Positions 1 through 64,000 of a DNA stretch of 64,000 bases are shown here, one piece after another (within the stretch, counting starts at the first letter, position 1; every line of letters starts with the position of its first letter). The translations under genes and the position numbers were made by a program. Origin of the DNA: Microbulbifer elongatus (GTDB lineage: Bacteria > Pseudomonadota > Gammaproteobacteria > Pseudomonadales > Cellvibrionaceae); NCBI RefSeq assembly GCF_021165935.1, contig NZ_CP088953.1, forward strand, positions 1,907,501-1,971,500, read 5' to 3'. The notes under the pieces are model-generated. The model was given only the letters and a program-made list of their open reading frames with translations, searched no databases and was not told where the DNA came from.

Positions 1-289
1 GGAGGCCGTGGATAAAATTGGTGGTGCCGTCCAGCGGATCGATGATCCACTCGTATTCCGGCTCGGCGCCTTCCTGGATGCCGCTTTCTTCGGCGCGAAT
101 GCTGTGCTTGGGGTAGGCCTTGCGCAGGTGGTAAATGATTTCCTGCTCACTGGCCTTGTCCACTTCCGTCACGTAATCGTTGCGGCCCTTCTCTTCAAAC
201 TTCATCAGGTCGCCGCGCTCCCAGGCGCGTTCGATCAGTTCACCGGCCTTGCGCGCCGCGCGCAGGGCAATATTCAGCATGGGTTCCAT
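1..289 (-). CDS. suhB: SuhB inositol-1-monophosphatase, N-terminal part
   Basis: The first ~96 residues of an inositol monophosphatase family protein are encoded on the minus strand; the rest lies beyond the left edge. Translation from the ATG at 289 gives the family's first metal site (RAEESG, Glu-Glu) and the [12 protein letters not shown] signature that binds Mg2+ and the phosphate ester. Known relatives hydrolyse myo-inositol-1-phosphate, and in enterobacteria SuhB also works in rRNA antitermination. It diverges from trmJ, and the suhB-trmJ-isc order matches that in E. coli. Identity is secure; only the start and motif region are visible. Confidence 0.95.
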
Positions 290-509
290 AGGAATTCCGC
301 GATCAGTAGTGGATTGTGAATGGTAAAAAGCAATGTCAGGCCTGCCGACGGGCGCGATTGTAGGGATTCCCGTTCAATTTTGCTACACTCCGCGCCCGTT
401 TTATAACAGGCAAGTGTAGAGTGACCGGGCAGATGCATGCTACCCGGGTTTCCCTGTCTCCACGCTGCGCCCGATGCGGCCTCAATTCAGTTCTATACCC
501 GGATTCACC

Positions 510-1322
510 ATGGCGACCTCTCCTTCGGCAACCTCAACCCAAATGGCTTCCCAGTCAGCTCTCGCGGCACTGGATAATATCCGTGTGGTGCTGGTGAACA
601 GCGCGCATCCCGGCAACATCGGTGGTGCTGCGCGCGCGCTGAAGAATATGGGACTGAGCCAGCTCTATCTGGTGCAGCCTCGGGAGTTTCCCGCTGCCAA
701 CGCGGTCTGGCGTGCGGCGGGTGCGGCGGAGCTGCTCGATACCGCGGTGGTGGTCGAGACTCTGGAAGAGGCGGTGGCCGATTGTGGTCTGGTGGTGGCG
801 ACCAGTGCCCGCGAGCGCCGTATCCCCTGGCCGCTGCTGACACCGCGGGAGTGCGGCGTGCGCGCCGTGGCGGAAGCCAGGGCGCACCCGGTGGCGCTCG
901 TGTTCGGCCGCGAGGACCGCGGTTTGACCAACGAGGAGTTGCAGGCCTGCAACTATCACGTACATATCCCCGCCAATCCGGAATACAGCTCCCTGAACCT
1001 GGCCACTGCGGTACAGGTGCTGGTGTATGAGGCGCGCATGGCGGCGCTGGAGGCGGACAAGGGTGAAGCGCTCAAATTCACCGATTGGGACAGACCGCCG
1101 GCGAAAGCCAACGATATGGAGCTTTACTACGAGCACCTGGAGCTCGCACTGGCGGAGCTCGGATTTATCGATCCGGACAATCCCCGGCAGACCATGACCC
1201 GCCTGCGCCGACTGTTCAGTCGCGTGCGCCCGGACGATATGGAGCTGGGGATCCTGCGCGGTATGCTGACCGCTATCCAGAACCATATTCACCGCAGTGG
1301 TGGTAAGGGGCGCCCGGACTGA
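510..1322 (+). CDS. trmJ: tRNA (cytidine/uridine-2'-O-)-methyltransferase TrmJ
   Basis: SPOUT-class methyltransferase that 2'-O-methylates position 32 of tRNAs using SAM. The core begins IRVVLVNSAHPGNIGGAARA, typical of TrmJ, and carries the SAM-binding knot segment LVFGREDRGLTNEEL followed by YSSLNLATAVQ. Length is about 270 residues from the ATG at 510. An in-frame ATG at 474 and another at 543 are alternatives, and none has a strong ribosome-binding site, so the start is uncertain. It sits between suhB and iscR, as in many gammaproteobacteria. Nothing is unusual in the catalytic region. Confidence 0.95.
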   Translation: MATSPSATSTQMASQSALAALDNIRVVLVNSAHPGNIGGAARALKNMGLSQLYLVQPREFPAANAVWRAAGAAELLDTAVVVETLEEAVADCGLVVATSARERRIPWPLLTPRECGVRAVAEARAHPVALVFGREDRGLTNEELQACNYHVHIPANPEYSSLNLATAVQVLVYEARMAALEADKGEALKFTDWDRPPAKANDMELYYEHLELALAELGFIDPDNPRQTMTRLRRLFSRVRPDDMELGILRGMLTAIQNHIHRSGGKGRPD

Positions 1323-1386
1323 CCGGGGGCCCCGGATATGACCGGTTGGTTAACAGTGATAACCAACCGGTCTAAGTAACCGCCAA

Positions 1387-1411
1387 ATACCCGACCGCAA
1401 CACTCGGCTAT
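1387..1411 (+). promoter_or_regulatory. Candidate upstream Type 1 IscR binding site
   Basis: A 25-bp imperfect palindrome starting ATACCCGACC and ending ACTCGGCTAT. By eye it matches the published Type 1 IscR consensus (ATASYYGACTRWWWYAGTCRRSTAT) at all but about three positions. It abuts the second site at 1412-1436 with no spacer, recalling the two Type 1 sites upstream of E. coli iscR. In E. coli, [2Fe-2S]-IscR bound here represses the isc promoter. Confidence 0.7.
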
Positions 1412-1436
1412 ATACTTGACTGAAGTAGTGGGTTAT
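1412..1436 (+). promoter_or_regulatory. Candidate promoter-overlapping Type 1 IscR site
   Basis: A 25-bp palindrome beginning ATACTTGACT and ending TGGGTTAT. It matches the Type 1 IscR consensus with about three deviations and contains the -35 hexamer TTGACT of the presumed isc promoter. Binding of holo-IscR here would block RNA polymerase, giving the usual negative autoregulation. Confidence 0.75.
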
Positions 1437-1444
1437 TCCATACT
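1416..1444 (+). promoter_or_regulatory. isc operon sigma70-type promoter
   Basis: TTGACT at 1416-1421, a 17-bp spacer, then CATACT at 1439-1444, about 100 bp upstream of the iscR start. The -35 box lies inside the second IscR operator, as in E. coli. Assigned by eye from spacing and position. Confidence 0.6.
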
Positions 1445-1545
1445 CGCGCCCCGAATCAGTAGTACCGGTGAGGGTTGCAGGGCATCCGCGGATGCCGGGC
1501 GCATACCTTGTCCGGACTGCCAGGTGCGACTTTCCAGGAGAGGGT

Positions 1546-2040
1546 ATGCGGTTAACAACCAAAGGGCGGTATGCGGTCACAGCGATGCTGGACCTGGCGT
1601 TGCACGCCGAACGCGGTCCCATCAGCCTGGCGGATATTTCCAAGCGCCAGGAAATCTCCCTGTCCTACCTGGAACAGCTTTTTTCCCGCCTGCGCCAGTC
1701 TGGCCTGGTGTCCAGTGTACGTGGCCCCGGTGGTGGTTACCGTCTGGCGCGACCCGCTGCGGAGATTTGCGTGGCGGAAATCATTGATGCGGTCAATGAG
1801 TCCGTGGATGCCACCAGCTGTGGCGGCAACAGCGACTGTTCCGGCGGTGAGCAATGCCTCACCCACTACCTGTGGACAGATCTCAGTCACCAGATTCACA
1901 GCTTTCTCAACGGCATCAGTCTCGCGGACATGGTCGCACGTGCGGAAGTGCAGGAAGTGGCCCGTCGTCAGGATGGGCGCGGTGCCGCGATGGGTGACAC
2001 CATAGAGCAGAAAGTAGCGATTATCGGCGGCTTGCAGTAA
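1546..2040 (+). CDS. iscR: IscR, Rrf2-family Fe-S cluster regulator
   Basis: Transcription factor that senses [2Fe-2S] status and controls the isc operon and other iron-sulfur genes. The 164-residue product has an N-terminal winged helix ([19 protein letters not shown]) and the cluster ligands Cys92, Cys98 and Cys104 with His107, at the same numbers as in E. coli IscR. The ATG at 1546 is chosen because AGGAGAGGG precedes it and the length matches the family; upstream in-frame codons would add 26 unconserved residues. It leads an eight-gene isc operon and two adjacent operators upstream point to autoregulation. Confidence 0.97.
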
Positions 2041-2150
2041 GGTGCCGGCCGCTCGGTCAGGCTCGGCGGTCTGACCACAGCAACATAGAACGCAATTTTA
2101 GCGACAGCAGTAAGGCGTCGACGGAAATCGGCGAGTGGAGACAAGAGATT

Positions 2151-3365
2151 ATGAAGCTTCCCATTTATCTGGATTATTCGGCAACTTGCCCGGTAGACCC
2201 CCGCGTCGCCAGTAAAATGGCGGAGCAGTTGACCATGGAAGGCAACTTTGGCAACCCGGCCTCCCGCTCTCACCTGTTCGGCTGGAAAGCGGAAGAGGCG
2301 GTGGAAGATGCCCGCCGCCACGTGGCGGAACTGGTCAATGCGGATCCGCGCGAAATCGTCTGGACCAGCGGCGCGACCGAATCCGACAACCTCGCGATCA
2401 AGGGCGCTGCGCACTTCTATCAGGGGCGCGGCAAGCACATCATCACCTCCAAGATCGAGCACAAAGCGGTGCTGGACACCTGTCGTCAGCTGGAGCGTGA
2501 AGGCTTTGAGGTGACCTACCTGAATCCGAAGGAAGACGGCATCGTCTATCCGGAGCAGGTGGAGGAAGCGCTGCGCGAAGACACCATTCTGGTGAGCCTG
2601 ATGCACGTCAATAACGAGATTGGCGTGATCAACGATATCGCCGCCATCGGCGAACTGCTGCGGCCGAAAAAGATCATTTTCCACGTGGACGCCGCACAGA
2701 GTGCCGGCAAAATCGATATCGACCTGGCGGAACTGAAAGTGGACCTGATGTCCTTCTCCGCCCACAAGGTTTACGGCCCCAAAGGTATTGGCGCCCTGTA
2801 CGTACGCCGCAAGCCGCGCGTGCGTATCGAAGCCCAGATGCACGGTGGTGGCCACGAGCGCGGCATGCGTTCCGGCACCCTGGCTACGCACCAGATCGTC
2901 GGTATGGGGGAAGCTTTCCGGATCGCCAAAGAAGAGATGGCGGAAGAGGCCAAACGCATGATTGCCCTGCGCGACCGCTTCTGGAGCCAGATCAGCGATA
3001 TGGAAGAAGTGCACATCAACGGCTCTGCGGAGCAACGCGTACCGGGCAACCTGAACGTAAGCTTCGCATTTGTGGAAGGCGAGAGCCTGATTATGTCCCT
3101 GAAGGATCTGGCGATTTCTTCCGGTTCCGCCTGTACTTCCGCAAGCCTGGAGCCCAGCTATGTGCTGCGCGCCCTGGGTGTGAATGATGAGCTGGCCCAC
3201 AGCTCCCTGCGCTTCAGCTTTGGCCGTTTTACCACGGAACAGGACGTGGATACTGCGGCCAAAGAAGTAAGGAAGGCAGTGGAAAAACTGCGCGAGCTGT
3301 CCCCACTCTGGGATATGTACAAGGATGGTGTTGATCTCAGCACCATCGAATGGGCAGCCCACTAA
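2151..3365 (+). CDS. iscS: Cysteine desulfurase IscS
   Basis: PLP-dependent enzyme that removes sulfur from L-cysteine and passes it as a persulfide to IscU, ThiI, TusA and others. The protein is 404 residues, exactly the E. coli length, with His104, the PLP lysine Lys206 ([12 protein letters not shown]) and the persulfide cysteine Cys328 ([15 protein letters not shown]) at the expected positions. It is the second gene of the isc operon, 110 bp after iscR, with a plausible GAGACAAGAG ribosome-binding region. No deviation from the family is visible. Confidence 0.98.
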
Positions 3366-3404
3366 CGCACTGCCGAAATCAGGAATTTTTGAGAGGGTAT
3401 AGTC

Positions 3405-3821
3405 ATGGCCTATAGCGATAAAGTAATTGACCACTACGAGCACCCCCGTAACGTTGGTCGTCTTGACGACAAGGCGGACAACGTGGGTACCGGCATGGTC
3501 GGCGCCCCGGCCTGTGGTGACGTAATGCGTCTGCAGATTCAGGTAAACGACAACGGCATCATCGAAGACGCCAAGTTCAAGACCTACGGGTGTGGTTCTG
3601 CCATCGCCTCCAGCTCCCTGCTCACCGAATGGGTGAAAGGTAAGTCTCTGGACGAAGCGGCGCAGATCAAGAACACCGAGATTGCCGAAGAGCTGGCGCT
3701 GCCGCCGGTGAAAATTCACTGCTCGGTACTGGCGGAAGACGCCATCAAGGCGGCGGTGAGCAATATCCGTGAGAAGCGCGGTGAGAAGAGCGGCGAGGCC
3801 GCAGAGCAGGCTGCCGGATAA
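3405..3821 (+). CDS. iscU: Fe-S cluster assembly scaffold IscU
   Basis: Scaffold on which [2Fe-2S] clusters form before chaperone-assisted transfer. The cluster ligands Cys37, Cys63 and Cys106 with Asp39 are present. So is the LPPVK motif (99-103) that HscA recognises. The protein is 138 residues, about ten longer than E. coli IscU, because of an Ala/Glu/Gly-rich C-terminal tail (GEKSGEAAEQAAG) that is likely disordered. It lies 39 bp after iscS in the operon. The tail is the only unusual trait. Confidence 0.97.
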   Translation: MAYSDKVIDHYEHPRNVGRLDDKADNVGTGMVGAPACGDVMRLQIQVNDNGIIEDAKFKTYGCGSAIASSSLLTEWVKGKSLDEAAQIKNTEIAEELALPPVKIHCSVLAEDAIKAAVSNIREKRGEKSGEAAEQAAG

Positions 3822-3865
3822 GCTCTGGTAACTGGTTGAGAAGCAAGAAGTAAGGAGTAGCACCG

Positions 3866-4189
3866 ATGGCAATTACCATGACCGAAGCGGCCCGGGCACA
3901 CGTTGCCAAACAACTGGCCAGTCGCGGTAAAGGTATTGGTATTCGCGTGGGCGTGAAGACCGCCGGCTGCTCCGGTATGGCGTACGTGCTCGAGTTTGTC
4001 GATCAGGCGGAAGCGGAAGACGAGGTGTTCGACGCGGGCGACGTGAAGCTGATCGTCGATCCCAAGAGCCTTGCTTACCTGGACGGCACCGAGCTGGATT
4101 TTGTCAAAGAGGGGCTGAATGAAGGTTTTGCCTTCAGGAATCCCAACGTCAAGAATGAGTGCGGTTGCGGCGAGAGTTTCCACGTTTAG
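3866..4189 (+). CDS. iscA: A-type Fe-S carrier IscA
   Basis: A-type carrier protein thought to receive clusters from IscU or bind iron and deliver clusters to apo-proteins. The 107-residue product contains the three conserved cysteines Cys35 (TAGCSGMAY), Cys99 and Cys101 (ECGCGESF). The start at 3866 is preceded by AAGGAGTAGC. It is followed by a terminator-like hairpin, so it may end one transcript segment of the isc operon. Confidence 0.97.
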
Positions 4190-4209
4190 GGCGCAAGCGC
4201 AGCAGCAAC

Positions 4210-4243
4210 AAGGCCGGGTGCGCGACTGCATGCCGGCCTTTTT
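4210..4243 (+). terminator. Terminator-like hairpin between iscA and hscB
   Basis: AAGGCCGG (4210-4217) pairs with CCGGCCTT (4233-4240) across a 15-nt loop, followed by a short T run, about 20 bp after the iscA stop. It has the form of an intrinsic terminator and could act as an attenuator separating iscRSUA from hscBA-fdx-iscX. Confidence 0.65.
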
Positions 4244-4314
4244 GTTATCTGGCGCTACTTTCTTGATTGGCCCCGCCCGGTCGCACCTGATTGCAGAAAC
4301 GCGCAGTGAACACT

Positions 4315-4833
4315 ATGCAACAGAATTACTTCGAAATTTTTGGTCTTCCGGTCTCCTACACGGTGGATCGCCAGGCATTGGCGCAGCGCTACCGCGAATT
4401 GCAGCAGGAATTTCATCCGGACCGCTTTGCCGCCAAATCTGAGCGCGAGCAGAGGCTGGCCATGCAGTACGCGGCGCAGATCAATGAGGCCAATAATACG
4501 CTGAAAGATCCGGTTGCCCGCGCCGCTTATCTGCTGCAATTGGCGGGGGTGCAGATCAACCCCGAACAGACCACCGCCGATGGCGAATTCCTGATGCAGC
4601 AGATGATTCTGCGCGAGCGCCTCGAAGAGGTGCGCGACGCGGCAGACCCGGAAGCGGAACTCGAAGACCTCGGTAGCGAAACCGCGCAACTGTTCAACGC
4701 TCAGGAGCAGGCATTTGCGCAGGCACTTGAAAATAACGCGCTGGAAGATGGCAAAAATGCGCTACTGAAACTGCAGTTTCTCGCCAAACTGCAGCGCCAG
4801 ATTGAAGAGCTCGAAGAAGATTTACTGGATTGA
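4315..4833 (+). CDS. hscB: HscB J-domain co-chaperone
   Basis: J-type co-chaperone that brings IscU to HscA and stimulates its ATPase. From the ATG at 4315 the 172-residue protein starts MQQNYFEIFGLP, aligning with the start of E. coli HscB, with the HPD motif at residues 34-36 and a C-terminal Glu-rich helical IscU-binding region. An upstream ATG at 4291 would add eight residues; there is no clear ribosome-binding site for either, so translation may be modest. It directly precedes hscA (9-bp gap). Confidence 0.95.
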   Translation: MQQNYFEIFGLPVSYTVDRQALAQRYRELQQEFHPDRFAAKSEREQRLAMQYAAQINEANNTLKDPVARAAYLLQLAGVQINPEQTTADGEFLMQQMILRERLEEVRDAADPEAELEDLGSETAQLFNAQEQAFAQALENNALEDGKNALLKLQFLAKLQRQIEELEEDLLD

Positions 4834-4842
4834 TACAGAACT

Positions 4843-6723
4843 ATGGCTTTACTGCAGATCTCCGAACCCGGCCAGACCCCCGAACCCCATGAGCGCAAGC
4901 GCGCGGTGGGTATCGACCTAGGCACCACCAACTCCCTGGTGGCAACGGTACGCAGCGGCTCTGCGGAAGCGCTGCCCGCGCAAGATGGCAAGGTCATTCT
5001 GCCCTCGGCGGTGCGTTATACCGAGCAGGGTGTGGAAGTCGGTTATGCAGCCCGCGCTGCGGCGGGTGATGACCCCTACAACACCCTGATCTCCATCAAG
5101 CGATTTATGGGGCGCGGCATCGCTGATATCAAACACTTCGGCGAGCAGCTGCCGTACCGCTTTAGTGAAGACAGCTCCGGCATGCCGTCTATCGAGACGG
5201 TGGCCGGTACGGTAAACCCGGTGCAGGTGTCCGCGGAGATTCTCAAGGTTCTTGCCCAGCGCGGGGCCGAATCCCTGGGCGGCCCGTTGGACGGAGCGGT
5301 CATTACCGTGCCGGCCTACTTTGATGATGCCCAGCGTCAGGCCACCAAGGATGCCGCCAAACTGGCGGGGCTGAATGTGTTGCGTCTGCTCAATGAGCCT
5401 ACCGCCGCCGCGGTGGCCTACGGTCTCGACAAATCGGAAGATGGCAGTGACGCCGCCGACAAAACCATCGCGGTCTACGATCTGGGCGGCGGCACTTTCG
5501 ATATTTCTATTCTGCGTCTGTCCAAAGGAGTATTTGAGGTACTGTCCACCGGTGGCGACAGCGCCCTGGGCGGGGACGATTTTGACCGAGCCATCGCCGA
5601 GTGGATGGCGGCGGAAGCGGGCCTCGGCACCGACCACGATGCGGGCACCCAGCGCAAACTGCTGAATGCGGCCTGCGCGGCCAAAGAGGCACTGGCGAGC
5701 GATTCCGTGGTAGACGTCACCTACGGCGACTGGTCTGCACAACTGGATCGCGACAAATTGGCAGAGCTGCTCGACCCGCTGATCAGCAAAACCCTGCGTG
5801 CCTGCAAGCGCGCCCTGCGCGATGCGGACCTCAGTGCCGAGGATGTTCAGGAAGTGGTACTGGTGGGCGGTTCCACCCGCACCCTGCGTGTGCGGGAAAA
5901 AGTGCAGGAATTTTTCGGCCGTGCGCCGCACGCGGATATCGACCCGGATCAGGTGGTCGCCATTGGCGCGGCGATTCAGGCAGATGTGCTGGTGGGCAAC
6001 AAGTCCCGCGAAGATCTGTTGCTGCTCGACGTGATTCCGCTGTCTCTGGGGATCGAGACTATGGGGGGGCTGACCGAAAAGCTGATCCATCGCAATACCA
6101 CGATTCCGGTGGCCAAGGCCCAGGAATTCACCACTTTCAAAGACGGCCAGACCGCCATGGCCATTCACGTGGTGCAGGGCGAGCGCGAACTGGTGAGCGA
6201 TTGCCGCTCCCTGGCCCGCTTCGAACTGCGCGGAATCCCGCCCATGGTGGCCGGTGCCGCGCATATTCGCGTGACCTACCAGGTGGATGCCGACGGACTG
6301 CTGTCGGTGACCGCGATGGAAAAGAGCAGCGGTGTGCAGGCGGAAATTACCGTCAAGCCGTCCTACGGCCTTGAGGATTCCGAGATCACCCGCATGTTGC
6401 AGGACTCCTATGCCAACGCCGAGGAAGATATTGCCGTGCGCGCCCAGCGCGAGGCGCAGGTGGAAGCGGAGCGCACCCTGGAGGCGATGATTGTCGCCTT
6501 GCAGGAAAATGGTGCGGAGCTGCTCAGCGAGCGCGAGCTGGACGAACTGGAGCGCGCCATGGAAGCCCTGCGCCTGGCCCATAACGGCGGCACTGCGGAA
6601 GAGATCCGCGCCCGTATCGATGAGCTCAATGCGCTGTCCGAGCCCTTCGCCGCGCGCCGTATGGACGCCTCCATCAAACGCGCCATGCAGGGCCATAGTC
6701 TGGACGAATTTGACAAGCCCTGA
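4843..6723 (+). CDS. hscA: HscA, specialised Hsp70 for Fe-S assembly
   Basis: Hsp70-class ATPase that acts on IscU to release clusters. It is 626 residues, slightly longer than E. coli HscA. Nucleotide-binding signatures are present: [12 protein letters not shown] near residue 24, [13 protein letters not shown] near 210 and VVLVGGSTR near 339. A substrate-binding domain and a C-terminal helical lid follow. It lies within hscB-hscA-fdx-iscX, and the cognate LPPVK motif is present in IscU. Confidence 0.97.
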
Positions 6724-6753
6724 GGGGCGGTCGCCGATCAAGAGAAATAAGTT

Positions 6754-7092
6754 ATGCCGAAAATTGTATTCCTGCCCCATGAAGAACTGTGCCCCGATGG
6801 CAAAGTGATTGAAGTGGAACCGGGCATCAGTGTGTGCGACGCCGCGCTGAAAAACGGTGTGGACATTGAGCACGCCTGTGAAAAGGCCTGCGCCTGTACC
6901 ACCTGTCATGTGATCGTGCGTGAAGGCTTTGATTCCCTGGGGGAGCCGGATGAGCTGGAAGAGGATCTGTTGGATAAGGCCTGGGGCCTGGAGCCGGAGT
7001 CCCGCCTGTCCTGTCAGGCAATCGTGGACGAGGAAGATCTTGTGGTCGAGATTCCCAAATACACCATTAACCAGGTTTCCGAGAAACACTGA
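6754..7092 (+). CDS. fdx: ISC-type [2Fe-2S] ferredoxin
   Basis: Adrenodoxin-like ferredoxin that supplies electrons for cluster assembly. The 112-residue protein carries the ligands Cys42, Cys48, Cys51 (CEKACACTTC) and Cys87 (SRLSCQAI), with the acidic DELEEDLLDKAWG segment typical of Fdx. It lies 30 bp after hscA and 11 bp before iscX. Length and motifs match the E. coli protein. Confidence 0.97.
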   Translation: MPKIVFLPHEELCPDGKVIEVEPGISVCDAALKNGVDIEHACEKACACTTCHVIVREGFDSLGEPDELEEDLLDKAWGLEPESRLSCQAIVDEEDLVVEIPKYTINQVSEKH

Positions 7093-7103
7093 GGGCTGCC
7101 GGA

Positions 7104-7298
7104 ATGAAATGGACCGACATTCACGATATTGCCATTGATCTCAGCGACACCCATCCGGACGTAGACCCCCTGCGGGTCAACTTCGTCGACCTGCGCAAGT
7201 GGGTGATGGATCTACCGGAGTTTGACGACGACCCCGAGCGCTGCGGCGAGAAGATCCTCGAGGCCATCCAGGCCGCCTGGATCGAAGAAAACGAGTAA
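7104..7298 (+). CDS. iscX: IscX (YfhJ), Fe-S assembly modulator
   Basis: Small acidic protein that binds IscS and iron and modulates desulfurase activity in E. coli. The 64-residue product matches the family start to end (MKWTDIHDIAIDLSDTHPD, then VNFVDLRKWV). A GAGGG ribosome-binding site precedes the ATG, which is 11 bp after fdx. It is the last gene of the isc operon; a repeat-rich gap follows. Confidence 0.96.
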   Translation: MKWTDIHDIAIDLSDTHPDVDPLRVNFVDLRKWVMDLPEFDDDPERCGEKILEAIQAAWIEENE

Positions 7299-7305
7299 AG
7301 CCCGT

Positions 7306-7354
7306 CAGCCGGCACCGGATCGAGTTCGGCGTGACAAAGCGATCCGGCATCCAG
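7306..7354. repeat. Dispersed palindromic repeat (family B), left copy
   Basis: Contains CGGATCGAGTTCGGCGTGAC and continues to CCGGCATCCAG. Its reverse complement occurs almost unchanged at 8304-8350 on the other side of ndk, with about one difference over 47 bases. Related units lie at 12.8-13.0, 16.3, 19.6 and 20.9 kb. Confidence 0.8.
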
Positions 7355-7358
7355 GGCC

Positions 7359-7388
7359 GTAGGGTGGATAAGCGCAGCGCATCCACCA
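7359..7388. repeat. GTAG-initiated palindromic repeat (family C)
   Basis: GTAG followed by GGTGGAT ... ATCCACC arms around a central AAGCGCAGCGC. Two further copies lie at 17961-18044. The GTAG plus imperfect palindrome layout is that of RAYT-associated REP elements. Confidence 0.75.
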
Positions 7389-7490
7389 ATTCAAATGGTA
7401 CAAACTTCACCTCAACACGCGTATAATCCGCGCTCCGCGAACCTGGTTTGGTTAAATAATCGACAGTTTGCGCGGTGAGGGAATTCAGGG

Positions 7491-7779
7491 AAGAGCAACC
7501 TGGGCCTACTCTCTTGAAATACGATGGCCGCGACGGAGACCGTTTTGTCGCAAGCCAAGGCGCTGTGAGTGCGGTGTGGTTATTCCACATAAGCGAACAG
7601 CAACGCGGGATTGCGGCAAAACGGTCCCGTCCCTTCGGGTTGCGCCCCAAAACGGGCCATGCAGCGTTGCTCGTCGCTCATTTAGCCCGCTAAACCACGC
7701 TCCTTGCGCCTTGCCTGGCCCGTTTTGGGGCAGCAACGCGGCTATCGAATTCCAAGAGAGTAGGCCCTGAGTTGCTCTT
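7491..7779. repeat. Large multi-stem palindromic element upstream of ndk
   Basis: This 290-bp stretch fills most of the iscX-ndk gap and has no convincing gene. The outer arms (7491-7532 and 7738-7779) are inverted repeats of about 40 bp sharing AAGAGCAAC and GGCCTACTCTCTTG. Inside are two long stems, 7533-7553/7611-7630 (GACCGTTTTGTCGCAA type) and 7640-7659/7716-7735 (a 16-bp perfect core, GCCCCAAAACGGGCCA). Short hairpins lie in their loops (TGTGG/CCACA near 7575-7589; TTTAGC-CC-GCTAAA at 7681-7694), and a C(UUCG)G hairpin at 7632-7639 lies between them. The fold is a cruciform or cloverleaf. It could be a non-autonomous mobile element or a structured RNA; the sequence alone does not decide. 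Confidence 0.7.
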
Positions 7780-7832
7780 TTCGTATCTTTATTAAGACAA
7801 TTTTTTTGCAAAACCTAGAAATGGAGAAAATC

Positions 7833-8258
7833 ATGGCCGTGGAACGTACCCTGTCCATCATCAAGCCGGACGCCGTTGCCAAGAACGTTATCGGTGAAAT
7901 CGAGAGCCGCTTTGAGAAAGCGGGCCTTCGCATTGTTGCCATGAAAATGGTGCAGCTGTCCCAGGAAAAGGCGGAAGGTTTCTACGCCGAGCATAAAGAG
8001 CGTCCTTTCTTCAAAGATCTGGTTGAATTCATGACTTCCGGTCCGGTTGTTGTGCAGGTCCTGGAAGGCGAGAACGCCATTCTGGCCAACCGCGACCTGA
8101 TGGGCGCCACCAACCCGAAAGAAGCCGACGCTGGCACCATCCGTGCAGACTTCGCCGAGAGCATCGATGCCAACGCCGTGCACGGCTCCGACTCCGCTGC
8201 TTCTGCCGAGCGCGAAGTGAGCTACTTCTTCTCTGCAGAAGAAATCTGCGCGCGCTAA
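7833..8258 (+). CDS. ndk: Nucleoside diphosphate kinase
   Basis: Transfers the gamma phosphate of ATP to nucleoside diphosphates through a phosphohistidine. The 141-residue protein starts [15 protein letters not shown] and contains the catalytic His117 in NAVHGSDS. The ATG at 7833 follows ATGGAGAAA, which gives the ribosome-binding site; earlier in-frame codons are not conserved. It lies between the isc operon and rlmN but is separated on both sides by repeats that form an inverted pair, so it is probably transcribed alone. Confidence 0.97.
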
Positions 8259-8266
8259 TCAGCCCG

Positions 8267-8356
8267 CAATCGTCATCCCGGGCCTGGCCCGGGATCCAGC
8301 CCGCTGGATGCCGGATCGCTTTGTCACGCCGGACTCGATCCGGTGCCGGCATGACG
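8267..8356. repeat. Composite palindromic repeat (family B), ndk-rlmN gap
   Basis: Begins CGTCATCCCGGGCC, has a GGGCCTGGCCCGGG-type palindrome, and its second half (8304-8350) is the inverted copy of 7306-7354. Transcribed, it would form strong hairpins between ndk and rlmN. Confidence 0.8.
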
Positions 8357-8399
8357 GAATGTTCGAATATCCGCACCGCAATCGGTGCAAGGTGAATCC

Positions 8400-9572
8400 A
8401 TGACCGAAGTACAGGCCGTAGAGGCTGAAACCAAGCAAGCCGAAAAAGTGAACCTGCTGGGTCTGTCCGTAGACAAGCTCGCGGATTTCTTTGCCGGTTT
8501 GGGTGAGAAGCGTTTCCGCGCGGTGCAGGTCCTCAAGTGGATTCATCAGAACGGGGTGGACGATTTCGAGCAGATGACCAATGTCAGCAAGGCGATGCGT
8601 GCCAAGCTGTCGGAGATCGCCGAAGTTCGCGCTCCTAAAGTCCTCAAGCAGATGGACTCCGCCGACGGTACCCGCAAGTGGCTGATCGAAGTCAGCGGCG
8701 GCAATGTGATCGAGACTGTCTACATTCCCGATGGCGATCGCGGCACCCTGTGTGTTTCCTCCCAGGTGGGCTGTTCCCTGGATTGCAGCTTCTGTGCCAC
8801 GGGCAAGCAGGGCTTCAACCGCGACCTGACCGCGGCCGAGATCATTGGCCAGGTGTGGATCGCGTGCAAATCTTTTGGTCAGTTGCAGCCCCCTCAACCG
8901 AAACAAGAGCGTCCACGCAAGGTGACCAACGTGGTGATGATGGGCATGGGAGAACCCCTGCTCAATTTCGACAATGTGGTCGATGCCATGAACCTGATGA
9001 TGGAAGACAATGCCTACGGCATTTCCAAGCGTCGGGTGACCCTGAGTACCTCAGGAGTGGTGCCCGCCCTGGACCGTCTGGCGGAAGTGACCGATGTCAG
9101 TCTGGCGATCTCTCTGCACGCGCCGAATGATGAGCTGCGCAACGTGCTGGTGCCCATCAACAAGAAGTATCCCATCGCCATGCTGCTCGACAGCGCCAAG
9201 CGCTATATCGAGAATATGCCGGACAATCACCGCAAGATGACCATCGAGTACACCATGATCCGGGAAGTGAATGACCGCCCGGAACACGCCGAGCAGCTGG
9301 CGGAGTTGTTGCGAGATGTGCCGGTAAAGATAAATCTGATACCCTTCAACCCGTTCGAGCTGTCCGATTATCAGCGGGTCAGCAACAACGCTTTGCGACG
9401 TTTTCAACAGATTTTGTTGGACAAAGGCTATACCGTAACCGTGCGTACCACCCGTGGCGATGATATTGCTGCGGCCTGTGGCCAGCTGGCCGGCCAGGTA
9501 AACGACCGCACCCGCCGCTCCGAGCGTTATCGCAACGCGGAGCGCCCGGTGAGAATTGTGGGTCAGGCTTAA
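8400..9572 (+). CDS. rlmN: Dual-specificity 23S rRNA/tRNA C2-adenosine methyltransferase RlmN
   Basis: Radical-SAM enzyme that methylates C2 of A2503 in 23S rRNA and A37 of several tRNAs. From the ATG at 8400 (preceded by AAGGTG) the 390-residue protein has the radical-SAM triad Cys125-X3-Cys129-X2-Cys132. It also has the C-terminal substrate cysteine in AAACGQLAG and the conserved MGMGEPLLN segment. It starts the rlmN-pilF-rodZ-ispG-hisS-yfgM-bamB-der order shared with other gammaproteobacteria. Confidence 0.97.
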
Positions 9573-9653
9573 CGGCTTCGATCGCTTCCGGGCATTGCCG
9601 AATGGATTTGGCGTGCGAGGTTGTACGCACCCCATAACCATAAGGTGAGGCTA

Positions 9654-10442
9654 GTGTTAGCAAGAACTTCCCATCCGGCCCTCCTTGCCGGGTTACTGAT
9701 TACCCTGTTACTGGGGGGCTGCGTCACCACCGGTCCCGGTGGTAAGCAAATCGATCTCGACAAGGCCCGGGAGACCCATATTCAACTCGGGCTGCGCTAT
9801 CTGCAAAGTGGTAGCGACAACCGCGAGATGGCCCGCCACCACTTCCAGGAAGCCCTCAAACTGGGCAAAAGAGATCCGCGGGCTCATCACGGCATGGCCC
9901 TGCTGTATCAGGCGGATGGCGAGCTGAAAGTAGCCGAGTCTCACTTCGAGAAAGCGCTGCGCTACGACCGCAAATTTTCCATGGCGCGGGTGAACTACGG
10001 TGTGTTTCTGTACCAGCAGGAGCGCTATCGGGACGCCCGGGAGCAATTCAAGATCGCCTCCGAAGACCTGTCCTACAACCGCCGTTCCTACGCGCTGGCC
10101 AACCTCGGCCGCGCCGAGCTCCGCTTGCACGAACTGGAGAGTGCCGAGCAGGCGTTCACCAAGGCGCTGGCGCTGAGCCCCGGTCTGCCGGTGGCACTGC
10201 TTGAACTGGCCGAGCTCAAATTCGAAAAGCAGGACTACACCCAGGCCAAGCAGTACCTGGATCGGTTTACCGAGAGCAACCGGCAGGTCCCCCAGTCCCT
10301 GTGGTTGGGTATTCGCATTGAGAAAATCTTTGGTAATCGCGACAAGGAAAGAAGTTACGCCCTGGCGTTGAAAAACCTCTTTCCCTATTCAGCGGAAACA
10401 CTGAAATACCAGCAGATGATGGCCGAAAATGAGCAGCAGTGA
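9654..10442 (+). CDS. pilF: Type IV pilus biogenesis/stability lipoprotein PilF (PilW)
   Basis: TPR lipoprotein acting as pilotin for the PilQ secretin of type IV pili. I choose the GTG at 9654, which has AAGGTGAGG just upstream and gives a clean lipoprotein signal peptide ending LLLGGC; the ATG at 9621 would add eleven residues before it. The mature protein is a series of TPR repeats (AHHGMALLYQADGELKVAE, ALANLGRAELRLHELESAE). Its last 14 bases overlap rodZ, suggesting coupled translation. Pilus core genes pilDCB and pilA are 12 kb downstream. Confidence 0.92.
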   Translation: MLARTSHPALLAGLLITLLLGGCVTTGPGGKQIDLDKARETHIQLGLRYLQSGSDNREMARHHFQEALKLGKRDPRAHHGMALLYQADGELKVAESHFEKALRYDRKFSMARVNYGVFLYQQERYRDAREQFKIASEDLSYNRRSYALANLGRAELRLHELESAEQAFTKALALSPGLPVALLELAELKFEKQDYTQAKQYLDRFTESNRQVPQSLWLGIRIEKIFGNRDKERSYALALKNLFPYSAETLKYQQMMAENEQQ

Positions 10443-11460
10443 TCCGATTTCAGAGCCGGCAGAGCGGGCCGGTGAATCCGTATCCGTTGGCAGCCAGTTG
10501 CGCTTTGCTCGCGAACAGGCTGGGTTGGGAGTGGATGAGCTGGCGCGCCGCCTGTGTATGACGCCGGACAAGCTGGAGGCGCTGGAGCGGGACGACTTCG
10601 AGCGCCTTGCCGGCGCTACCTATGTCCGTGGATACATCCGCAATACCTGTAAAGAACTGGGGCTGGATTCTGCCCCGGTTCTGCAAACCTTTGAGCAGCA
10701 GATGCCTGCAGCAGCGGCGGTGCACGTACCGGAAATGCCCCGTGGCGCGGTAATGGCGCGCGGCGAGCAGGGTGGTGGTGGCGCGCTGTTTGGTCCCGCC
10801 GTGCTGGTGCTCGCGCTCGCTGCCGCGGGTGGCTACTGGTGGTTTGGCCTGCAGCAGGGGAATACATCGCCGGCGGTTGATCCGGCAATGACTGACGTCA
10901 GTACCGACAATTTATTTACCACCGAGGCCGCGCCCGCATTGGCGGGCGAGGCGGCCCGCGGGGATGACATCCTGGCGACTGCCCCAGCGGAACCCGGCGA
11001 TGTCGAAGTGCCGGTTGCGGACTTGACAGAAACCGCTGCCGAGGTGGCACCTGCACAGGACGCGACGCAGGCGGCTGAGGAAAATACTCAACCGTTGGCT
11101 GCGGCGATCGAAGCGGCCTCGCCAGAGGTTGCGGCGGAGCCAGAAGTGGCCGAACCCGTTGCAGCCCAGGCGCCTTCCGTTGCCGAAGAGCCCGCTGCCG
11201 GTGCTGTGGGGGGCGTGCCTGCACAGGGGTTGTCGCTGGCCTTCAGTGAGGAGTCCTGGGTGGAAGTGACCGATGCCACAGGCAATAAACTGCTGGCCAA
11301 GCTGCAACCGGCCGGGTCTACGGTAGAGCTGACCGGTGAGGCGCCTTTCAGCCTGATGCTGGGTAATGCCGCCGCCACCACCGTCAGCTATGCCGGTGAG
11401 GTGGTCGACAGTAAGCCGATCGGCAATCGCCGTACTCGCAAGCTGACTGTGGGTGGTTGA
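10429..11460 (+). CDS. rodZ: RodZ, cytoskeletal HTH membrane protein
   Basis: Bitopic protein linking MreB to the elongation machinery and needed for rod shape. The 343-residue product has an N-terminal Xre-like helix-turn-helix (residues about 20-85), one membrane segment near residues 118-140 ([20 protein letters not shown]), a long Ala/Glu/Pro-rich periplasmic linker, and a C-terminal DUF4115 beta domain ([10 protein letters not shown]). It overlaps pilF by 14 bp, the usual pilF-rodZ arrangement. The low-complexity linker is normal for the family. Confidence 0.93.
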
Positions 11461-11490
11461 CCGGGCTGTTTGAATCAATCCATCTATCTA

Positions 11491-11559
11491 GTAGGAGCCT
11501 GCCCCGCAGGCGGGCAGAAGTAGCTCCGGCGCGGACCGCTTGCAGGGCAGGCGCCTACC
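11491..11559. repeat. GTAG-type REP pair (family A), rodZ-ispG gap
   Basis: GTAGGAGCCTGC at 11491 with its palindromic partner to about 11514, followed by an inverted related unit (GCTTGCAGGGCAGGCGCCTAC region) ending near 11559. Two convergent units form a BIME-like pair. Other family A copies lie at 18053, 54685 and 57748. Confidence 0.75.
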
Positions 11560-11687
11560 GACACAGCGACTCCCAAGGCTCGCAGGGTGGATTTTCACCC
11601 GTACCCTGTAGGTTTCCCGCCAACCTATCTATAATCCGTCCCGTTTTTACTATCCATCAACCGGCAAAAACCAACGCAGGTTCCGTT

Positions 11688-12809
11688 ATGCAGTTTGAGT
11701 CACCCATAGTCCGCCGCGTGTCACGCCAGATCATGGTGGGCAATGTACCGGTCGGCGGTGGTGCCCCCATCTCCGTGCAGAGCATGACCAATACCGAGAC
11801 CTGCGATGTGGCCGCCACGGTGGATCAGATCCAGCGCTTGGAGCAGGCCGGGGCGGATATTGTGCGGGTATCGGTACCCTCCATGGACGCGGCGGAAGCC
11901 TTCGGCGAGATCAAAAAGCAGGTGTCTGTGCCGTTGGTGGCCGATATCCACTTCGACTATCGCATTGCCCTGCGTGTGGCCGACCTGGGTGTGGACTGCC
12001 TGCGTATCAATCCGGGCAATATTGGCCGGGAAAAGCGCATCCGCGCGGTGGTGGACAAGGCCCGGGATCTGAATATCCCGATCCGCATCGGCGTAAACGC
12101 CGGCTCCCTGGAGAAGGACCTGCAGAAAAAATACGGCGAGCCCACCCCGGATGCCCTGGTGGAATCCGCCCTGCGTCACGTGGACATCCTGGATAGCCTG
12201 AACTTTCACGATTTCAAGGTGAGTGTAAAAGCCTCGGACATCTTTATGGCCACCGCGGCCTACCGCAAACTGGCGACCCAGATCGAACAGCCCCTGCATC
12301 TGGGGATCACCGAAGCGGGTGGCCTGCGCTCCGGCACCGTCAAATCTGCCATCGGCCTCGGTGCTCTGCTGTTGGACGGCATTGGCGATACCCTGCGGGT
12401 GTCTCTGGCCGCGGATCCGGTGGAAGAAGTCAAAGTCGGCTGGGACCTGCTGAAAAGCCTGCGCCTGCGCACCAAGGGTATCAACTTTATTGCCTGCCCC
12501 AGCTGCTCGCGCCAGAACTTCGACGTGGTGAAAACCATGAACGAACTGGAAACCCGTCTCGAAGACATCACCACCCCGCTGGATGTGGCGGTGATCGGCT
12601 GTATCGTAAACGGCCCGGGCGAAGCAAAAGAGGCGGACATCGGTCTCGCCGGTGGCACCCCGAGCCACGCGATTTACGTGGATGGCCAGCCGGACCGCAA
12701 ATTCAAGAACGACAACCTGGTGGAAGACCTGGAAAAACTGATCCGCGAAAAGGCTGCGGCCAAAGCGGCCCAGGAAGCGAGCATCATTGCCAAGGAAACC
12801 ACCGGATAA
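11688..12809 (+). CDS. ispG: 4-hydroxy-3-methylbut-2-enyl diphosphate synthase IspG (GcpE)
   Basis: [4Fe-4S] enzyme of the MEP isoprenoid pathway converting MEcPP to HMBPP. The ATG at 11688 gives 373 residues beginning [20 protein letters not shown]. The family hallmark [14 protein letters not shown] is present, as are the cluster cysteines in [11 protein letters not shown] and GCIVNGPGE. The open frame extends further upstream, but that part encodes only repeat sequence. A TATAAT-like box at 11630-11635 could be its -10 element, though no good -35 is visible. hisS follows after a repeat array. Confidence 0.97.
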
Positions 12810-12821
12810 TTTAGGCATCCC

Positions 12822-13002
12822 GTCATCCCGGTACCGGATCAAGTCCGGCATGACAAGGCGATCCGGTATCCAGCTCCAAAACTGGATACCGGCATTCGCC
12901 GGCATGACGGCACAGCAGAATTTTAGATACATCGTCATCCCGGACTCGATCCGGGATCCAGCTCCGAAACTGGATACCGGCCTCCGCCGGCATGACGACA
13001 GA
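12822..13002. repeat. Tandem composite palindromic repeats (family B), ispG-hisS gap
   Basis: Two successive units each contain a CGTCATCCCGG...CCGG half, then CCAGCTCC(A/G)AAACTGGATACCGGC and a CGCCGGCATGACG end. The arms of each unit are complementary, giving several strong hairpins in about 180 bp. They fill almost all of the gap. Confidence 0.85.
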
Positions 13003-13022
13003 AAAGACGTTAAGGACACCCG

Positions 13023-14285
13023 TTGAAACAACTTCGCGCCATCCGCGGCATGAACGACCTGCAGCCCACCCAGTCTCCGGTGTGGCAATACGTGGAAAGC
13101 ACCCTCAGCGAACTTTTCGCGCGCTACGGCTACAGCGAAATCCGCACACCCATCCTGGAAGCAACCCAGCTGTTCGCCCGCGCGGTGGGTGAAGCCACCG
13201 ACATCGTCGAAAAGGAAATGTACACCTTCGACGACAAGAGCGGTGACAGTGTCACGCTGCGCCCGGAGGGCACTGCCGGCACCGTCCGCGCGGCGATCCA
13301 GAACAACCTGCTGATCCAGCCCCAGCGCCTTTGGTACTTCGGCCCCATGTTCCGCTACGAGCGCCCGCAAAAAGGTCGCCTGCGCCAGTTCCACCAGTTC
13401 GGTGTCGAGGTCTTCGGTATTCAAGGCCCGGATATCGACGCTGAAATTCTGATGATGACCGCGCGCCTGTGGAAGCAGCTGGGTGTGTCCGAGCATGTCT
13501 CCCTGCAGTTGAACTCTCTCGGTAATAGCGAGAGCCGCGCCGCGTATCGCGATGCATTGGTAGCGTACCTGTCAGAGCGCAAGGATCAGCTGGATGAAGA
13601 CAGTCAGCGCCGCCTGGACAAGAATCCGCTGCGAATCCTCGACAGCAAAAATCAGGACACCCAGGCGCTGTTGGAAGGGGCTCCCTGCCTGCTGGACTTC
13701 CTCGACGACGAATCCCGCGCCCACTTCGACCAGTTGCGCGCATTCCTGGATGCCGCAGGGGTAGCCTATGAGGTAAATCCGCGCCTGGTGCGGGGGCTCG
13801 ACTACTATGGCAAGACGGTTTTCGAATGGGTCACCGACAGCCTGGGGGCCCAGGGCACCGTGTGTGCCGGCGGCCGCTACGATGGCCTGGTGGAGCAGAT
13901 GGGTGGCAAGCCCACCCCGGCGGTGGGTTTTGGCCTCGGTGTAGAGCGCCTGGTACTGCTGCTGGAAACCCTGGAAGTGCTGCCGGAGGCCCTGGATCAG
14001 CAGGTGGATGCCTACCTGGTTGCGGTGGGTGATGTACAATCAGCCGCCCTGGCGGCCGCCGAGCAGCTGCGCAGTGATCTACCCTGGCTGCGACTGCAGA
14101 CCCACTGTGGAGGCGGCAGTTTCAAGAGTCAGATGAAGAAGGCCGACAAGAGCAATGCGGAATACGCGTTGATCGTCGGCGAAGACGAGGCTGCAAATGG
14201 GCAGGTGGCGGTGAAATCCCTGCGTGCAGACGTCGAGCAGCAGACGGTTGCGGTCTCTGAGCTCGCCGCGCTGTTACAGAATTGA
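13023..14285 (+). CDS. hisS: Histidyl-tRNA synthetase
   Basis: Class II aminoacyl-tRNA synthetase for histidine. The 420-residue product starts [14 protein letters not shown] like E. coli HisS and contains motif 2 ([20 protein letters not shown]), the histidine-specific motif [15 protein letters not shown], and motif 3 (GFGLGVERL). A C-terminal anticodon-binding domain follows. The start is a TTG at 13023 with AAGGA ten bases upstream; no ATG fits the conserved N-terminus. The TTG start and the repeat array just upstream are the only unusual points. Confidence 0.96.
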
Positions 14286-14360
14286 TAGGCCGTGCGCGCA
14301 GCGCACAACGACAAGATTGAACTTTTCAAGACCTGGTATCGGGAATAAGGCAAATAACAA

Positions 14361-15128
14361 ATGGCAGACCATCTGACAGAAGAAGAACAGATTGAATCCA
14401 TCAAGCGCTGGTGGAAAGAAAACGGTACCGGCATCGTTACCGGTGTTGTCCTGGCACTGGCCGCCTATTTTGGCTGGCAGTGGTGGCAGGGCAAAGAGCG
14501 TGGCGAAGCGGAAGCGGCCTCCAATATGTATCAGAGCTTTGTCGAAGCGGTTTCGGCCAACGAAGGCAACCCCGACACCAAGCAGGTAACCACGGCCAAG
14601 TCCCTGGCGCGCGAGCTGAAAGACGACTATGGCAATCGCATCTACGCTACCCAGGCCTCTCTCGAGCTGGCTGCGCTGGCGGCCAAAGAGAATGACCTGG
14701 AAACCGCTGCCAAAGAACTGCAGTGGGCGCTGGATAATACCGGTGACGAAGCTCTCAAGCTTGTCGCCAAGCGCCGCCTGGCAGCCGTAAAAGCCGCACG
14801 TGGGGAAACCAAAGAAGCACTGAAACTGCTGGAGGGCGATGTACCCCCGGCGTTTGCTTCACTCTACGCAGAAACCCGCGGTGACATTCTGGTCCAGCAG
14901 GGCGACACAGACGCCGCGCGTACCGCGTATCAGGAAGCGCGCGCACAGATCCTGCCGGAACAGGCCGCCAACTCCCGCTTGCTGGACCTGAAAATTGAGA
15001 GCCTGGGCGAAGCCCCGGCCGGTGATTCGCAAGCCAATGAAACCATTGATGAAACCAAGGAAGATGCGCCGGTGTCTGAGTCCGACAACGATTCAGGCAA
15101 TGCAGAAATGGAGAACAACGCGCAATGA
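14361..15128 (+). CDS. yfgM: YfgM-like ancillary SecYEG translocon subunit
   Basis: Membrane-anchored TPR protein that in E. coli associates with SecYEG and periplasmic chaperones. The 255-residue product starts MADHLTEEEQIESIKRWWKE, has a membrane segment near residues 28-46 (VTGVVLALAAYFGWQWW), and a periplasmic helical TPR region. It ends in an acidic tail. It overlaps bamB by four bases (ATGA), as expected for the hisS-yfgM-bamB-der group. The long acidic C-terminus is probably disordered. Confidence 0.92.
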   Translation: MADHLTEEEQIESIKRWWKENGTGIVTGVVLALAAYFGWQWWQGKERGEAEAASNMYQSFVEAVSANEGNPDTKQVTTAKSLARELKDDYGNRIYATQASLELAALAAKENDLETAAKELQWALDNTGDEALKLVAKRRLAAVKAARGETKEALKLLEGDVPPAFASLYAETRGDILVQQGDTDAARTAYQEARAQILPEQAANSRLLDLKIESLGEAPAGDSQANETIDETKEDAPVSESDNDSGNAEMENNAQ

Positions 15129-16309
15129 TAAGCACGCACACCGGTAACCAGTTCGCCACGGGCAAGACGCTCAACCGATTTCTTGCCGTGGCCCTTGCTG
15201 CGGTGATCAGTGCCTGTGCTTCCAATGAAGAAAAGGAAGACACAGACCCGGTGGAACTCACGGAGATTCATGAAAGTGTACAACTGCGTGAAGTGTGGTC
15301 CACCAATATCGGTGATATTGATGCCCTGCGCTACGCCATGCTGAAGCCGGGCATTATTGACGGCAAAGTGATTGCCGCCAACAGCGACGGTGACGTGTAT
15401 GCGTTGGACCGTGCTACCGGCAAGCGCCTGTGGCGAACCGACATCGATCAGTCTATCGGTGGCGGCGTGGGCGTCGGGCTGGGCATTGCGGTGGTCGCGG
15501 ATTTTCGCGGCCGGGTTGTGGCGCTCGATCTGAACTCCGGTGAGCAACGCTGGAGTACCCAGCTCAGTGGTGAGGTTGTCGCGACCCCGGCCGTTGGTGC
15601 CGGCATGGTGGTGGTACAGACCGTAGACGGCAAGCTTCTGGGACTGGATGCCAGCACCGGAGAGCAGCGCTGGCGCCACAATACCACCTTGCCTGTACTG
15701 ACCCTGCGCGGTACCTCCAGCCCGGTCATCACCGGCGGTGTGGTCTTTGCGGGCCTGGATAACGGCAAGCTGATCGCACTGAGCGCGAGCGACGGCCTGA
15801 CCCGCTGGGAACAGCGCGTCGCTATCCCTCAGGGGTCGGCGGAGCTGGAACGGGTGGTGGATATCGACGGCGCGCCGCTGGTGCGCGGTGAACTGGTCTT
15901 TGCCGCCAGTTATCAGGGCCGCGTGGTTGCGCTGTCCCGCGAAGACGGCCGTGGCCTGTGGGCGCGCGACGCCTCAACCAACCACGGTGTAGCCGTGGGC
16001 GCGGGGCAGGTGTTCCTGAGCGGCGCCGACGGTAGTGTGCACGCCTACAATGTGGGTAACGGGCAGATTCAGTGGACCAACAGCGAGCTGTTGCGCCGCG
16101 AGCTGAGTGGCCCAGCGTATTTTGGCGATGTGGTTGTGGTGGGTGATCTGGAAGGGTACCTGCACGCACTGGATCCGAGCTCTGGCCGCTTCGTCGGTCG
16201 CACCCGTATCGACCGGGACCCGATCCGGATTCCGCTGCTGGCTGACGGCGATCTGCTGTTCGCCCTGTCCGATGACGGTGAACTGGTCGCGCTGCGCCTG
16301 GAGCGCTGA
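15125..16309 (+). CDS. bamB: Outer membrane assembly lipoprotein BamB
   Basis: Beta-propeller lipoprotein of the BAM complex, which inserts outer-membrane proteins. The N-terminus has a signal peptide with the lipobox ISAC. The rest (about 394 residues in total) shows repeated PQQ-type blades such as VYALDRATGKRLWRTD and VVALDLNSGEQRWS. Translation is probably coupled to yfgM through the ATGA overlap. A repeat remnant and a hairpin separate it from der. Confidence 0.95.
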   Translation: MISTHTGNQFATGKTLNRFLAVALAAVISACASNEEKEDTDPVELTEIHESVQLREVWSTNIGDIDALRYAMLKPGIIDGKVIAANSDGDVYALDRATGKRLWRTDIDQSIGGGVGVGLGIAVVADFRGRVVALDLNSGEQRWSTQLSGEVVATPAVGAGMVVVQTVDGKLLGLDASTGEQRWRHNTTLPVLTLRGTSSPVITGGVVFAGLDNGKLIALSASDGLTRWEQRVAIPQGSAELERVVDIDGAPLVRGELVFAASYQGRVVALSREDGRGLWARDASTNHGVAVGAGQVFLSGADGSVHAYNVGNGQIQWTNSELLRRELSGPAYFGDVVVVGDLEGYLHALDPSSGRFVGRTRIDRDPIRIPLLADGDLLFALSDDGELVALRLER

Positions 16310-16339
16310 TTTCGAATCTCGTCTTACCGACGATTTTGT

Positions 16340-16376
16340 CAGGCCGCTCCCGGGTCGAGCCCGGGATGCCGACGAC
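16340..16376. repeat. Partial family B palindrome, bamB-der gap
   Basis: Carries CTCCCGGGTCGAGCCCGGGATGCCG, a truncated relative of the CGTCATCCCGG family; the CCCGGG...CCCGGG arms can pair. Confidence 0.5.
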
Positions 16377-16400
16377 AAAGCCACACCGGTTTTAAACAAT

Positions 16401-16419
16401 CGCCCGCATTCCGCGGGCG
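16401..16419 (+). terminator. Possible weak bamB terminator hairpin
   Basis: CGCCCGC (16401-16407) pairs with GCGGGCG (16413-16419) with a five-base loop, followed by only an interrupted T stretch. It is a strong hairpin but a poor terminator match. Confidence 0.35.
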
Positions 16420-16475
16420 TTCGTATTTCTGGTCGGGCCCAAAACAACCCGCCAGTTTTTGAGTATATTTGAATT

Positions 16476-17870
16476 ATGTTGCCTGTAATCGCCCTGGTCG
16501 GGCGCCCCAACGTGGGTAAATCCACCCTGTTTAACCGCCTTACCAAGAGCCGTGACGCCCTTGTGGCGAACTACGCCGGTCTTACCCGTGACCGCAAGTA
16601 CGGCGAGGCTGAGTTTGACGGCCGCAAGATGATCCTGGTGGATACCGGTGGTATCAGTGGGGGCGAAGAGGGTATTGACGCCGCCATGGCTGAGCAGTCC
16701 ATGCAGGCCATCGAAGAAGCCGACTTTGTTCTGTTCCTGGTGGACTGTCGCGCAGGTCTCACCCCTGCCGATGAAATGATCGCCGAACGTCTGCGTACCC
16801 GCTCCAAACCCACCATACTGGTGGCCAACAAAGTCGACGGGGTAAACCCGGATATCGCGCTGGCGCCATTTTATGAACTGGGGATCGGCGAGCTTTTCCC
16901 CACCACCGCCACCCACGGACGCGGTGTGCGTTCCCTGATGGAGCGCCTGGTCGACGATCTGCCGGAAAATGTGGAAGAGGAGCAACCGGACGAAGCCACC
17001 GGTATCAAGATCGGTATTGTCGGTCGCCCCAATGTGGGCAAATCCACACTGGTAAACCGCCTGCTGGGCGAAGACCGCGTCGTGGTATTTGACCAGCCCG
17101 GCACCACCCGTGACAGTGTGTATATCAATTACACCCGCGATGAGAAGCCCTACACCATCATCGACACGGCGGGTATCCGTCGGCGTAAAAACGTCAAGGA
17201 ATCCGTGGAGAAATTCTCCATCGTCAAAACCCTGCAGGCGGTGGAAGACGCCAATGTGGTGGTGCTGGTGATCGACGCCAGCGAAGGTCTGGTGGACCAG
17301 GATCTGCATTTGATGGGCACGGTGATCCAGTCCGGCCGCGCGCTGGTTGTGGCCCTGAACAAGTGGGATGGCCTGGACCCGGATCACCGGGACTATGTGA
17401 AAACCGAGCTGGAACGCCGCCTGCGCTTTGTGGATTTCGCCGATATTCATTTTATTTCCGCGCTGCACGGCACCGGTGTCGGCAATCTGTACCAGTCCAT
17501 CGAGGCCGCGTACCAGTCGGCTACCGACAAGCTGTCTACCAACCATCTGACGCGTATTCTGCAGTGGGCGGTAAGTGAGCACCAACCGCCACTGGTCAAT
17601 GGTCACCGTATCAAGCTGCGCTACGCTCACGCCGGGGGCCAGAACCCGCCAGTGATCGTGATTCACGGCAACCAGACCGCGCAGGTGCCCAATCACTATG
17701 TACGCTACCTGGAGAAAACCTACCGCAAGGCCCTGGATCTGCACGGTACCCCGGTGAAAATCGAGTTCCGGACCGGCGATAATCCCTACGCCGGCAAGAA
17801 AAACAAACTCAGCGATCGTCAGAAAGCGAAGAAACGCCGTCTGATGAAGTTTGTGAAGAAGAAAAAATAA
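16476..17870 (+). CDS. der: Ribosome-associated GTPase Der (EngA)
   Basis: Essential double GTPase for 50S ribosome assembly. The 464-residue protein has two G domains, each with a P-loop GRPNVGKST (near residues 8 and 184), DTGG/DTAG G3 motifs and NKVD/NKWD G4 motifs. A C-terminal KH-like domain ends in a Lys-rich tail ([13 protein letters not shown]). It closes the conserved rlmN-to-der segment. Length and motifs are typical. Confidence 0.97.
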
Positions 17871-17960
17871 CAGCACGGTTGAAGCGGCACGGGGGCGCCG
17901 CAATACCCGTAAGGTAAGGGCAAAGAATTCTGCGCAAGACTAAACTTGCCGGGAATTCCA

Positions 17961-18044
17961 TGGTGGATGCGCCTTCGGCTTATCCACCCTACACAAACTC
18001 GTATTACCGAACCCGTAGGGTGGATAAGCGAAGCGCATCCACCA
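17961..18044. repeat. Inverted pair of family C GTAG repeats
   Basis: TGGTGGATGCGCCTTCGGCT...CCCTAC (17961-17992) and its near reverse complement starting GTAGGGTGGATAAGCG (18015-18044), separated by about 22 bp. This is a BIME-like convergent pair of the unit also seen at 7359. Confidence 0.8.
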
Positions 18045-18052
18045 ATCTACTC

Positions 18053-18076
18053 GTAGGAGCCTGCTTGCAGGCGAAC
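18053..18076. repeat. Single family A REP (GTAGGAGCCTGCTTGCAGGC)
   Basis: GTAG followed by a GCCTGC/GCAGGC palindrome, directly after the family C pair and 23 bp before the gabD start. Confidence 0.75.
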
Positions 18077-18098
18077 CCAAAGGCACAAGGACCCCCAC

Positions 18099-19556
18099 GT
18101 GATAAACCTTAAAAAACCCGATCTCCTACGCAAACAATCCTATATTAACGGCCAGTGGACAGACGCCGATTCGGGCAACACCCTCGACGTCACCAACCCC
18201 GCCAACGGTGAGACCCTCGCCACGATCGCCAGCCTTGGCGCAGAGGAAACCCGTCGCGCCATTGAAGCCGCAAACGCAGCCTGGCCAGACTGGCGAAATC
18301 GCACCGTTAAAGAGCGCGCCAGAATACTGCGCGACTGGTACAACCTGATTATTGAACACGTCGATGATCTCGCGGCCATTCTGACGGCGGAGCAGGGCAA
18401 ACCGCTCAGTGAGGCCAAGACCGAAATCACCTACGGCGCCAAATATCTGGAGTGGTTCGCTGAAGAGGCGAAGCGTGCATACGGGGACGTGATTGCACCG
18501 CCCTCGGACGACAAACGTATCGTCGTGATCAAACAATCCGTTGGTGTGACCGCATCGATCACGCCGTGGAATTTCCCCAGCGCCATGATCGCGCGCAAGG
18601 TCGCCCCGGCACTGGCCGCCGGCTGTACCTTTATTGCCAAGCCCGCCTCGGATACCCCGCTCTCCGCGCTGGCGCTCGCGGTGCTCGCGGAACAGGCGGG
18701 CATCCCCAAAGGCGTGTTTAACGTCGTGGTGGGCAAGAGTTCCCGAGAAATTGGCGCGGAGATGACCTCCAACCCCCTGGTGCGAAAATTTACCTTTACC
18801 GGTTCCACCGCCGTGGGGAAAAAGCTCGAAGCCCAGTGTGCCGAAACCATGAAGAAGACCTCCATGGAGTTGGGCGGTAACGCACCGTTTATCGTTTTCG
18901 ATGATGCGGATATCGACGAAGCCGTCAAAGGCGCGATCATCTGCAAGTACCGCAACGCCGGGCAAACCTGTGTCTGTGCCAATCGGATCCTTGTGCAGGA
19001 GGGGGTGTACGATGCATTTGCCAAAAAATTCTCCGCCGCTGTCAGCCAACTGAAAGTGGGCAATGGCACTGAGGAAGGCACTGAAGTCGGCCCCATGATC
19101 AACTCGGGTGCCGTAGACGATGTGAAAGCCCTGGTGGAAGATGCGCTGAGTAAAGGGGCCAAAACCCTGAACGACGGCGGCCCCAGCGATATGGGCGAGT
19201 GCTTCTATATCCCAACCGTATTGGGCGATGCGGATGACACCATGCGCCTGTTCAAGGAAGAGATTTTTGGCCCGGTGGCACCGCTGTTTAAATTCAAAAC
19301 CGAAGAAGAAGCCATTCGCCTGGCCAACGATACCGAGTTCGGTCTTGCCTCTTATTTCTATTCGCGAGATATCGGTCGTATCTGGCGCGTTGCCGAAGGT
19401 CTGGAATACGGTATGGTGGGTATCAACGAAGGCATCATCTCCAACGAAATGGCCCCCTTCGGCGGTATCAAGGAACCCGGCAGCGGTCGTGAAGGCTCCA
19501 AGTACGGCCTGAGTGATTATCTGGAAATCAAATACCTGTGCATGGGGGGGATTTAG
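18099..19556 (+). CDS. gabD: NAD(P)-dependent succinate-semialdehyde dehydrogenase
   Basis: Aldehyde dehydrogenase family enzyme, most like GabD, oxidising succinate semialdehyde to succinate in GABA or putrescine breakdown. The 485-residue protein has the FTGSTAVGKKL cofactor-binding loop, the general base Glu in MELGGNAPFIVF, and the catalytic cysteine in NAGQTCVCANRI, where a second Cys two residues later is typical of SSADHs. The start is GTG at 18099 with AAGGA upstream. No GABA transaminase is adjacent; an ornithine/lysine decarboxylase lies 33 kb away. The substrate is inferred from family resemblance. Confidence 0.88.
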   Translation: MINLKKPDLLRKQSYINGQWTDADSGNTLDVTNPANGETLATIASLGAEETRRAIEAANAAWPDWRNRTVKERARILRDWYNLIIEHVDDLAAILTAEQGKPLSEAKTEITYGAKYLEWFAEEAKRAYGDVIAPPSDDKRIVVIKQSVGVTASITPWNFPSAMIARKVAPALAAGCTFIAKPASDTPLSALALAVLAEQAGIPKGVFNVVVGKSSREIGAEMTSNPLVRKFTFTGSTAVGKKLEAQCAETMKKTSMELGGNAPFIVFDDADIDEAVKGAIICKYRNAGQTCVCANRILVQEGVYDAFAKKFSAAVSQLKVGNGTEEGTEVGPMINSGAVDDVKALVEDALSKGAKTLNDGGPSDMGECFYIPTVLGDADDTMRLFKEEIFGPVAPLFKFKTEEEAIRLANDTEFGLASYFYSRDIGRIWRVAEGLEYGMVGINEGIISNEMAPFGGIKEPGSGREGSKYGLSDYLEIKYLCMGGI

Positions 19557-19572
19557 CGCTCCCTATACCAGC

Positions 19573-19665
19573 GTGTCATACCGGCGAATGCCGGTATCCA
19601 GTGCGTTGGCACCGAGGCCGCTTCGTACCACCCACACTGGATCCCGGATCAAGTATGGGATGACG
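19573..19665. repeat. Family B palindromic repeats, gabD-trmO gap
   Basis: TCATACCGGCGAATGCCGGTATCCAGTG followed by CACTGGATCCCGGATCAAG...GGGATGACG. The two halves are partly inverted copies of each other and related to the 12.8 kb array. Confidence 0.75.
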
Positions 19666-19676
19666 TAAAAAATAGA

Positions 19677-20384
19677 ATGAACATTGCTCCCATCGCCACT
19701 ACCCACTCCTGTTTCACCGAAAAGTTCGGCATTCCCCGCCAGCCCCTGCTGGCGGATGCCAGTCGTGCATGTATCGAACTCCTGCCGCCGTACAGTGACC
19801 CGGAAGCGGTCGCAGGCCTGGAGCAGCACAGCCATTTGTGGCTCACCTGGCAATTCCACCAGGTGGCCGGGCAGTGGTCCGCGAAAGTGCGCCCACCGCG
19901 CCTTGGGGGCAACAAAAAAATCGGTGTATTTGCGACCCGCTCGCCATTCCGTCCGAACAATATCGGGCTATCTGTGGTGCGCCTGATCCAGGTGCGACTG
20001 CACCCGAGGGTGGAACTTATAGTGGCCGGCGCCGACTTGCTCGATGGCACGCCCATTCTGGATATCAAACCCTATATCCCCTACGCCGATAGCCTCCCGT
20101 CGGCAACCAGTGAACTCGCCGAGAGACCGCCATCACCGCTTACGGTGGATATTCCGGAGCACATACTGCGGCAGGCCCGTGAGTATCGCGACGGGATGGG
20201 AACCGATCTGCCACAACTTATTCAGCAAGTGCTTGGCCAGGACCCCAAACCCGCCTATCAGAAACCGGACCCGGAACGTATCTATGGCATGAAACTCTGT
20301 GGGTTCGACCTGCAGTGGTGCTATCGGGACGGAGCAATTCAGGTGGTAGGGCTCAATGCATTAGACGAGGGCGAAGACCGGTGA
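19677..20384 (+). CDS. trmO: tRNA (N6-threonylcarbamoyladenosine37-N6) methyltransferase TrmO
   Basis: SAM-dependent enzyme that methylates t6A37 of tRNA-Thr (TsaA/YaeB/VirR family). The 235-residue length equals that of E. coli TrmO. Hallmarks are the GIPRQP-type start (KFGIPRQPLLADA), the beta-barrel motif GVFATRSPFRPNNIGLSVV and the DGTPILDIKPYIPY segment. It starts at the ATG 19677 and overlaps the next gene by four bases (GTGA), so the two are likely co-translated. Confidence 0.94.
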   Translation: MNIAPIATTHSCFTEKFGIPRQPLLADASRACIELLPPYSDPEAVAGLEQHSHLWLTWQFHQVAGQWSAKVRPPRLGGNKKIGVFATRSPFRPNNIGLSVVRLIQVRLHPRVELIVAGADLLDGTPILDIKPYIPYADSLPSATSELAERPPSPLTVDIPEHILRQAREYRDGMGTDLPQLIQQVLGQDPKPAYQKPDPERIYGMKLCGFDLQWCYRDGAIQVVGLNALDEGEDR

Positions 20385-20878
20385 GCGCGAAACGGGTACT
20401 CGGGTCGTTGGCAAAATTTATTGTACTTGCCGCACTGGTGGTCAGCGCCATCTCCTGGTACCACAGCCACCATATGCCCAAAGGTCAGGCCCCGGAGCTG
20501 TTAGCGCCAGACATCAGCGGCCGCATTATCAGCCTGCAGAAAATGACTGGAAAGGGCCCGGTGCTTATCTATTTCTGGGCTACCTGGTGCGGCTACTGCC
20601 GTGTCGTCTCTCCTGCAGTTTCCGAGTTATCCACAGAACACCAGGTCATCACCGTCGCGCTCCAGTCCGGCACTCCGGAAGAAGTGGCCAGTTACCAGCA
20701 AAAACATAACCTCAAGTTCCGCACCATCAACGACCCCGCGGGTGCACTGAGCGCTAGCTGGGGGCTACAAGTAACCCCCACCATCGCAATCGTCGATACC
20801 GAAGGCAATGTCAGTACTGTCACCTCAGGAATGACCTCAAGACTTGGATTAAAAACAAGGCTCTGGTTAGCCAACTGA
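20381..20878 (+). CDS. Membrane-anchored thioredoxin-like disulfide oxidoreductase
   Basis: A 165-residue protein with an N-terminal membrane anchor or uncleaved signal (residues about 8-27) and a periplasmic TlpA/DsbE-like thioredoxin fold. The active site is WCGYC in YFWATWCGYCRVVSP and the cis-Pro loop is VTPT. It resembles the small disulfide oxidoreductases of the ScsD/TlpA type rather than CcmG, since no cytochrome c genes are near. The GTG start at 20381 overlaps the trmO stop. The physiological partner is unknown. Confidence 0.85.
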   Translation: MSAKRVLGSLAKFIVLAALVVSAISWYHSHHMPKGQAPELLAPDISGRIISLQKMTGKGPVLIYFWATWCGYCRVVSPAVSELSTEHQVITVALQSGTPEEVASYQQKHNLKFRTINDPAGALSASWGLQVTPTIAIVDTEGNVSTVTSGMTSRLGLKTRLWLAN

Positions 20879-20889
20879 GCCCCAACACT

Positions 20890-20971
20890 CGTCATGCCGG
20901 ACTAGATCCGGCACCCAGCACCTCAGGCCCTCCCGACACCACTGGATCCCGGGTCAAGCCCGGAACGATGA
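20890..20971. repeat. Family B palindromic repeats between trx-like gene and yacG
   Basis: CGTCATGCCGGACTAGATCCGGCACCCAG and CACTGGATCCCGGGTCAAGCCCGG; both palindromic, lying between convergent genes, where they may help terminate transcription from either side. Confidence 0.75.
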
Positions 20972-20978
20972 GGTGGCA

Positions 20979-21185
20979 TCAATGGCGCGTCTTGCCAGGA
21001 TCCAAATCCTCACTCATCACATCATCAAACACAGGCTGCCCCGGAATCTTGTGTCCCTCACTGGCCCACTCCCCCAAATCGATTAACTTACAGCGCTCAC
21101 AGCAAAACGGCCGATAGGGGTTGGCTGGGCTCCACTCCATGGGCTTCTTACAGGTGGGGCAGGCTACGGTGGGTTTATCAGACAT
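20979..21185 (-). CDS. yacG: DNA gyrase inhibitor/zinc protein YacG
   Basis: Small four-cysteine zinc protein; the E. coli homologue binds GyrB and inhibits gyrase. The 68-residue product has CPTC (residues 9-12) and the [17 protein letters not shown] segment, the family signature, plus an acidic C-terminus. The ATG at 21185 fits the family length. It lies 19 bp downstream of coaE and probably belongs to the pilB-pilC-pilD-coaE-yacG string, a common gammaproteobacterial order. Confidence 0.94.
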
Positions 21186-21204
21186 AAAACAGCTATTGCG
21201 ACGA

Positions 21205-21819
21205 CTATTGAGGGTGAACCGCCAGTTGGAGGTACTGCTGGTGCAGGGCATCCACCTGGGCGTATAGGGATTCAAGCAAGCCGCTATTATCCAGAATATC
21301 GTCCGCCCTTGCACACCGCTCCGCCCGTGGCATCTGCGCGGCCATAATCTTGCGGATCTGATCCACCGAATTGGCATCCCGGGCACTGGCGCGGGTCAGT
21401 TGCACGTCTTCCGGTATATCCACCACGCAAATGCGCTGCACCAGTTCTGACTGGCTGGTTTCCAGTAGAAGCGGGGATTCAAGAATTGCGTAAGGCGCAG
21501 GGTGGGTTTCTGCGCTTGCCGTCAGAGAGGCGATAATTTCTTCTCGGATCAGCGGGTGAGTCAACTGTTCCAACCAGCGCCGCTCTGCAGGGTTATCAAA
21601 CACCAACTTGCGCAGGGCCGCTCGATCCAGCCCGCCTTGGGGTAATATGACGCTTTTACCAAAATGCTCCGTAATTGCAGCCAGGGCGGGTTGCCCCGGC
21701 TCGACTACGATCCGTGCTGCCTGATCCGCATCGACCACCTTGACACCGTGATGTCGGAAGCGAGCCGCAGCAGCAGATTTGCCGCTACCGATACCGCCGG
21801 TCAACCCAACAGTAAACAT
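21205..21819 (-). CDS. coaE: Dephospho-CoA kinase
   Basis: Catalyses the last step of coenzyme A synthesis, ATP-dependent 3'-phosphorylation of dephospho-CoA. The 204-residue protein begins [21 protein letters not shown] with the P-loop and has VVDADQAAR and the lid region [19 protein letters not shown]. It starts four bases after the pilD stop, indicating cotranscription with the pilus genes. Confidence 0.96.
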
Positions 21820-21823
21820 GCGT

Positions 21824-22708
21824 TCAGCTGCTCAACCCGGAAACACGAAAATACCACCCCATAATCTGCTCACCCCACAACATGGCAATCCACGCCGCGC
21901 CGGCAAGGTAGGGGCCGAAGGCGATGGGGAGGTTTTTGTCGCGCCCGGAGATCAGTGTCCAGGTAATACCGGCAAGTGCGCCAACAGCGGCAGAAAGCAG
22001 AATCACCAATGGCAATACCTGCCAGCCAAACCAGGCCCCAATGGCCGCCAGAATCTTGAAATCCCCCGCGCCCATGCCTTCCTTGCCGGTCACCAACTTA
22101 AAAATATGAAACACGCTCCACAGGGCCAGGTAACCGGCAATAGCCCCGATCACCGCATCCTGCAGTGGGGCAAATACGCCCCACAGGTTAATCAACAGCC
22201 CCGCCCACAATAGGGGAAGGGTGACGCTGTCTGGCAGCAGTTGTTTGTCAAAATCAATCCCGGTCAGCGCCACCAATGCCCAGGTAAAAAATACCCCGGC
22301 CAAGGCCTGCCAGGTAAAGCCCAGTTGCCATACCACCACCGCGGTAAGAATACCGGTGGCCAGCTCCACCAGTGGGTAGCGTTTTGAAATGGCTGTACCA
22401 CAATTGCCGCATTTTCCGCGCAGCAGCAGGTAGCTGATGATGGGGATGTTCTGCCAGGGCTTGATTTCTTGCTTGCAGCCGGGGCAGTGGGAGTGGGGGA
22501 GGATCAGATTGTAGGGCTGCGCCAGTGCTTTCTGTTCTTCTGGGGAAGGCGTTTTCTCAAAGTAAGCGTAAAAGTCCCGCTGGTATTCCCGCTCCATCAT
22601 GATGGGGAGGCGGTGGATGACTACGTTTAGGAAGCTGCCGATTAGCAGGCCTAAAATAAAAGCGCTGCTTATTAGCAGCGCTGGGTGGGAGTTGATGGTT
22701 TCTAACAT
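21824..22708 (-). CDS. pilD: Prepilin peptidase/N-methyltransferase PilD
   Basis: Inner-membrane aspartyl protease that cleaves type IV prepilin leader peptides and methylates the new N-terminus. The 294-residue polytopic protein has the cytoplasmic zinc-type motif pair CPGC and CGNC. Its catalytic aspartates are in GIDFDKQLLPD and GMGAGDFKILAAIGAWFG. It follows pilC by 17 bp. Its substrate here includes PilA (26107-26520). Confidence 0.96.
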   Translation of the reverse strand: MLETINSHPALLISSAFILGLLIGSFLNVVIHRLPIMMEREYQRDFYAYFEKTPSPEEQKALAQPYNLILPHSHCPGCKQEIKPWQNIPIISYLLLRGKCGNCGTAISKRYPLVELATGILTAVVVWQLGFTWQALAGVFFTWALVALTGIDFDKQLLPDSVTLPLLWAGLLINLWGVFAPLQDAVIGAIAGYLALWSVFHIFKLVTGKEGMGAGDFKILAAIGAWFGWQVLPLVILLSAAVGALAGITWTLISGRDKNLPIAFGPYLAGAAWIAMLWGEQIMGWYFRVSGLSS

Positions 22709-22725
22709 TTTAATTTCTATTATGT

Positions 22726-23943
22726 TTACACCACGTTGCCCAATTGGAAAATCGGGAGGTACATGGCAATCATCAGGCCGCCGACGAGAATTCCAAGGAT
22801 TGCCATGATCATTGGCTCTAGCAGCGTGGTAAGGTTATCTACCATGTTGTCCACTGCCTCTTCATAGAAGTCGGCAGCTTTAGAAAGCATCTCATCCAGT
22901 GCACCGGACTCTTCACCAATTGCGGCCATCTGAACTAGCATAGTTGGATAAAGCCCCGATGCTCTCATCGCACCATTCAGTGGGACACCAGTAGCGACTG
23001 AGTCTCTTATTCTCAATGTATCCTTTTCATAAACCACATTGCCGGTAGCTCCAGCAACCGACTTTAATGCATCAATTAATGGTACGCCCGCGGCAAACGT
23101 GGTTGACAACGTTCGAGCAAAGCGAGCGGCGATTGAGTTGTAAGTGATTTGCCCAAGGATTGGGAGGCGTAACATTAGCTTGTCGAAAAAATTTGCGACT
23201 TTCTTATTGCGCTTTTTAGCCTCCAAGGTTCCGCCGACTCCAATTACAATTGCAATAAAGGCTAAAAGCCAGTTGTTTTGCATCCATTCGGAAATGCTCA
23301 ATACAAACAGTGTAAATGCCGGCAGATCAGCACCAAAGCTGGAAAAGGTATCGGCAAATTGAGGCACCACTTTAACGAGTAGAATTGCAGTCACCACGAC
23401 AGCTACTACCAAAACAGCAATCGGGTAAGTCATCGCCTTTTTGATTTTGGCTTTTAAAGACTCGGTTTTTTCTTTATATGTGGCGATACGCCCGAGCATG
23501 GTTTCTAGCGCACCCGACTGTTCACCAGAGGCAACAAGGTTACAGAACAAGTCATCGAAATAAAGAGGATGCTTGCGTAGAGCATCGGCGAACGCCGTGC
23601 CCGAAGCGACATCATCACGTATTTTGTAGATGAGATCTTTTAGACCTTCATTATCCAGACCGTCGGCGACGATTTCAAAACTTTGCACCAAGGGTACACC
23701 GGCTTTCATCATGGTTGCCATTTGCCGTGTGAACACGGCGATATCACCGGGCTTGACTTTTTTATTGCCGCCAAATAATGGCTTTGGCTTTTTTTGTACC
23801 TTATTGGCAATAATTCCCTGACGGCGAAGCTGGGCTTTAATCAGGGCGGGGTTGGCACTGTTTACTTCCCCTTCAACCTTGTTGCCCTTGGCATCCACAC
23901 CCTTATAAATATAGGTCACTGCTGTAGCGGCGGCTTTGGCCAT
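22726..23943 (-). CDS. pilC: Type IV pilus inner-membrane platform protein PilC
   Basis: GspF-family platform protein that couples the PilB/PilT motors to pilin assembly. The 405-residue protein has two T2SSF domains with conserved FTRQMATMMKAGVPL and FARTLSTTFAAGVPL, each followed by membrane segments. It ends LPIFQLGNVV as typical PilC does. It lies between pilB and pilD in the minus-strand operon. Base composition is lower in GC than coaE or trmO, in line with the start of the AT-rich region. Confidence 0.96.
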   Translation of the reverse strand: MAKAAATAVTYIYKGVDAKGNKVEGEVNSANPALIKAQLRRQGIIANKVQKKPKPLFGGNKKVKPGDIAVFTRQMATMMKAGVPLVQSFEIVADGLDNEGLKDLIYKIRDDVASGTAFADALRKHPLYFDDLFCNLVASGEQSGALETMLGRIATYKEKTESLKAKIKKAMTYPIAVLVVAVVVTAILLVKVVPQFADTFSSFGADLPAFTLFVLSISEWMQNNWLLAFIAIVIGVGGTLEAKKRNKKVANFFDKLMLRLPILGQITYNSIAARFARTLSTTFAAGVPLIDALKSVAGATGNVVYEKDTLRIRDSVATGVPLNGAMRASGLYPTMLVQMAAIGEESGALDEMLSKAADFYEEAVDNMVDNLTTLLEPMIMAILGILVGGLMIAMYLPIFQLGNVV

Positions 23944-23977
23944 TGTAGTAATCCCGGTTTCTTATCGTTTGGCTGGT

Positions 23978-25690
23978 TTAATCGTTGGTAACCCGGTTGG
24001 CTTCTTCCAGGCTGGTGACTCCCATCACCACTTTGCGCAGAGCCGAGGTTCTGAGGTTGTTGAAGCCTTCTTTTTGCGCTTGGTCAGCAATCTGAATGGA
24101 ATTGCCACCTTCCATTATAATGCGCGAAATTCCGTCGGTGATGCGAACTACTTCATACACACCTACGCGCCCTTTGTAGCCTTTGGAGCAGTGTTCGCAG
24201 CCTACGGGCTGGTATATCTGCCACTCGGTTTTAGGGATGGTAACGGCTTCGAACCCTTCTTCTTGTAAAACTTCTTCCGGGAGCTCGGTCGGTTTTTTGC
24301 ATTCGCCGCATAGTCGCCGTGCTAAACGCTGGGCGATAATGACACTCACTGATGTAGCAATATTGAAGGTTGGGACCCCCATATTCATTAATCGCGTTAG
24401 CGTTTCCGGGGCGGAATTAGTGTGTAAGGTAGAAAGCACCAAGTGACCGGTCTGAGCAGCCTTGATCGCTATTTCTGCGGTTTCAAGATCTCGGATCTCG
24501 CCCACCATTACGATATCCGGGTCTTGGCGAAGGAAAGAGCGCAAGGCCTCGGCAAAGTTTAATCCTACCTTGTTGGAGACGTTAACCTGGTTGATCCCCT
24601 CCAGGTTGATCTCAACAGGGTCTTCTGCCGTGGAGATGTTGCGCTCTGGTGTATTTAGGATGTTTAGGCCGGTATACAGCGATACGGTTTTACCCGAACC
24701 GGTTGGGCCGGTAACCAATATCATCCCTTGGGGTTGTCCTAGTGCGTCTAAGTAAATTTTCTTCTGCTCTTCCTCGTAGCCCAGCGCGTCAATACCCAGC
24801 TTGGCCGAGGAAGGGTCGAGAATCCGCAGTACGATCTTTTCTCCCCACAGGGTAGGAAGGCTGTTGACCCGGAAGTCGATGGCCTTGGTTTTGGACAGCT
24901 TCATCTTGATACGGCCATCCTGGGGTACACGGCGTTCAGAAATATCCATCTTGGACATTACTTTGAGGCGCGCTGAAATTCTTGTGGCGAGTTGAATCGG
25001 TGGACGGGCCACTTCGTGCAGCACACCGTCGGTACGCAGTCGTACTCGGTAAGCCTTTTCATAGGGCTCAAAATGAATGTCTGATGCACCCGTACGGATC
25101 GCATCCAGCAGTACCTTGTTAACGAATCGAACAACCGGAGCTTCATCACCCCCGACATCTCCCTCGTCGTCACGTGTCTGATCGCTCGCATCTACATCTA
25201 GACTGTCCAAGTCATCGTCATCAAGCCCTTCCAGTCCTCCACTGATGTCGCCGCTATTTGAGAGGAAACTCTCGATAGCTTTGGAGAGCTTATCTGCTTC
25301 TACAAGGACAGCCTCGGTATTGAGTCCGGTATTAAAGTTGATCTCATCAAGGCCCGCGAGATTAGTAGGATCTGCCACCGCGATAAAGAGCCTGCTTCCC
25401 CGCTTATACAGTGGCAGTGCAAAGTGCTTGGTGATTAATTTTTCATCAACCACATCTTTGGGTAAAAGGTCAAAATTGTAGCAGGAGAGGTCAAATAGCG
25501 GAGAGCCAAACGCTTGGCTGGCAATATTAGCAAGCTCTCGACTCTTGATCAGCTTGGCCTCCACAGCGTGCTGAGCAAAGCTGTGCCCTTCCCGCTTGGC
25601 TGCTTTTACAGCTGACTGGGCTGTAGGTTCGTCCAAGGCTTTGTCGATAACTAATCGCTTCGCAAGTCCACTGAGGGAGGTACTGCTCAT
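23978..25690 (-). CDS. pilB: Type IV pilus assembly ATPase PilB
   Basis: Hexameric extension motor of type IV pili. The 570-residue protein has an N-terminal MshEN/GSPII_E domain, Walker A GPTGSGKTVSLY, the Asp box, Walker B (DIVMVGEIRDLETAE), the His box STLHTNSAPE and the tetracysteine zinc site (CGEC, CEHC). It is the first gene of pilB-pilC-pilD-coaE-yacG and diverges from pilA. No retraction ATPase pilT is in this window. Confidence 0.97.
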   Translation of the reverse strand: MSSTSLSGLAKRLVIDKALDEPTAQSAVKAAKREGHSFAQHAVEAKLIKSRELANIASQAFGSPLFDLSCYNFDLLPKDVVDEKLITKHFALPLYKRGSRLFIAVADPTNLAGLDEINFNTGLNTEAVLVEADKLSKAIESFLSNSGDISGGLEGLDDDDLDSLDVDASDQTRDDEGDVGGDEAPVVRFVNKVLLDAIRTGASDIHFEPYEKAYRVRLRTDGVLHEVARPPIQLATRISARLKVMSKMDISERRVPQDGRIKMKLSKTKAIDFRVNSLPTLWGEKIVLRILDPSSAKLGIDALGYEEEQKKIYLDALGQPQGMILVTGPTGSGKTVSLYTGLNILNTPERNISTAEDPVEINLEGINQVNVSNKVGLNFAEALRSFLRQDPDIVMVGEIRDLETAEIAIKAAQTGHLVLSTLHTNSAPETLTRLMNMGVPTFNIATSVSVIIAQRLARRLCGECKKPTELPEEVLQEEGFEAVTIPKTEWQIYQPVGCEHCSKGYKGRVGVYEVVRITDGISRIIMEGGNSIQIADQAQKEGFNNLRTSALRKVVMGVTSLEEANRVTND

Positions 25691-26106
25691 TAGAATTTAT
25701 TCGCAATGGTTGTTTTATGATCTATGCTGGCGGTTTATTGCACGGGTGCGCCAATCTCACAATATAACGAAATAACATGCGACCGCCAATTGCTGAAAAG
25801 ACAATTGGATCACAGCCTTAATGGAGAAACTTAAAGATGTGTATTAAGCAACATGTTAGTAGTTCATTGGAGTTAACTGGTGCGCGGGCGAAGGGCTGAC
25901 AATATGTGTCACCAAGAGATGAGTTTTGGTTGAAATTTGACCTTTGTGCTTTAATTTCGTTCTTTTGGGCTGGTAAAGTCTGCCTCAAAGTTACTACCTG
26001 GGGGGCAGTTCACGCTTGCGCCTTTTGCCACAAACCCGGTATTGTAATAGCCGACTTCCTCACGGGATTTCTTTCAAAAACAACAGTCTGTATGGAGACG
26101 GTTACA
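25691..26106. other. Divergent pilB/pilA intergenic region
   Basis: About 415 bp, clearly more AT-rich than the housekeeping regions, with no convincing gene. It must hold the divergent pilB and pilA promoters and a pilA leader with GGAG at 26094. A sigma54 site was looked for, since pilA often has one, but the best candidate (near 26003-26022) has the wrong spacing between its GG and GC elements. Confidence 0.6.
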
Positions 26107-26520
26107 ATGAAAAAGCAACAGGGCTTTACTCTTATTGAATTGATGATCGTGGTTGCGATCATTGGTATTCTGGCCGCGGTAGCACTGCCGGCGTACCAGG
26201 ACTACACCAAGCGCTCGCACGTGACGGAGGGGCTAGCTCTCGCTTCTGGTGCTAAAGCTGCGGTGCAGGAATATTTTTCCTCAGAGGGAGTGTGGCCAGC
26301 AAATAACAGTGCCGCAGGTCTGGCTTCCAAGACTCTTATCGCTGGTACTTCCGTAAAATCTGTGGAAGTGTTGAATAGTCAGATCACTGTTACTTTCAAT
26401 GCGAAAGTTACTGATGACGCAACTCTGATTCTGACCGGAAGTGATACAGGCGGCTCAATTTCTTGGGTATGTAACGACGGTTCGTTGGATCCGAAATACC
26501 TGCCTTCGCGCTGCCGGTAA
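26107..26520 (+). CDS. pilA: Type IVa major pilin PilA
   Basis: Structural subunit of the type IV pilus. The prepilin has a short leader MKKQQG cut by PilD before Phe+1, then the class III N-terminal helix ([20 protein letters not shown]) with Glu+5. The globular domain ends with the C-terminal disulfide loop pair (WVCNDGS ... PSRCR). The total is 137 residues, in range for type IVa pilins. The ATG at 26107 is chosen for the leader length; GGAG lies nine bases upstream. A strong terminator follows, and then a glycan gene cluster that may modify the pilin (inference). Confidence 0.97.
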
Positions 26521-26535
26521 GATCTCGCACCATGG

Positions 26536-26563
26536 AAAGGGGCTTTTAAAGCCCCTTTTTTTA
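26536..26563 (+). terminator. pilA intrinsic terminator
   Basis: AAGGGGCTTT / AAAGCCCCTT stem directly followed by a T tract (to about 26563), 16 bp after the pilA stop. It separates highly expressed pilA from the glycan cluster. Confidence 0.9.
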
Positions 26564-26580
26564 TTTTTGAAAGAAAGATA

Positions 26581-28557
26581 ATGATCAAGTTGTTTTCCCG
26601 TCCAACGCTAGTCAGCATATTTTTGGTTTATGTATACCAACTATTGGTAGTGCTCAGTAAAGCCGGTCCAAGTGGCGACCTAGCCTCCAATTTACTCACC
26701 ACCCTGTCTGTACCAGCTTTATGGTTTGATCTCACGTGGTTTGTGTTGGCAAATATCGTCTTGCTTGTAGTGTGGAATTTACTGCTGTGCTTTTCCTTTT
26801 TGGGGCTAGGCCGAATATTTCCCGGTTTGCGGAAGCCGGTCCTTGTCATTATCTGCTTTGCAGTTTCACTTTGTTTTATTTTCTCCTTAAATGCATATAT
26901 GTTTCCTCTTTCCACCTTCACGTGGGAAGTGGCAACAAAGCTATACCCTTATGTGGCTTTAGTTACAGGCGCTGTTTGGGTGTTTTTAGTGGTTGGTGGC
27001 GTTGTAGTAAGCTGGAGCCATGCTTATAAGGTGAAATGGGCTTCCGTGTTGCTATTGGGGTTCCCCCTCTATGTTTCCATTTCTAATGCGCTTACTAGTC
27101 AGGAGTCGTTGGGCGCAGAAACGCTCTCTCAGCCAAACATCTTTGTTATCGGTGTGGATGCTTTACGCCCAGACTATGTGGGTGCTTACGGTCGCTCGCC
27201 CTCGGTTACGCCAAATATTGATCGGTTATTGGCCATGGCGGAAAGATTTCCGAACGCATACTCTCCGATGGGACGTACACATGTTGCTTGGTATTCGATG
27301 TTGCGTGGCGAGTACCCCGAGAGCCATGGGCTACGCTTCAATCTCGGTGACAAAGACTTGATCGAGCGAAAAATTCCTCTGTTACAGGAGTTAAATAGTG
27401 CCGGTTATCACACAATTTGGGCGATAGATGAGCGACGTTTCAATAACTTTTCAGAAGAATACGGGTTTTTGGAATCAGTTGGGCCGAAATTGGGTGCGGC
27501 CGACTTTATTTTGGGGTTCCTATATGATAACCCGCTGAGCAACTGGTTAATTAATTCCGAAATGGGGAGTTGGTTGTTCCCGTTTGTTCACTCAAATCGG
27601 GCAATGTTCAAGGTTTATAACCCCTACACGTTCGTTAATAAAGTTTCCGATAGGGTTGCTGCCGTATCTTCCAAACCCGTGTTTCTTGCAGTGCATCTAA
27701 CCATGCCCCACTACCCGTTTCTTAACCATATGATGTCTGACCCTGTTGGCTATAGGTTTAGCGGAAAAACGGATCCTGCCGAATATCTATATATGTCCAT
27801 GCTGCAGTTGGTCGATAAACAAGTGGGAAGTTTGATTCAGCAACTAAAGGCTATGGGTAAACTGAATAACAGTATCGTTTACTTGGTGTCAGACCATGGC
27901 GAAGGGCTGTCGATAGATGCCGAGCAGCTTGAAGGTCGCAATCCGTATGCCTCATTAGATTTAACAGTGGCCGGCCATGGGACAAATTTGCTTAACACGG
28001 TACAGAACAAGGTAGTTTTATCGAGAGTGGACTTTAGGAATCCAGCCTCTTTAGTGGATGAGAGTTTGCGAAGCTTAATCGATGTAGGGCCTACTATAGC
28101 GATTGATGCAGGGGTTTCGCCGATTGGTGGGAAAGAAGCTAAGCCATTGACTGCCGCAGTTGCCCCTGATCGAACATTGGTAATGGAAAGTAGTTTTTAT
28201 GTCGATGCTCTCAATCAATCGGCAATAAATGAATTCATGGTGGCGTTGGAGAGCATGGAATTTTACACAGTGGATGTTCAAGCCCGTGTTCATTTAAAGG
28301 ATAAGGTTCTCCCTCTTTTGATGAAGTCCAAGCAGTATGCCGCTATATCTGAGGGGTACTTACTGCCTTTATTGCCATATATGTCGGATGACGCAATTAT
28401 ATTGGATGTGTCTAAGAATAATTGGTGGCCTATGTCTGCTCATGGAGGAGACCTTGATGGAGTCGATTACGATAAGCTTTTAATGGTCGCTTGTGACTAT
28501 CGCTCTAGAAGTGAAGTGGAGCCTTTAGAGGTCTGTGATAAGGCTGGTGAATTATGA
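26581..28557 (+). CDS. Membrane alkaline-phosphatase-superfamily (sulfatase-like) hydrolase/transferase
   Basis: A 658-residue protein with about five N-terminal membrane segments (roughly residues 8-170) and a large extracytoplasmic domain of the sulfatase/alkaline phosphatase fold. Metal-site motifs are visible: IGVDALRPDY, VSDHGEG and AGHGTN. The nucleophile position, in SPMGRTHVAWYSMLRGEYP, is a threonine rather than the Cys/Ser of true sulfatases. That suggests transfer of a phospho-group (as in EptA or LtaS) more than sulfate hydrolysis; this is inference. It is the first gene after pilA and overlaps the next gene by ATGA. Its GC content is low. Confidence 0.8.
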   Translation: MIKLFSRPTLVSIFLVYVYQLLVVLSKAGPSGDLASNLLTTLSVPALWFDLTWFVLANIVLLVVWNLLLCFSFLGLGRIFPGLRKPVLVIICFAVSLCFIFSLNAYMFPLSTFTWEVATKLYPYVALVTGAVWVFLVVGGVVVSWSHAYKVKWASVLLLGFPLYVSISNALTSQESLGAETLSQPNIFVIGVDALRPDYVGAYGRSPSVTPNIDRLLAMAERFPNAYSPMGRTHVAWYSMLRGEYPESHGLRFNLGDKDLIERKIPLLQELNSAGYHTIWAIDERRFNNFSEEYGFLESVGPKLGAADFILGFLYDNPLSNWLINSEMGSWLFPFVHSNRAMFKVYNPYTFVNKVSDRVAAVSSKPVFLAVHLTMPHYPFLNHMMSDPVGYRFSGKTDPAEYLYMSMLQLVDKQVGSLIQQLKAMGKLNNSIVYLVSDHGEGLSIDAEQLEGRNPYASLDLTVAGHGTNLLNTVQNKVVLSRVDFRNPASLVDESLRSLIDVGPTIAIDAGVSPIGGKEAKPLTAAVAPDRTLVMESSFYVDALNQSAINEFMVALESMEFYTVDVQARVHLKDKVLPLLMKSKQYAAISEGYLLPLLPYMSDDAIILDVSKNNWWPMSAHGGDLDGVDYDKLLMVACDYRSRSEVEPLEVCDKAGEL

Positions 28558-30073
28558 TTTTAATGAAGAATAAGCGCTGGGTAAGTGGAGTAAATCTCAC
28601 GTTGTCCCAAAGGATGGCCATTCTACTGCTATCTGTGTCAGTCGGTTCTTTTTACTTCGCCCTCCAAGTGCTTTTCGCTCCCCACCTTCCATTAGTTATG
28701 GATGAGTTTCAAGGTGCTAGTGCAATTTATCAGTCTGTGAGCTCTATCCCCTATCTCAACTTTGTTCCATACAAGCCAGTATTGGGTTATTGGTTTCAGT
28801 CTATTTTTGCTGGAAGTTATGAGTCCGCTTCTCAATATATTGTCGATCTGAAGTTTGGGGTTCGGTTGGTCAATGCATGTTGTCTCGGAATACTTTGTTG
28901 GCTTCTATTAAGGATGGAAGACGTATTCGCCAGTTGGTCAGTAGTATATTCACTAGTTGTGGTTACTTTGGTGTCCACTTTTATTGAGCGGAGTGCGGAG
29001 CTGAGAGTAGACATGCTAACTGTTTGGGTCGGCATGTTTTCAAGCATACTTTTTGTTAAGCAGCGATATCTTTTTGCGGGAACGCTAATTGGATTAGGTT
29101 TTCTCGTTTCACAGAAAATATACTTCTTTGGTGTTGCGTGGGCAGGGGCATTATCACTCTATTGGGTTCTAAAAGATCGAACCTATTCGCTGCTGAAGTA
29201 TGGCAGCTTTTCCGTAATCGGATGTGCGATAGTGATATTGCTTTATATTCTTGTATTCGGTGTGATTTCTGGGTCATTCGAGCGGGTAGTGGATGCACTA
29301 TTTTTCACGCACGCAGATATCGCATTTGGGGATCTGTATGGTGATTTGTCAAGGTTTTGGTATCAATCAATCGAAAGGAACTTGCTGTTCTATTGCTTTG
29401 TATTTTTTTCCCTTGGCAGCGCAATACTTAACCTTAATCGTTTAAGTGATGAGCATTGGAAGTTAGTAGTTTTCTCGCTTATATACGTTTTGCTCTGTCT
29501 GTCACATAAACAACCATGGCCCTATTTCGTTCCTTTCCTGCTGATGTCGGCACTCTTTATGTTTCCAGTCGCTTCAGAGATATGGAAGGGTTCTCCCGGC
29601 TTCGTTTTTTTCTCGGTGTCGTCGCTCTCTATCAGGGTTGTGTTGCCTACGATCGTTATGTGAAGGTCCAGTCAAATCCCAGTGTAGCCTCTTACCAGTT
29701 GCACCAGTTAGACGTGATGGAAGATATACTTGGCCAGCAGGAATATTACTTGGCTGGGTTGAATTTGCTACCACGCAAAGAGCAACCGAAGTCGATGCGT
29801 TGGCTTGATGCAATTGGGTTGGAAAGTCTGAAAGGTGTCAATCCGTCCACCATCATTAGTGAATTGCAGCATGCATCACCTGTTGTTGTGCTTGATAACT
29901 ACAGAATTAGATCACTCCCTGAAAAAGTTGTTGAGTGGATAGACGAGAGGTATGTACATTATTGTGGAAGTGTGTACGTAGCTAATACTCGTAGGGATAT
30001 CCTCGATGTTCACAATGCTGGAAGTACAAGTTGTGAAAAAAAACACTTTTTTAAAAATGTTTATAGCTACTAG
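28554..30073 (+). pseudogene. GT-C type polytopic glycosyltransferase, interrupted by a -1 frameshift
   Basis: Residues 1-353 are read from 28554. They form a polytopic membrane protein with an early Asp-Glu motif (LPLVMDEFQG), as in ArnT/PMT-type GT-C enzymes that use polyprenyl-phosphate sugars, and a KQPWPYFVPFLL loop. That frame ends early at about 29663. The continuation, a membrane helix then a soluble domain of ~140 residues, is in the -1 frame and runs to 30073. The switch coincides with a seven-T run (29605-29611) that is a perfect T TTT TTC slippery heptamer. A -1 shift yields one protein of about 506 residues. Alternatives are a recent inactivating mutation or a homopolymer sequencing error. 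Confidence 0.65.
29606..29612 (+). other. Slippery heptamer T TTT TTC at the frame switch
   Basis: In the upstream reading frame the codons are GTT TTT TTC, so the heptamer is in the correct phase for -1 slippage. After slipping, translation continues CTC GGT GTC into the downstream open frame. No downstream stimulatory structure was verified. Confidence 0.5.
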
Positions 30074-30127
30074 TTTCTGAAGTTTTGATTATCAGCCTTG
30101 CAGCTAATTTAGAGGTTATGTGAACAT

Positions 30128-31336
30128 ATGAGCTTAGCGCTTGCGCCAACTGAGAAAGTTGTAAATCGAGAAGATGGATTTCTTGTTATTGATGTTTCAA
30201 TTGTTATTCCATGTCTCAATGAGGTGGAAACTATTGGTTCAGTGGTTGAAAATGCCCGGTCTGCTTTACGCTTGATCCAGAAGAAATACGAATTAAGTGG
30301 TGAGGTTATTGTTGCTGATAATGGTAGTACTGACGGGAGTGTTGAACTGGCTCAAAAATCTGGAGCCCGAATTGAATACGTAGCTAAGAAAGGTTATGGG
30401 GCTGCAATACGAGGTGGCATTGCTGGCTCTACAGGGCGTTTTATCATCATGGGCGATGCGGACGGTGCCCATAACTTCCATGATGCAGTCCCTATGATTG
30501 GTAAGCTGCTTAGTGGAATTGAGCTATGTATGGGGTCGCGCTTTAAAGGTCATATTTCTCCTGGAAGTATGCCGTTTTGGAATCGCTATGTCGGAAACCC
30601 TTTGTTGACAGGTGTGTTGAATGCACTTTTTAGAAGTGGCATGTCTGATGCTCATTGTGGACTTCGCGCTTTTACTCGGGAAGCTTTTGGTAAGTTAAAG
30701 CTTAGCTCCTCGGGAATGGAGTTCGCGAGTGAAATGCTGATAAAAGGATCTCTATTGAAGATGCGCTTTGCGGAATTGGCCGTGACGCAACATGTCGAAG
30801 GTCGAACACGCGAGCCACATCTTCGTCCTATTCGAGATGGTTGGCGACATTTAAAATATATGCTTTCGCTGGCACCAACCGAAGTTTTCTTTCTTCCGTC
30901 TTTATTTTTTTTCATTCTCGGTGTCGCGATTTATACAATTCTTATCTCTGGCGCTAGTGACTCGATGCAGACTACTCTTGGTTTGAGTTTTGGGGATCAT
31001 TGGGTGGTGCCAGCGTCAATGTTTTTATCGCTCTCACATACATTATTTTTGACTGGAGCGGCTTCTTACTTCTACTCTTTGGCGAGCGGGTATAGGGAAG
31101 ACTCTCGAGGGGCCAACCTGTTGAAATACTTATGTAGGTTGGAGTTTATGCTAATACAAAGCATCTTTTTATTGGTCTCGGCATTAGTTGCCCTCGTTTG
31201 TATACTTCATGGGTGGAGTGATCAGGATTATCAAAATCTAAATGCGATCAGGGAGCTTTCGTTAGTTGGTGCGCTATCATTAGTTGCATTTCAACACTTT
31301 TTTTGCGCGTTCCTGCTTAATTTATTCGATAACTAA
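30128..31336 (+). CDS. GT2 polyprenyl-phosphate glycosyltransferase (DPM1-like) with membrane C-terminus
   Basis: Family 2 glycosyltransferase of 402 residues. The catalytic part (residues about 18-255) has VSIVIPCLNEVETIGSVV, ADNGSTDGS and the metal-binding DAD in MGDADGAHN, like dolichol- or undecaprenyl-phosphate sugar synthases. The last ~150 residues contain about four membrane segments. Such enzymes load a sugar onto a lipid phosphate that a GT-C enzyme then uses, and a GT-C gene lies just upstream, so they are likely partners (inference). AGAGG precedes the ATG at a longish distance. Confidence 0.85.
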   Translation: MSLALAPTEKVVNREDGFLVIDVSIVIPCLNEVETIGSVVENARSALRLIQKKYELSGEVIVADNGSTDGSVELAQKSGARIEYVAKKGYGAAIRGGIAGSTGRFIIMGDADGAHNFHDAVPMIGKLLSGIELCMGSRFKGHISPGSMPFWNRYVGNPLLTGVLNALFRSGMSDAHCGLRAFTREAFGKLKLSSSGMEFASEMLIKGSLLKMRFAELAVTQHVEGRTREPHLRPIRDGWRHLKYMLSLAPTEVFFLPSLFFFILGVAIYTILISGASDSMQTTLGLSFGDHWVVPASMFLSLSHTLFLTGAASYFYSLASGYREDSRGANLLKYLCRLEFMLIQSIFLLVSALVALVCILHGWSDQDYQNLNAIRELSLVGALSLVAFQHFFCAFLLNLFDN

Positions 31337-31380
31337 AGTAATGTGCCAATAATATTGGTTCATGCTTCCAGGGTATCAAT

Positions 31381-32217
31381 ATGAATTCCCCAACGGTTTC
31401 TGTGATAATGCCATGCTTTAATTCAGTGGAATACCTCCCTCAGGCAATTGAAAGCATTTTATGTCAAACCTTCCGTGATTTTGAACTGATAATTGTTGAC
31501 GATGCATCTACAGACGGTAGTTCAGAATTTGCGCTAGCCGCGAGCCGGGTAGACCCTCGTGTTCGTTACTATCGTAACAGAGTCAATAAAGGCGTTATTT
31601 ACTCTCGAAATTTCGCTCTTTTGAAAGCTCGAGGTCGCTTCATTGCATTACAGGATTCCGATGATGTGAGCTTTCCAAAACGGTTAGAGCTGCAAGTCAA
31701 AACATTTAATAGATTTCCCGATGTTGTAATTTGCGGGGGCAATACGCAAATAATCGATGGTGAGGATAACGTCCTCGGCTTTCGGAGTTATCCTAGAAGC
31801 GCAGAAAAAATTGAAAAGTCGCTTCTGTTGGCGAACCCATTCGCGGCTTCTGCTGTGATGGTTCGAAGGGAGGTTTTAGTTGCAGTCGGTGGGTTTGGTA
31901 GTTCTGGAGAGAGTACTGTTGAAGATTACTGGGCTTGGATCCGTGTGCTCCAGAATGGAAATGGTAAAAACCTAAATTCACATTTAATCAAATATAGAGA
32001 GCATTCGTCGGTAGTTCGCGACTCAGTTCGAAGAAAGCTATGGAATACGATACGTTGTAAATTACCCTGGATTTTCACTAGGAAATATTTTTCATTTCTG
32101 GGTCTACTAATTGTTTTTGTGGAACTTTCTTTTATGTTCGTTCCTCAGTCACTTGTGTATCGAGTCTTCTCGTTAGTTAAATACAAAAAACCATTGCGTG
32201 GCCTGATGGGATGCTAA
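31381..32217 (+). CDS. GT2 family glycosyltransferase
   Basis: GT-A fold glycosyltransferase of 278 residues. The N-terminus VSVIMPCFNSVEYLPQAIES, the IIVDDASTDGSSE loop and the DXD-type LQDSDDVSFPKR are all present, and VEDYWAWIRVLQNG matches the acceptor-site ED motif. A hydrophobic stretch near residues 235-260 may attach it to the membrane. It probably adds one sugar during repeat-unit assembly; the specificity cannot be read. It overlaps the flippase gene by seven bases. Confidence 0.88.
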   Translation: MNSPTVSVIMPCFNSVEYLPQAIESILCQTFRDFELIIVDDASTDGSSEFALAASRVDPRVRYYRNRVNKGVIYSRNFALLKARGRFIALQDSDDVSFPKRLELQVKTFNRFPDVVICGGNTQIIDGEDNVLGFRSYPRSAEKIEKSLLLANPFAASAVMVRREVLVAVGGFGSSGESTVEDYWAWIRVLQNGNGKNLNSHLIKYREHSSVVRDSVRRKLWNTIRCKLPWIFTRKYFSFLGLLIVFVELSFMFVPQSLVYRVFSLVKYKKPLRGLMGC

Positions 32218-33545
32218 TTTTTAGGGGGCGCTTAAGTGTTGTTAAATTTGGTCGACGAGAGCGCTTCTTTCTGGAGGTTGGTAGATCCTATTCTTTCCAA
32301 GCTTTATCTGCTATATCTACTCTTGCTCTCACTATATTGATTGCAAAAATGCTGCCCATTGAGCTAGCTGCATTTTCCTTCAAAGTTTTGGCGGTGGCAG
32401 CTTTGCTAAGCAGCTGCCTTCGATTTGGTGCTGATAATTACCTTGCTAAAAGAGTTGCAGAGGTATCATTCTCCGACTCTGGTGTGATAGCTGCTTCGAT
32501 GTATTTTTCCTATTTCTTGTTTTCGCTGTTATCATACTTATTGTTTTTGGGCTTGATTTTTATTGCTTGGCAGGGTTCTCACTTCTTTAGTTGGCCCTTG
32601 GAGTTTCCGGTATTTTTCTTGTACGGTGTGGCATTAGCTTTTCCATTTTCAATCCACTGGTTAGCCTCACTTGTTTTTCACGGCTTTGGGTGGTACTCAT
32701 CTAGAAGCTTATTTCAATTTACGCTATTCAATGTATTGGTTTTGGTGGGGCTCCTGTATCTTCATTTTCGATATCTTACACTAACGGAACATATCATCGG
32801 GGGTAGTATTGTTTTCTCTTCGTGGCTAGTGGCGGTGCTATCGCTTGGGTTGCTTCATAAATCAAGGTTGCGGCTGCTATCATTGCAGTCCTTGCAAGCC
32901 AGCTTTAAGTCTTTCAAGCAATCTTGGTTGGATCTTTTGCGGCAATCTTTTCCTCTGTTGGGCGGCGTTGCATGTCTTGCGGCAATTAACGCCTTAGGGG
33001 TGTTTTCACTTTCAATTTGGTCGGATTCTGAGGATGTTGCAATTTTTTCAATTGTGCAGAGGGTGGCAGCAATAGTTTTAATCGTTCAAATGCCAATTGT
33101 TGCTGTTTTTGTTCGGAATGCGGCTGTTCTCAGGGCGAAAAAAGTTCCACCCAAAGTCTTAACGATTCTTCTTCTTAAGTGCATGGGAGGAGCTGGTGTG
33201 ATGATGTTCTGTGTCGCGTTGTTCATGCTTTTCTTTGGTCGATATTCAATTGCGGTGTTGGTGCCTGATTACGTTGGCTTGGGCTTCGGCGTGGGCTTGC
33301 AGTTATTATTGGTGGGTATGGTTCTATACGGGTTGAGCGGATTTTTTGTCGCACTTTTGACTGTTCTGGAAAAGCTGCGAATTGTACTGGTTATTAATGT
33401 TAGTGCACTTTTTGTTCTGGCGGTTAGCTTGGCCTTGTTGGTGCCAAAGTTTGGTGTATTAGGTGCTGTAGTCTCGTATATAGTTTCTTTCTCGGTGTTA
33501 TTTGCTTTCGGGGCTTCTGCTACAAAAGCTTCTTTTAATTATTAA
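32211..33545 (+). CDS. Wzx-like polysaccharide flippase (MATE/MOP superfamily)
   Basis: A 444-residue integral membrane protein with about twelve predicted helices. The N-terminus SYSFQALSAISTLALTILIAK resembles O-unit and teichoic-acid flippases. Its place among glycosyltransferases supports a role in moving a lipid-linked glycan across the inner membrane. No Wzy polymerase or chain-length regulator was recognised in the cluster, so the glycan may be short or be transferred by another route. The call is from topology and context. Confidence 0.78.
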   Translation: MLIFRGRLSVVKFGRRERFFLEVGRSYSFQALSAISTLALTILIAKMLPIELAAFSFKVLAVAALLSSCLRFGADNYLAKRVAEVSFSDSGVIAASMYFSYFLFSLLSYLLFLGLIFIAWQGSHFFSWPLEFPVFFLYGVALAFPFSIHWLASLVFHGFGWYSSRSLFQFTLFNVLVLVGLLYLHFRYLTLTEHIIGGSIVFSSWLVAVLSLGLLHKSRLRLLSLQSLQASFKSFKQSWLDLLRQSFPLLGGVACLAAINALGVFSLSIWSDSEDVAIFSIVQRVAAIVLIVQMPIVAVFVRNAAVLRAKKVPPKVLTILLLKCMGGAGVMMFCVALFMLFFGRYSIAVLVPDYVGLGFGVGLQLLLVGMVLYGLSGFFVALLTVLEKLRIVLVINVSALFVLAVSLALLVPKFGVLGAVVSYIVSFSVLFAFGASATKASFNY

Positions 33546-33566
33546 TCGTGGTACTGTTAAGTATAA

Positions 33567-34592
33567 ATGATTGACTTTGTTATCACTTGGGTGGATGGTG
33601 AAGATCCGAGTTGGGTGCGAGACTTGGAATATTTTAAGAGAGTAGAAGGCTCAGGGGATTCTTCATCAGCTAGGTATCGGGATATAGGAGTATTGAAGTA
33701 TTTGCTTCGGAGTATTGAAAAGAATGCCAGCTGGGTGAATAAAGTATATTTGGTGACAGAGGGACATATCCCGCACTGGTTAGATCCTGCTTGCCGTAAT
33801 TTAGTTTGTGTTCGGCATAGTGATATTTTTACTGAATTGGCGGCGCTTCCGGTTTTTAATTCAAATGCCATTGAGATGAATTTGAGCAAAATTGTGGGGC
33901 TAAGCGAAAAATTTGTGCTTTTCAATGACGATTGCTTGTTGGTCAATCCGGTCAAGGAGTCAGACTTTTTTAACGGCGCGTTTCCGTGTGATTTTTTTAT
34001 TGACAACCCCTTTAAGGCTCTCGCGATCAAACTCCTAGGATTGGCGGAGGCAGATAGTACTTGGTTTTCTTGCATTAGGCGAAATCATGCTCGCTTGAAT
34101 TCAGTGTACGAGAAACGTTTATCAGAATTATTTCTAACAGGTAAGTACTTGGATCGGTCCTATGGTTTTTGGGGGAATTTTTGTAATTTCCTGTCGCTCT
34201 TTTTTGGGCGCTTCTTGTTTATTGAGCATTTTCACCATCCCCAGCCCTATTTGAAGTCTACGTGGGAGTTGGCGCTACGAAAGTTTTCTGAAGATGTAAC
34301 GAGAACAACTTTTCAAAAGTTCAGAGGTGGAGAAGACGTTACACATTATTTGTTCAGATATGTTCAGTTGGCGTCCGGCCAGTTTTATCCGAAAGTTCCA
34401 CCGAAATGTAATACGTTCAACTTGGCCAGTTTGCGCGATGCTGAGTTTTGCGTGGCGCATATCCAAAAATACACCCACGTATGCATAAATGATACACCTG
34501 ATTTACCCGAAAGCAGCTTTTTTGCTGCTCGGAGTTTGATTGTTGATTGTCTTGATTCTTTGTTTCCTGAAAAATCCCGCTTCGAAAAGTGA
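33567..34592 (+). CDS. Stealth-family sugar-phosphate transferase
   Basis: A 341-residue protein with all four Stealth conserved regions. They are CR1 (IDFVITWVDGEDPSW, residues 2-16), CR2 (LRSIEKNASWVNKVYLVTEG through KFVLFNDDCLL), a CR3-like segment (HFHHPQPYLKSTWE) and CR4 near residues 280-325. Known members (SacB, XcbA, GlcNAc-phosphotransferase) transfer hexose-1-phosphate onto capsule or glycans, giving phosphodiester-linked sugars. It is the last gene of the cluster, 21 bp after the flippase. The acceptor is unknown; a surface or pilin glycan is an inference. Confidence 0.88.
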   Translation: MIDFVITWVDGEDPSWVRDLEYFKRVEGSGDSSSARYRDIGVLKYLLRSIEKNASWVNKVYLVTEGHIPHWLDPACRNLVCVRHSDIFTELAALPVFNSNAIEMNLSKIVGLSEKFVLFNDDCLLVNPVKESDFFNGAFPCDFFIDNPFKALAIKLLGLAEADSTWFSCIRRNHARLNSVYEKRLSELFLTGKYLDRSYGFWGNFCNFLSLFFGRFLFIEHFHHPQPYLKSTWELALRKFSEDVTRTTFQKFRGGEDVTHYLFRYVQLASGQFYPKVPPKCNTFNLASLRDAEFCVAHIQKYTHVCINDTPDLPESSFFAARSLIVDCLDSLFPEKSRFEK

Positions 34593-34972
34593 CGCAAGCG
34601 ATCAGCAATCCGGTGTTTGTCAAAGAAGATGTCGCGCTCACCGGTTAAGCAGCCTGTAATTTCGTCCCGTCAGCAGGCTGCTCTTCTGCTGCAGGATTCA
34701 GCCAGACACCTCCCATAGGATTCCAGTTCCTGGTCTGGCACGGCCACCGTCTCGGATTCTTTCGTTTCGCCTCTTCTCGTACACGGCTTCACGGTGCATT
34801 AATATTTCAATCTTTCGTAAGCGCTCAATAAAACCCTTCTAAAATCCCAGTAAGCGATCAGTCTTCCCCACCCTGGAGAGAAGTTCGAGCTTCCTGTGAC
34901 TCAGCAGCTCTGACATTCCACGGCAGCAGTGCCTCGAATGAAACTCTTAAGCTTTTGCCCGGTTATATTGAT
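34593..34972. other. Gene-free border of the glycan cluster
   Basis: About 380 bp without a supportable gene. It contains GTAAGCGATCAG at 34850, a related GCAAGCGATCAG near 34592, and a longer IS66-end-like repeat at 34817-34847. On the minus strand a short frame (REAVYEKRRNER) is open near 34.75 kb, but I could not assign it. The stretch looks like debris of old insertions. Confidence 0.5.
34817..34847. repeat. IS66-type terminal repeat remnant (older copy)
   Basis: GTAAGCGCTCAATAAAACCC followed by TTCTAAAATCC. It is almost the same as, and in the same orientation as, the sequence at 34973-35003, so it is a second left end rather than the partner right end. Confidence 0.6.
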
Positions 34973-35003
34973 GTAAGCGCTCAATAAACCCCATCTAAAA
35001 TTC
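34973..35003. repeat. IS66-type left terminal repeat
   Basis: GTAAGCGCTCAATAAACCCC then ATCTAAAATTC, 50 bp upstream of the tnpA remnant. GTAA-initiated ends are typical of IS66 elements. Confidence 0.65.
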
Positions 35004-35052
35004 AGAATTTCTTCCCGGTACGCTCCTGATTTTTAACGATCAGGAGATCCAC

Positions 35053-35349
35053 ATGACCAACCAAAGAAAATCCGAATTCTGGTAGAAGCATATCGCGGAC
35101 TGGCAAACCAGCGGGCTATCGCAGATAGCCTACTGTGAGCAGCACAATCTCAAGCTCAGCACCTTCACCTACTGGCGCAGCAAGCAGAGTAAATCTCGGC
35201 CAAAGCTGATGCCGGTAACGATGCCAACAGTCACCGAGCTGGCTGAGCTCTCACTGCCGGGCGGCATCCACCTTCAGCTTCCGGTCTCCGCCCTGGAGCA
35301 AACATTACAAGTACTGTGGCGCATGCTGCGAGAACAGAGCACATGCTAA
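35053..35349 (+). pseudogene. tnpA: IS66-family TnpA (Orf1) remnant
   Basis: Reads MTNQRKSEFW, an in-frame TAG at 35083-35085, then KHIADWQTSGLSQIAYCEQ and KLSTFTYWR, the pattern of IS66 TnpA helix-turn-helix accessory proteins, ending at the TAA 35347-35349. The early stop, with no downstream ATG restoring the HTH, suggests it is inactive. It overlaps tnpB by seven bases, as in intact IS66 elements. Confidence 0.8.
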
Positions 35350-35561
35350 GGCCAGCGCAGTCCGCTCTAGTCTACCTGTACATGGAGCCCGTGGATATGC
35401 GCAAGTCCATTGATGGGGTCGCGGCGCTGGTGGAACAGGAGATGGACCTATCACCTGCGCTAGAAGCTATCTTCGTGTTCTGCAACCGCGGCCGCGACAA
35501 GATCAAGCTTCTGTACTGGGAGCGCAATGGCTTCGTGGTCTTGTACAAGCGGCTCGTCTAG
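35343..35561 (+). pseudogene. tnpB: IS66-family TnpB (Orf2), 3'-truncated
   Basis: Starts MLRPAQSALVYLYMEPVDMR and contains FVFCNRGRDKIKLLYWERNG, diagnostic of IS66 TnpB, but stops after 72 residues (FVVLYKRLV) where intact TnpB is around 115. The truncation lies just before the RAYT gene region, so a later insertion probably removed the rest, including tnpC. Confidence 0.88.
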
Positions 35562-35605
35562 GGGTCAAATCTTGACATAACAGTATTCAGGTCTACCTTT
35601 ATGAC

Positions 35606-36592
35606 ATGAGCAGACCTTTACGACTGGAATACCCCGGAGCTTGGTATCACGTGATGAATCGCGGCCTGGCCCGGCAAGAAACCTTTCTCAGTGCGGATTG
35701 CTATTCCGCGTTTCTCGACACGCTGTCTGAGTCCCACCAGCGGTTTCAGGTTCATGTACACGCCTATTGTTTGATGGGCAATCACTACCATCTTCTTCTG
35801 CATACCCCGCAGGGCAATCTCAGCCGGGCGATGCGCCATATCAATGGTGTTTACACGCAGCGCTTTAACCGGCTGCATGGGCGGGATGGCCCTTTGTTTC
35901 GGGGGCGCTATAAGGCAATTCTGGTGGAGGCGGATCAATATCATCTGTCGCTAACCCGATATATTCACCGCAATCCCATTGAGACACGCCGTCCGCTGGC
36001 GGATCAGTTGGAGGAATACCCCTGGTCCAGTTATCCCGCGTACCTAAACCTTTGCAAATCCCCGGGCTGGTTGTATCGGGATTTTACCTACGCGGCGTTG
36101 GGCCGCCGGGACAAGTACCGGGGCTACCGGCAGTTCGTGGAGCAGGGTGTGGATGAGGAGGTGGCGGCATTTTACGAGCGTCAGCGGCAGTCGCCATTTC
36201 TTGGCGGTGAGGTGTTCCAGGAGGAAATGCGCTCACGGCTTGGTGAGATACCGCCCGAGGTGAGCGGCGTGGCCGGTGACGGCGACACTTCGGTTGGGTA
36301 TGTGACGATTGTGGAGGTTGTTGCAATGGTCTTTGAGCGGCAGGCTGATGACCTTTATAAGCGCTCGGCGCCTGGGCGCTCTGGCGCGAATCCGGCGCGT
36401 GCGGTGGCTATGTGGCTTTGTCAGGATCTGGCGGGGATGACGCTGCCAGAGATTGGCGAGGTGTTTGGTGGTGTGCATTACAGTGCGGTGAGTCAGGCGG
36501 TGCGGCGGATAAAGGAGAAGGTGAGGGGAAGCGCCGAATTGAGTCGCCTGTTTGAAGCAGCAAGGGTTAAGGTTTCGGGACGCGGGTTGTGA
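35606..36592 (+). CDS. REP-associated tyrosine transposase (RAYT, Y1/HUH) with DnaA-like C-terminus
   Basis: Single-strand transposase/endonuclease related to IS200/IS605 TnpA. The 328-residue protein has the HUH motif (His60, His62 in MGNHYHLLLH) and the RYKAILVEADQYHLSLTRYIHRNP segment with the probable catalytic tyrosine region. It also has a C-terminal domain resembling the DnaA DNA-binding helix-turn-helix (TLPEIGEVFGGVHYSAVSQAVRR). Short inverted GGTCAAA sequences flank it near 35567 and 36600. It appears intact. RAYTs cut REP palindromes marked by GTAG, and such repeats occur in this window. Confidence 0.9.
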   Translation: MSRPLRLEYPGAWYHVMNRGLARQETFLSADCYSAFLDTLSESHQRFQVHVHAYCLMGNHYHLLLHTPQGNLSRAMRHINGVYTQRFNRLHGRDGPLFRGRYKAILVEADQYHLSLTRYIHRNPIETRRPLADQLEEYPWSSYPAYLNLCKSPGWLYRDFTYAALGRRDKYRGYRQFVEQGVDEEVAAFYERQRQSPFLGGEVFQEEMRSRLGEIPPEVSGVAGDGDTSVGYVTIVEVVAMVFERQADDLYKRSAPGRSGANPARAVAMWLCQDLAGMTLPEIGEVFGGVHYSAVSQAVRRIKEKVRGSAELSRLFEAARVKVSGRGL

Positions 36593-36707
36593 GATTGACT
36601 TTGACCTGTGAGTCATGATGCCGTGTGTCGGCTTGAACCCGTTGTGACTAAGTGAGCAAGCACTATAATCGGCCGGAAGGTGATTTTTATGACTCTTGGA
36701 AGGGAAA

Positions 36708-37139
36708 ATGACTCTAAACGTGGATCATCTGTGCCGGACGGTGGATACACTGGCTGTTGCGCTCGAAGAGTTGGGTAAGGTATCGCCGGGCAGTGTTCAA
36801 TACGATCTGTTTCGTAATGCCGCCATCAAGAGTTTTGCGCTGTCGCTGGAAACATCAGGAAAGTTGTTGCGTAAGGCGTTGAAGGCATTTTCTGGGAGCC
36901 CGCGACAAGTTGATAGGCTGGTTTTCAATGATGTACTGAGAAACGCTGGGACTCATGGTTTGCTGAGTATAGGTGAGGTCGAGCGTTGGCTCGAGTATCG
37001 CGCCGACCGGAACACCACGGCGCAGGACTATGGCGAGCAATTCGCTAATGAAACGTTAGTGCTCTTACCCCGTTATGTTGAGGATGCCAGGGCGCTAGCC
37101 AAGGTATTGTCGGAGATGACTGATGGCACCCAAGCTTGA
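36708..37139 (+). CDS. HI0074-family HEPN-like partner of a nucleotidyltransferase
   Basis: A 143-residue all-alpha protein of the nucleotidyltransferase substrate-binding (HI0074/HEPN) family. The core FRNAAIKSFALSLETSGKLLRKAL is typical. The HEPN RNase motif RX4HXY is partly present: Arg78 and His83 are kept (RNAGTHGL), but residue 85 is Leu instead of Tyr. That Tyr is the residue modified in HepT, so RNase activity or its control may differ. The ATG at 36708 follows GGAAGGG. It overlaps the next gene by 17 bases, forming a two-gene module. Confidence 0.82.
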   Translation: MTLNVDHLCRTVDTLAVALEELGKVSPGSVQYDLFRNAAIKSFALSLETSGKLLRKALKAFSGSPRQVDRLVFNDVLRNAGTHGLLSIGEVERWLEYRADRNTTAQDYGEQFANETLVLLPRYVEDARALAKVLSEMTDGTQA

Positions 37140-37452
37140 TTTGTTACCGCGATACGCGGAAGGCGTGTTGCGTATTCTCGATGAACAGGTTCCGGAGGCT
37201 GAAGTCTGGGCATTCGGTAGCCGGGTGGTGGGCGGGGCTCATGAAGGCAGTGACCTGGATCTGGTGCTTCGCAACCCTGGTGATCTTACTGCGCCCTTAT
37301 CTGGTCTAGGGGCACTCATAGAGGCCCTGAGCCAAAGTACTATTCCGATTCTGGTTGAAGTGCATGATTGGGCTCGGTTACCGGATTCATTTCACGAAGA
37401 AATCGAGAAAAAAAGCCTACTTTTTCGGGTGCCCGTAAAGCCCGCGGCTTGA
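37123..37452 (+). CDS. Minimal nucleotidyltransferase (HI0073/MNT family)
   Basis: A 109-residue polymerase-beta-like nucleotidyltransferase. The GSX10DXD signature is complete: Gly32-Ser33 in WAFGSRVVGG and Asp44/Asp46 in SDLDLVL. Members pair with HI0074 or HepT proteins; in characterised MntA-HepT systems the enzyme attaches AMP residues to the toxin and neutralises it. Translation is coupled to the upstream HEPN-like gene. A toxin-antitoxin or defence role is inferred from family and pairing. Confidence 0.85.
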   Translation: MAPKLDLLPRYAEGVLRILDEQVPEAEVWAFGSRVVGGAHEGSDLDLVLRNPGDLTAPLSGLGALIEALSQSTIPILVEVHDWARLPDSFHEEIEKKSLLFRVPVKPAA

Positions 37453-37598
37453 ATAATTCACTGGCGTCAGGCCTTGCCATCACATTGGTATAGTGTAGTG
37501 GCACACTGAATTTGTGCCATGAGGGATATGATGGGCTTCAAAGTTTGTCAATCATTGAGGTGTAGCCCTACGGTCGGCGCTTGTCGTGCGTCTATGGG

Positions 37599-38018
37599 TT
37601 AGTCGGTGCTGCCGCAAAGCAGCTCGCAACAATGCTCCACAAAAAGACCAACCTTTTTGTATTTCTGTTCTTCCAGCACGGCTCTGATTAGCTCCCAGTC
37701 CAGGTTGAGGTAGTCGTGCACGATGGCATTGCGCATGCCTACAGCACCCTTCATTTCTTGTGCGCTCACGTTCGTCAGGGGGTGGTGTTCCAGTAGCTGG
37801 GCGATGGCGCTCGCGGCTTCACTTCGAGCGGGGTAATTCAGTTTCTTGTTGGCATGTTTGGTTGCGCCGATAGCGGCTTCTATCAGTATTTGCAGGCTGC
37901 GCTCTGCGGCTGTGCGCTCTAACAGACCAGTTTCCGGTGTGCTTCGGATGGTATCCAGTAGTCGCTCGTGGACTTTTGTTTGCTCAATGAGTGCTGTGCA
38001 ATATGCCTGGTAATTCAT
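37599..38018 (-). CDS. hepT: HepT-like HEPN ribonuclease toxin
   Basis: A 139-residue HEPN-domain (DUF86) protein with an intact RX4HXY motif: Arg96, His101, Tyr103 in RNAIVHDY. Known HepT proteins cleave RNA or tRNA and are neutralised by AMPylation of the motif tyrosine by MntA. The ATG at 38018 overlaps the MntA stop (TAATG), giving tight coupling, with AAGG upstream. It points toward the other MNT/HEPN pair, ending about 150 bp from it. Confidence 0.88.
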   Translation of the reverse strand: MNYQAYCTALIEQTKVHERLLDTIRSTPETGLLERTAAERSLQILIEAAIGATKHANKKLNYPARSEAASAIAQLLEHHPLTNVSAQEMKGAVGMRNAIVHDYLNLDWELIRAVLEEQKYKKVGLFVEHCCELLCGSTD

Positions 38019-38425
38019 TACTTGGTGACCTTTTGTAGTGATTCCAGGTGCCACCGCTGGTCTGCCCATAGCCCTTCTATTCGGCTGATTTCTTTGCAGT
38101 AGCGGAGTTCGTCGAGGATTAATAGCGGTGTGCCGTCCTCGATCACATTTATGGCTAGCGGTATGGGAGCGAGGTTGATATCGATTACTTGAACAGGCAC
38201 ATGGAATTGCTGTGTTAAGTCTATAGCGATGGTTTCAGGTAATAGCCGCCTTTCAGCATAGGATTGCTGAAAGTTGTTCACCGCGATAGCGATATCGTAG
38301 TCGCTATCTTCGGTTTGTTCGCCTCTGGCTCGCGAGCCATAAAGCCAGGCTGCAGCGAGGTTGTCCACCGATTGCAGGTGATTTTTGATGGCGTTGATTG
38401 TTTGGACGTCATTTGCTGAGGTCAT
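38018..38425 (-). CDS. mntA: MntA-like nucleotidyltransferase antitoxin
   Basis: A 135-residue minimal nucleotidyltransferase with GSX10DXD intact (Gly30-Ser31 in WLYGSRARGE and Asp42/Asp44 in SDYDIAIAV). In studied systems MntA uses ATP to add AMP to HepT and blocks its RNase activity. The ATG at 38425 is chosen because upstream codons are not family-like, although no strong ribosome-binding site is visible. Gene order is antitoxin then toxin, the reverse of the neighbouring plus-strand pair. Confidence 0.88.
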   Translation of the reverse strand: MTSANDVQTINAIKNHLQSVDNLAAAWLYGSRARGEQTEDSDYDIAIAVNNFQQSYAERRLLPETIAIDLTQQFHVPVQVIDINLAPIPLAINVIEDGTPLLILDELRYCKEISRIEGLWADQRWHLESLQKVTK

Positions 38426-38568
38426 AGACGTACGGCATTGGTTGGGATTGCTGTACCCGGCACTGTACCGCGAACCCCGGAGTACTTCTACTGCGCGTTG
38501 AGGATGGCGTCGAATAGAAGAGGAGTAAGGCAACTTTCTCCCAGCCTTTGATACTCGGTCACTTATGC

Positions 38569-40044
38569 CTACTCCACTCTAAAAGTCTCCACCATCGCCG
38601 GCACCCCCGGAAACATCCCAATCGCCAACATCACAACACACAGCAGAGCAAAAACAATCCCGGGAATTATCCAGCGGCCAGTGTGCCCAAGCTCCTTCCC
38701 ACGTTCCTTACACCCAATCAGCCCCAGATTGTCCAGCAGTACCGTCAATGACCAGCCAAACACTGGGTTGACGATGGCGGAGGAGAAAATGACCACGGCG
38801 GCGGATTCGGTAGTCTTGCCCTTACGGGTCATCTGCATGCCGGCCTCCAGCAGTGGCAGGAAGACGCCGACGATGAGGGCAATGCTCAATACTGGCGGCC
38901 ATACGGCGAGATCCATGGGGTACCCAAGGATGGCTGTGGCGATACACAGGATACCGGTGAGCACGGCGCCGCCGGGGATTGGCCGTTTGGCGATTGCCGC
39001 CGGCACGATATAGGTGCCCCAGGATGAGGTGATATTGGCGCCCCCCAGTACACTGCCGACCATCTGCCGGGATGCGGCGCCGATCATGGTGTCGTCGATA
39101 TTCATGATTACCCGGTCGGTGTTTTTCGGGTAGTTGAGTCGCTGGAACACCTGGTGGCCGAGGAAGTCCGGGGACCACATGGCGACGGCGAGAATGGCGA
39201 AGGGGGTGACCGCCAGAAACGCCTTCAAGTCCGGTAAACCCAGTTGCCAGCCGGTGGATTCTCCCCACCAGTACGCCGGGTTCATGTTCGGCAGGCCGGG
39301 TTCGGTAGTGAATTCGAAGGGCGCCCCCAGTGCAAAAGCTATCAGGCCGGCCAGCAGACAACCCAGCGGAATGGCGAGCCAGCGTTTGCGGAAGTGCTCG
39401 AGCAACGCGTACATGACAATGGTGGCCAGCAATACGATGAAGGCGATGTGCCCTTTGTCGAAGCTTTCCGCCCAGCTGAACAGGCGACCCACCTGGCTGG
39501 TGACGCCAATAAACCCGAGATAGAGTAGCAGCCCGCCCGTTACTCCATTGCTGGTCAGTCGCGTCAGCAGGCTTCCGCCCTTGGTGATACCCAGTATAAA
39601 GCCCAGTATCCCGATCATGATTCCCAGCGCCATAGGGTGCCCACCGGAGGCGACCACCAGTGGGATCATGGGAATGAGCGGGCCGTGGGTGCCGGGCAGG
39701 TTGGCGGTGGGGTTCAGAAATCCGGAAAGGAAGAAGGCGAACAGTACCGCGGCGATCAGCATCTCGAAGCGGATATTCTCCGTCATAAATTCCGCGGACA
39801 GTCCCAGTGGGGTGGCGAAGGCTGCGACGATAGCCGCCACCATGACGACCTTGCCGATCGTGGCGGCCATGGCGGGAATCCAGTCTTCCCACTCAAAGCG
39901 GTAATCGCGAAACGGATAATTGGGGGCCCAGCGGCGCGGGGCCATGACTTGCAGTTCGTGTTCCAGGTAGGCTTCGCGGGTGGCAAACGCGGCTCTCGGC
40001 TTGCGCTGTGCTCGGTAGCTGTTCTCGTGGTGAGGCTCTGTCAT
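38569..40044 (-). CDS. DUF3360-family putative membrane permease
   Basis: A 491-residue polytopic inner-membrane protein with about twelve hydrophobic segments after a hydrophilic N-terminal ~70 residues. The HGPLIPMIPLVVASGGHPMAL and SSWGTYIVPAAIAKRPIPGG regions recall the DUF3360 group, which is distantly like NCS2/SulP transporters. The substrate is unknown; no enzyme genes are adjacent to suggest one. It lies beyond the accessory island, where GC rises again. Confidence 0.72.
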   Translation of the reverse strand: MTEPHHENSYRAQRKPRAAFATREAYLEHELQVMAPRRWAPNYPFRDYRFEWEDWIPAMAATIGKVVMVAAIVAAFATPLGLSAEFMTENIRFEMLIAAVLFAFFLSGFLNPTANLPGTHGPLIPMIPLVVASGGHPMALGIMIGILGFILGITKGGSLLTRLTSNGVTGGLLLYLGFIGVTSQVGRLFSWAESFDKGHIAFIVLLATIVMYALLEHFRKRWLAIPLGCLLAGLIAFALGAPFEFTTEPGLPNMNPAYWWGESTGWQLGLPDLKAFLAVTPFAILAVAMWSPDFLGHQVFQRLNYPKNTDRVIMNIDDTMIGAASRQMVGSVLGGANITSSWGTYIVPAAIAKRPIPGGAVLTGILCIATAILGYPMDLAVWPPVLSIALIVGVFLPLLEAGMQMTRKGKTTESAAVVIFSSAIVNPVFGWSLTVLLDNLGLIGCKERGKELGHTGRWIIPGIVFALLCVVMLAIGMFPGVPAMVETFRVE

Positions 40045-40216
40045 TAAGGTGTCCTTGGCCAGCTCCGCAGGCGTTTCGCTAACTATAGACTCGGGGCAGT
40101 GCGGGGTCGGGAAGGAGGGGCGGGAGAATTACCCGCAGGTTGTGGATAATGTGGAGCAGCCTGTGTCGACACTAGAATTAAGGGGTGATCCTCCACGCCA
40201 ATAGGAGCCTCAGCTA

Positions 40217-40465
40217 ATGACCATGCGCACCCTGGAAACCGAATTCCCCGATCTTGCCGACAGTATCCGCCACCTGGTTCAGGACAGTATTCAATACAAA
40301 AGCGCCCACGATGATTACCACAAGCTCGACAAGACCATTCGCGGTCTGGAGGAGCGAGGCGTGGCCACGGACGATCATCACTTCCGGGCCCTGAAGACCA
40401 AGCGCGCGCGCCTGAAAGATCAGCTATATCAACAGGCCCAGCAGGCGAAAGAGCAACCGCACTGA
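40217..40465 (+). CDS. YdcH-like DUF465 small helical protein
   Basis: An 82-residue, charged, mainly helical protein. The pattern FPDLADSIRHLVQDS then DYHKLDKTIRGLEERG and KTKRARLKDQLYQQ is that of the YdcH/DUF465 family, of unknown function. Coiled-coil formation is likely. It stands alone between the DUF3360 gene and a convergent DUF2750 gene. Confidence 0.82.
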   Translation: MTMRTLETEFPDLADSIRHLVQDSIQYKSAHDDYHKLDKTIRGLEERGVATDDHHFRALKTKRARLKDQLYQQAQQAKEQPH

Positions 40466-40486
40466 GTCGATTAAACCGATAGCCGA

Positions 40487-40873
40487 TTAAAACTGAGAGA
40501 GTGTATCCCGCAGATCTTGCTCGAGATCTGTGGGCTCGGTGATCCACACGCTGTTGTCTGCACCGGGGAAAACACCCACTTCAATGCTGTCTTTGTTCAG
40601 TCCCGGCAGCCAGCGGTTGAGAAACTGCGGTAGTGGGATGCTCTTGGGCTTCAGGTCACTATCGTTGGTGGCGTAAGCCTCGGCAAATTCCTGAGTGGGC
40701 CAGACGGGTAAATACTCATAGCCCCCATCTTCGTCGCTGTGCAGTTTCAGGAAGTGCTGTTCACTGTTGATCAGTATCCAGATTTCCCGTTCTTCACCCA
40801 CCGCATCGAGAAAATATTCGTAGCGTTCCTCGCAGGTTTGTTCCAGCATGTGGTCTATGTTTTGATCGCTCAT
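40487..40873 (-). CDS. DUF2750 family protein
   Basis: A 128-residue acidic cytoplasmic protein. The segments RYEYFLDAVGEEREIWILI and YLPVWPTQEFAEAYA fit DUF2750, whose function is unknown. The ATG at 40873 (MSDQNIDHML) fits the family better than upstream in-frame codons. It diverges from the peroxiredoxin-like gene with a gap of only about 43 bp, so their promoters must overlap. Confidence 0.75.
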   Translation of the reverse strand: MSDQNIDHMLEQTCEERYEYFLDAVGEEREIWILINSEQHFLKLHSDEDGGYEYLPVWPTQEFAEAYATNDSDLKPKSIPLPQFLNRWLPGLNKDSIEVGVFPGADNSVWITEPTDLEQDLRDTLSQF

Positions 40874-40916
40874 GGTAAATACCGCCCTGAATTTCCGGAA
40901 CAATAGAGGAATGGAT

Positions 40917-41579
40917 ATGAAAACACCAATCTTGTTGGCGCTACTTTGCGCGTTTACCAGCGTGGTAGCGTCTGCTCAGGAGATCAAGCTTCCCGAGAAA
41001 ATGCCGGAACTGGCCACCACCGAGCAGGCTGATCTCGGCTCTGCAGATACCGGGTTACAGCAGGGGGACAAGCCCGCGGATTTTACCGTGCGTAACCACG
41101 AGGGAGATGAGGTTTCCCTGCGCTCCCTGGTCGCCTACAAGGCGCCGATACTGGTTGTTTTCTACCGTGGTGGCTGGTGCCCCTACTGCAATGTGCAGAT
41201 CCGCCAGCTGGCCGAAGCCTGGCCTGAATTTGAAAAGCGTGGGGTAACCCCGGTACTGATTAGCGCGGATAAACCGGACGCCGGCGCTATGGCCAAGGCC
41301 ACCTACGAGATTCCCTTCCCGGTACTGTCCGACCCGGATCTGAAGGCCCATGAGGCATTTGATGTAGTGGTACAGATTGACGACGCCACGGCAGAAAAAT
41401 ACAAGACTTACGGTATTGTGCTGGAGGACTGGTCCGGTCGGGATCATCACAAGATCGCTGCACCAGGCATCTTCCTTGTGAACAAAGAGGGCGCCGTGGA
41501 ATGGGCCCACGTATCCAAAGACTACAAAACCCGCCCCAGCGTCGCGCAATTGTTGCAGATGCTGGACGGCCGCAACTAA
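40917..41579 (+). CDS. Exported peroxiredoxin-like (AhpC/TSA) protein
   Basis: A 220-residue protein with an N-terminal signal peptide (MKTPILLALLCAFTSVVASA) and a thioredoxin-fold AhpC/TSA domain. The active-site segment is VVFYRGGWCPYCNVQIRQL, a CPYC pair in place of the usual peroxiredoxin TxxC context, which suggests a periplasmic thiol peroxidase or disulfide reductase. The ATG at 40917 is preferred over 40911 because AGAGGA is then correctly spaced. Function beyond redox is inferred. Confidence 0.85.
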   Translation: MKTPILLALLCAFTSVVASAQEIKLPEKMPELATTEQADLGSADTGLQQGDKPADFTVRNHEGDEVSLRSLVAYKAPILVVFYRGGWCPYCNVQIRQLAEAWPEFEKRGVTPVLISADKPDAGAMAKATYEIPFPVLSDPDLKAHEAFDVVVQIDDATAEKYKTYGIVLEDWSGRDHHKIAAPGIFLVNKEGAVEWAHVSKDYKTRPSVAQLLQMLDGRN

Positions 41580-41618
41580 CGCTTGTGCCCGGTCACCCAG
41601 AAAAGAGCCGGGCTGGTG

Positions 41619-42398
41619 TCAGCCGGCCTTGAGCCCGCTGGGCGGCTGGATCTGTTCCGCCAGTACTTCGACGGTTTTGGCGGCGTTGTAGTCCATGATC
41701 AGCTGGGGTTCATCGGTAAATACCCCGTCTGCACCCATGGCGACCACCAGCGCGAGGTCGTGGGGGTGGTTGACGGTAAAGACGTAGCTCTTCAGGCCGC
41801 GCTGATGGCCATCGGCGATGATTTCAGGGCACACGAAGTTGAGACTGTGATGCACGGAGTAGGCCTGTAGCGGCTCCGCACAGGCGGCGAGGTCCAGTGG
41901 CACGCCGTCGATCAGCACGCCCCGGCGCACCTGAGGAATCCGCTGCAGGCACTCGTAGATCTGGCGATGGTCGAAAGACGAGAGGATGTACTGTTCATAG
42001 CTGGCGCCGTTATCGCGAATGTAGGACTCCAGCTCCCGGGCGGCGAGCGCGGCGCAGTCGGGGCCCTTCAGCTCGATGTTCAGCTGCACGTGATTGCCGA
42101 TCAGTTCCAGCACTTCCCTCAGGGTGGGTACCTGTTCGCCCCCGGGCAGCAGCATTTTGCGCAGGGCACCGGGTGCCATATCCGTCAGCAGGTCCTGCCC
42201 CGCCAGCAGGCGACCCAGGCGACGGTCGTGTTTGACGATCAGCTCGCCCCCCACATTCCATACGTCGATTTCAACCCCGTCGATATCAAATTCCAGGGCG
42301 TGGGAGATCGCCTGCAGGGTGTTCTCCGTGGCCCGCTTGGGATAGCCGCGGTGAGCAAAGCAGAAGAGGGTATCGGCTGATCGCATTTCGACGTCCAC
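41619..42398 (-). CDS. Glycerophosphodiester phosphodiesterase (GlpQ/UgpQ type)
   Basis: TIM-barrel enzyme that hydrolyses glycerophosphodiesters to glycerol-3-phosphate and an alcohol. Hallmarks are the HRGYPKRATENTLQAI start with the metal/phosphate motif, EIDVWNVGGELIVKHD and the late MGADGVFTDEPQLI. No signal peptide is seen, so it is probably cytoplasmic, as UgpQ is. The start is a GTG at 42398; an ATG at 42386 is equally possible. Length is about 259 residues. It converges on the peroxiredoxin-like gene. Confidence 0.92.
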   Translation of the reverse strand: MDVEMRSADTLFCFAHRGYPKRATENTLQAISHALEFDIDGVEIDVWNVGGELIVKHDRRLGRLLAGQDLLTDMAPGALRKMLLPGGEQVPTLREVLELIGNHVQLNIELKGPDCAALAARELESYIRDNGASYEQYILSSFDHRQIYECLQRIPQVRRGVLIDGVPLDLAACAEPLQAYSVHHSLNFVCPEIIADGHQRGLKSYVFTVNHPHDLALVVAMGADGVFTDEPQLIMDYNAAKTVEVLAEQIQPPSGLKAG

Positions 42399-42588
42399 GG
42401 TGGCGGAGGTCTCCCAATGATGATTTAAAAGTATGACTATCAGGTGACAGGGTCACAATGATACCGGGGGATTTTGGGGCGGATTCTTAGATTATTTGGT
42501 GTGAATATGTTGCGGGGTTATAACGGAATGGGGCCTGTGGCCGCTTGGGGAAACCGGGCCATTGCGGCCCGGCGACTGGTCATTCGCG

Positions 42589-43125
42589 CTATTCCCCTGC
42601 GAGGGCGCGGTAGCGCCCGCGGTGGAAGATCAGCGGTTCGCCACCGGCGGCGGAGAATTCCAGCACTTCACCCAGCAGGATGGTGTGGTCCCCGCCGGCA
42701 ATATTCTGCGCACGGCGGCAGTGGAACAGGGCCGCACAATCGTCCAGTTGCGGGATGCCCTCGGGGCCCCGGTGCCATTTCACCTGGCCGAATTTATCGG
42801 CGCCACGGCCGGCAAACAGGTTGGAAACGTGCTGCTGGTCACCTTTCAGTACATGCACCACAAAGCGCTCGCACTCGGTAAACGCACTGTAGCTCAGGGA
42901 GCCGCGGTCGATACTCCAGAGAATCAGCGCCGGGTCCAGGGAGACAGAGTTGAAGCTGTTGACGGTCATGCCCACGGGCTGGCCGGCGGCATCCAGAGTG
43001 GTAACAACGGTAATGCCGGTGGCGAACTGGCCAAGGGTATCACGCAGGGCACGGGCTCGGTCGGCGCCGGCCTGGGCGGCTGCCGGGCTGGCTGGGGAAG
43101 GGGCGGAATTAGAGGATGCCGTCAT
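42589..43125 (-). CDS. Flavin reductase-like domain protein
   Basis: A 178-residue FMN-binding split-barrel protein of the flavin reductase family (RutF/HpaC-like). LRDTLGQFATGITVVTTLD, the FMN-contact NSFNSVSLDPALILWSID and the late GEPLIFHRGRYRAL are characteristic. It could reduce FMN with NAD(P)H for a partner oxygenase, or reduce an iron centre. It lies about 107 bp downstream of the double-rubredoxin reductase on the same strand, which suggests a shared electron-transfer job (inference). The Ala/Ser-rich N-terminus is not conserved. Confidence 0.87.
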   Translation of the reverse strand: MTASSNSAPSPASPAAAQAGADRARALRDTLGQFATGITVVTTLDAAGQPVGMTVNSFNSVSLDPALILWSIDRGSLSYSAFTECERFVVHVLKGDQQHVSNLFAGRGADKFGQVKWHRGPEGIPQLDDCAALFHCRRAQNIAGGDHTILLGEVLEFSAAGGEPLIFHRGRYRALAGE

Positions 43126-43231
43126 ACTTCATCAATTTGTGGTCAAAATTTGTGCTGGCGGCCATTCTACGGGAAAAGCGCCGCCGTTGCGTGACTTTCT
43201 TTATGTATGCCGGTTTAGCGGCTGCCGGGTT

Positions 43232-44908
43232 TCAGTCCTGTGCGGCCATCAGGGGCTGGCAGCGCTGGCTGAGCGCGTCCCGTTGGGCGATGCCACTGCC
43301 GGTGAGGGCGAACCCTTGGAGCTGGCCGCTGCTGTCCACATATTCCGCGACAATGCCATCGCTCAGCCTGGTGACCTTCCAGTCCCCAGAGTTGTGCCCG
43401 TTTCTGGGTGGGCAGACGACGGTGGGGCGCAAGGTGGTTTTCACCGCCACCGGCAGGCAGCCGTACTCTACCGGGGTTGGTGTGCCGGCCAGTGTCTGTG
43501 CGAGCGCACGGGCGCTCTGGGTGAGCGGGGCAACATACAACAGGTTGTGTCCATCGACTTCCGCGCAGTCTCCCAGGGCGAAAATATCCGGGTCACTGGT
43601 CTGCAATTGGCGGTTGGTAACGATGCCGCGACCGGTTTCGAGGCCTGCCACCTCTGCCAGACCGGTGTTGGGCGCCAGACCGAGGGCGGCGAGGGCGATA
43701 TCGGCCTCAATGGTGGTGCCGTCGCTCAATTGCGTGCGAATACCGCCTGCCTGCCGGTCCAGTTGACGGACGCTGTGGCCAAAATGGAAGCGCACACCGG
43801 CGCTCTCCAGTGATGCCTGGATATCCCGGCCAGCAGCCTCCGGCAGCAGGTTGGCCAGGGGCCAGGGTTGCAGGTCTACAACTTCCACGGTGAAACCCGC
43901 CTGAATCAGATCATTGGCAAATTCGCAGCCGATCAGGCCTGCACCAATCAGCAGCACACGCTTGCGGTTCGCCAGCGCCGTGCGGAAGCGGTGGTAATCC
44001 GCCAGGCTGTTGACCCGGAACAGGCGCGACTGACCATCGCCCTCGATGGGAGGCAAGGGTGCGCAGTTGGCGCCGGTGGCCAATACCAGCCGTGCGTAGG
44101 CGAGCTCGGCAGTGATGCCGCCACTGTCGGAGACCAGGGACAGGCGTTTGGCGGCGCGGTCCAGGTCGGTGACGTGGGTGTGTACCAGAATTTCTGCATT
44201 CAGCTCTTTGGCCATCTCTTCTGCCGTGGCGGTGGCCAGCTGCTGCGGGGATTTGCCATGGGCGAGGGACGCGGACAGCAGCGGTTTGGAGTAGAAGGTG
44301 CCGTCGTCCCCGGTGATCAGTACCAGTGGCGTGCGCTGGTCCAGTTTGCGGAATTCACGGGCCAGGTGGTATCCGGCGAGGCCGGTACCGATAATGACGA
44401 TGGGCAGTGTATCGTCGAGCAGCGGGCGGACGTGTTCAGCGGGCTGTTCTGATGGCTCCTCAGCGTCTGGCTGGCTCACCAGCACCATATCGAAATCTTC
44501 TTTGCTGACACCGCACTCCGGGCAGGTCCAGTCGTCGGGAATGTCTTCCCAGCGGGTGCCGGGAGGAATGCCTTCTTCCAGCGCCCCCTTGGACTCGTCG
44601 TAAATCCAGCCGCACACCATGCACTCCCAGATGCGACCTGCGGCCGTCTTTGGGGCCGCGGAGCTTACTGACTGGGGGGCTGTCGCCTGATCCTGACTGG
44701 CGTCGACCGCGGGCTGGTGCCCTGGTGCAGAGCCCACTACCGCAAGCATTTCGAACTCGTCTTTGGTAGCGCCACATTCCGGGCAGACCCAGTCATCGGG
44801 AATGTCTTCCCAGCGGGTGCCCGGGGGGATACCGTCGTCCGGCGAGCCTTTGGCCTCGTCGTAAATCCAGCCACAGATCTGGCATTCCCACACACGGAAG
44901 TCGGACAT
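43232..44908 (-). CDS. Double-rubredoxin/rubredoxin reductase fusion protein
   Basis: A 558-residue fusion. Residues 5-55 and 92-145 are two complete rubredoxin domains, each with CxxC pairs (Cys9/12/42/45 and Cys96/99/129/132) and a nearly identical [20 protein letters not shown] loop. From about residue 168 comes an FAD/NAD(P)H oxidoreductase with [27 protein letters not shown] and ALGDCAEV, like AlkT/RubB rubredoxin reductases. It could take electrons from NAD(P)H and deliver them through its own rubredoxins to an oxidase or hydroxylase. No such partner is seen nearby except a flavin reductase. The ATG at 44908 has AGGGG upstream. Confidence 0.93.
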
Positions 44909-45043
44909 GATTACCCCTGGAAACAGCGTTATTCGTTAAGGTCGAGTGGTCGACTTTGAAGGCTGTGGAGTTTAGGGAAAAACGCGGGGAAAGTTAAGGA
45001 AGTGGCACGCTGGTGTGTTTACCAGGGTAAAGGCAGGCAAGGG

Positions 45044-45709
45044 CTAGTCTTTGCCTCTTTGTGCGATGCTGGTCAGTGCCCGGTGATACATCTCGGTGAT
45101 CTGCTCCGTACTTTCTACGGTAATCTGCAGGTCATTGATCAGCCCGTTGGACAGGCCGTAGACCCAGCCGTGTACCGATAGCGCCTGACCGTTTTCCCAT
45201 GCGTCGCGCACCGGGGTGGTCTGGCATACATGAATCACCTGCTCCAGCACATTCAGTTCACACAGAAGGTCGACGCGATCCTGCTCTTTGAACAGCTCGA
45301 TCAGGGTATGGTGCTTGTCGCGCACGTCCTTGATATGCCGCAGCCAGCTTTCGATCAGCCCCAGGCGGGTGTCCTCCAGCGCAGCCTTCACGCCACCGCA
45401 GCCGTAGTGCCCCACAACCATGATGTGCTTGACCTTGAGCACTTCCACGGCGAACTGGATAACCGACAGGCAGTTGAGGTCCGAGTGGACAACCACATTG
45501 GCCACATTGCGGTGGACGAACAACTCCCCCGGCAACAGATCGACGATCTGGTTGGCGGGCACGCGGCTGTCGGCGCAGCCAATCCACAGGTATTCCGGGG
45601 TTTGCTGCTCGGAAAGCTTGAGAAAGAAGTCGGGCTTTTCCTTGCGGGTGGTTTCCGACCAGGAGCGGTTCTTTTCCAGCAGGTCTTGGAGTTGGGACAA
45701 GGCAATCAT
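45044..45709 (-). CDS. can: Beta-class carbonic anhydrase
   Basis: Zinc enzyme interconverting CO2 and bicarbonate. The 221-residue protein matches E. coli Can in length and has the zinc ligands and catalytic dyad Cys45-Asp47-Ser-Arg49, His101 and Cys104 (CADSRVPANQ and GHYGCGG). The ATG at 45709 (MIALSQLQDLLEKN) fits the family; the open frame upstream encodes non-conserved residues. Cytoplasmic. It stands alone on the minus strand. Confidence 0.96.
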   Translation of the reverse strand: MIALSQLQDLLEKNRSWSETTRKEKPDFFLKLSEQQTPEYLWIGCADSRVPANQIVDLLPGELFVHRNVANVVVHSDLNCLSVIQFAVEVLKVKHIMVVGHYGCGGVKAALEDTRLGLIESWLRHIKDVRDKHHTLIELFKEQDRVDLLCELNVLEQVIHVCQTTPVRDAWENGQALSVHGWVYGLSNGLINDLQITVESTEQITEMYHRALTSIAQRGKD

Positions 45710-45904
45710 TCCATTGGTGTGCGGTGACTGCGCAGAATATCCTGTTTGGAGCAGGCGTGGAATGCCTGTGGCATATTGCGGTCGGGTGATTTTCGCCGGT
45801 TTCCGGGTGGGGCCCGGGGCGTCACTGCACTGGTAATCACCTTCGGTTACCCTGCGCCATTCCACGGCAGTTCGCGCTCTTTACGCTTTTACCAGAGATT
45901 GATC

Positions 45905-46093
45905 ATGGGATTTCGCAGAACCAGTATCCGCCGCCCGCGCCGCTTCAACAAACACAACGCCGCTCTGACGCGACGGCGGAAAAAAGTGCGCTGGCTGTTG
46001 GCGCAGCGGGCGCGGGTACGAAATTACCGCCGTTTTTTCCAGACGCAGAGTGCGCTGGTGACGCGGGCAGAAGCGGCGCGAGCGAATAGCTGA
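45905..46093 (+). CDS. Small Arg-rich hypothetical protein
   Basis: A possible 62-residue protein from the ATG at 45905, extremely basic (MGFRRTSIRRPRRFNKHNA... RRRKKVRWLLAQRARVR). I recognise no family. It precedes the GNAT gene by 36 bp on the same strand. The ribosome-binding site is weak, and Arg richness can arise by chance in GC-rich DNA, so it may not be real. If real, it could bind nucleic acid. Confidence 0.35.
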   Translation: MGFRRTSIRRPRRFNKHNAALTRRRKKVRWLLAQRARVRNYRRFFQTQSALVTRAEAARANS

Positions 46094-46129
46094 ACAAAAT
46101 GCCTGTGAGGAAGAACCGGAAGAGGGAGC

Positions 46130-46633
46130 ATGGTAGGAGAGAAATTGAAGAACAAGGTAGAGACGGTAATTGCGGACTATGGTGATCCTGAGCAGGGGGC
46201 AGATCTGCTGACGCTGTTGAATGAGTATGCGCTGGATCCCTGTGGCGGTGGCGAGGCCCTGCCGACAATCTGTCACGAGGAACTGCTGCAGCGCCTTGCG
46301 GCGTTTCCCGGTGCGTTTTCCGTACTGGCGTATCAGGGAGATAAGGCGGTAGGGCTGGTGAACTGCTTTATGGGGTTTTCCACCTTTATGTGTAAGCCTC
46401 TGGTGAATATCCACGATGTGACCGTGAGCCCCTCTGCGCGAGGCGAAGGTATCTGCACATTGATGTTCGAGAAGGTGGTGGCGGAGGCCAGGGCGCGCGG
46501 CTGCGGCAAGATTACGCTCGAGGTGCTGGAGAAAAACCTGCCGGCGCAGGCGGCCTACCGCAAGGTGGGGTTCAGACCCTACGCCCTGGATGAAGAGTTC
46601 GGCCGTGCAGAGTTCTGGCAGCGCTACCTGTAA
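46130..46633 (+). CDS. GNAT-family N-acetyltransferase
   Basis: A 167-residue acetyltransferase of the GCN5 superfamily. Motif A, which binds acetyl-CoA, is HDVTVSPSARGEGICTLMFEKV, followed by ITLEVLEKNLPAQAAYRKVGF (motif B). The substrate cannot be read from sequence. The start follows GAAGAGGGAGC closely. It converges on the qmcA-like gene. Confidence 0.88.
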   Translation: MVGEKLKNKVETVIADYGDPEQGADLLTLLNEYALDPCGGGEALPTICHEELLQRLAAFPGAFSVLAYQGDKAVGLVNCFMGFSTFMCKPLVNIHDVTVSPSARGEGICTLMFEKVVAEARARGCGKITLEVLEKNLPAQAAYRKVGFRPYALDEEFGRAEFWQRYL

Positions 46634-46660
46634 TACAGGGGCGCTGCCGTCAGTACTAAC

Positions 46661-46694
46661 TAGTCGGTTCTATCGGTTAGTCGGTTCTATCGGT
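46661..46694. repeat. 17-bp tandem duplication at the qmcA stop codon
   Basis: TAGTCGGTTCTATCGGT occurs twice in perfect tandem (46661-46677 and 46678-46694), the second copy covering the stop of the minus-strand stomatin gene. Confidence 0.85.
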
Positions 46695-47532
46695 TCAGAA
46701 GCCCTTTTACGGCGTTGGGCAGGTCCGCCGGCAACAGGATGTTCTTGGCGTTGGCCGAGGTGGAAAGCTCCTCGAGCGCGTTAATGTAACGCTCACCCAG
46801 CAGATACATTACCGGCATTTCCTGGTCGCCAATGGCCTGGGTGACGCGCTCGATGGCTTCACGGCTGGCGTCCGCCAGTACCACCTGCGCCTTGGCGTCT
46901 CGCTTGGAAGCTTCCAGGCGGCCGTCGGCTTCCAGAATGGCAGCCTGTTTTTCCCCTTCTGCCCGGGTAACCGTGGCGCGGCGCTGGCGTTCGGCCGCGG
47001 CCTGTTCTTCCATCGCTTTCTGCATGGTTGTGGAAGGGTTGATGTCCTGAATTTCCACGGTTTTCAGGTTGATACCCCAGTCCGCGATATCGTCGGAGAT
47101 GGCTTCTTTCAGTTTGGCCTTGATCAGGTCGCGGGAGGACAGCGCTGAGTCCAGAGACATTTCACCAACAATGGAACGCAGGGCGGTCTGCACCAGGTTC
47201 TGGATGGCAATTTCGTAGTCTTCAACGCCGTACACGGCTTTTTCTGGTGAGACGATATTGATGTAGGCCACGGCATTGGCAATGATGGTGGCGTTGTCCT
47301 GGGTGATCACTTCCTGCGATGGAATATCCAGTACGATATCTTTGGTGGTGACTTTGTAGGGCACCTGATCGACATAGGGGATGATCACATTCATTCCGGG
47401 GTTCAGGGTGCTGTGGTATTTACCCAGGCGTTGCACGATATGTTTGGAGCCCTGGGGCACAATGCGTACCCCCATGCCTACGGTAATAATCACCAGCACG
47501 ACCAGTGCCAGTACTACGGATAATCCTTCCAT
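46687..47532 (-). CDS. qmcA: SPFH/stomatin-family membrane protein (QmcA-like)
   Basis: A 281-residue band 7/SPFH protein with one N-terminal membrane anchor (residues about 4-24) and the PHB domain (VRIVPQGSKHIVQRLGKYHS, then QDNATIIANAVAYINI). A long coiled-coil flotillin-like helix rich in Ala/Glu follows. Such proteins form large oligomeric assemblies in the membrane and work with NfeD partners and membrane proteases. Here nfeD is directly upstream on the same strand (48 bp), the standard pairing. Confidence 0.93.
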   Translation of the reverse strand: MEGLSVVLALVVLVIITVGMGVRIVPQGSKHIVQRLGKYHSTLNPGMNVIIPYVDQVPYKVTTKDIVLDIPSQEVITQDNATIIANAVAYINIVSPEKAVYGVEDYEIAIQNLVQTALRSIVGEMSLDSALSSRDLIKAKLKEAISDDIADWGINLKTVEIQDINPSTTMQKAMEEQAAAERQRRATVTRAEGEKQAAILEADGRLEASKRDAKAQVVLADASREAIERVTQAIGDQEMPVMYLLGERYINALEELSTSANAKNILLPADLPNAVKGLLNR

Positions 47533-47580
47533 TTAAATTTCCCCAAAATAAGGTGTGTGTTTGGATTGAAAGCGGTGGTG

Positions 47581-48042
47581 TCAGAGCGGGCTGACTACCA
47601 GCGTGTTACCGGAAATATTCGTCACCTTGACCCGCTCCCCCACGGCTATCTCGCTGGTGCTCATAAACATCCATTCGTCTTCGCCGAGAATGGGCGCCGG
47701 GAAGCGCATGCGCCCGCGCGCTTTGCCAATATTCGAATCAATGACCGAGCCCACCTGTCCGGTGAGCGCTTCCATGGCCATGCCGGATGTGGTGCGATCT
47801 TTCCAGTTGGGCTTGATGAATTTTTGCCAAAGAAACACCAGCCCGATGGACAGTCCCGCCCAGATCAGCAGCTGGGCAGTAATCGGCATGCCCACGAGCA
47901 TCAGCAGGACCCCCATAAACACGGCCGCGAGCCCGAACCAGAACAGGATGAAGCCGGATACAAAAATCTCGGCGGTGACCAGCAGTAGCCCCAGTACCAG
48001 CCAGTGCCAGTAGGCAATATGTGCGTTCAGCCATTCCAGCAT
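47581..48042 (-). CDS. NfeD-like membrane protein
   Basis: A 153-residue protein with about three membrane segments (WHWLVLGLLLVTAEIFVSGF and ILFWFGLAAVFMGVLLMLVG regions) and a C-terminal OB-fold NfeD domain (ALTGQVGSVIDSN, VGERVKVTNISGNTLVVSPL). It partners stomatin-like proteins, and it is the first gene of this nfeD-qmcA pair. Confidence 0.92.
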   Translation of the reverse strand: MLEWLNAHIAYWHWLVLGLLLVTAEIFVSGFILFWFGLAAVFMGVLLMLVGMPITAQLLIWAGLSIGLVFLWQKFIKPNWKDRTTSGMAMEALTGQVGSVIDSNIGKARGRMRFPAPILGEDEWMFMSTSEIAVGERVKVTNISGNTLVVSPL

Positions 48043-48452
48043 GATGGCTTTTCTCCTTGTGTTATACGTTGAATCTTGCTGCCAAATTGAATGAGCAATT
48101 TCGTGATTATGCCTTAAAGCATTAACGCGCGCGCGGGATAGGCCATGGAAGGGTACGTGGGTGAAAAGTGGCCGCCCGATAAAATGTGGTTATCCTGCCC
48201 GGGCAGGGGGATTTGCCTAAAAAATAGTTCCATAAAATTTCGTAAAAATTTCATGAAAGCGCAGCAAATTTGGGGGGCTGTGCAATACTTTTTGCAGGTG
48301 CCTGCGTGTCTTGTCGGCCGGCATCGAAAAAGTTCCCCACAAGATGCTGAAGCCGTATCTGCACATCCGAGTTCTCCAACGAACGAGCAGAAAATATGCA
48401 TCAATTTTGTGCGCTTGCACCCGGGTTATCCCCGAAAGTACCTCGCGAAATC
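48043..48452. other. Intergenic region between nfeD and an unknown gene
   Basis: About 410 bp without a supportable gene. It includes a 14-bp perfect palindrome (48194-48207) and an AT-rich stretch just after it (48215-48260, many AAATTT-like runs). It presumably carries the divergent promoters. Confidence 0.5.
48194..48207. promoter_or_regulatory. Perfect 14-bp palindrome, possible operator
   Basis: CCTGCCCGGGCAGG, fully self-complementary, in a divergent intergenic region about 150 bp upstream of nfeD and 245 bp upstream of the unknown gene. The protein that might bind it is unknown. Confidence 0.3.
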
Positions 48453-49190
48453 ATGGATGAAGACGATATGCGAATGACCGCTAACCTCGCTCAGGGCCGC
48501 TACCAGTACAGTTGTGATGGCAGAGTCATGCCGGTACAGGACGAATGGCAGCTGGGGCGCGATGAGCAGGGCCGGCAACTGCTGATCAGTCGCAGGCTGG
48601 TGGGTGAGCAGGGGCACGGTATTGAAGTGCGCGCGCTGATGGACGCGGGTCTCGTCACCGAGTGTCTGGTGAACTGGAAAGACGAGGTAGACGAGGTGAA
48701 TGCCCACTATCGCCTCGTCCCGAGGGGGGACGCCATGGCTGCCATGGGGGATCCCATCGAGGCGGATTGGACCGGCCCCAATGGCCCCCAGCAGATGGTG
48801 CTGGAAGGCGACAACAGGCTGTTGTTTCCGCTGATGCGCATTTTTATGGGGCCGCTGTTGCAGCGTCTGTGCGATATGGAGTATGGCTGTGAAGTGGTTG
48901 CCCCGGATATCGTAGATCCCTCGCAGCGTGGCAAGTTACTGTCGCCACGGGTGAGCCATCGTCGCGCCGAGGTCATGCCCGGTGATGCCAATATTCAGGG
49001 GGTCCACGATCTCGGCTCCGATATTACCGTTTTTTCCTATCAGGGCGATGAAGCTGAACGGGACGCCCACTGCTTCGTCGACCCGCGCGGTCTGCTGGTG
49101 GGCTATGACTGGCCCAGTAGCACCGGCCGCCTGTGGCAGGTACGCCTGCGTGACCTGGAGTGGTCGGCGGAGCTCGCTTCCCTGATGTGA
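48453..49190 (+). CDS. Conserved-looking hypothetical protein
   Basis: About 245 residues from the ATG at 48453; an earlier ATG at 48396 is possible. I recognise no family. It is soluble, without signal peptide or membrane segment, acidic, and looks beta-rich (DEWQLGRDEQGRQLLISRRL; DITVFSYQGDEAERDAHCF; FVDPRGLLVGYDWPSSTGR). Codon use matches the backbone, so it is probably a true gene. It lies upstream of pldA, with a terminator-like hairpin between them. Confidence 0.7.
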   Translation: MDEDDMRMTANLAQGRYQYSCDGRVMPVQDEWQLGRDEQGRQLLISRRLVGEQGHGIEVRALMDAGLVTECLVNWKDEVDEVNAHYRLVPRGDAMAAMGDPIEADWTGPNGPQQMVLEGDNRLLFPLMRIFMGPLLQRLCDMEYGCEVVAPDIVDPSQRGKLLSPRVSHRRAEVMPGDANIQGVHDLGSDITVFSYQGDEAERDAHCFVDPRGLLVGYDWPSSTGRLWQVRLRDLEWSAELASLM

Positions 49191-49249
49191 GTGGCAGTGA
49201 GCAGCTGGCTGACTCACCGCACACTATCGGTTCCCAAACCATGTAAACT

Positions 49250-49287
49250 GGCGCTCTTTGATGATTCAGGAGCGCCATTTTTGTTTT
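49250..49287 (+). terminator. Terminator-like hairpin overlapping the pldA ribosome-binding site
   Basis: GGCGCTC (49250-49256) pairs with GAGCGCC (49270-49276), followed by ATTTTTGTTTT. The 3' arm contains part of AGGAG, the best ribosome-binding site for the proposed pldA TTG start at 49281. Confidence 0.65.
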
Positions 49288-50423
49288 CTGTTGTATCTGT
49301 CCCCGATTTCCCCGTGTGGCCCCTTATCCGGCGCTTTGCCGCGGCTTTTCTGTTGATGCCGGGGCTGGTTTACGCCGAAGAGATATCCGTGGACGATGAG
49401 TCTGAGGAAATCGAGATTCTGCAGACGGATGACTCCCTGCAGAGTGAAGAGCGGCGCCAGCAGAACTGTCTGCGTGAGCAGTTACTTACCGCCCCCGCCA
49501 ATATCACGCTGGAGGAAATGCGTATTCGCTGCGAACTGGCGGTGATTCGCGAGGGCCGCCGTGTGGAGGAAACGCCGGTTTTCGCGACCACCCCGGAAGT
49601 TGCCACGCAGGATTCCGCCGAGGCGCTGGTCAGTGAGCGCGCCCAGGCGATCCGTGATGCCGCACAGAACCCGTTCACGCTCGCCTCCCACAAAACCAAC
49701 TATCTGCTGCCGGTGACCTACAACCCCAAGCCCAACAAGGGGGGGCTGGAAGACTACGACACGGAAAGAGGAACCGATCTGGACTCCATCGAGGTGCAGT
49801 TCCAGCTCTCGGTGCAGGTACCGGTATGGCGGGGTTTTCTTGGCAAGGCCTCATTTATGAGCTTTGCCTACACCAACCGCTCCTTCTGGCAGGCCTACAA
49901 CTCCGATGATTCTGCGCCATTTCGCGAGACCAATCACGAGCCGGAGCTGATCATGACCTGGCTCAATGACTGGACCATTTTCGGCTTCCAGAATGTGGCA
50001 AACCAGATCGCCTTCAACCATCAGTCCAACGGTCGCAGTGAGCCGCTGTCACGCAGCTGGAACCGGATCTACGCCAATTTTGCGTTTGAAAAAGACGATG
50101 TCTATTTCACCGTGAAGCCCTGGTACCGCATCCCCGAAGACAGAGAAGACGACGATAACCCGGATCTGGAGTTCTACCTGGGGCACTTTGAATTGGTCGG
50201 CGGAATCGAGCGGGGCGACCACAATATCTCGATCATGGTGCGCAACAATCTACGCTCTGACAACAAGGGCGCCGGTGAGCTGCGCTGGAGTTTTCCCATG
50301 GGTAACCGTGTGCGCGGTTATGTGAAGTACTTCAATGGGCATGGTGAGAGCCTGATCGACTACGATGAATCGGTACAGACCCTGGGGATTGGTTTTGAGC
50401 TGGCCCGGGGGACCGGAAACTAA
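49281..50423 (+). CDS. pldA: Outer membrane phospholipase A (OMPLA/PldA)
   Basis: Outer-membrane beta-barrel phospholipase A1 that removes misplaced phospholipids. A signal peptide (LIRRFAAAFLLMPGLVYA) and an acidic N-terminal extension precede the barrel. The catalytic His-Ser motif is clear in FNHQSNGRSEPLSRSWNR, and repeated aromatic beta strands end in GFELARG. The start is uncertain: TTG 49281 has AGGAG eight bases upstream, while GTG 49314 would give a shorter signal peptide. From TTG it is 380 residues, longer than E. coli PldA because of the extension. Confidence 0.9.
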   Translation: MFSVVSVPDFPVWPLIRRFAAAFLLMPGLVYAEEISVDDESEEIEILQTDDSLQSEERRQQNCLREQLLTAPANITLEEMRIRCELAVIREGRRVEETPVFATTPEVATQDSAEALVSERAQAIRDAAQNPFTLASHKTNYLLPVTYNPKPNKGGLEDYDTERGTDLDSIEVQFQLSVQVPVWRGFLGKASFMSFAYTNRSFWQAYNSDDSAPFRETNHEPELIMTWLNDWTIFGFQNVANQIAFNHQSNGRSEPLSRSWNRIYANFAFEKDDVYFTVKPWYRIPEDREDDDNPDLEFYLGHFELVGGIERGDHNISIMVRNNLRSDNKGAGELRWSFPMGNRVRGYVKYFNGHGESLIDYDESVQTLGIGFELARGTGN

Positions 50424-50506
50424 ACGGCGCGGTCAGAACCGGCGGCGGGTGCGCCGGGCGGCGACGCGGTCTGCACGGTGCCGGGAATGACGGAAAAGGT
50501 CCAGGG

Positions 50507-50929
50507 ATGGGATTTGACGACACCTACAAACTGAGCGCTCATGCGGTCATCACCAACGAGGCCGGAGAGATACTGCAATTACGCGCCACCTACGCGGACA
50601 AAAGCTGGGGATTGCCCGGTGGTGCCCTGGACCTTGGGGAGACGATTCACGAGGCCCTGCACCGGGAATGCCGGGAAGAGCTGGGCCGGGAAATTGTCAT
50701 CGACTATCTGAGTGGCGTCTATTACCACCGGGTATACAACTCTCACGTATTTATTTTTCGTGCCCACCTTAAAGCCCATGGCGTGGGCAACAGTAACGGC
50801 GATATCACGCTGTCGTCTGAGCACTCTGCTTTCGATTACTTCCCCCTCTGCGACCTGTCCCCGGTGCAGCGTGTGCGTGTGCTGCACTGTTTGCAGTTTA
50901 ACGGGGAAGTTCAGAGCGCAAAATTCTAA
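50507..50929 (+). CDS. Nudix hydrolase
   Basis: A 140-residue Nudix-fold pyrophosphohydrolase. The Nudix box begins at Gly39 (GALDLGETIHEA) and continues HRECREELGREI, with the metal-binding glutamates in place. Substrates of this class are nucleotide or sugar diphosphates; specificity is not predictable. The ATG at 50507 follows a GGTCCAGGG stretch. It lies between pldA and the decarboxylase gene, both on the same strand. Confidence 0.92.
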   Translation: MGFDDTYKLSAHAVITNEAGEILQLRATYADKSWGLPGGALDLGETIHEALHRECREELGREIVIDYLSGVYYHRVYNSHVFIFRAHLKAHGVGNSNGDITLSSEHSAFDYFPLCDLSPVQRVRVLHCLQFNGEVQSAKF

Positions 50930-50941
50930 TGTGATCACATT
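50928..50941. promoter_or_regulatory. Perfect 14-bp palindrome upstream of the decarboxylase
   Basis: AATGTGATCACATT, self-complementary, overlapping the Nudix stop and followed by TTTTCG. It resembles abutted CRP half-sites but lacks the six-base spacer, so CRP is unlikely. It could be an operator or a small terminator stem. Confidence 0.3.
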
Positions 50942-51068
50942 TTTCGATCATTGATTTCGTATCCCCACCGCTTTCTGGTGCATATCGCCAATTTCAGCCG
51001 CCCCCACCTAAACGGCGCCAGCGTCATTTAGTATCTGTCTCCTATGCTGAAAGATAAGAAGAAATGTT

Positions 51069-53096
51069 ATGGGTGTAGAACTGACCATGCCTGATCTGGG
51101 CAATCTCTGCGAACAGCGCCAGCCTCTCGAATGCCGTGTAGCGCTGGTCAGTAATGACCGCGATCTGAGCAGCAGCTGGGTCAGCGCGCTCAATGCCACC
51201 GCCGCGCAGCATGAGAACCCCTATGGCCTGCGGTTTGAATCCGTGGCCACCAGTGCGCTGGAGAAATGCCTGCGGGAGGAAGACCAGTTGCAGGCCCTCA
51301 TCATTGACGGTGGCTGCAACCCGGATGAACTCAAGGCCGCGGAGCAGCTGGCGGACCGGATGCACGCCCTGCGCGCGCAGTTGAACGTGTTTCTGGTGGC
51401 GCAGGATTCGTTCTTGAACGACCAGGGGGGAGCCCCCGCCTCGGTGCGCAAGCGCTTTGATGAACTGTTCGACCGCCGCGAATGCAATTTCAATCATATG
51501 TTCCGCCTGGTGCAGGCTTTTATCGCCCGTCGCGCCTCGACCCCGTTCGCAGACACCCTGAAAGAGTATGTGTTCTCCGCCCGGGATGCCTGGCATACCC
51601 CCGGCCACTCCGGCGGTGACAGCCTGCGCAACAGCCCCTGGGTCGGTGATTTCTACCGCTTTATGGGGGAGCATGTGTTCAACACCGACCTTTCCGTATC
51701 GGTACAGGTGCTGGACAGTCTGCTGGAGCCCCACTCGGTGATTCAGGAAGCGCAGGATCTGGCGGCCCAGGCGTTTGGTGCGGAGCAGACCTTTTTCCTC
51801 ACCAATGGCACCTCCACCGCGAACAAGGTGGTGATTCAGCAGATTCTGGGTGGAGGCGGCAAGATTATTGTCGATCAGGCCTGCCACAAATCCGTCCATC
51901 ACGCGATCGTGATGAACCGGGTGGAGCCGGTGTATCTCAAGTCCACCCTGCACCCGCAGTTCGGTATTTATGGCCCGGTATGCCGTGCAGACATCGAGCT
52001 GGCACTGGACGAGCATCCGGATGCCGGCCTGCTGGTGATCACCTCCTGTACCTACGACGGGCTGCGCTATGACCTCAAGCCGATCATCGACTACGCCCAC
52101 GAGCGCGGCGTGAAGGTGTTGATCGACGAGGCCTGGTACGCGCACGGATATTTCCACACCGAATTGCGCCCGACCGCGCTGGAGTGCGGCGCGGACTACG
52201 TCACCCAGAGCACCCACAAAATGCTGTCGGCCTTTTCCCAGGCCAGCATGATCCATGTTCAGGACCCGGATTTCGACGAGTTCCGCTTCCGCGAAAACCT
52301 GAATATGTACGCCTCTACCAGTCCACAGTACTCGATGATTGCGAGCCTGGATGTGGCGCGTAAGCAGATGGTAATGGAAGGTTACGGCCGCCTGCGTCAC
52401 TGTGCGCAGATGGTGGCCACTCTGCGCCGGGAAGTGGACGCCACTGGTGTGTTTCGTGCGCTGACTCTGGATGATCTGGTTCCGGTGGCGCTGGCCCAGG
52501 ACAATATTCGCCTGGATCCCACCAAGGTCACCATCGACGTATCCGGCAGCGGCTACTCCGGTAAAGAGATCCAGGTCAAACTGTTCGACCAGTTTGGTAT
52601 TCAGGTGGAGAAAACCACCTACAACACCGTGACCGTGCTGGTGACCCTTGGCAGCACCGAGAGCAAGCTGCTGCGCCTGGTGCATGCGCTCAAGCAGCTG
52701 GCGCGACAACCCCGCAAGCGCAGCCATGTGTGCAGTACCCGGCAACTACCGGAATTTACGCATTTAAGCTGCCTGCCGGCGGACGCGTACTTTTCTGAAA
52801 CGGAAGAGCTCCCACTGATGGATAACGGTGTGGCAGCCGAGAAAAAACTGGTCGGTCGTACCAGCGCCGATGAAATCGTGCCCTACCCCCCGGGAATTCC
52901 CGTACTCGTGCCAGGACAGGAAATCTCTGCGCAGATTGTGCAGTTCCTCCAGCAGCTGTTGCAGGGGCAGAATGCCACGGAAATTCACGGGCTCATCTTC
53001 CGCTCGGATGAGCCGATGTTGCGGGTGATGCAGCAGACCGGGAAAGCTTCACCGGAAAACAAGGTCAGCAACGCCGGGAACCGCTCGAAAAAATAG
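51069..53096 (+). CDS. Orn/Lys/Arg decarboxylase (fold I, PLP-dependent)
   Basis: A 675-residue basic amino-acid decarboxylase making a polyamine or cadaverine. It has an N-terminal wing/REC-like domain (residues about 20-140), then the PLP fold I domain: AWHTPGHSGGDSLRNSP, LTNGTSTANKVVIQQ, LIDEAWYAHGYFH and the Schiff-base lysine in QSTHKMLSAFSQ. A C-terminal domain follows, with YPPGIPVLVPGQ typical of the group. Whether it acts on ornithine, lysine or arginine is not certain. An SDR and a DUF815 ATPase follow in the same direction. Confidence 0.9.
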   Translation: MGVELTMPDLGNLCEQRQPLECRVALVSNDRDLSSSWVSALNATAAQHENPYGLRFESVATSALEKCLREEDQLQALIIDGGCNPDELKAAEQLADRMHALRAQLNVFLVAQDSFLNDQGGAPASVRKRFDELFDRRECNFNHMFRLVQAFIARRASTPFADTLKEYVFSARDAWHTPGHSGGDSLRNSPWVGDFYRFMGEHVFNTDLSVSVQVLDSLLEPHSVIQEAQDLAAQAFGAEQTFFLTNGTSTANKVVIQQILGGGGKIIVDQACHKSVHHAIVMNRVEPVYLKSTLHPQFGIYGPVCRADIELALDEHPDAGLLVITSCTYDGLRYDLKPIIDYAHERGVKVLIDEAWYAHGYFHTELRPTALECGADYVTQSTHKMLSAFSQASMIHVQDPDFDEFRFRENLNMYASTSPQYSMIASLDVARKQMVMEGYGRLRHCAQMVATLRREVDATGVFRALTLDDLVPVALAQDNIRLDPTKVTIDVSGSGYSGKEIQVKLFDQFGIQVEKTTYNTVTVLVTLGSTESKLLRLVHALKQLARQPRKRSHVCSTRQLPEFTHLSCLPADAYFSETEELPLMDNGVAAEKKLVGRTSADEIVPYPPGIPVLVPGQEISAQIVQFLQQLLQGQNATEIHGLIFRSDEPMLRVMQQTGKASPENKVSNAGNRSKK

Positions 53097-53155
53097 TGCG
53101 GCGCAGCCGGCTCGAAAACGGTAATCACAGGGAAGGCAGGTGGACAGGAAAGCCG

Positions 53156-53896
53156 ATGCAGCAAGCCGGAAATCCAGCACCAGAGTGTATTCTCCTCGCG
53201 GGCGTGGGCGGTGGCCTTGGCCGTGCACTGGTCGGGCAGGTTGCTCGGCGCTACCCCCGGGCACAACTGCTCACGATCAGTCGCGCGAATAGTGCGGCGC
53301 CGGTGGATGCGCAGAACCATCTTACCCTCTCCCTCAGTGATCCGGCGGCTACCCCCGCCGTGAAAGACTGGCTAGGCGCGAGGACACTTCCCAACTGGGT
53401 GATCGTCTGCAACGGAGTGCTGCACTGGCAGAATCACCGGCCGGAAAAAAATGTGCAACAGTGCACCGATGAGGCACTGTTGCAGAGTCTCTCGATCAAT
53501 GTGCTGAGTCATGTGCACCTTGCCCAGGCGGTAGCGCCGCTGTTGCAGCGCCGATCGCCATTCACCTGGGCCTCGCTTTCGGCAAAGGTTGGCAGTATCG
53601 AGGACAACCAGCTGGGTGGTTGGTATAGCTACCGGATGAGCAAGGCGGCGCTGAATATGCTGGTGCGCAACCTGTCGATTGAGTGGGGGAGAAAGCTCGA
53701 TTGCTGTCGCGTGGTGGCCGTTCATCCGGGAACGACCGATACCGCACTTTCCAAACCTTTTCAACAGAATATCCCTGCAGGTAAACTGTATACACCGGCG
53801 CAGAGCGCCGACAGAATTGTTTCTGTACTGGAACAATTGAGCGATGCTGATTCTGGCAAGTTGTTGTTCTGGGATGGAACGCACATACCCTGGTAA
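53156..53896 (+). CDS. SDR family oxidoreductase (C-factor-like)
   Basis: A 246-residue short-chain dehydrogenase/reductase. The cofactor loop is LAGVGGGLGRALV, the catalytic Tyr-X3-Lys is YSYRMSKAALNM, and a SLSAKVGS segment gives the serine. HPGTTDTALSKPFQQN is typical of the csgA/C-factor-like SDR group. The ATG at 53156 follows GACAGGAAAG. It lies 60 bp after the decarboxylase and 17 bp before the next gene. The substrate is unknown. Confidence 0.9.
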   Translation: MQQAGNPAPECILLAGVGGGLGRALVGQVARRYPRAQLLTISRANSAAPVDAQNHLTLSLSDPAATPAVKDWLGARTLPNWVIVCNGVLHWQNHRPEKNVQQCTDEALLQSLSINVLSHVHLAQAVAPLLQRRSPFTWASLSAKVGSIEDNQLGGWYSYRMSKAALNMLVRNLSIEWGRKLDCCRVVAVHPGTTDTALSKPFQQNIPAGKLYTPAQSADRIVSVLEQLSDADSGKLLFWDGTHIPW

Positions 53897-53912
53897 CGGA
53901 AGGTGGATACGG

Positions 53913-54674
53913 TTGGACTGGAAGAATCACTACGCGGCGATCTGGCGCCCGAAAACGGCGAGCCTGAAGCCGGTGCGCCGGATAGACCCGATATCTGCCG
54001 AGCAGTTACTGGGTATCGATACCCAGAAACAGCTGCTGTTCGATAACACCCGCCGTTTTTTGCGTGGAGAGCCGGCTAACCACGCGCTGTTATGGGGCAG
54101 TCGCGGCACGGGCAAATCCAGTTTGATCAAGGCTTTACTGAATGCGTTTGCCGGGGCGAGCCTGCGCTGTGTGGAAGTCAACTTTCACGACCTCGGCGAC
54201 ATTCCCGAGATCATAGATCTGTTGGACCACGGCGATGCGCGGGATTACCGGTTTATTCTTTTTTGCGACGATCTGGCCTTTGACCGCGGCGATGCCCGCT
54301 ACAAAGCGCTAAAAAGTATTCTTGAAGGCTCTCTGGAGCTCCCCCCGGAAAACGTATTGCTTTATGCAACCTCCAACCGGCGTCACCTGTTACCGGAGGA
54401 TGCGTCGGCGAACCAGGATACGCGTATTGTCCATGGCGAGCTGCACCACGGCGATCAGGTTGAGGAGACCCTCTCTCTTGCGGATCGCTTCGGGCTCTGG
54501 CTGAGTTTTTACCCCGGCGACTGGGAAACATACCTGCAGATGGTTGATCAGTTATTTTGCGATTATGAGGGCGATCGCGCGGCGCTACACACCGCTGCGA
54601 AACAGTTTGCCATGCTCCGGGCCAGCCACAGTGGGCGAACGGCGGAGCAGTTTTTTAAAAGTTATTCGAATTGA
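53913..54674 (+). CDS. DUF815-family AAA ATPase
   Basis: A 253-residue P-loop ATPase. Walker A is LLWGSRGTGKSSLIKA and a Walker B-like IRFILFCDDLAF-type segment (YRFILFCDDLAFDRG) follows, with a SNRRHLLPED sensor region; this is the DUF815 pattern. Its biological role is unknown. I place the start at TTG 53913 (LDWKNHYAAIW), which has AAGGTGG upstream; no good ATG fits. It is probably cotranscribed with the SDR gene. Confidence 0.87.
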   Translation: MDWKNHYAAIWRPKTASLKPVRRIDPISAEQLLGIDTQKQLLFDNTRRFLRGEPANHALLWGSRGTGKSSLIKALLNAFAGASLRCVEVNFHDLGDIPEIIDLLDHGDARDYRFILFCDDLAFDRGDARYKALKSILEGSLELPPENVLLYATSNRRHLLPEDASANQDTRIVHGELHHGDQVEETLSLADRFGLWLSFYPGDWETYLQMVDQLFCDYEGDRAALHTAAKQFAMLRASHSGRTAEQFFKSYSN

Positions 54675-54684
54675 GCGGGTACAC

Positions 54685-54708
54685 GTAGGAGCCTGCTTTG
54701 CAGGCGAT
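54685..54708. repeat. Family A REP, single copy
   Basis: GTAGGAGCCTGCTTTGCAGG then CGAT, between the DUF815 and aidB-like genes, which converge. Confidence 0.75.
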
Positions 54709-54710
54709 CG

Positions 54711-56369
54711 TCAGAGGTTCAGTGGGTTACCACGCTCTATAATTGTTTGGACATCGATATCCACCGGCAGGGTACCTGTGTTGTGCGCGCCCTGAGCGCC
54801 AAGCCTGGAAGCAATAAACCCTTCCGCAACCGCAGTATTGCCCGCCTGTATCAACAAATGGCTCTGCATGGTCAGCGCCAACTGGTCAATAAGATGGCGC
54901 GCGCGGTATTCCATTTGATCCAGATCAGCACATTGGTTTTTCAGCTGTGCCAGGGCCCGGTCAAAGCGCAGATCGCTGCCTTTACTTCTTTCCAGCTCAT
55001 CAAACCAGTTGGTTAACACCACTGGAGTTTTGGCGATTGCGCGTAGCGCGTCCAACGCCTGGATATTGCCGGAGCCTTCCCAGATGGCGTTGATCGGTGC
55101 ATCCCGGTAAAGACGGGCGGTAATAAAGTTCTCAATCACGCCGTTACCACCCAGGCATTCCATAGCCTCGTAAGCATGGTGCGGGGTGCGTTTACAGATC
55201 CAGTATTTCCCCACTGCGGTGCCCAGGCGCATCAGTAGCTTCTGTTGCTCGTCGTCGAGATGATCCATGGCCTGGGCCATGCGCATGGTCATGGCCACCG
55301 AGCCTTCCACTTCCAGCTGTAAATCCGCGAGTACGTTCTGCATCAATGGCTGGTCGATGAGAGGTTTTCCAAACGCACAGCGCTGACTGGCGTGGTAGAT
55401 CGCCTGCAGGGTGGCCTGCCGCTGGCCACCGGCAGAGCCGATCATACAGTCGAAGCGGGTGGTGGAGACCATTTCGATGATGGCCGGTACACCGCGGCCT
55501 TCCTCGCCCACCAGCCAACCGAGCGCGCCGCGCAACTCGATTTCTGACGAGGCGTTGGAGACATTGCCCGCCTTGTCTTTCAGGCGCTGTATCTGAATGG
55601 GGTTTTTCGTCCCGTCCGGGCACCAGCGGGGCACCAGAAAACAGCTCAGTCCGGCATCGGTCTGCGCCAGCATCAAAAAGGCATCGCACATGGGCGCGGA
55701 GGTAAACCATTTGTGGCCAACGATCTCGTAAGCGCCGTCACCAGTGGGGGTGGCTGTGGTGGTGTTGGCGCGCACATCGGAGCCCCCCTGTTTTTCCGTC
55801 ATTCCCATACCGATGGTGAGCGCGGATTTTTCCGTGTACGGGCGGTTGCTGGGGTCGTAACCGCGATCGGTAATTTTCCGCAACCACACTTTTGCCAGCG
55901 CGGGCGTGAGGTTGATCGAAGGGACGGAGGTAAAGGTCATGGTGATCGGGCAGCCGTGGCCGGATTCCACCTGACTGTGCAGGTAGTACTTGGCGGCGCG
56001 CACCACGTGAGCACCGGGTTTTGGGTCCGTCCACGGCGACGAGTGCAGTCCCTCACTTTTCGCCAGCTGCATCAGTTGATGGTAGGCGGGGTGGTAATTC
56101 ACCTGATCGATGCGGTTGCCCACCCGGTCGTGGGGTTCAAACTCCGGCTTATAGCGGTTGGCCTGGAAACCGCGCTCGATCCACTCGGGACGGCCACAGA
56201 CTTCGCCGTAGCGCTGCAGATCATCTTCACCCCAGTGACCGCCGTTGCGCGCTACCGCCTCTTTCAACGCGGCGTCACCAGCGTAGAGATTATGGCCCTG
56301 TAGCGGCGCGGGCTGGTTGAGCACCTGATGGGTGGCGGCGAGGTCGGCTGTCGTTGTTTTATTCGTCAT
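54711..56369 (-). CDS. aidB: AidB-like acyl-CoA dehydrogenase
   Basis: FAD-dependent acyl-CoA dehydrogenase homologue of the AidB branch, which in E. coli is part of the alkylation (Ada) response. The 552-residue protein shows GMGMTEKQGGSDVRANTT, WFTSAPMCDAFLMLAQT, SSEIELRGALGWLVGEEGRG and MECLGGNGVIENF, all typical of AidB. The ATG at 56369 (MTNKTTTADL) matches the family; the frame open further upstream is not conserved. No ada or alkB gene is adjacent. The DNA-protection role is by homology only. Confidence 0.92.
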   Translation of the reverse strand: MTNKTTTADLAATHQVLNQPAPLQGHNLYAGDAALKEAVARNGGHWGEDDLQRYGEVCGRPEWIERGFQANRYKPEFEPHDRVGNRIDQVNYHPAYHQLMQLAKSEGLHSSPWTDPKPGAHVVRAAKYYLHSQVESGHGCPITMTFTSVPSINLTPALAKVWLRKITDRGYDPSNRPYTEKSALTIGMGMTEKQGGSDVRANTTTATPTGDGAYEIVGHKWFTSAPMCDAFLMLAQTDAGLSCFLVPRWCPDGTKNPIQIQRLKDKAGNVSNASSEIELRGALGWLVGEEGRGVPAIIEMVSTTRFDCMIGSAGGQRQATLQAIYHASQRCAFGKPLIDQPLMQNVLADLQLEVEGSVAMTMRMAQAMDHLDDEQQKLLMRLGTAVGKYWICKRTPHHAYEAMECLGGNGVIENFITARLYRDAPINAIWEGSGNIQALDALRAIAKTPVVLTNWFDELERSKGSDLRFDRALAQLKNQCADLDQMEYRARHLIDQLALTMQSHLLIQAGNTAVAEGFIASRLGAQGAHNTGTLPVDIDVQTIIERGNPLNL

Positions 56370-56622
56370 GACTGGTTTTTGCGCGGGCCGGTGGCCGTTG
56401 GAATGTGGCTTCCCGAATATCCTAGCGGCTTGGCAGAGGTGAGGCTTGTCGGGACACACCGGAATACTTGGCTTGCCGCGCCAAAGTGGAATCTGTAGGA
56501 ACCTGGAGCTGTCACACACCTCTTAACAGCGTTGTCACCCTGCTGTGTAACAGGATAGGATTCGGGCTGGCCGCTGCGGCCCCTAGCTGTGAGCGACAAA
56601 AATAATTGAAGGAGAGTACCCA

Positions 56623-57741
56623 ATGAAAAACTGGCGGCGTTGGTGTGGTTTGTGGCTGGCTATGGCGGGCAGTGCGCTGGTGGCAGCGGAAATCCCGAAA
56701 GCCCCTCCGGTCAGTGCGAACGAGCTGGTTGTGATGGGCTACTACACCGGCGATGGGAAAGACCTGCAGCGCTACGACTTCAACAAGCTGACCCATCTGA
56801 TTTACAGCTTTGTGTATCTGGAAGGAAATGAACTGGCGTTCCGTGACCAGGCTGCGGAGGCATCTTACCGCCGGCTGTTGGCCCTGCAAGAAACGTATCC
56901 ACATCTCAAAGTGATGTTGGCCCTGGGTGGCTGGGGTGGCTGTGAGCCCTGCTCGGAAGTCTTTTCTTCGGCGGAAAACCGCCGCGCCTTTGCGCAGTCG
57001 GTGAAGGTGGCGCTGGACGAGATTGGCGGCGACGGCCTGGATCTGGATTGGGAATATCCTGCGATTGCCGGGCACCCTGGACATCCTTACAAGGCGGAGG
57101 ATCGTGAAAATTTCACCGCGCTGGTTCAGGCACTGCGTGAGGAGCTTGGTGAGGAATACCTGATCACCGTCGCTGCGGGCGGGTTTGATGAGTTCCTGCA
57201 AAAGTCGCTGGATTGGCAGGCGGTGACGCCGTTGATCAACAGCATTAATCTCATGAGCTATGACCTGGTGAATGGCTTCAGCACCGTGACCGGTCACCAT
57301 ACACCACTGTACTCAACGGACCAGCAGACGCAGTCCACCGACAATGCGGTGCGCTATCTATTGGATGCCGGTGTGCCCAGTCAGAAAATCGTGATTGGGG
57401 CGGCGTTTTATTCACGCGTCTGGGACGGAGTGGCCGCGGAAAATACGGGACGTTACCAGAAGGGCAAGCATGTTCCAGGCCTGAAGTATCGTGAGCTGAA
57501 ATCCGCTTACAGAGCGGAGTCCGGCTTCGAGCTGGCGTGGGATGATGATGCTAAGGCTGCGTTTGCGTATAACCCGCAGCAGCAACGGTATGCGACCTTT
57601 GATACCCCAAAATCGGTAAAGTTGAAAATGGCGTACGCAAAGCGGTTGGGGCTGGGGGGGATTATGTTCTGGGAACTTCCCGGCGATAGTGATGATGGCG
57701 AACTACTGGATGCAATCTATTCGGTCAAGTCCGCAGAGTAA
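56623..57741 (+). CDS. Secreted GH18 family chitinase-like glycosidase
   Basis: A 372-residue single-domain glycoside hydrolase family 18 protein with a signal peptide (about residues 1-22, ending LVAAE). The catalytic motif DxxDxDxE is DGLDLDWEY, with Glu144 as acid catalyst. VMLALGGWGG, NLMSYDLVNGF and the final GGIMFWELPGD are other conserved strands. No carbohydrate-binding module is present, unlike many chitinases, so it may act on short chitin chains. GAAGGAGAG lies upstream of the ATG. Confidence 0.93.
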   Translation: MKNWRRWCGLWLAMAGSALVAAEIPKAPPVSANELVVMGYYTGDGKDLQRYDFNKLTHLIYSFVYLEGNELAFRDQAAEASYRRLLALQETYPHLKVMLALGGWGGCEPCSEVFSSAENRRAFAQSVKVALDEIGGDGLDLDWEYPAIAGHPGHPYKAEDRENFTALVQALREELGEEYLITVAAGGFDEFLQKSLDWQAVTPLINSINLMSYDLVNGFSTVTGHHTPLYSTDQQTQSTDNAVRYLLDAGVPSQKIVIGAAFYSRVWDGVAAENTGRYQKGKHVPGLKYRELKSAYRAESGFELAWDDDAKAAFAYNPQQQRYATFDTPKSVKLKMAYAKRLGLGGIMFWELPGDSDDGELLDAIYSVKSAE

Positions 57742-57744
57742 CTC

Positions 57745-57817
57745 CCTGTAGGAGCCTGCTTGCGGGCGAAAGAATCGGAGCGTTGTTCGGTTCGTTGGCA
57801 AGCAGGCTCCTACAGGG
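57745..57817. repeat. Inverted pair of family A REPs
   Basis: GTAGGAGCCTGCTTGCGGGC at 57748 and its reverse complement (GCAAGCAGGCTCCTAC) ending near 57812. The pair could form one long hairpin and sits between convergent chitinase and holA genes, where it may terminate both. Confidence 0.8.
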
Positions 57818-57826
57818 GGATCGTGA

Positions 57827-58831
57827 TTAGATACTGCGTTTGCCGGAGAGGTTGAGGGTCAGTTCCAGCAGCCCTGCCCAGGGATCCATTTCCTTGCCAC
57901 CTTTGATGGCGTTATCCACGGCTCTTGCGCGCATCAGGAAGTTTTCCAGGTGGCGGGGGCGCAGGCGTTGGCAGGCAGCCTGGACCAGTGGCTGGCGCTT
58001 CTGGATGCGTACCAGGCGATTGATCGGCTGGCCCTGGTCGAGTTTCTGCTGGGTTTCCAGCAGCGTGCGGATTTCCCGGGCGATGGCCCAGAGCACCACG
58101 GGCGCTTCTACGCCCTCGGCGCGCAGTCCCTGCAAGGTGCGCACGGCGCCGGCGGCATCACCGGCCAGTGCTTTGTCGATCAGGCCGAAGACGTCGTAGC
58201 GGGCAGAGCTGGCGACGGCGTTGTTCATGGTGTCGGCGGTGATCACCGAGTCCTGCGCCAGCAGCTTCAGTTTCTCGATTTCCTGGCTGGCGGCGAGCAG
58301 GTTGCCTTCCACCCGCTCGGCGAGTATCTGGATGGCTTCCGGTTCCGCATCGAGACCGTTTGCGCGCAGTCGTTGATGAATCCAGCGGGGCATTTCGGAG
58401 GCGTCCACGGGCCAGATCTGGATCAGTACCCCTTTGGCTTCCAGCGCCTTGACCCATTTGCTGTTCAGTTGCGACCGATCGAGCCTGGGCAGTACCAGGA
58501 GCAGCAGGGTTTCTTCGTTCGCCATGCTGGCGAATTCCTGCAGGGCTTTGCTGCCCTTGTCGCCGGGTTTGCCGCCGGGCAGGCGCAGTTCGATGATTTT
58601 TTTGTCGGCGAACAGGGACAGGCTGCCGGCGGCGGACAGCAGTTGGTCCCAGTCGAAGTTGTGTTCGCCGTGCAGCAGGTCGCGTTCGTTGAAGCCGTGA
58701 TTGCGTGCGGCTTCGCGGATGCTATCGCAGCATTCCTGCACCAGCAGGGGTTCGTCGCCGGTGACGACGTAGATGGGGGCTAATCCCTGGCGGAGGTTCT
58801 GCGGGAGCTGGCGCGGGTTGATGCGTGGCAT
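57827..58831 (-). CDS. holA: DNA polymerase III delta subunit HolA
   Basis: Clamp-loader subunit that opens the beta sliding clamp. The 334-residue protein has the conserved start LPQNLRQGLAPIYVVTGDEPLLVQE, the DWDQLLSAAGSLSLFADKKIIELRLP segment, and a C-terminal collar region (GWAGLLELTLNL-like end). It starts one base after the lptE stop. The leuS-lptE-holA order is conserved in gammaproteobacteria. Confidence 0.95.
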   Translation of the reverse strand: MPRINPRQLPQNLRQGLAPIYVVTGDEPLLVQECCDSIREAARNHGFNERDLLHGEHNFDWDQLLSAAGSLSLFADKKIIELRLPGGKPGDKGSKALQEFASMANEETLLLLVLPRLDRSQLNSKWVKALEAKGVLIQIWPVDASEMPRWIHQRLRANGLDAEPEAIQILAERVEGNLLAASQEIEKLKLLAQDSVITADTMNNAVASSARYDVFGLIDKALAGDAAGAVRTLQGLRAEGVEAPVVLWAIAREIRTLLETQQKLDQGQPINRLVRIQKRQPLVQAACQRLRPRHLENFLMRARAVDNAIKGGKEMDPWAGLLELTLNLSGKRSI

Positions 58832-58832
58832 A

Positions 58833-59363
58833 TCAGGGAAGCGCCGGGTTGTCGCGGACGGGGGCGTTGATTTCGATGCGGCGCAGACGGTCGATGATCC
58901 GGCCGATCAGTTCGCGGCGCATTTCTTCCCGCTGCAGGCGCTCTTCTTCCCCCTTGCTGACGACTTCGGCGTCGTCCCATTCGAGGGTGCGGTAGACGTC
59001 GGCGCGCGCCTGGGTGAGGAGGTCGCGGCCGGTGTTGTCACGTACGCTGTATTCGGCGCTGGTGATGAGTTCGTATTCGGAGGCGCGGCCCTGGGCATCG
59101 ACGGAGACGGTACGTTTTTGTTCGATCTCTTTGTGGATGGTGAGGGTGAAGTCGGCTTCGCTGGGTTCTTCTGCCAGGGGCAGGCCGCTGGTTTGCAGCA
59201 GGCGGGTGATGCTTTCGGCCAGTTCGCTTCTGGGATCTTCGGTGGTGATGTAGAGCTTGCTGCCCGGAGGGAAGTTTTTCGGTGCGCCGCGGAGGTGCCA
59301 GCCACAGGCTGAGATTGTGATGGCCAGGAGTATAGTAATTATGCGGAGCACGGTATTTTTCAT
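58833..59363 (-). CDS. lptE: LPS-assembly lipoprotein LptE
   Basis: Outer-membrane lipoprotein that plugs the LptD barrel for LPS insertion. The ATG at 59363 gives a signal peptide with the lipobox ITISAC and then GWHLRGAPKNFPPGSKLYI, the usual start of mature LptE. About 176 residues. It lies between leuS and holA; an inverted repeat separates it from leuS. Confidence 0.94.
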   Translation of the reverse strand: MKNTVLRIITILLAITISACGWHLRGAPKNFPPGSKLYITTEDPRSELAESITRLLQTSGLPLAEEPSEADFTLTIHKEIEQKRTVSVDAQGRASEYELITSAEYSVRDNTGRDLLTQARADVYRTLEWDDAEVVSKGEEERLQREEMRRELIGRIIDRLRRIEINAPVRDNPALP

Positions 59364-59401
59364 CTTGGTCCGGTGGTTTTTTGTCGTGTGGCGGTCGGGC
59401 A

Positions 59402-59494
59402 CCGGGTACAGGTTTTCAGGACCGCTGTAGACCCATCCCTGGGCGCTGCGGCGCAAACATCCTGTTTGCGACGCTCCTGAAAACCTGTACCCGG
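59402..59494. repeat. 20-bp perfect inverted repeat element in the leuS-lptE gap
   Basis: CCGGGTACAGGTTTTCAGGA (59402-59421) and its exact reverse complement (59475-59494) enclose a 53-bp loop. The loop contains a second hairpin (GCAAAC/GTTTGC around 59453-59468). It could act as a strong transcription barrier after leuS or be a mobile repeat. Confidence 0.8.
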
Positions 59495-59543
59495 CACCCG
59501 CCCTTCGCGTCGGGCTTTATTGCTCCGAAGCGAGTTGGGTTGG

Positions 59544-62171
<2,628 letters not shown>

Positions 62172-62238
62172 CTATTGGGATGTTCTGGCCGGTGGTTTAA
62201 GGTCCGGCGGGAAAACGGCGAATTATAGGAGGGATAGG

Positions 62239-62727
62239 GTGAGTAAGAAACCTAAAGAGGCCGGTAAGGTCACGAATCCCGATCTGCCCGAGGAAGATGG
62301 CAAACTCTCCACCGAGGCCAAGCGCGAGCTGGAGAAGCTGGTGGGCGAAGAACTGGACGTGGAACAGTTCACCGCGCGCAAGGCGGCCTTCCTCAATGCC
62401 TGGATCAAGGATGATGTTCACCGTGCAGAAGACTACCTGCAGGACCTGGGCGGCGAGCTGCTGACTCAGGAAGAGCGCGTCGGAGAGTGGCTACTGGACG
62501 CTGCCGACCCCACCAGGACCGTTTGGCCGGCAGTAATGGCCTGCATCAAGCGAGGGGATCCCTGGGCACTGGCGGGAGAGACCGTCGGTGAGGGCGAGGA
62601 ATTGCAGTGTCTGGCCTGTGGCTACCGCGCCTTGCCGGACACCGGGGTGGAAGTGACACCCTGCCACCGCTGTGGTTATGGCTGCTTTCGGCAGATCGTC
62701 GCCAGTTCCGGCGACCAGCAGCCATAA
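62239..62727 (+). CDS. ybeL: YbeL-like zinc-ribbon protein (DUF1451)
   Basis: A 162-residue protein with a charged helical N-terminus and a C-terminal zinc ribbon: CLACGYRALPDTGVEVTPCHRCGYGCFRQI (two CxxC pairs). It belongs to the YbeL/DUF1451 group, of unknown function; ybeL is also next to leuS in E. coli. The GTG at 62239 is used since GGAGGG lies five bases upstream and no ATG is suitable. Probably cytoplasmic. Confidence 0.88.
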   Translation: MSKKPKEAGKVTNPDLPEEDGKLSTEAKRELEKLVGEELDVEQFTARKAAFLNAWIKDDVHRAEDYLQDLGGELLTQEERVGEWLLDAADPTRTVWPAVMACIKRGDPWALAGETVGEGEELQCLACGYRALPDTGVEVTPCHRCGYGCFRQIVASSGDQQP

Positions 62728-62810
62728 AGGACAAAGCCCGGCGCGCGCCTCTGCGGCGAGGGGGCGCCCGGGGACCCACTTACCGAAACGGATCGCGGGC
62801 ACACGCAATA

Positions 62811-63593
62811 ATGGAACTGCAAACTGCACTTACAACGCTGGTCATGCCACCATTTGCACCTCTGGCCGGGATGTTGCTGGCACTCATTCTCTGGTTCTTC
62901 CCCTCTTCGTCCGCTCTCGCCAAGTTATCAGTGCCCCTGGCAATCCTGTGTTTTCTTACCTTGTGGATTTGCGCGACGCCGGCATTCTCCGGATGGCTGG
63001 GGGAACGCCTGGTGAAACAGATGCCTGCGGCCCCGGAGAAGGCGCCAGCGGCCGTGGTCATTCTCGGTGGCGGACGCTACCGGGACAGTGCAAGCGGGGT
63101 CGAGCGGTTATCGGCGGCGAGTCTCGAGCGGGTGGCCTGGGCAGTGGCGGAAGCGCCACCAAAGCTGCCGATTCTGGTAACCGGTGGCCGCGTATTCACC
63201 CATGAGAAACTGCCGGAGTCCGACCTGATGGCGGACGCGCTGGAGAAACTGTTCGGTCGCAGCGTAACCTGGCGTGAGAATTGCAGTCGCAACACGGCGG
63301 AGAATGCCTCCAATTCGGCGGCACTTCTGCATGATTCGGGAGTCGAAAATGTGCTGCTGGTTACCCACTGGTGGCACATGCCCCGGGCGGCGGAAACCTT
63401 CGCCCGCGCCGGCCTGCAGGTGCAACCACTGGCTGTGGGCGGCCCGGGAGAGCTGGTGCCCCGGGGCGAGAGTGGCTTGTTGCGTTGGTTGCCCAGTGCC
63501 GCGGCACTGATACGCAGTCAGGTGTACTGGCGTGAGTTGCTGGGCCTGCAGTGGTACCGGTGGCGGTCACTGCCAGCGCGCAGGCACTGTTGA
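62811..63593 (+). CDS. YdcF/ElyC-like DUF218 membrane protein
   Basis: A 260-residue protein with two N-terminal membrane segments (about residues 14-34 and 38-60) and a DUF218 domain: AAVVILGGGRYRD, ILVTGGRVFTHEKLPESDLMAD, NTAENASNSAALL and VLLVTHWWHMPRAAETFARAG. E. coli relatives (ElyC, SanA) affect envelope polysaccharide and peptidoglycan precursors. The ATG at 62811 has no clear ribosome-binding site. The gap to ybeL is 83 bp. The exact function is inferred by family only. Confidence 0.85.
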   Translation: MELQTALTTLVMPPFAPLAGMLLALILWFFPSSSALAKLSVPLAILCFLTLWICATPAFSGWLGERLVKQMPAAPEKAPAAVVILGGGRYRDSASGVERLSAASLERVAWAVAEAPPKLPILVTGGRVFTHEKLPESDLMADALEKLFGRSVTWRENCSRNTAENASNSAALLHDSGVENVLLVTHWWHMPRAAETFARAGLQVQPLAVGGPGELVPRGESGLLRWLPSAAALIRSQVYWRELLGLQWYRWRSLPARRHC

Positions 63594-63786
63594 CTGGCGC
63601 GTGGTGCGTCGGGCTGACCGGAACGGAATCGTGAGTTCTGGGTAGTGGGTGAGGTTGCCGGTAGTTTCAGATAAAACTAATATGGCTGCCGTCGCCGCCG
63701 GGCTGCGGGTTTCCCGAGAGGAAGCCGGTCGGAGGCGTTTCAGGCTACCCAGCGAATAACAACAAAAAAGTTTGAGGTACGGATTG

Positions 63787-64000
63787 ATGTCAGAGTTTCC
63801 TGCGTCATTTTCCCCAATTCAGTTGCACAACCGGCTGAACCGTCCTGTGTGGGTCGGTTTTAAAATTGCCCGGCGCGGCAGTCGTCAGCTGGTCATGTTG
63901 TCCGCAGGCGCCGACAGTGGTGCCAGGCTCAATAAGAATTTTGAAACGTTTGTCGGTCAGATTGTGCGCGAATTCAAGCTGGATCCGGAGCACACCGATT
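63787..64000 (+). CDS. Unidentified protein, N-terminal part (cut by window edge)
   Basis: An open frame begins with the ATG at 63787 (MSEFPASFSPIQLHNRLNRP) and runs 71 codons to the right edge without a stop. The visible part is basic and soluble (VGFKIARRGSRQLVMLSAGA; NKNFETFVGQIVREF). I recognise no family. Codon use fits the backbone, so it is probably a true gene. A gap of about 190 bp upstream may hold its promoter. Confidence 0.6.
   Translation, partial: MSEFPASFSPIQLHNRLNRPVWVGFKIARRGSRQLVMLSAGADSGARLNKNFETFVGQIVREFKLDPEHTD

Follow-up and report, generated by a model that had tools for sequence, protein, structure and literature searches.

In Pseudomonas, TfpW and TfpO belong to pilin glycosylation loci located behind pilA, the gene of the major type IV pilin. 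In Neisseria, PptA and PptB are membrane enzymes of the alkaline phosphatase (AP) superfamily which place phospho-groups on pilin, and their genes are not known to be adjacent to pilE. LtaS/LtaP and YejM/PbgA are membrane proteins built of five helices followed by an AP-fold periplasmic domain, and Stealth proteins such as CpsY and GNPTAB form a further family relevant here. The decoration of pilin affects phage adsorption and adhesion. In a 64,000-nucleotide stretch of the Microbulbifer elongatus genome, called the window from here on, we found a set of genes directly behind pilA which we regard, from sequence comparison and with fair confidence, as a horizontally swapped pilin-modification cassette, whose AP-superfamily enzyme would add a phospho-group to (or trim one from) the pilin or its glycan. 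This locus shares with the TfpW/TfpO loci a transferase directly behind the major pilin, a putative polytopic enzyme of the GT-C or Wzy_C kind and variability between strains, and TfpX/Z and Wzy_C members are found at the same pilA site in its own genus; unlike the Pseudomonas loci, the window lacks TfpO, TfpX/Z and arabinose-donor genes and carries AP-superfamily, Stealth and Wzx genes. The features of the locus, in window coordinates, are as follows.

21205–21819, minus strand: coaE, conserved left flank (Pfam CoaE 4.5e-62)
21824–22708, minus strand: pilD, conserved left flank (Peptidase_A24 3.5e-26)
22726–23943, minus strand: pilC, conserved left flank (T2SSF 1.1e-67)
23978–25690, minus strand: pilB, conserved left flank (T2SSE 1.6e-154)
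26107–26520, plus strand: pilA, major type IV pilin, 137 aa, C-terminal end YLPSRCR (Pilin 3.1e-24 and N_methyl 1.4e-11, both computed on a longer ORF)
26534–26560, plus strand: terminator-like hairpin in the gap between pilA and the cluster (hairpin scan)
26581–28557, plus strand: AP-superfamily membrane enzyme, 658 aa (Sulfatase 2.3e-23, Phosphodiest 6.3e-13)
28554–29663, plus strand: N-terminal piece of the GT-C transferase, 369 aa, ending early (28% identity to a Ruegeria GT39/PMT_2 protein)
29516–30073, plus strand: C-terminal piece of the GT-C transferase in the -1 frame, with a DUF7056-like end (3.7e-4, under cut-off)
29583–29696, plus strand: interval of the frame change, from the matches of both pieces
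30128–31336, plus strand: GT2 of the polyprenyl-phosphate-sugar synthase type, 402 aa (Glycos_transf_2 1.8e-16)
31381–32217, plus strand: second GT2 (Glycos_transf_2 8e-33)
32211–33545, plus strand: Wzx-like flippase of lipid-linked glycans (hhalign 97%, E 9e-11)
33567–34592, plus strand: Stealth-type sugar-phosphate transferase (Stealth_CR2 8e-38, CR1 9.9e-8)
35053–35561, plus strand: IS66 relics, an orfA-like frame and TnpB_IS66
35556–40056: right flank common to the relative G026 (88–89% identity)

The gene order, strands and coordinates in the window's ORF list agree with the sequence-only reading of this DNA, and its family assignments, co-direction and AT-rich segment were likewise borne out by Pfam, by profile and homology comparison and by GC content in 1-kb bins. 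Its six genes are encoded by seven open frames because the GT-C gene is split and occupies two of them, and thus the assignments stand while the set is not wholly intact. The GC content is 42–47% at 26 to 35 kb versus 53–64% at 1 to 23 kb and beyond 35 kb, with the low values starting already left of the cluster in pilC (47%) and pilB (51%), the latter gene occurring throughout the genus (48 of 48 genomes). The TIGR02532 domain of pilA scores above cut-off. The terminator proposed behind pilA does correspond to the hairpin listed above, but such sites are no commoner than chance (11 in the region vs. 10.8 in shuffles); if the pilA promoter drives the cluster, read-through of this hairpin is required. 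Homology with G026 ends at 26207 within pilA and picks up again at 35556, just before a REP-associated transposase gene (35606–36592) that opens the right flank. The IS66 remnants noticed at this border were corroborated by a TnpB_IS66 relic at 35343–35561 (Pfam, E 1e-25); the orfA-like frame has a stop at codon 11, judged by eye from the translation, and its stretch 35086–35340 gave no Pfam match. Scanning the window for Rfam families and tRNAs gave no match.

The two GT-C pieces match a single Ruegeria GT39/PMT_2 protein, which itself has DUF7056 and was the one GT-C match of a plasmid search, at its residues 133–349 (N-terminal piece, 6e-19) and 379–464 (C-terminal piece, 3e-7), each in a single comparison. 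This match of both pieces is stronger than that to the GT-Cs linked to AP genes elsewhere, where weak profile comparisons found the N-terminal piece collinear with the family (E 7e-4, probability 26%) and the family's C-terminal motif in the C-terminal piece (E 1.4e-3, probability 17%), and where the GT-C of Pseudoxanthomonas dokdonensis was weakly matched by both. These weak E-values, low probabilities and shared motifs faintly suggest that the window GT-C is akin to the AP-linked ones; in BLAST searches of the AP-locus and genus-locus ORFs, the pieces matched the window itself only. A relative's GT-C model, of low confidence (pLDDT 62), matches EmbB, PglB and ArnT. With regard to a TfpW-type arrangement, namely a GT-C at pilA, the window has a GT-C by homology in a split gene, likened to TfpW by description only. 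The frame change, together with the bordering IS66 relics and an AP relative in genome G198 that adjoins a pilin and has three internal stops, would fit a cassette that was once active and is now partly dead. We consider such decay rather unlikely, given that the other five genes are uninterrupted, that the conserved residues of the AP enzyme are intact, and that a T7 run at 29605–29611, inside the frame-change interval and reading T TTT TTC in the first frame, could permit -1 frameshifting, while the frame change could also come from an assembly error in the homopolymer base count; no stimulating RNA structure was found 3' of the run (z +1.17).

Downstream of GT-C, the first GT2 matches DPM synthase (5mlz, 5.7e-10) and ArnC (9hwj, 1.5e-8) in the PDB, and it shares 58% identity with the GT2 that follows pilA in the relative G009. 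The G009 cassette (L099) runs pilA, GT-C, GT2, GT4, flippase, GT2 at 36–41% GC, and it differs from that of the window in its other GT-C family (cluster c42, TPR type in one member), its GT4, and the lack of AP and Stealth genes. The best NCBIfam match of the second GT2 is EpsE (7.9e-38, under cut-off). The flippase has no direct Pfam or NCBIfam match, and its proposed Wzx-like nature was supported by hhalign against five Wzx-type flippases of relatives, two of them Pfam-checked (Polysacc_synt). The Stealth protein has CR1 and CR2 above cut-off, CR3 at cut-off and CR4 slightly under it, which places it in the family, with PDB matches to CpsY (8j2n, 8.2e-33) and GNPTAB (7s6n, 3.7e-25). As read earlier, neither a Wzy polymerase (Pfam) nor an oligosaccharyltransferase was recognised in the cluster on re-check, so that the Wzx-like flippase is without its pair; its six genes include no polyprenyl-phosphate arabinose donor genes (Pfam, NCBIfam) and no Wzy_C as in TfpO/PilO, the sole match to Wzy_C above cut-off in the genome being far off at C1:39896.

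Wzx, GT2 pairs and Stealth are typical genes of surface polysaccharide loci, and the presence of all of these here would also suit an ordinary O-antigen, capsule or exopolysaccharide cassette with Stealth and Wzx as its core, located behind pilA by chance. In the same direction, the loci L068, L069, L077, L086 and L103 of five relatives hold polysaccharide-type genes in part of the pilA-site region (UDP-sugar dehydrogenase, undecaprenyl sugar-phosphotransferase or flippases, named by eye, the L077 flippase by Pfam), and the six-gene set is absent from every other locus read, so a standing unit of the six found no support. The part assigned to Stealth in pilin decoration was not sustained either, since the window's Stealth gene is the only one in 48 genus genomes, with none in the 47 others, and found no BLAST counterpart among the ORFs of the AP and genus loci compared with it. 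Nevertheless, we judge such a polysaccharide cassette quite improbable, because neither the pilin accessory and transferase families found at the same site in relatives nor the linkage of AP genes to pilins in the same order, described below, is expected by chance.

In the genus, the site behind pilA is a hotspot with about eight alternative cassettes, with TfpO-like, TfpX/Z, arabinan-type, GT2 plus GT-C, Dlt-like and beta-lactamase-fold ones replacing each other. A tallied cassette family lies behind pilA in 29 of 46 relatives (46 of the 47 were compared, G020 being left out with its pilB near a contig end), the families being tallied by BLAST clusters with one representative per named family checked against the family libraries, and the names DprE-like, UbiA-like and sugar dehydrogenase being assigned by eye. 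By such single representatives, TfpX/TfpZ (NCBIfam NF041437, 4.9e-92) and a TfpO-like Wzy_C gene are present at the pilA site of relatives, and a polyprenyl-phosphate arabinose donor set is found there in L071, L074 and L082. The cassette genes are AT-richer than the flank genes in all 25 relatives measurable for both, that is, in 25 of 30 cassette loci, as flank genes of the clusters chosen for the comparison were lacking in the window and in four relatives. The pilin-tail test covered 44 of 47 loci and the first pilin per locus only, three loci without a called pilin being dropped. There is no full-length AP gene in the 47 other genus genomes, and this, with the missing Stealth and the AT-rich composition, upholds the horizontal acquisition proposed earlier; the link to pilin gains from the recognised modification families that relatives have at this site and from the AP family beside pilA far outside the genus.

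In the structure model of the AP enzyme (mean pLDDT 87.8), five long N-terminal helices, as counted on the model, precede an AP domain at 182–655, and the best fold fits are sulfatases, YejM/PbgA and LtaP; EptA and LtaS were unlisted by the fold tools, which does not count against either family. T233 is the predicted nucleophile, and D193, D438, H439 and H466 are putative metal residues. Formylglycine sulfatases (S1) have a Cys or Ser nucleophile in a C/S-x-P-x-R motif; in the window enzyme, the residue aligned to the catalytic Cys of 6bia is T233 and the motif lacks its Arg, and the sulfatase assignment was rejected on this predicted nucleophile. Phosphoethanolamine transferases of the EptA/PptA type are marked by the EptA_B_N membrane domain (PF08019), which the window enzyme, unlike PptA/PptB, does not show in a Pfam scan to E 0.1 (Sulfatase, Phosphodiest and DUF229 only); both are membrane AP-superfamily enzymes, a likeness at the level of the superfamily. 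NCBIfam gave a marginal match to an MCR-type transferase, over residues 404–453 only (0.0097, far under cut-off). LtaS-like phosphotransferases, which transfer the head group of phosphatidylglycerol or another lipid, combine five TM helices with a periplasmic AP fold and a Thr nucleophile with metal residues, and the modelled enzyme agrees with this architecture in its five helices, AP domain, predicted Thr nucleophile and LtaP fit, while its identity to LtaS/LtaP and YejM/PbgA is 13–14% and its genome context is, unlike theirs, pilin-linked.

In an alignment of 54 rows, the predicted Thr nucleophile is invariant and the putative metal residues vary little or not at all; another comparison shows one Ser among 19. 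Such conservation argues against the enzyme being a non-catalytic or hydrolytic partner (for instance a regulator of the YejM kind, a phosphatase acting on a lipid carrier, or a phosphodiesterase trimming the Stealth sugar-phosphate), a role which we consider unlikely; the other AP loci compared give no Stealth match by BLAST, and therefore trimming of the Stealth product cannot be the general role of the AP family.

The AP family is carried by 14 of 381 genomes of an order-wide sample. Leaving aside the window's genome, 10 of 13 have a major pilin in the 1.5-kb flank of the AP gene; these ten span five families, with three in one genus. Of the same 13, eight have an additional PilB-like frame and three a frame similar to Wzy_C transferases. 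As a control, no pilin was found at 30 loci of other sulfatase-family matches in the genus (1.5-kb flanks, some loci overlapping). In a phylum sample, which has the window's genome and G382 in common with the order sample, none of three other genomes with the AP family shows a pilin in the flank. A scan of named genomes with a single AP protein gave no match, and a scan with the family alignment gave 68 loci, of which 17 have a pilin within 600 bp (a six-frame count, a first ORF caller that missed shadowed pilins having given 13 adjacent), 19 within 7 kb, including a weak one (L211), and 8 further loci a Flp-type pilin within 7 kb (Flp_Fap in Pfam, checked in two, being above cut-off in L163 and below it in L151), while 41 have neither within 7 kb. 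In a class sample of 20 stretches, pilins lie within 600 bp in 4 and within 7 kb in 7, one of these being weak; this sample overlaps the named set in at least L130/L150, L135/L165, L137/L169 and L140/L164, and the counts are not summed. A large Legionellales-rich AP clade is located away from pilins. Homologues confined to far-off capsule loci would have spoken against the sequence-only reading, and mostly the opposite was found, save for the 41 loci with no pilin in reach.

The AP tree of 63 proteins has long end branches, that of the window included, and the pil-locus label, set on 18 rows including the window before the Tad links, L194 and L213 were known, takes 5 changes vs. 15.8 in shuffles. 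Common neighbours of AP genes are GT-C or Wzy_C transferases, with the order pilA-AP-GT-C-pilB in P. dokdonensis and a Wzy_C transferase beside, or in the operon of, a pilin-linked AP gene in L130/L150, L132, L174, L202, L209 and L214. More tentatively, we suggest from these sequences an unnamed family of membrane AP-superfamily transferases, largely dedicated to pili (type IVa pilA and Flp/Tad) and paired with a polytopic GT-C or Wzy_C enzyme, that may yield a phospho-modified pilin glycan, the pilin head and modification genes possibly being swapped as one module behind pilA.

At the level of sequence comparison, the gene families, the AP-pilA linkage across the families of the order and beyond, and the replacement of whole cassettes in the genus are established, from which we infer the phospho-decoration of pilin. 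In the pilin-modification cassette that we favour, the polyprenyl-phosphate GT2 would load a sugar onto a lipid carrier, and GT-C, if the split gene still gives an active protein, would transfer it in the periplasm to the pilin or pilin glycan; the second GT2 and Wzx would build and then flip a short lipid-linked glycan, and Stealth would attach a sugar via a phosphodiester. The AP enzyme, with its predicted Thr nucleophile at the position of formylglycine in sulfatases, would transfer a phospho-group, such as the phosphoglycerol or phosphoethanolamine of a membrane lipid, to the pilin or glycan, or trim one. It is this AP step that genome comparison supports: the family recurs by pilins despite an identity of only 22–32% between the window enzyme and its relatives. 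The probable product of the window cassette is a pilus fibre bearing sugars and phosphate groups. Should the AP family prove to be a pilin phosphotransferase, a testable role would follow for many uncharacterised sulfatase-like genes located by pilus genes, and the gene content behind pilA would be a simple genomic rule predicting the pilin modification of a strain, for which the genus, with its alternative cassettes at one site, suits a comparative test.

The AP matches of the plasmid search were all distant, the best by coverage and identity (31%) being in Legionella adelaidensis, near recR. Across many unrelated bacteria, the AP enzyme recurs beside pilus genes.

The cluster behind pilA had been described in a sequence-only reading of the window, and its gene order, strands and coordinates were borne out when we checked the sequence:

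26107..26520 (+), pilA
26581..34592, the cluster: AP, GT-C (two pieces), GT2, a second GT2 (GT2b), Wzx-like flippase, Stealth
26581..28557 (+), AP, an alkaline-phosphatase-superfamily membrane enzyme of 658 aa
end at 29663, N-terminal piece of GT-C, first frame
29516-30073, C-terminal piece of GT-C, in another frame than the N-terminal piece

The identities of AP, of the two GT2 proteins and of Stealth are backed by Pfam, that of the Wzx-like flippase by a profile comparison (97%, E 9e-11), and the IS66 remnant was confirmed (TnpB_IS66, 1e-25). The segment is indeed AT-rich (42-47% GC), but pilC (47%) and pilB (51%) already lie below the outer window. A single claim had to be amended: the GT-C gene, correctly typed, is not one open frame but is split across two. 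A REP-associated transposase gene (35606-36592; Y1_Tnp 2.2e-11, followed by a DnaA C-terminal helix-turn-helix domain, Bac_DnaA_C 1.4e-11) is also present in G026, a near relative within the genus, and directly right of the cluster (36696-37452 and 37599-38533) stand two pairs of a nucleotidyltransferase with a HepT or substrate-binding-like gene, having the look of MNT/HepT-type toxin-antitoxin.

Across the genus, where pilB was detected in 48/48 genomes and the stretch on the side of pilA was retrieved from 46 of the 47 relatives, the genes behind pilA vary from species to species, with one cassette replacing another.

Cassettes behind pilA (47 loci including the window; only tallied clusters counted; family names taken from representatives)
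Beta-lactamase-fold protein alone: 7/47
Wzy_C (TfpO-like) protein: 6/47
TfpX/TfpZ accessory gene: 5/47
GT2 clustering with the window's GT2 (27-58% identity) plus one of two other GT-C-like families: 5/47
Arabinan-type donor set: 3/47
Dlt-like set: 3/47
No tallied family: 17/47
The window's cluster: unique among the 47

Cassette genes were lower in GC than flank genes in all 25 measurable relatives (mean difference 12.6 points). The DNA match between the window and G026 (88-89% identity) ends within pilA at 26207 and restarts at 35556, so that the difference takes in pilin head and cluster as a single block; that they may have been exchanged as a unit we only infer, because pilin heads diverge fast. 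Within the genus, the Stealth gene occurs in 1 of 48 genomes, that of the window, as does the full-length AP gene, with weak sulfatase-type matches in 13 of the other 47.

Glycosylation genes linked to pilA and AP-type phosphotransferases acting on pilin are both known, and the six-gene set is a newly seen combination of a known kind; what is possibly new is an AP family that has GT-C or Wzy_C enzymes as partners and recurs beside pilA and Flp pilins despite wide sequence divergence. In a class-wide sample, 19 other genomes carry an AP relative (open frames of 639-740 aa), and on reading the surroundings pilA adjoins it in several. Of the 68 AP-family loci of a named scan, 17 have a major pilin no more than 600 bp away, and 19 have one no more than 7 kb away (six-frame recount; L211 weak). 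A further eight have an Flp-type pilin within 7 kb (L151, L152, L153, L155, L157, L158, L215 and L163: six Shewanella, one Psychromonas and one MAG labelled Deltaproteobacteria), with Tad genes confirmed at L151, L153 and L163, and 41 of the 68 have neither pilin within that distance. A whole-genome profile search of an order-wide sample found the family in 13 other genomes; in 10 of these, from five taxonomic families, the 1.5-kb flank contains a major pilin. Among 398 genomes sampled across the phylum, three besides the window's carry the family, one of which is also in the order sample, and their flanks hold no pilin. As a control, 30 loci in the genus that match the sulfatase family more weakly were all without a pilin (1.5-kb flanks, some overlapping). 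All these linkage counts are lower bounds, because many loci sit on short contigs, and the relatives sampled are non-independent. In a tree of 63 AP proteins, the window's enzyme groups with that of L150, where AP and pilA share one operon (support 88), inside a supported set (97) with Porticoccus (pilA-AP), Shewanella and Psychromonas, a position made unsure by its long end branch.

Six Legionella loci (L162, L179, L188, L190, L191, L109) share a neighbour arrangement, judged from gene sizes, in which no pilin was found; in L. adelaidensis L109, the sole one with named neighbours, AP lies near dnaX-ybaB-recR and adjoins a DUF547 gene. This arrangement may reflect a second role of the family.

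The partners of pilin-linked AP are of two types. Wzy_C proteins adjoin it or share its gene run in L130/L150, L132, L174, L202, L209 and L214, and GT-C-type polytopic proteins accompany it in L217 (PMT_2 below cut-off), in L160 (aligned with that of L217) and, called without a Pfam match or by eye, in L154, L180 and L182. In Pseudoxanthomonas dokdonensis, the order is pilA-AP-GT-C-pilB. AP-linked proteins from Shewanella (L151, PMT_2 3e-6), Povalibacter and L163 can be aligned with this GT-C, and a low-confidence model of the P. dokdonensis protein best matches the GT-C enzymes EmbA/B, PglB, ALG9 and ArnT. Profile matches between the window's two GT-C pieces and this family are weak (E 7e-4 and 1.4e-3). 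GT-C also accompanies Flp-linked AP in L151-L153 and L163. Povalibacter uvarum L160 (~3100-19800) holds in one locus two adjoining AP genes, GT-C, flippase-like and methyltransferase-like genes and pilBC/pilR, with a pilin, seen in the six-frame recount only, 224 bp from an AP gene.

As for the split GT-C gene, single comparisons with a Ruegeria GT39 protein of 498 aa matched the N-terminal piece to residues 133-349 (6e-19) and the C-terminal piece to residues 379-464 (3e-7), and because these are consecutive stretches of one protein, the frame change is placed at 29583-29696. This interval contains a T7 run, read T TTT TTC, with no RNA structure standing out 3' of it. Single-frame relatives are intact in Ruegeria, P. 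dokdonensis and Shewanella, and of the 390 genomes in the order sample, only the window's own has a match to the N-terminal piece. The split may be decay, frameshifting or an assembly error, and the sequence fits each of the three.

What the sequences establish are the gene families, their linkage and the replacement of cassettes. Taken as a pathway, GT2 would make a lipid-linked sugar that GT-C would transfer in the periplasm, GT2b and Wzx would build and flip a chain, Stealth would add sugar through a phosphodiester, and AP would transfer or trim a phospho-group. Comparative support extends to AP, GT2 and the GT-C type, and for Stealth, GT2b and Wzx position is the sole tie to pilin.

Among the other cassettes, nine genomes of the genus (L067, L070, L078, L079, L092, L100, L102, L105, L106) have a serine hydrolase of the beta-lactamase fold behind pilA, and a distant relative of this hydrolase is near pilA in L169 (~14112-15275, 387 aa), the same gene being present in L137 (Beta-lactamase 5e-37). 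The Dlt-like set (L070, L075, L092) comprises an acyl-AMP ligase, a DltB-like MBOAT (TIGR04091 2.8e-47, below cut-off), a sulfotransferase and one more protein without a match, and possibly serves pilin acylation. The tail after the pilin's last Cys is 5-28 residues long in 10 loci with either cassette vs. 5 or fewer in 28 of the remaining 34 (Mann-Whitney p 4.5e-5). In L071, L074 and L082, arabinan-type donor genes (UbiA-like and DprE1/DprE2-like, by eye) stand behind pilA with GT-C-like proteins, and one protein of these loci matches a terminal arabinofuranosyltransferase model (8.1e-14, below cut-off).
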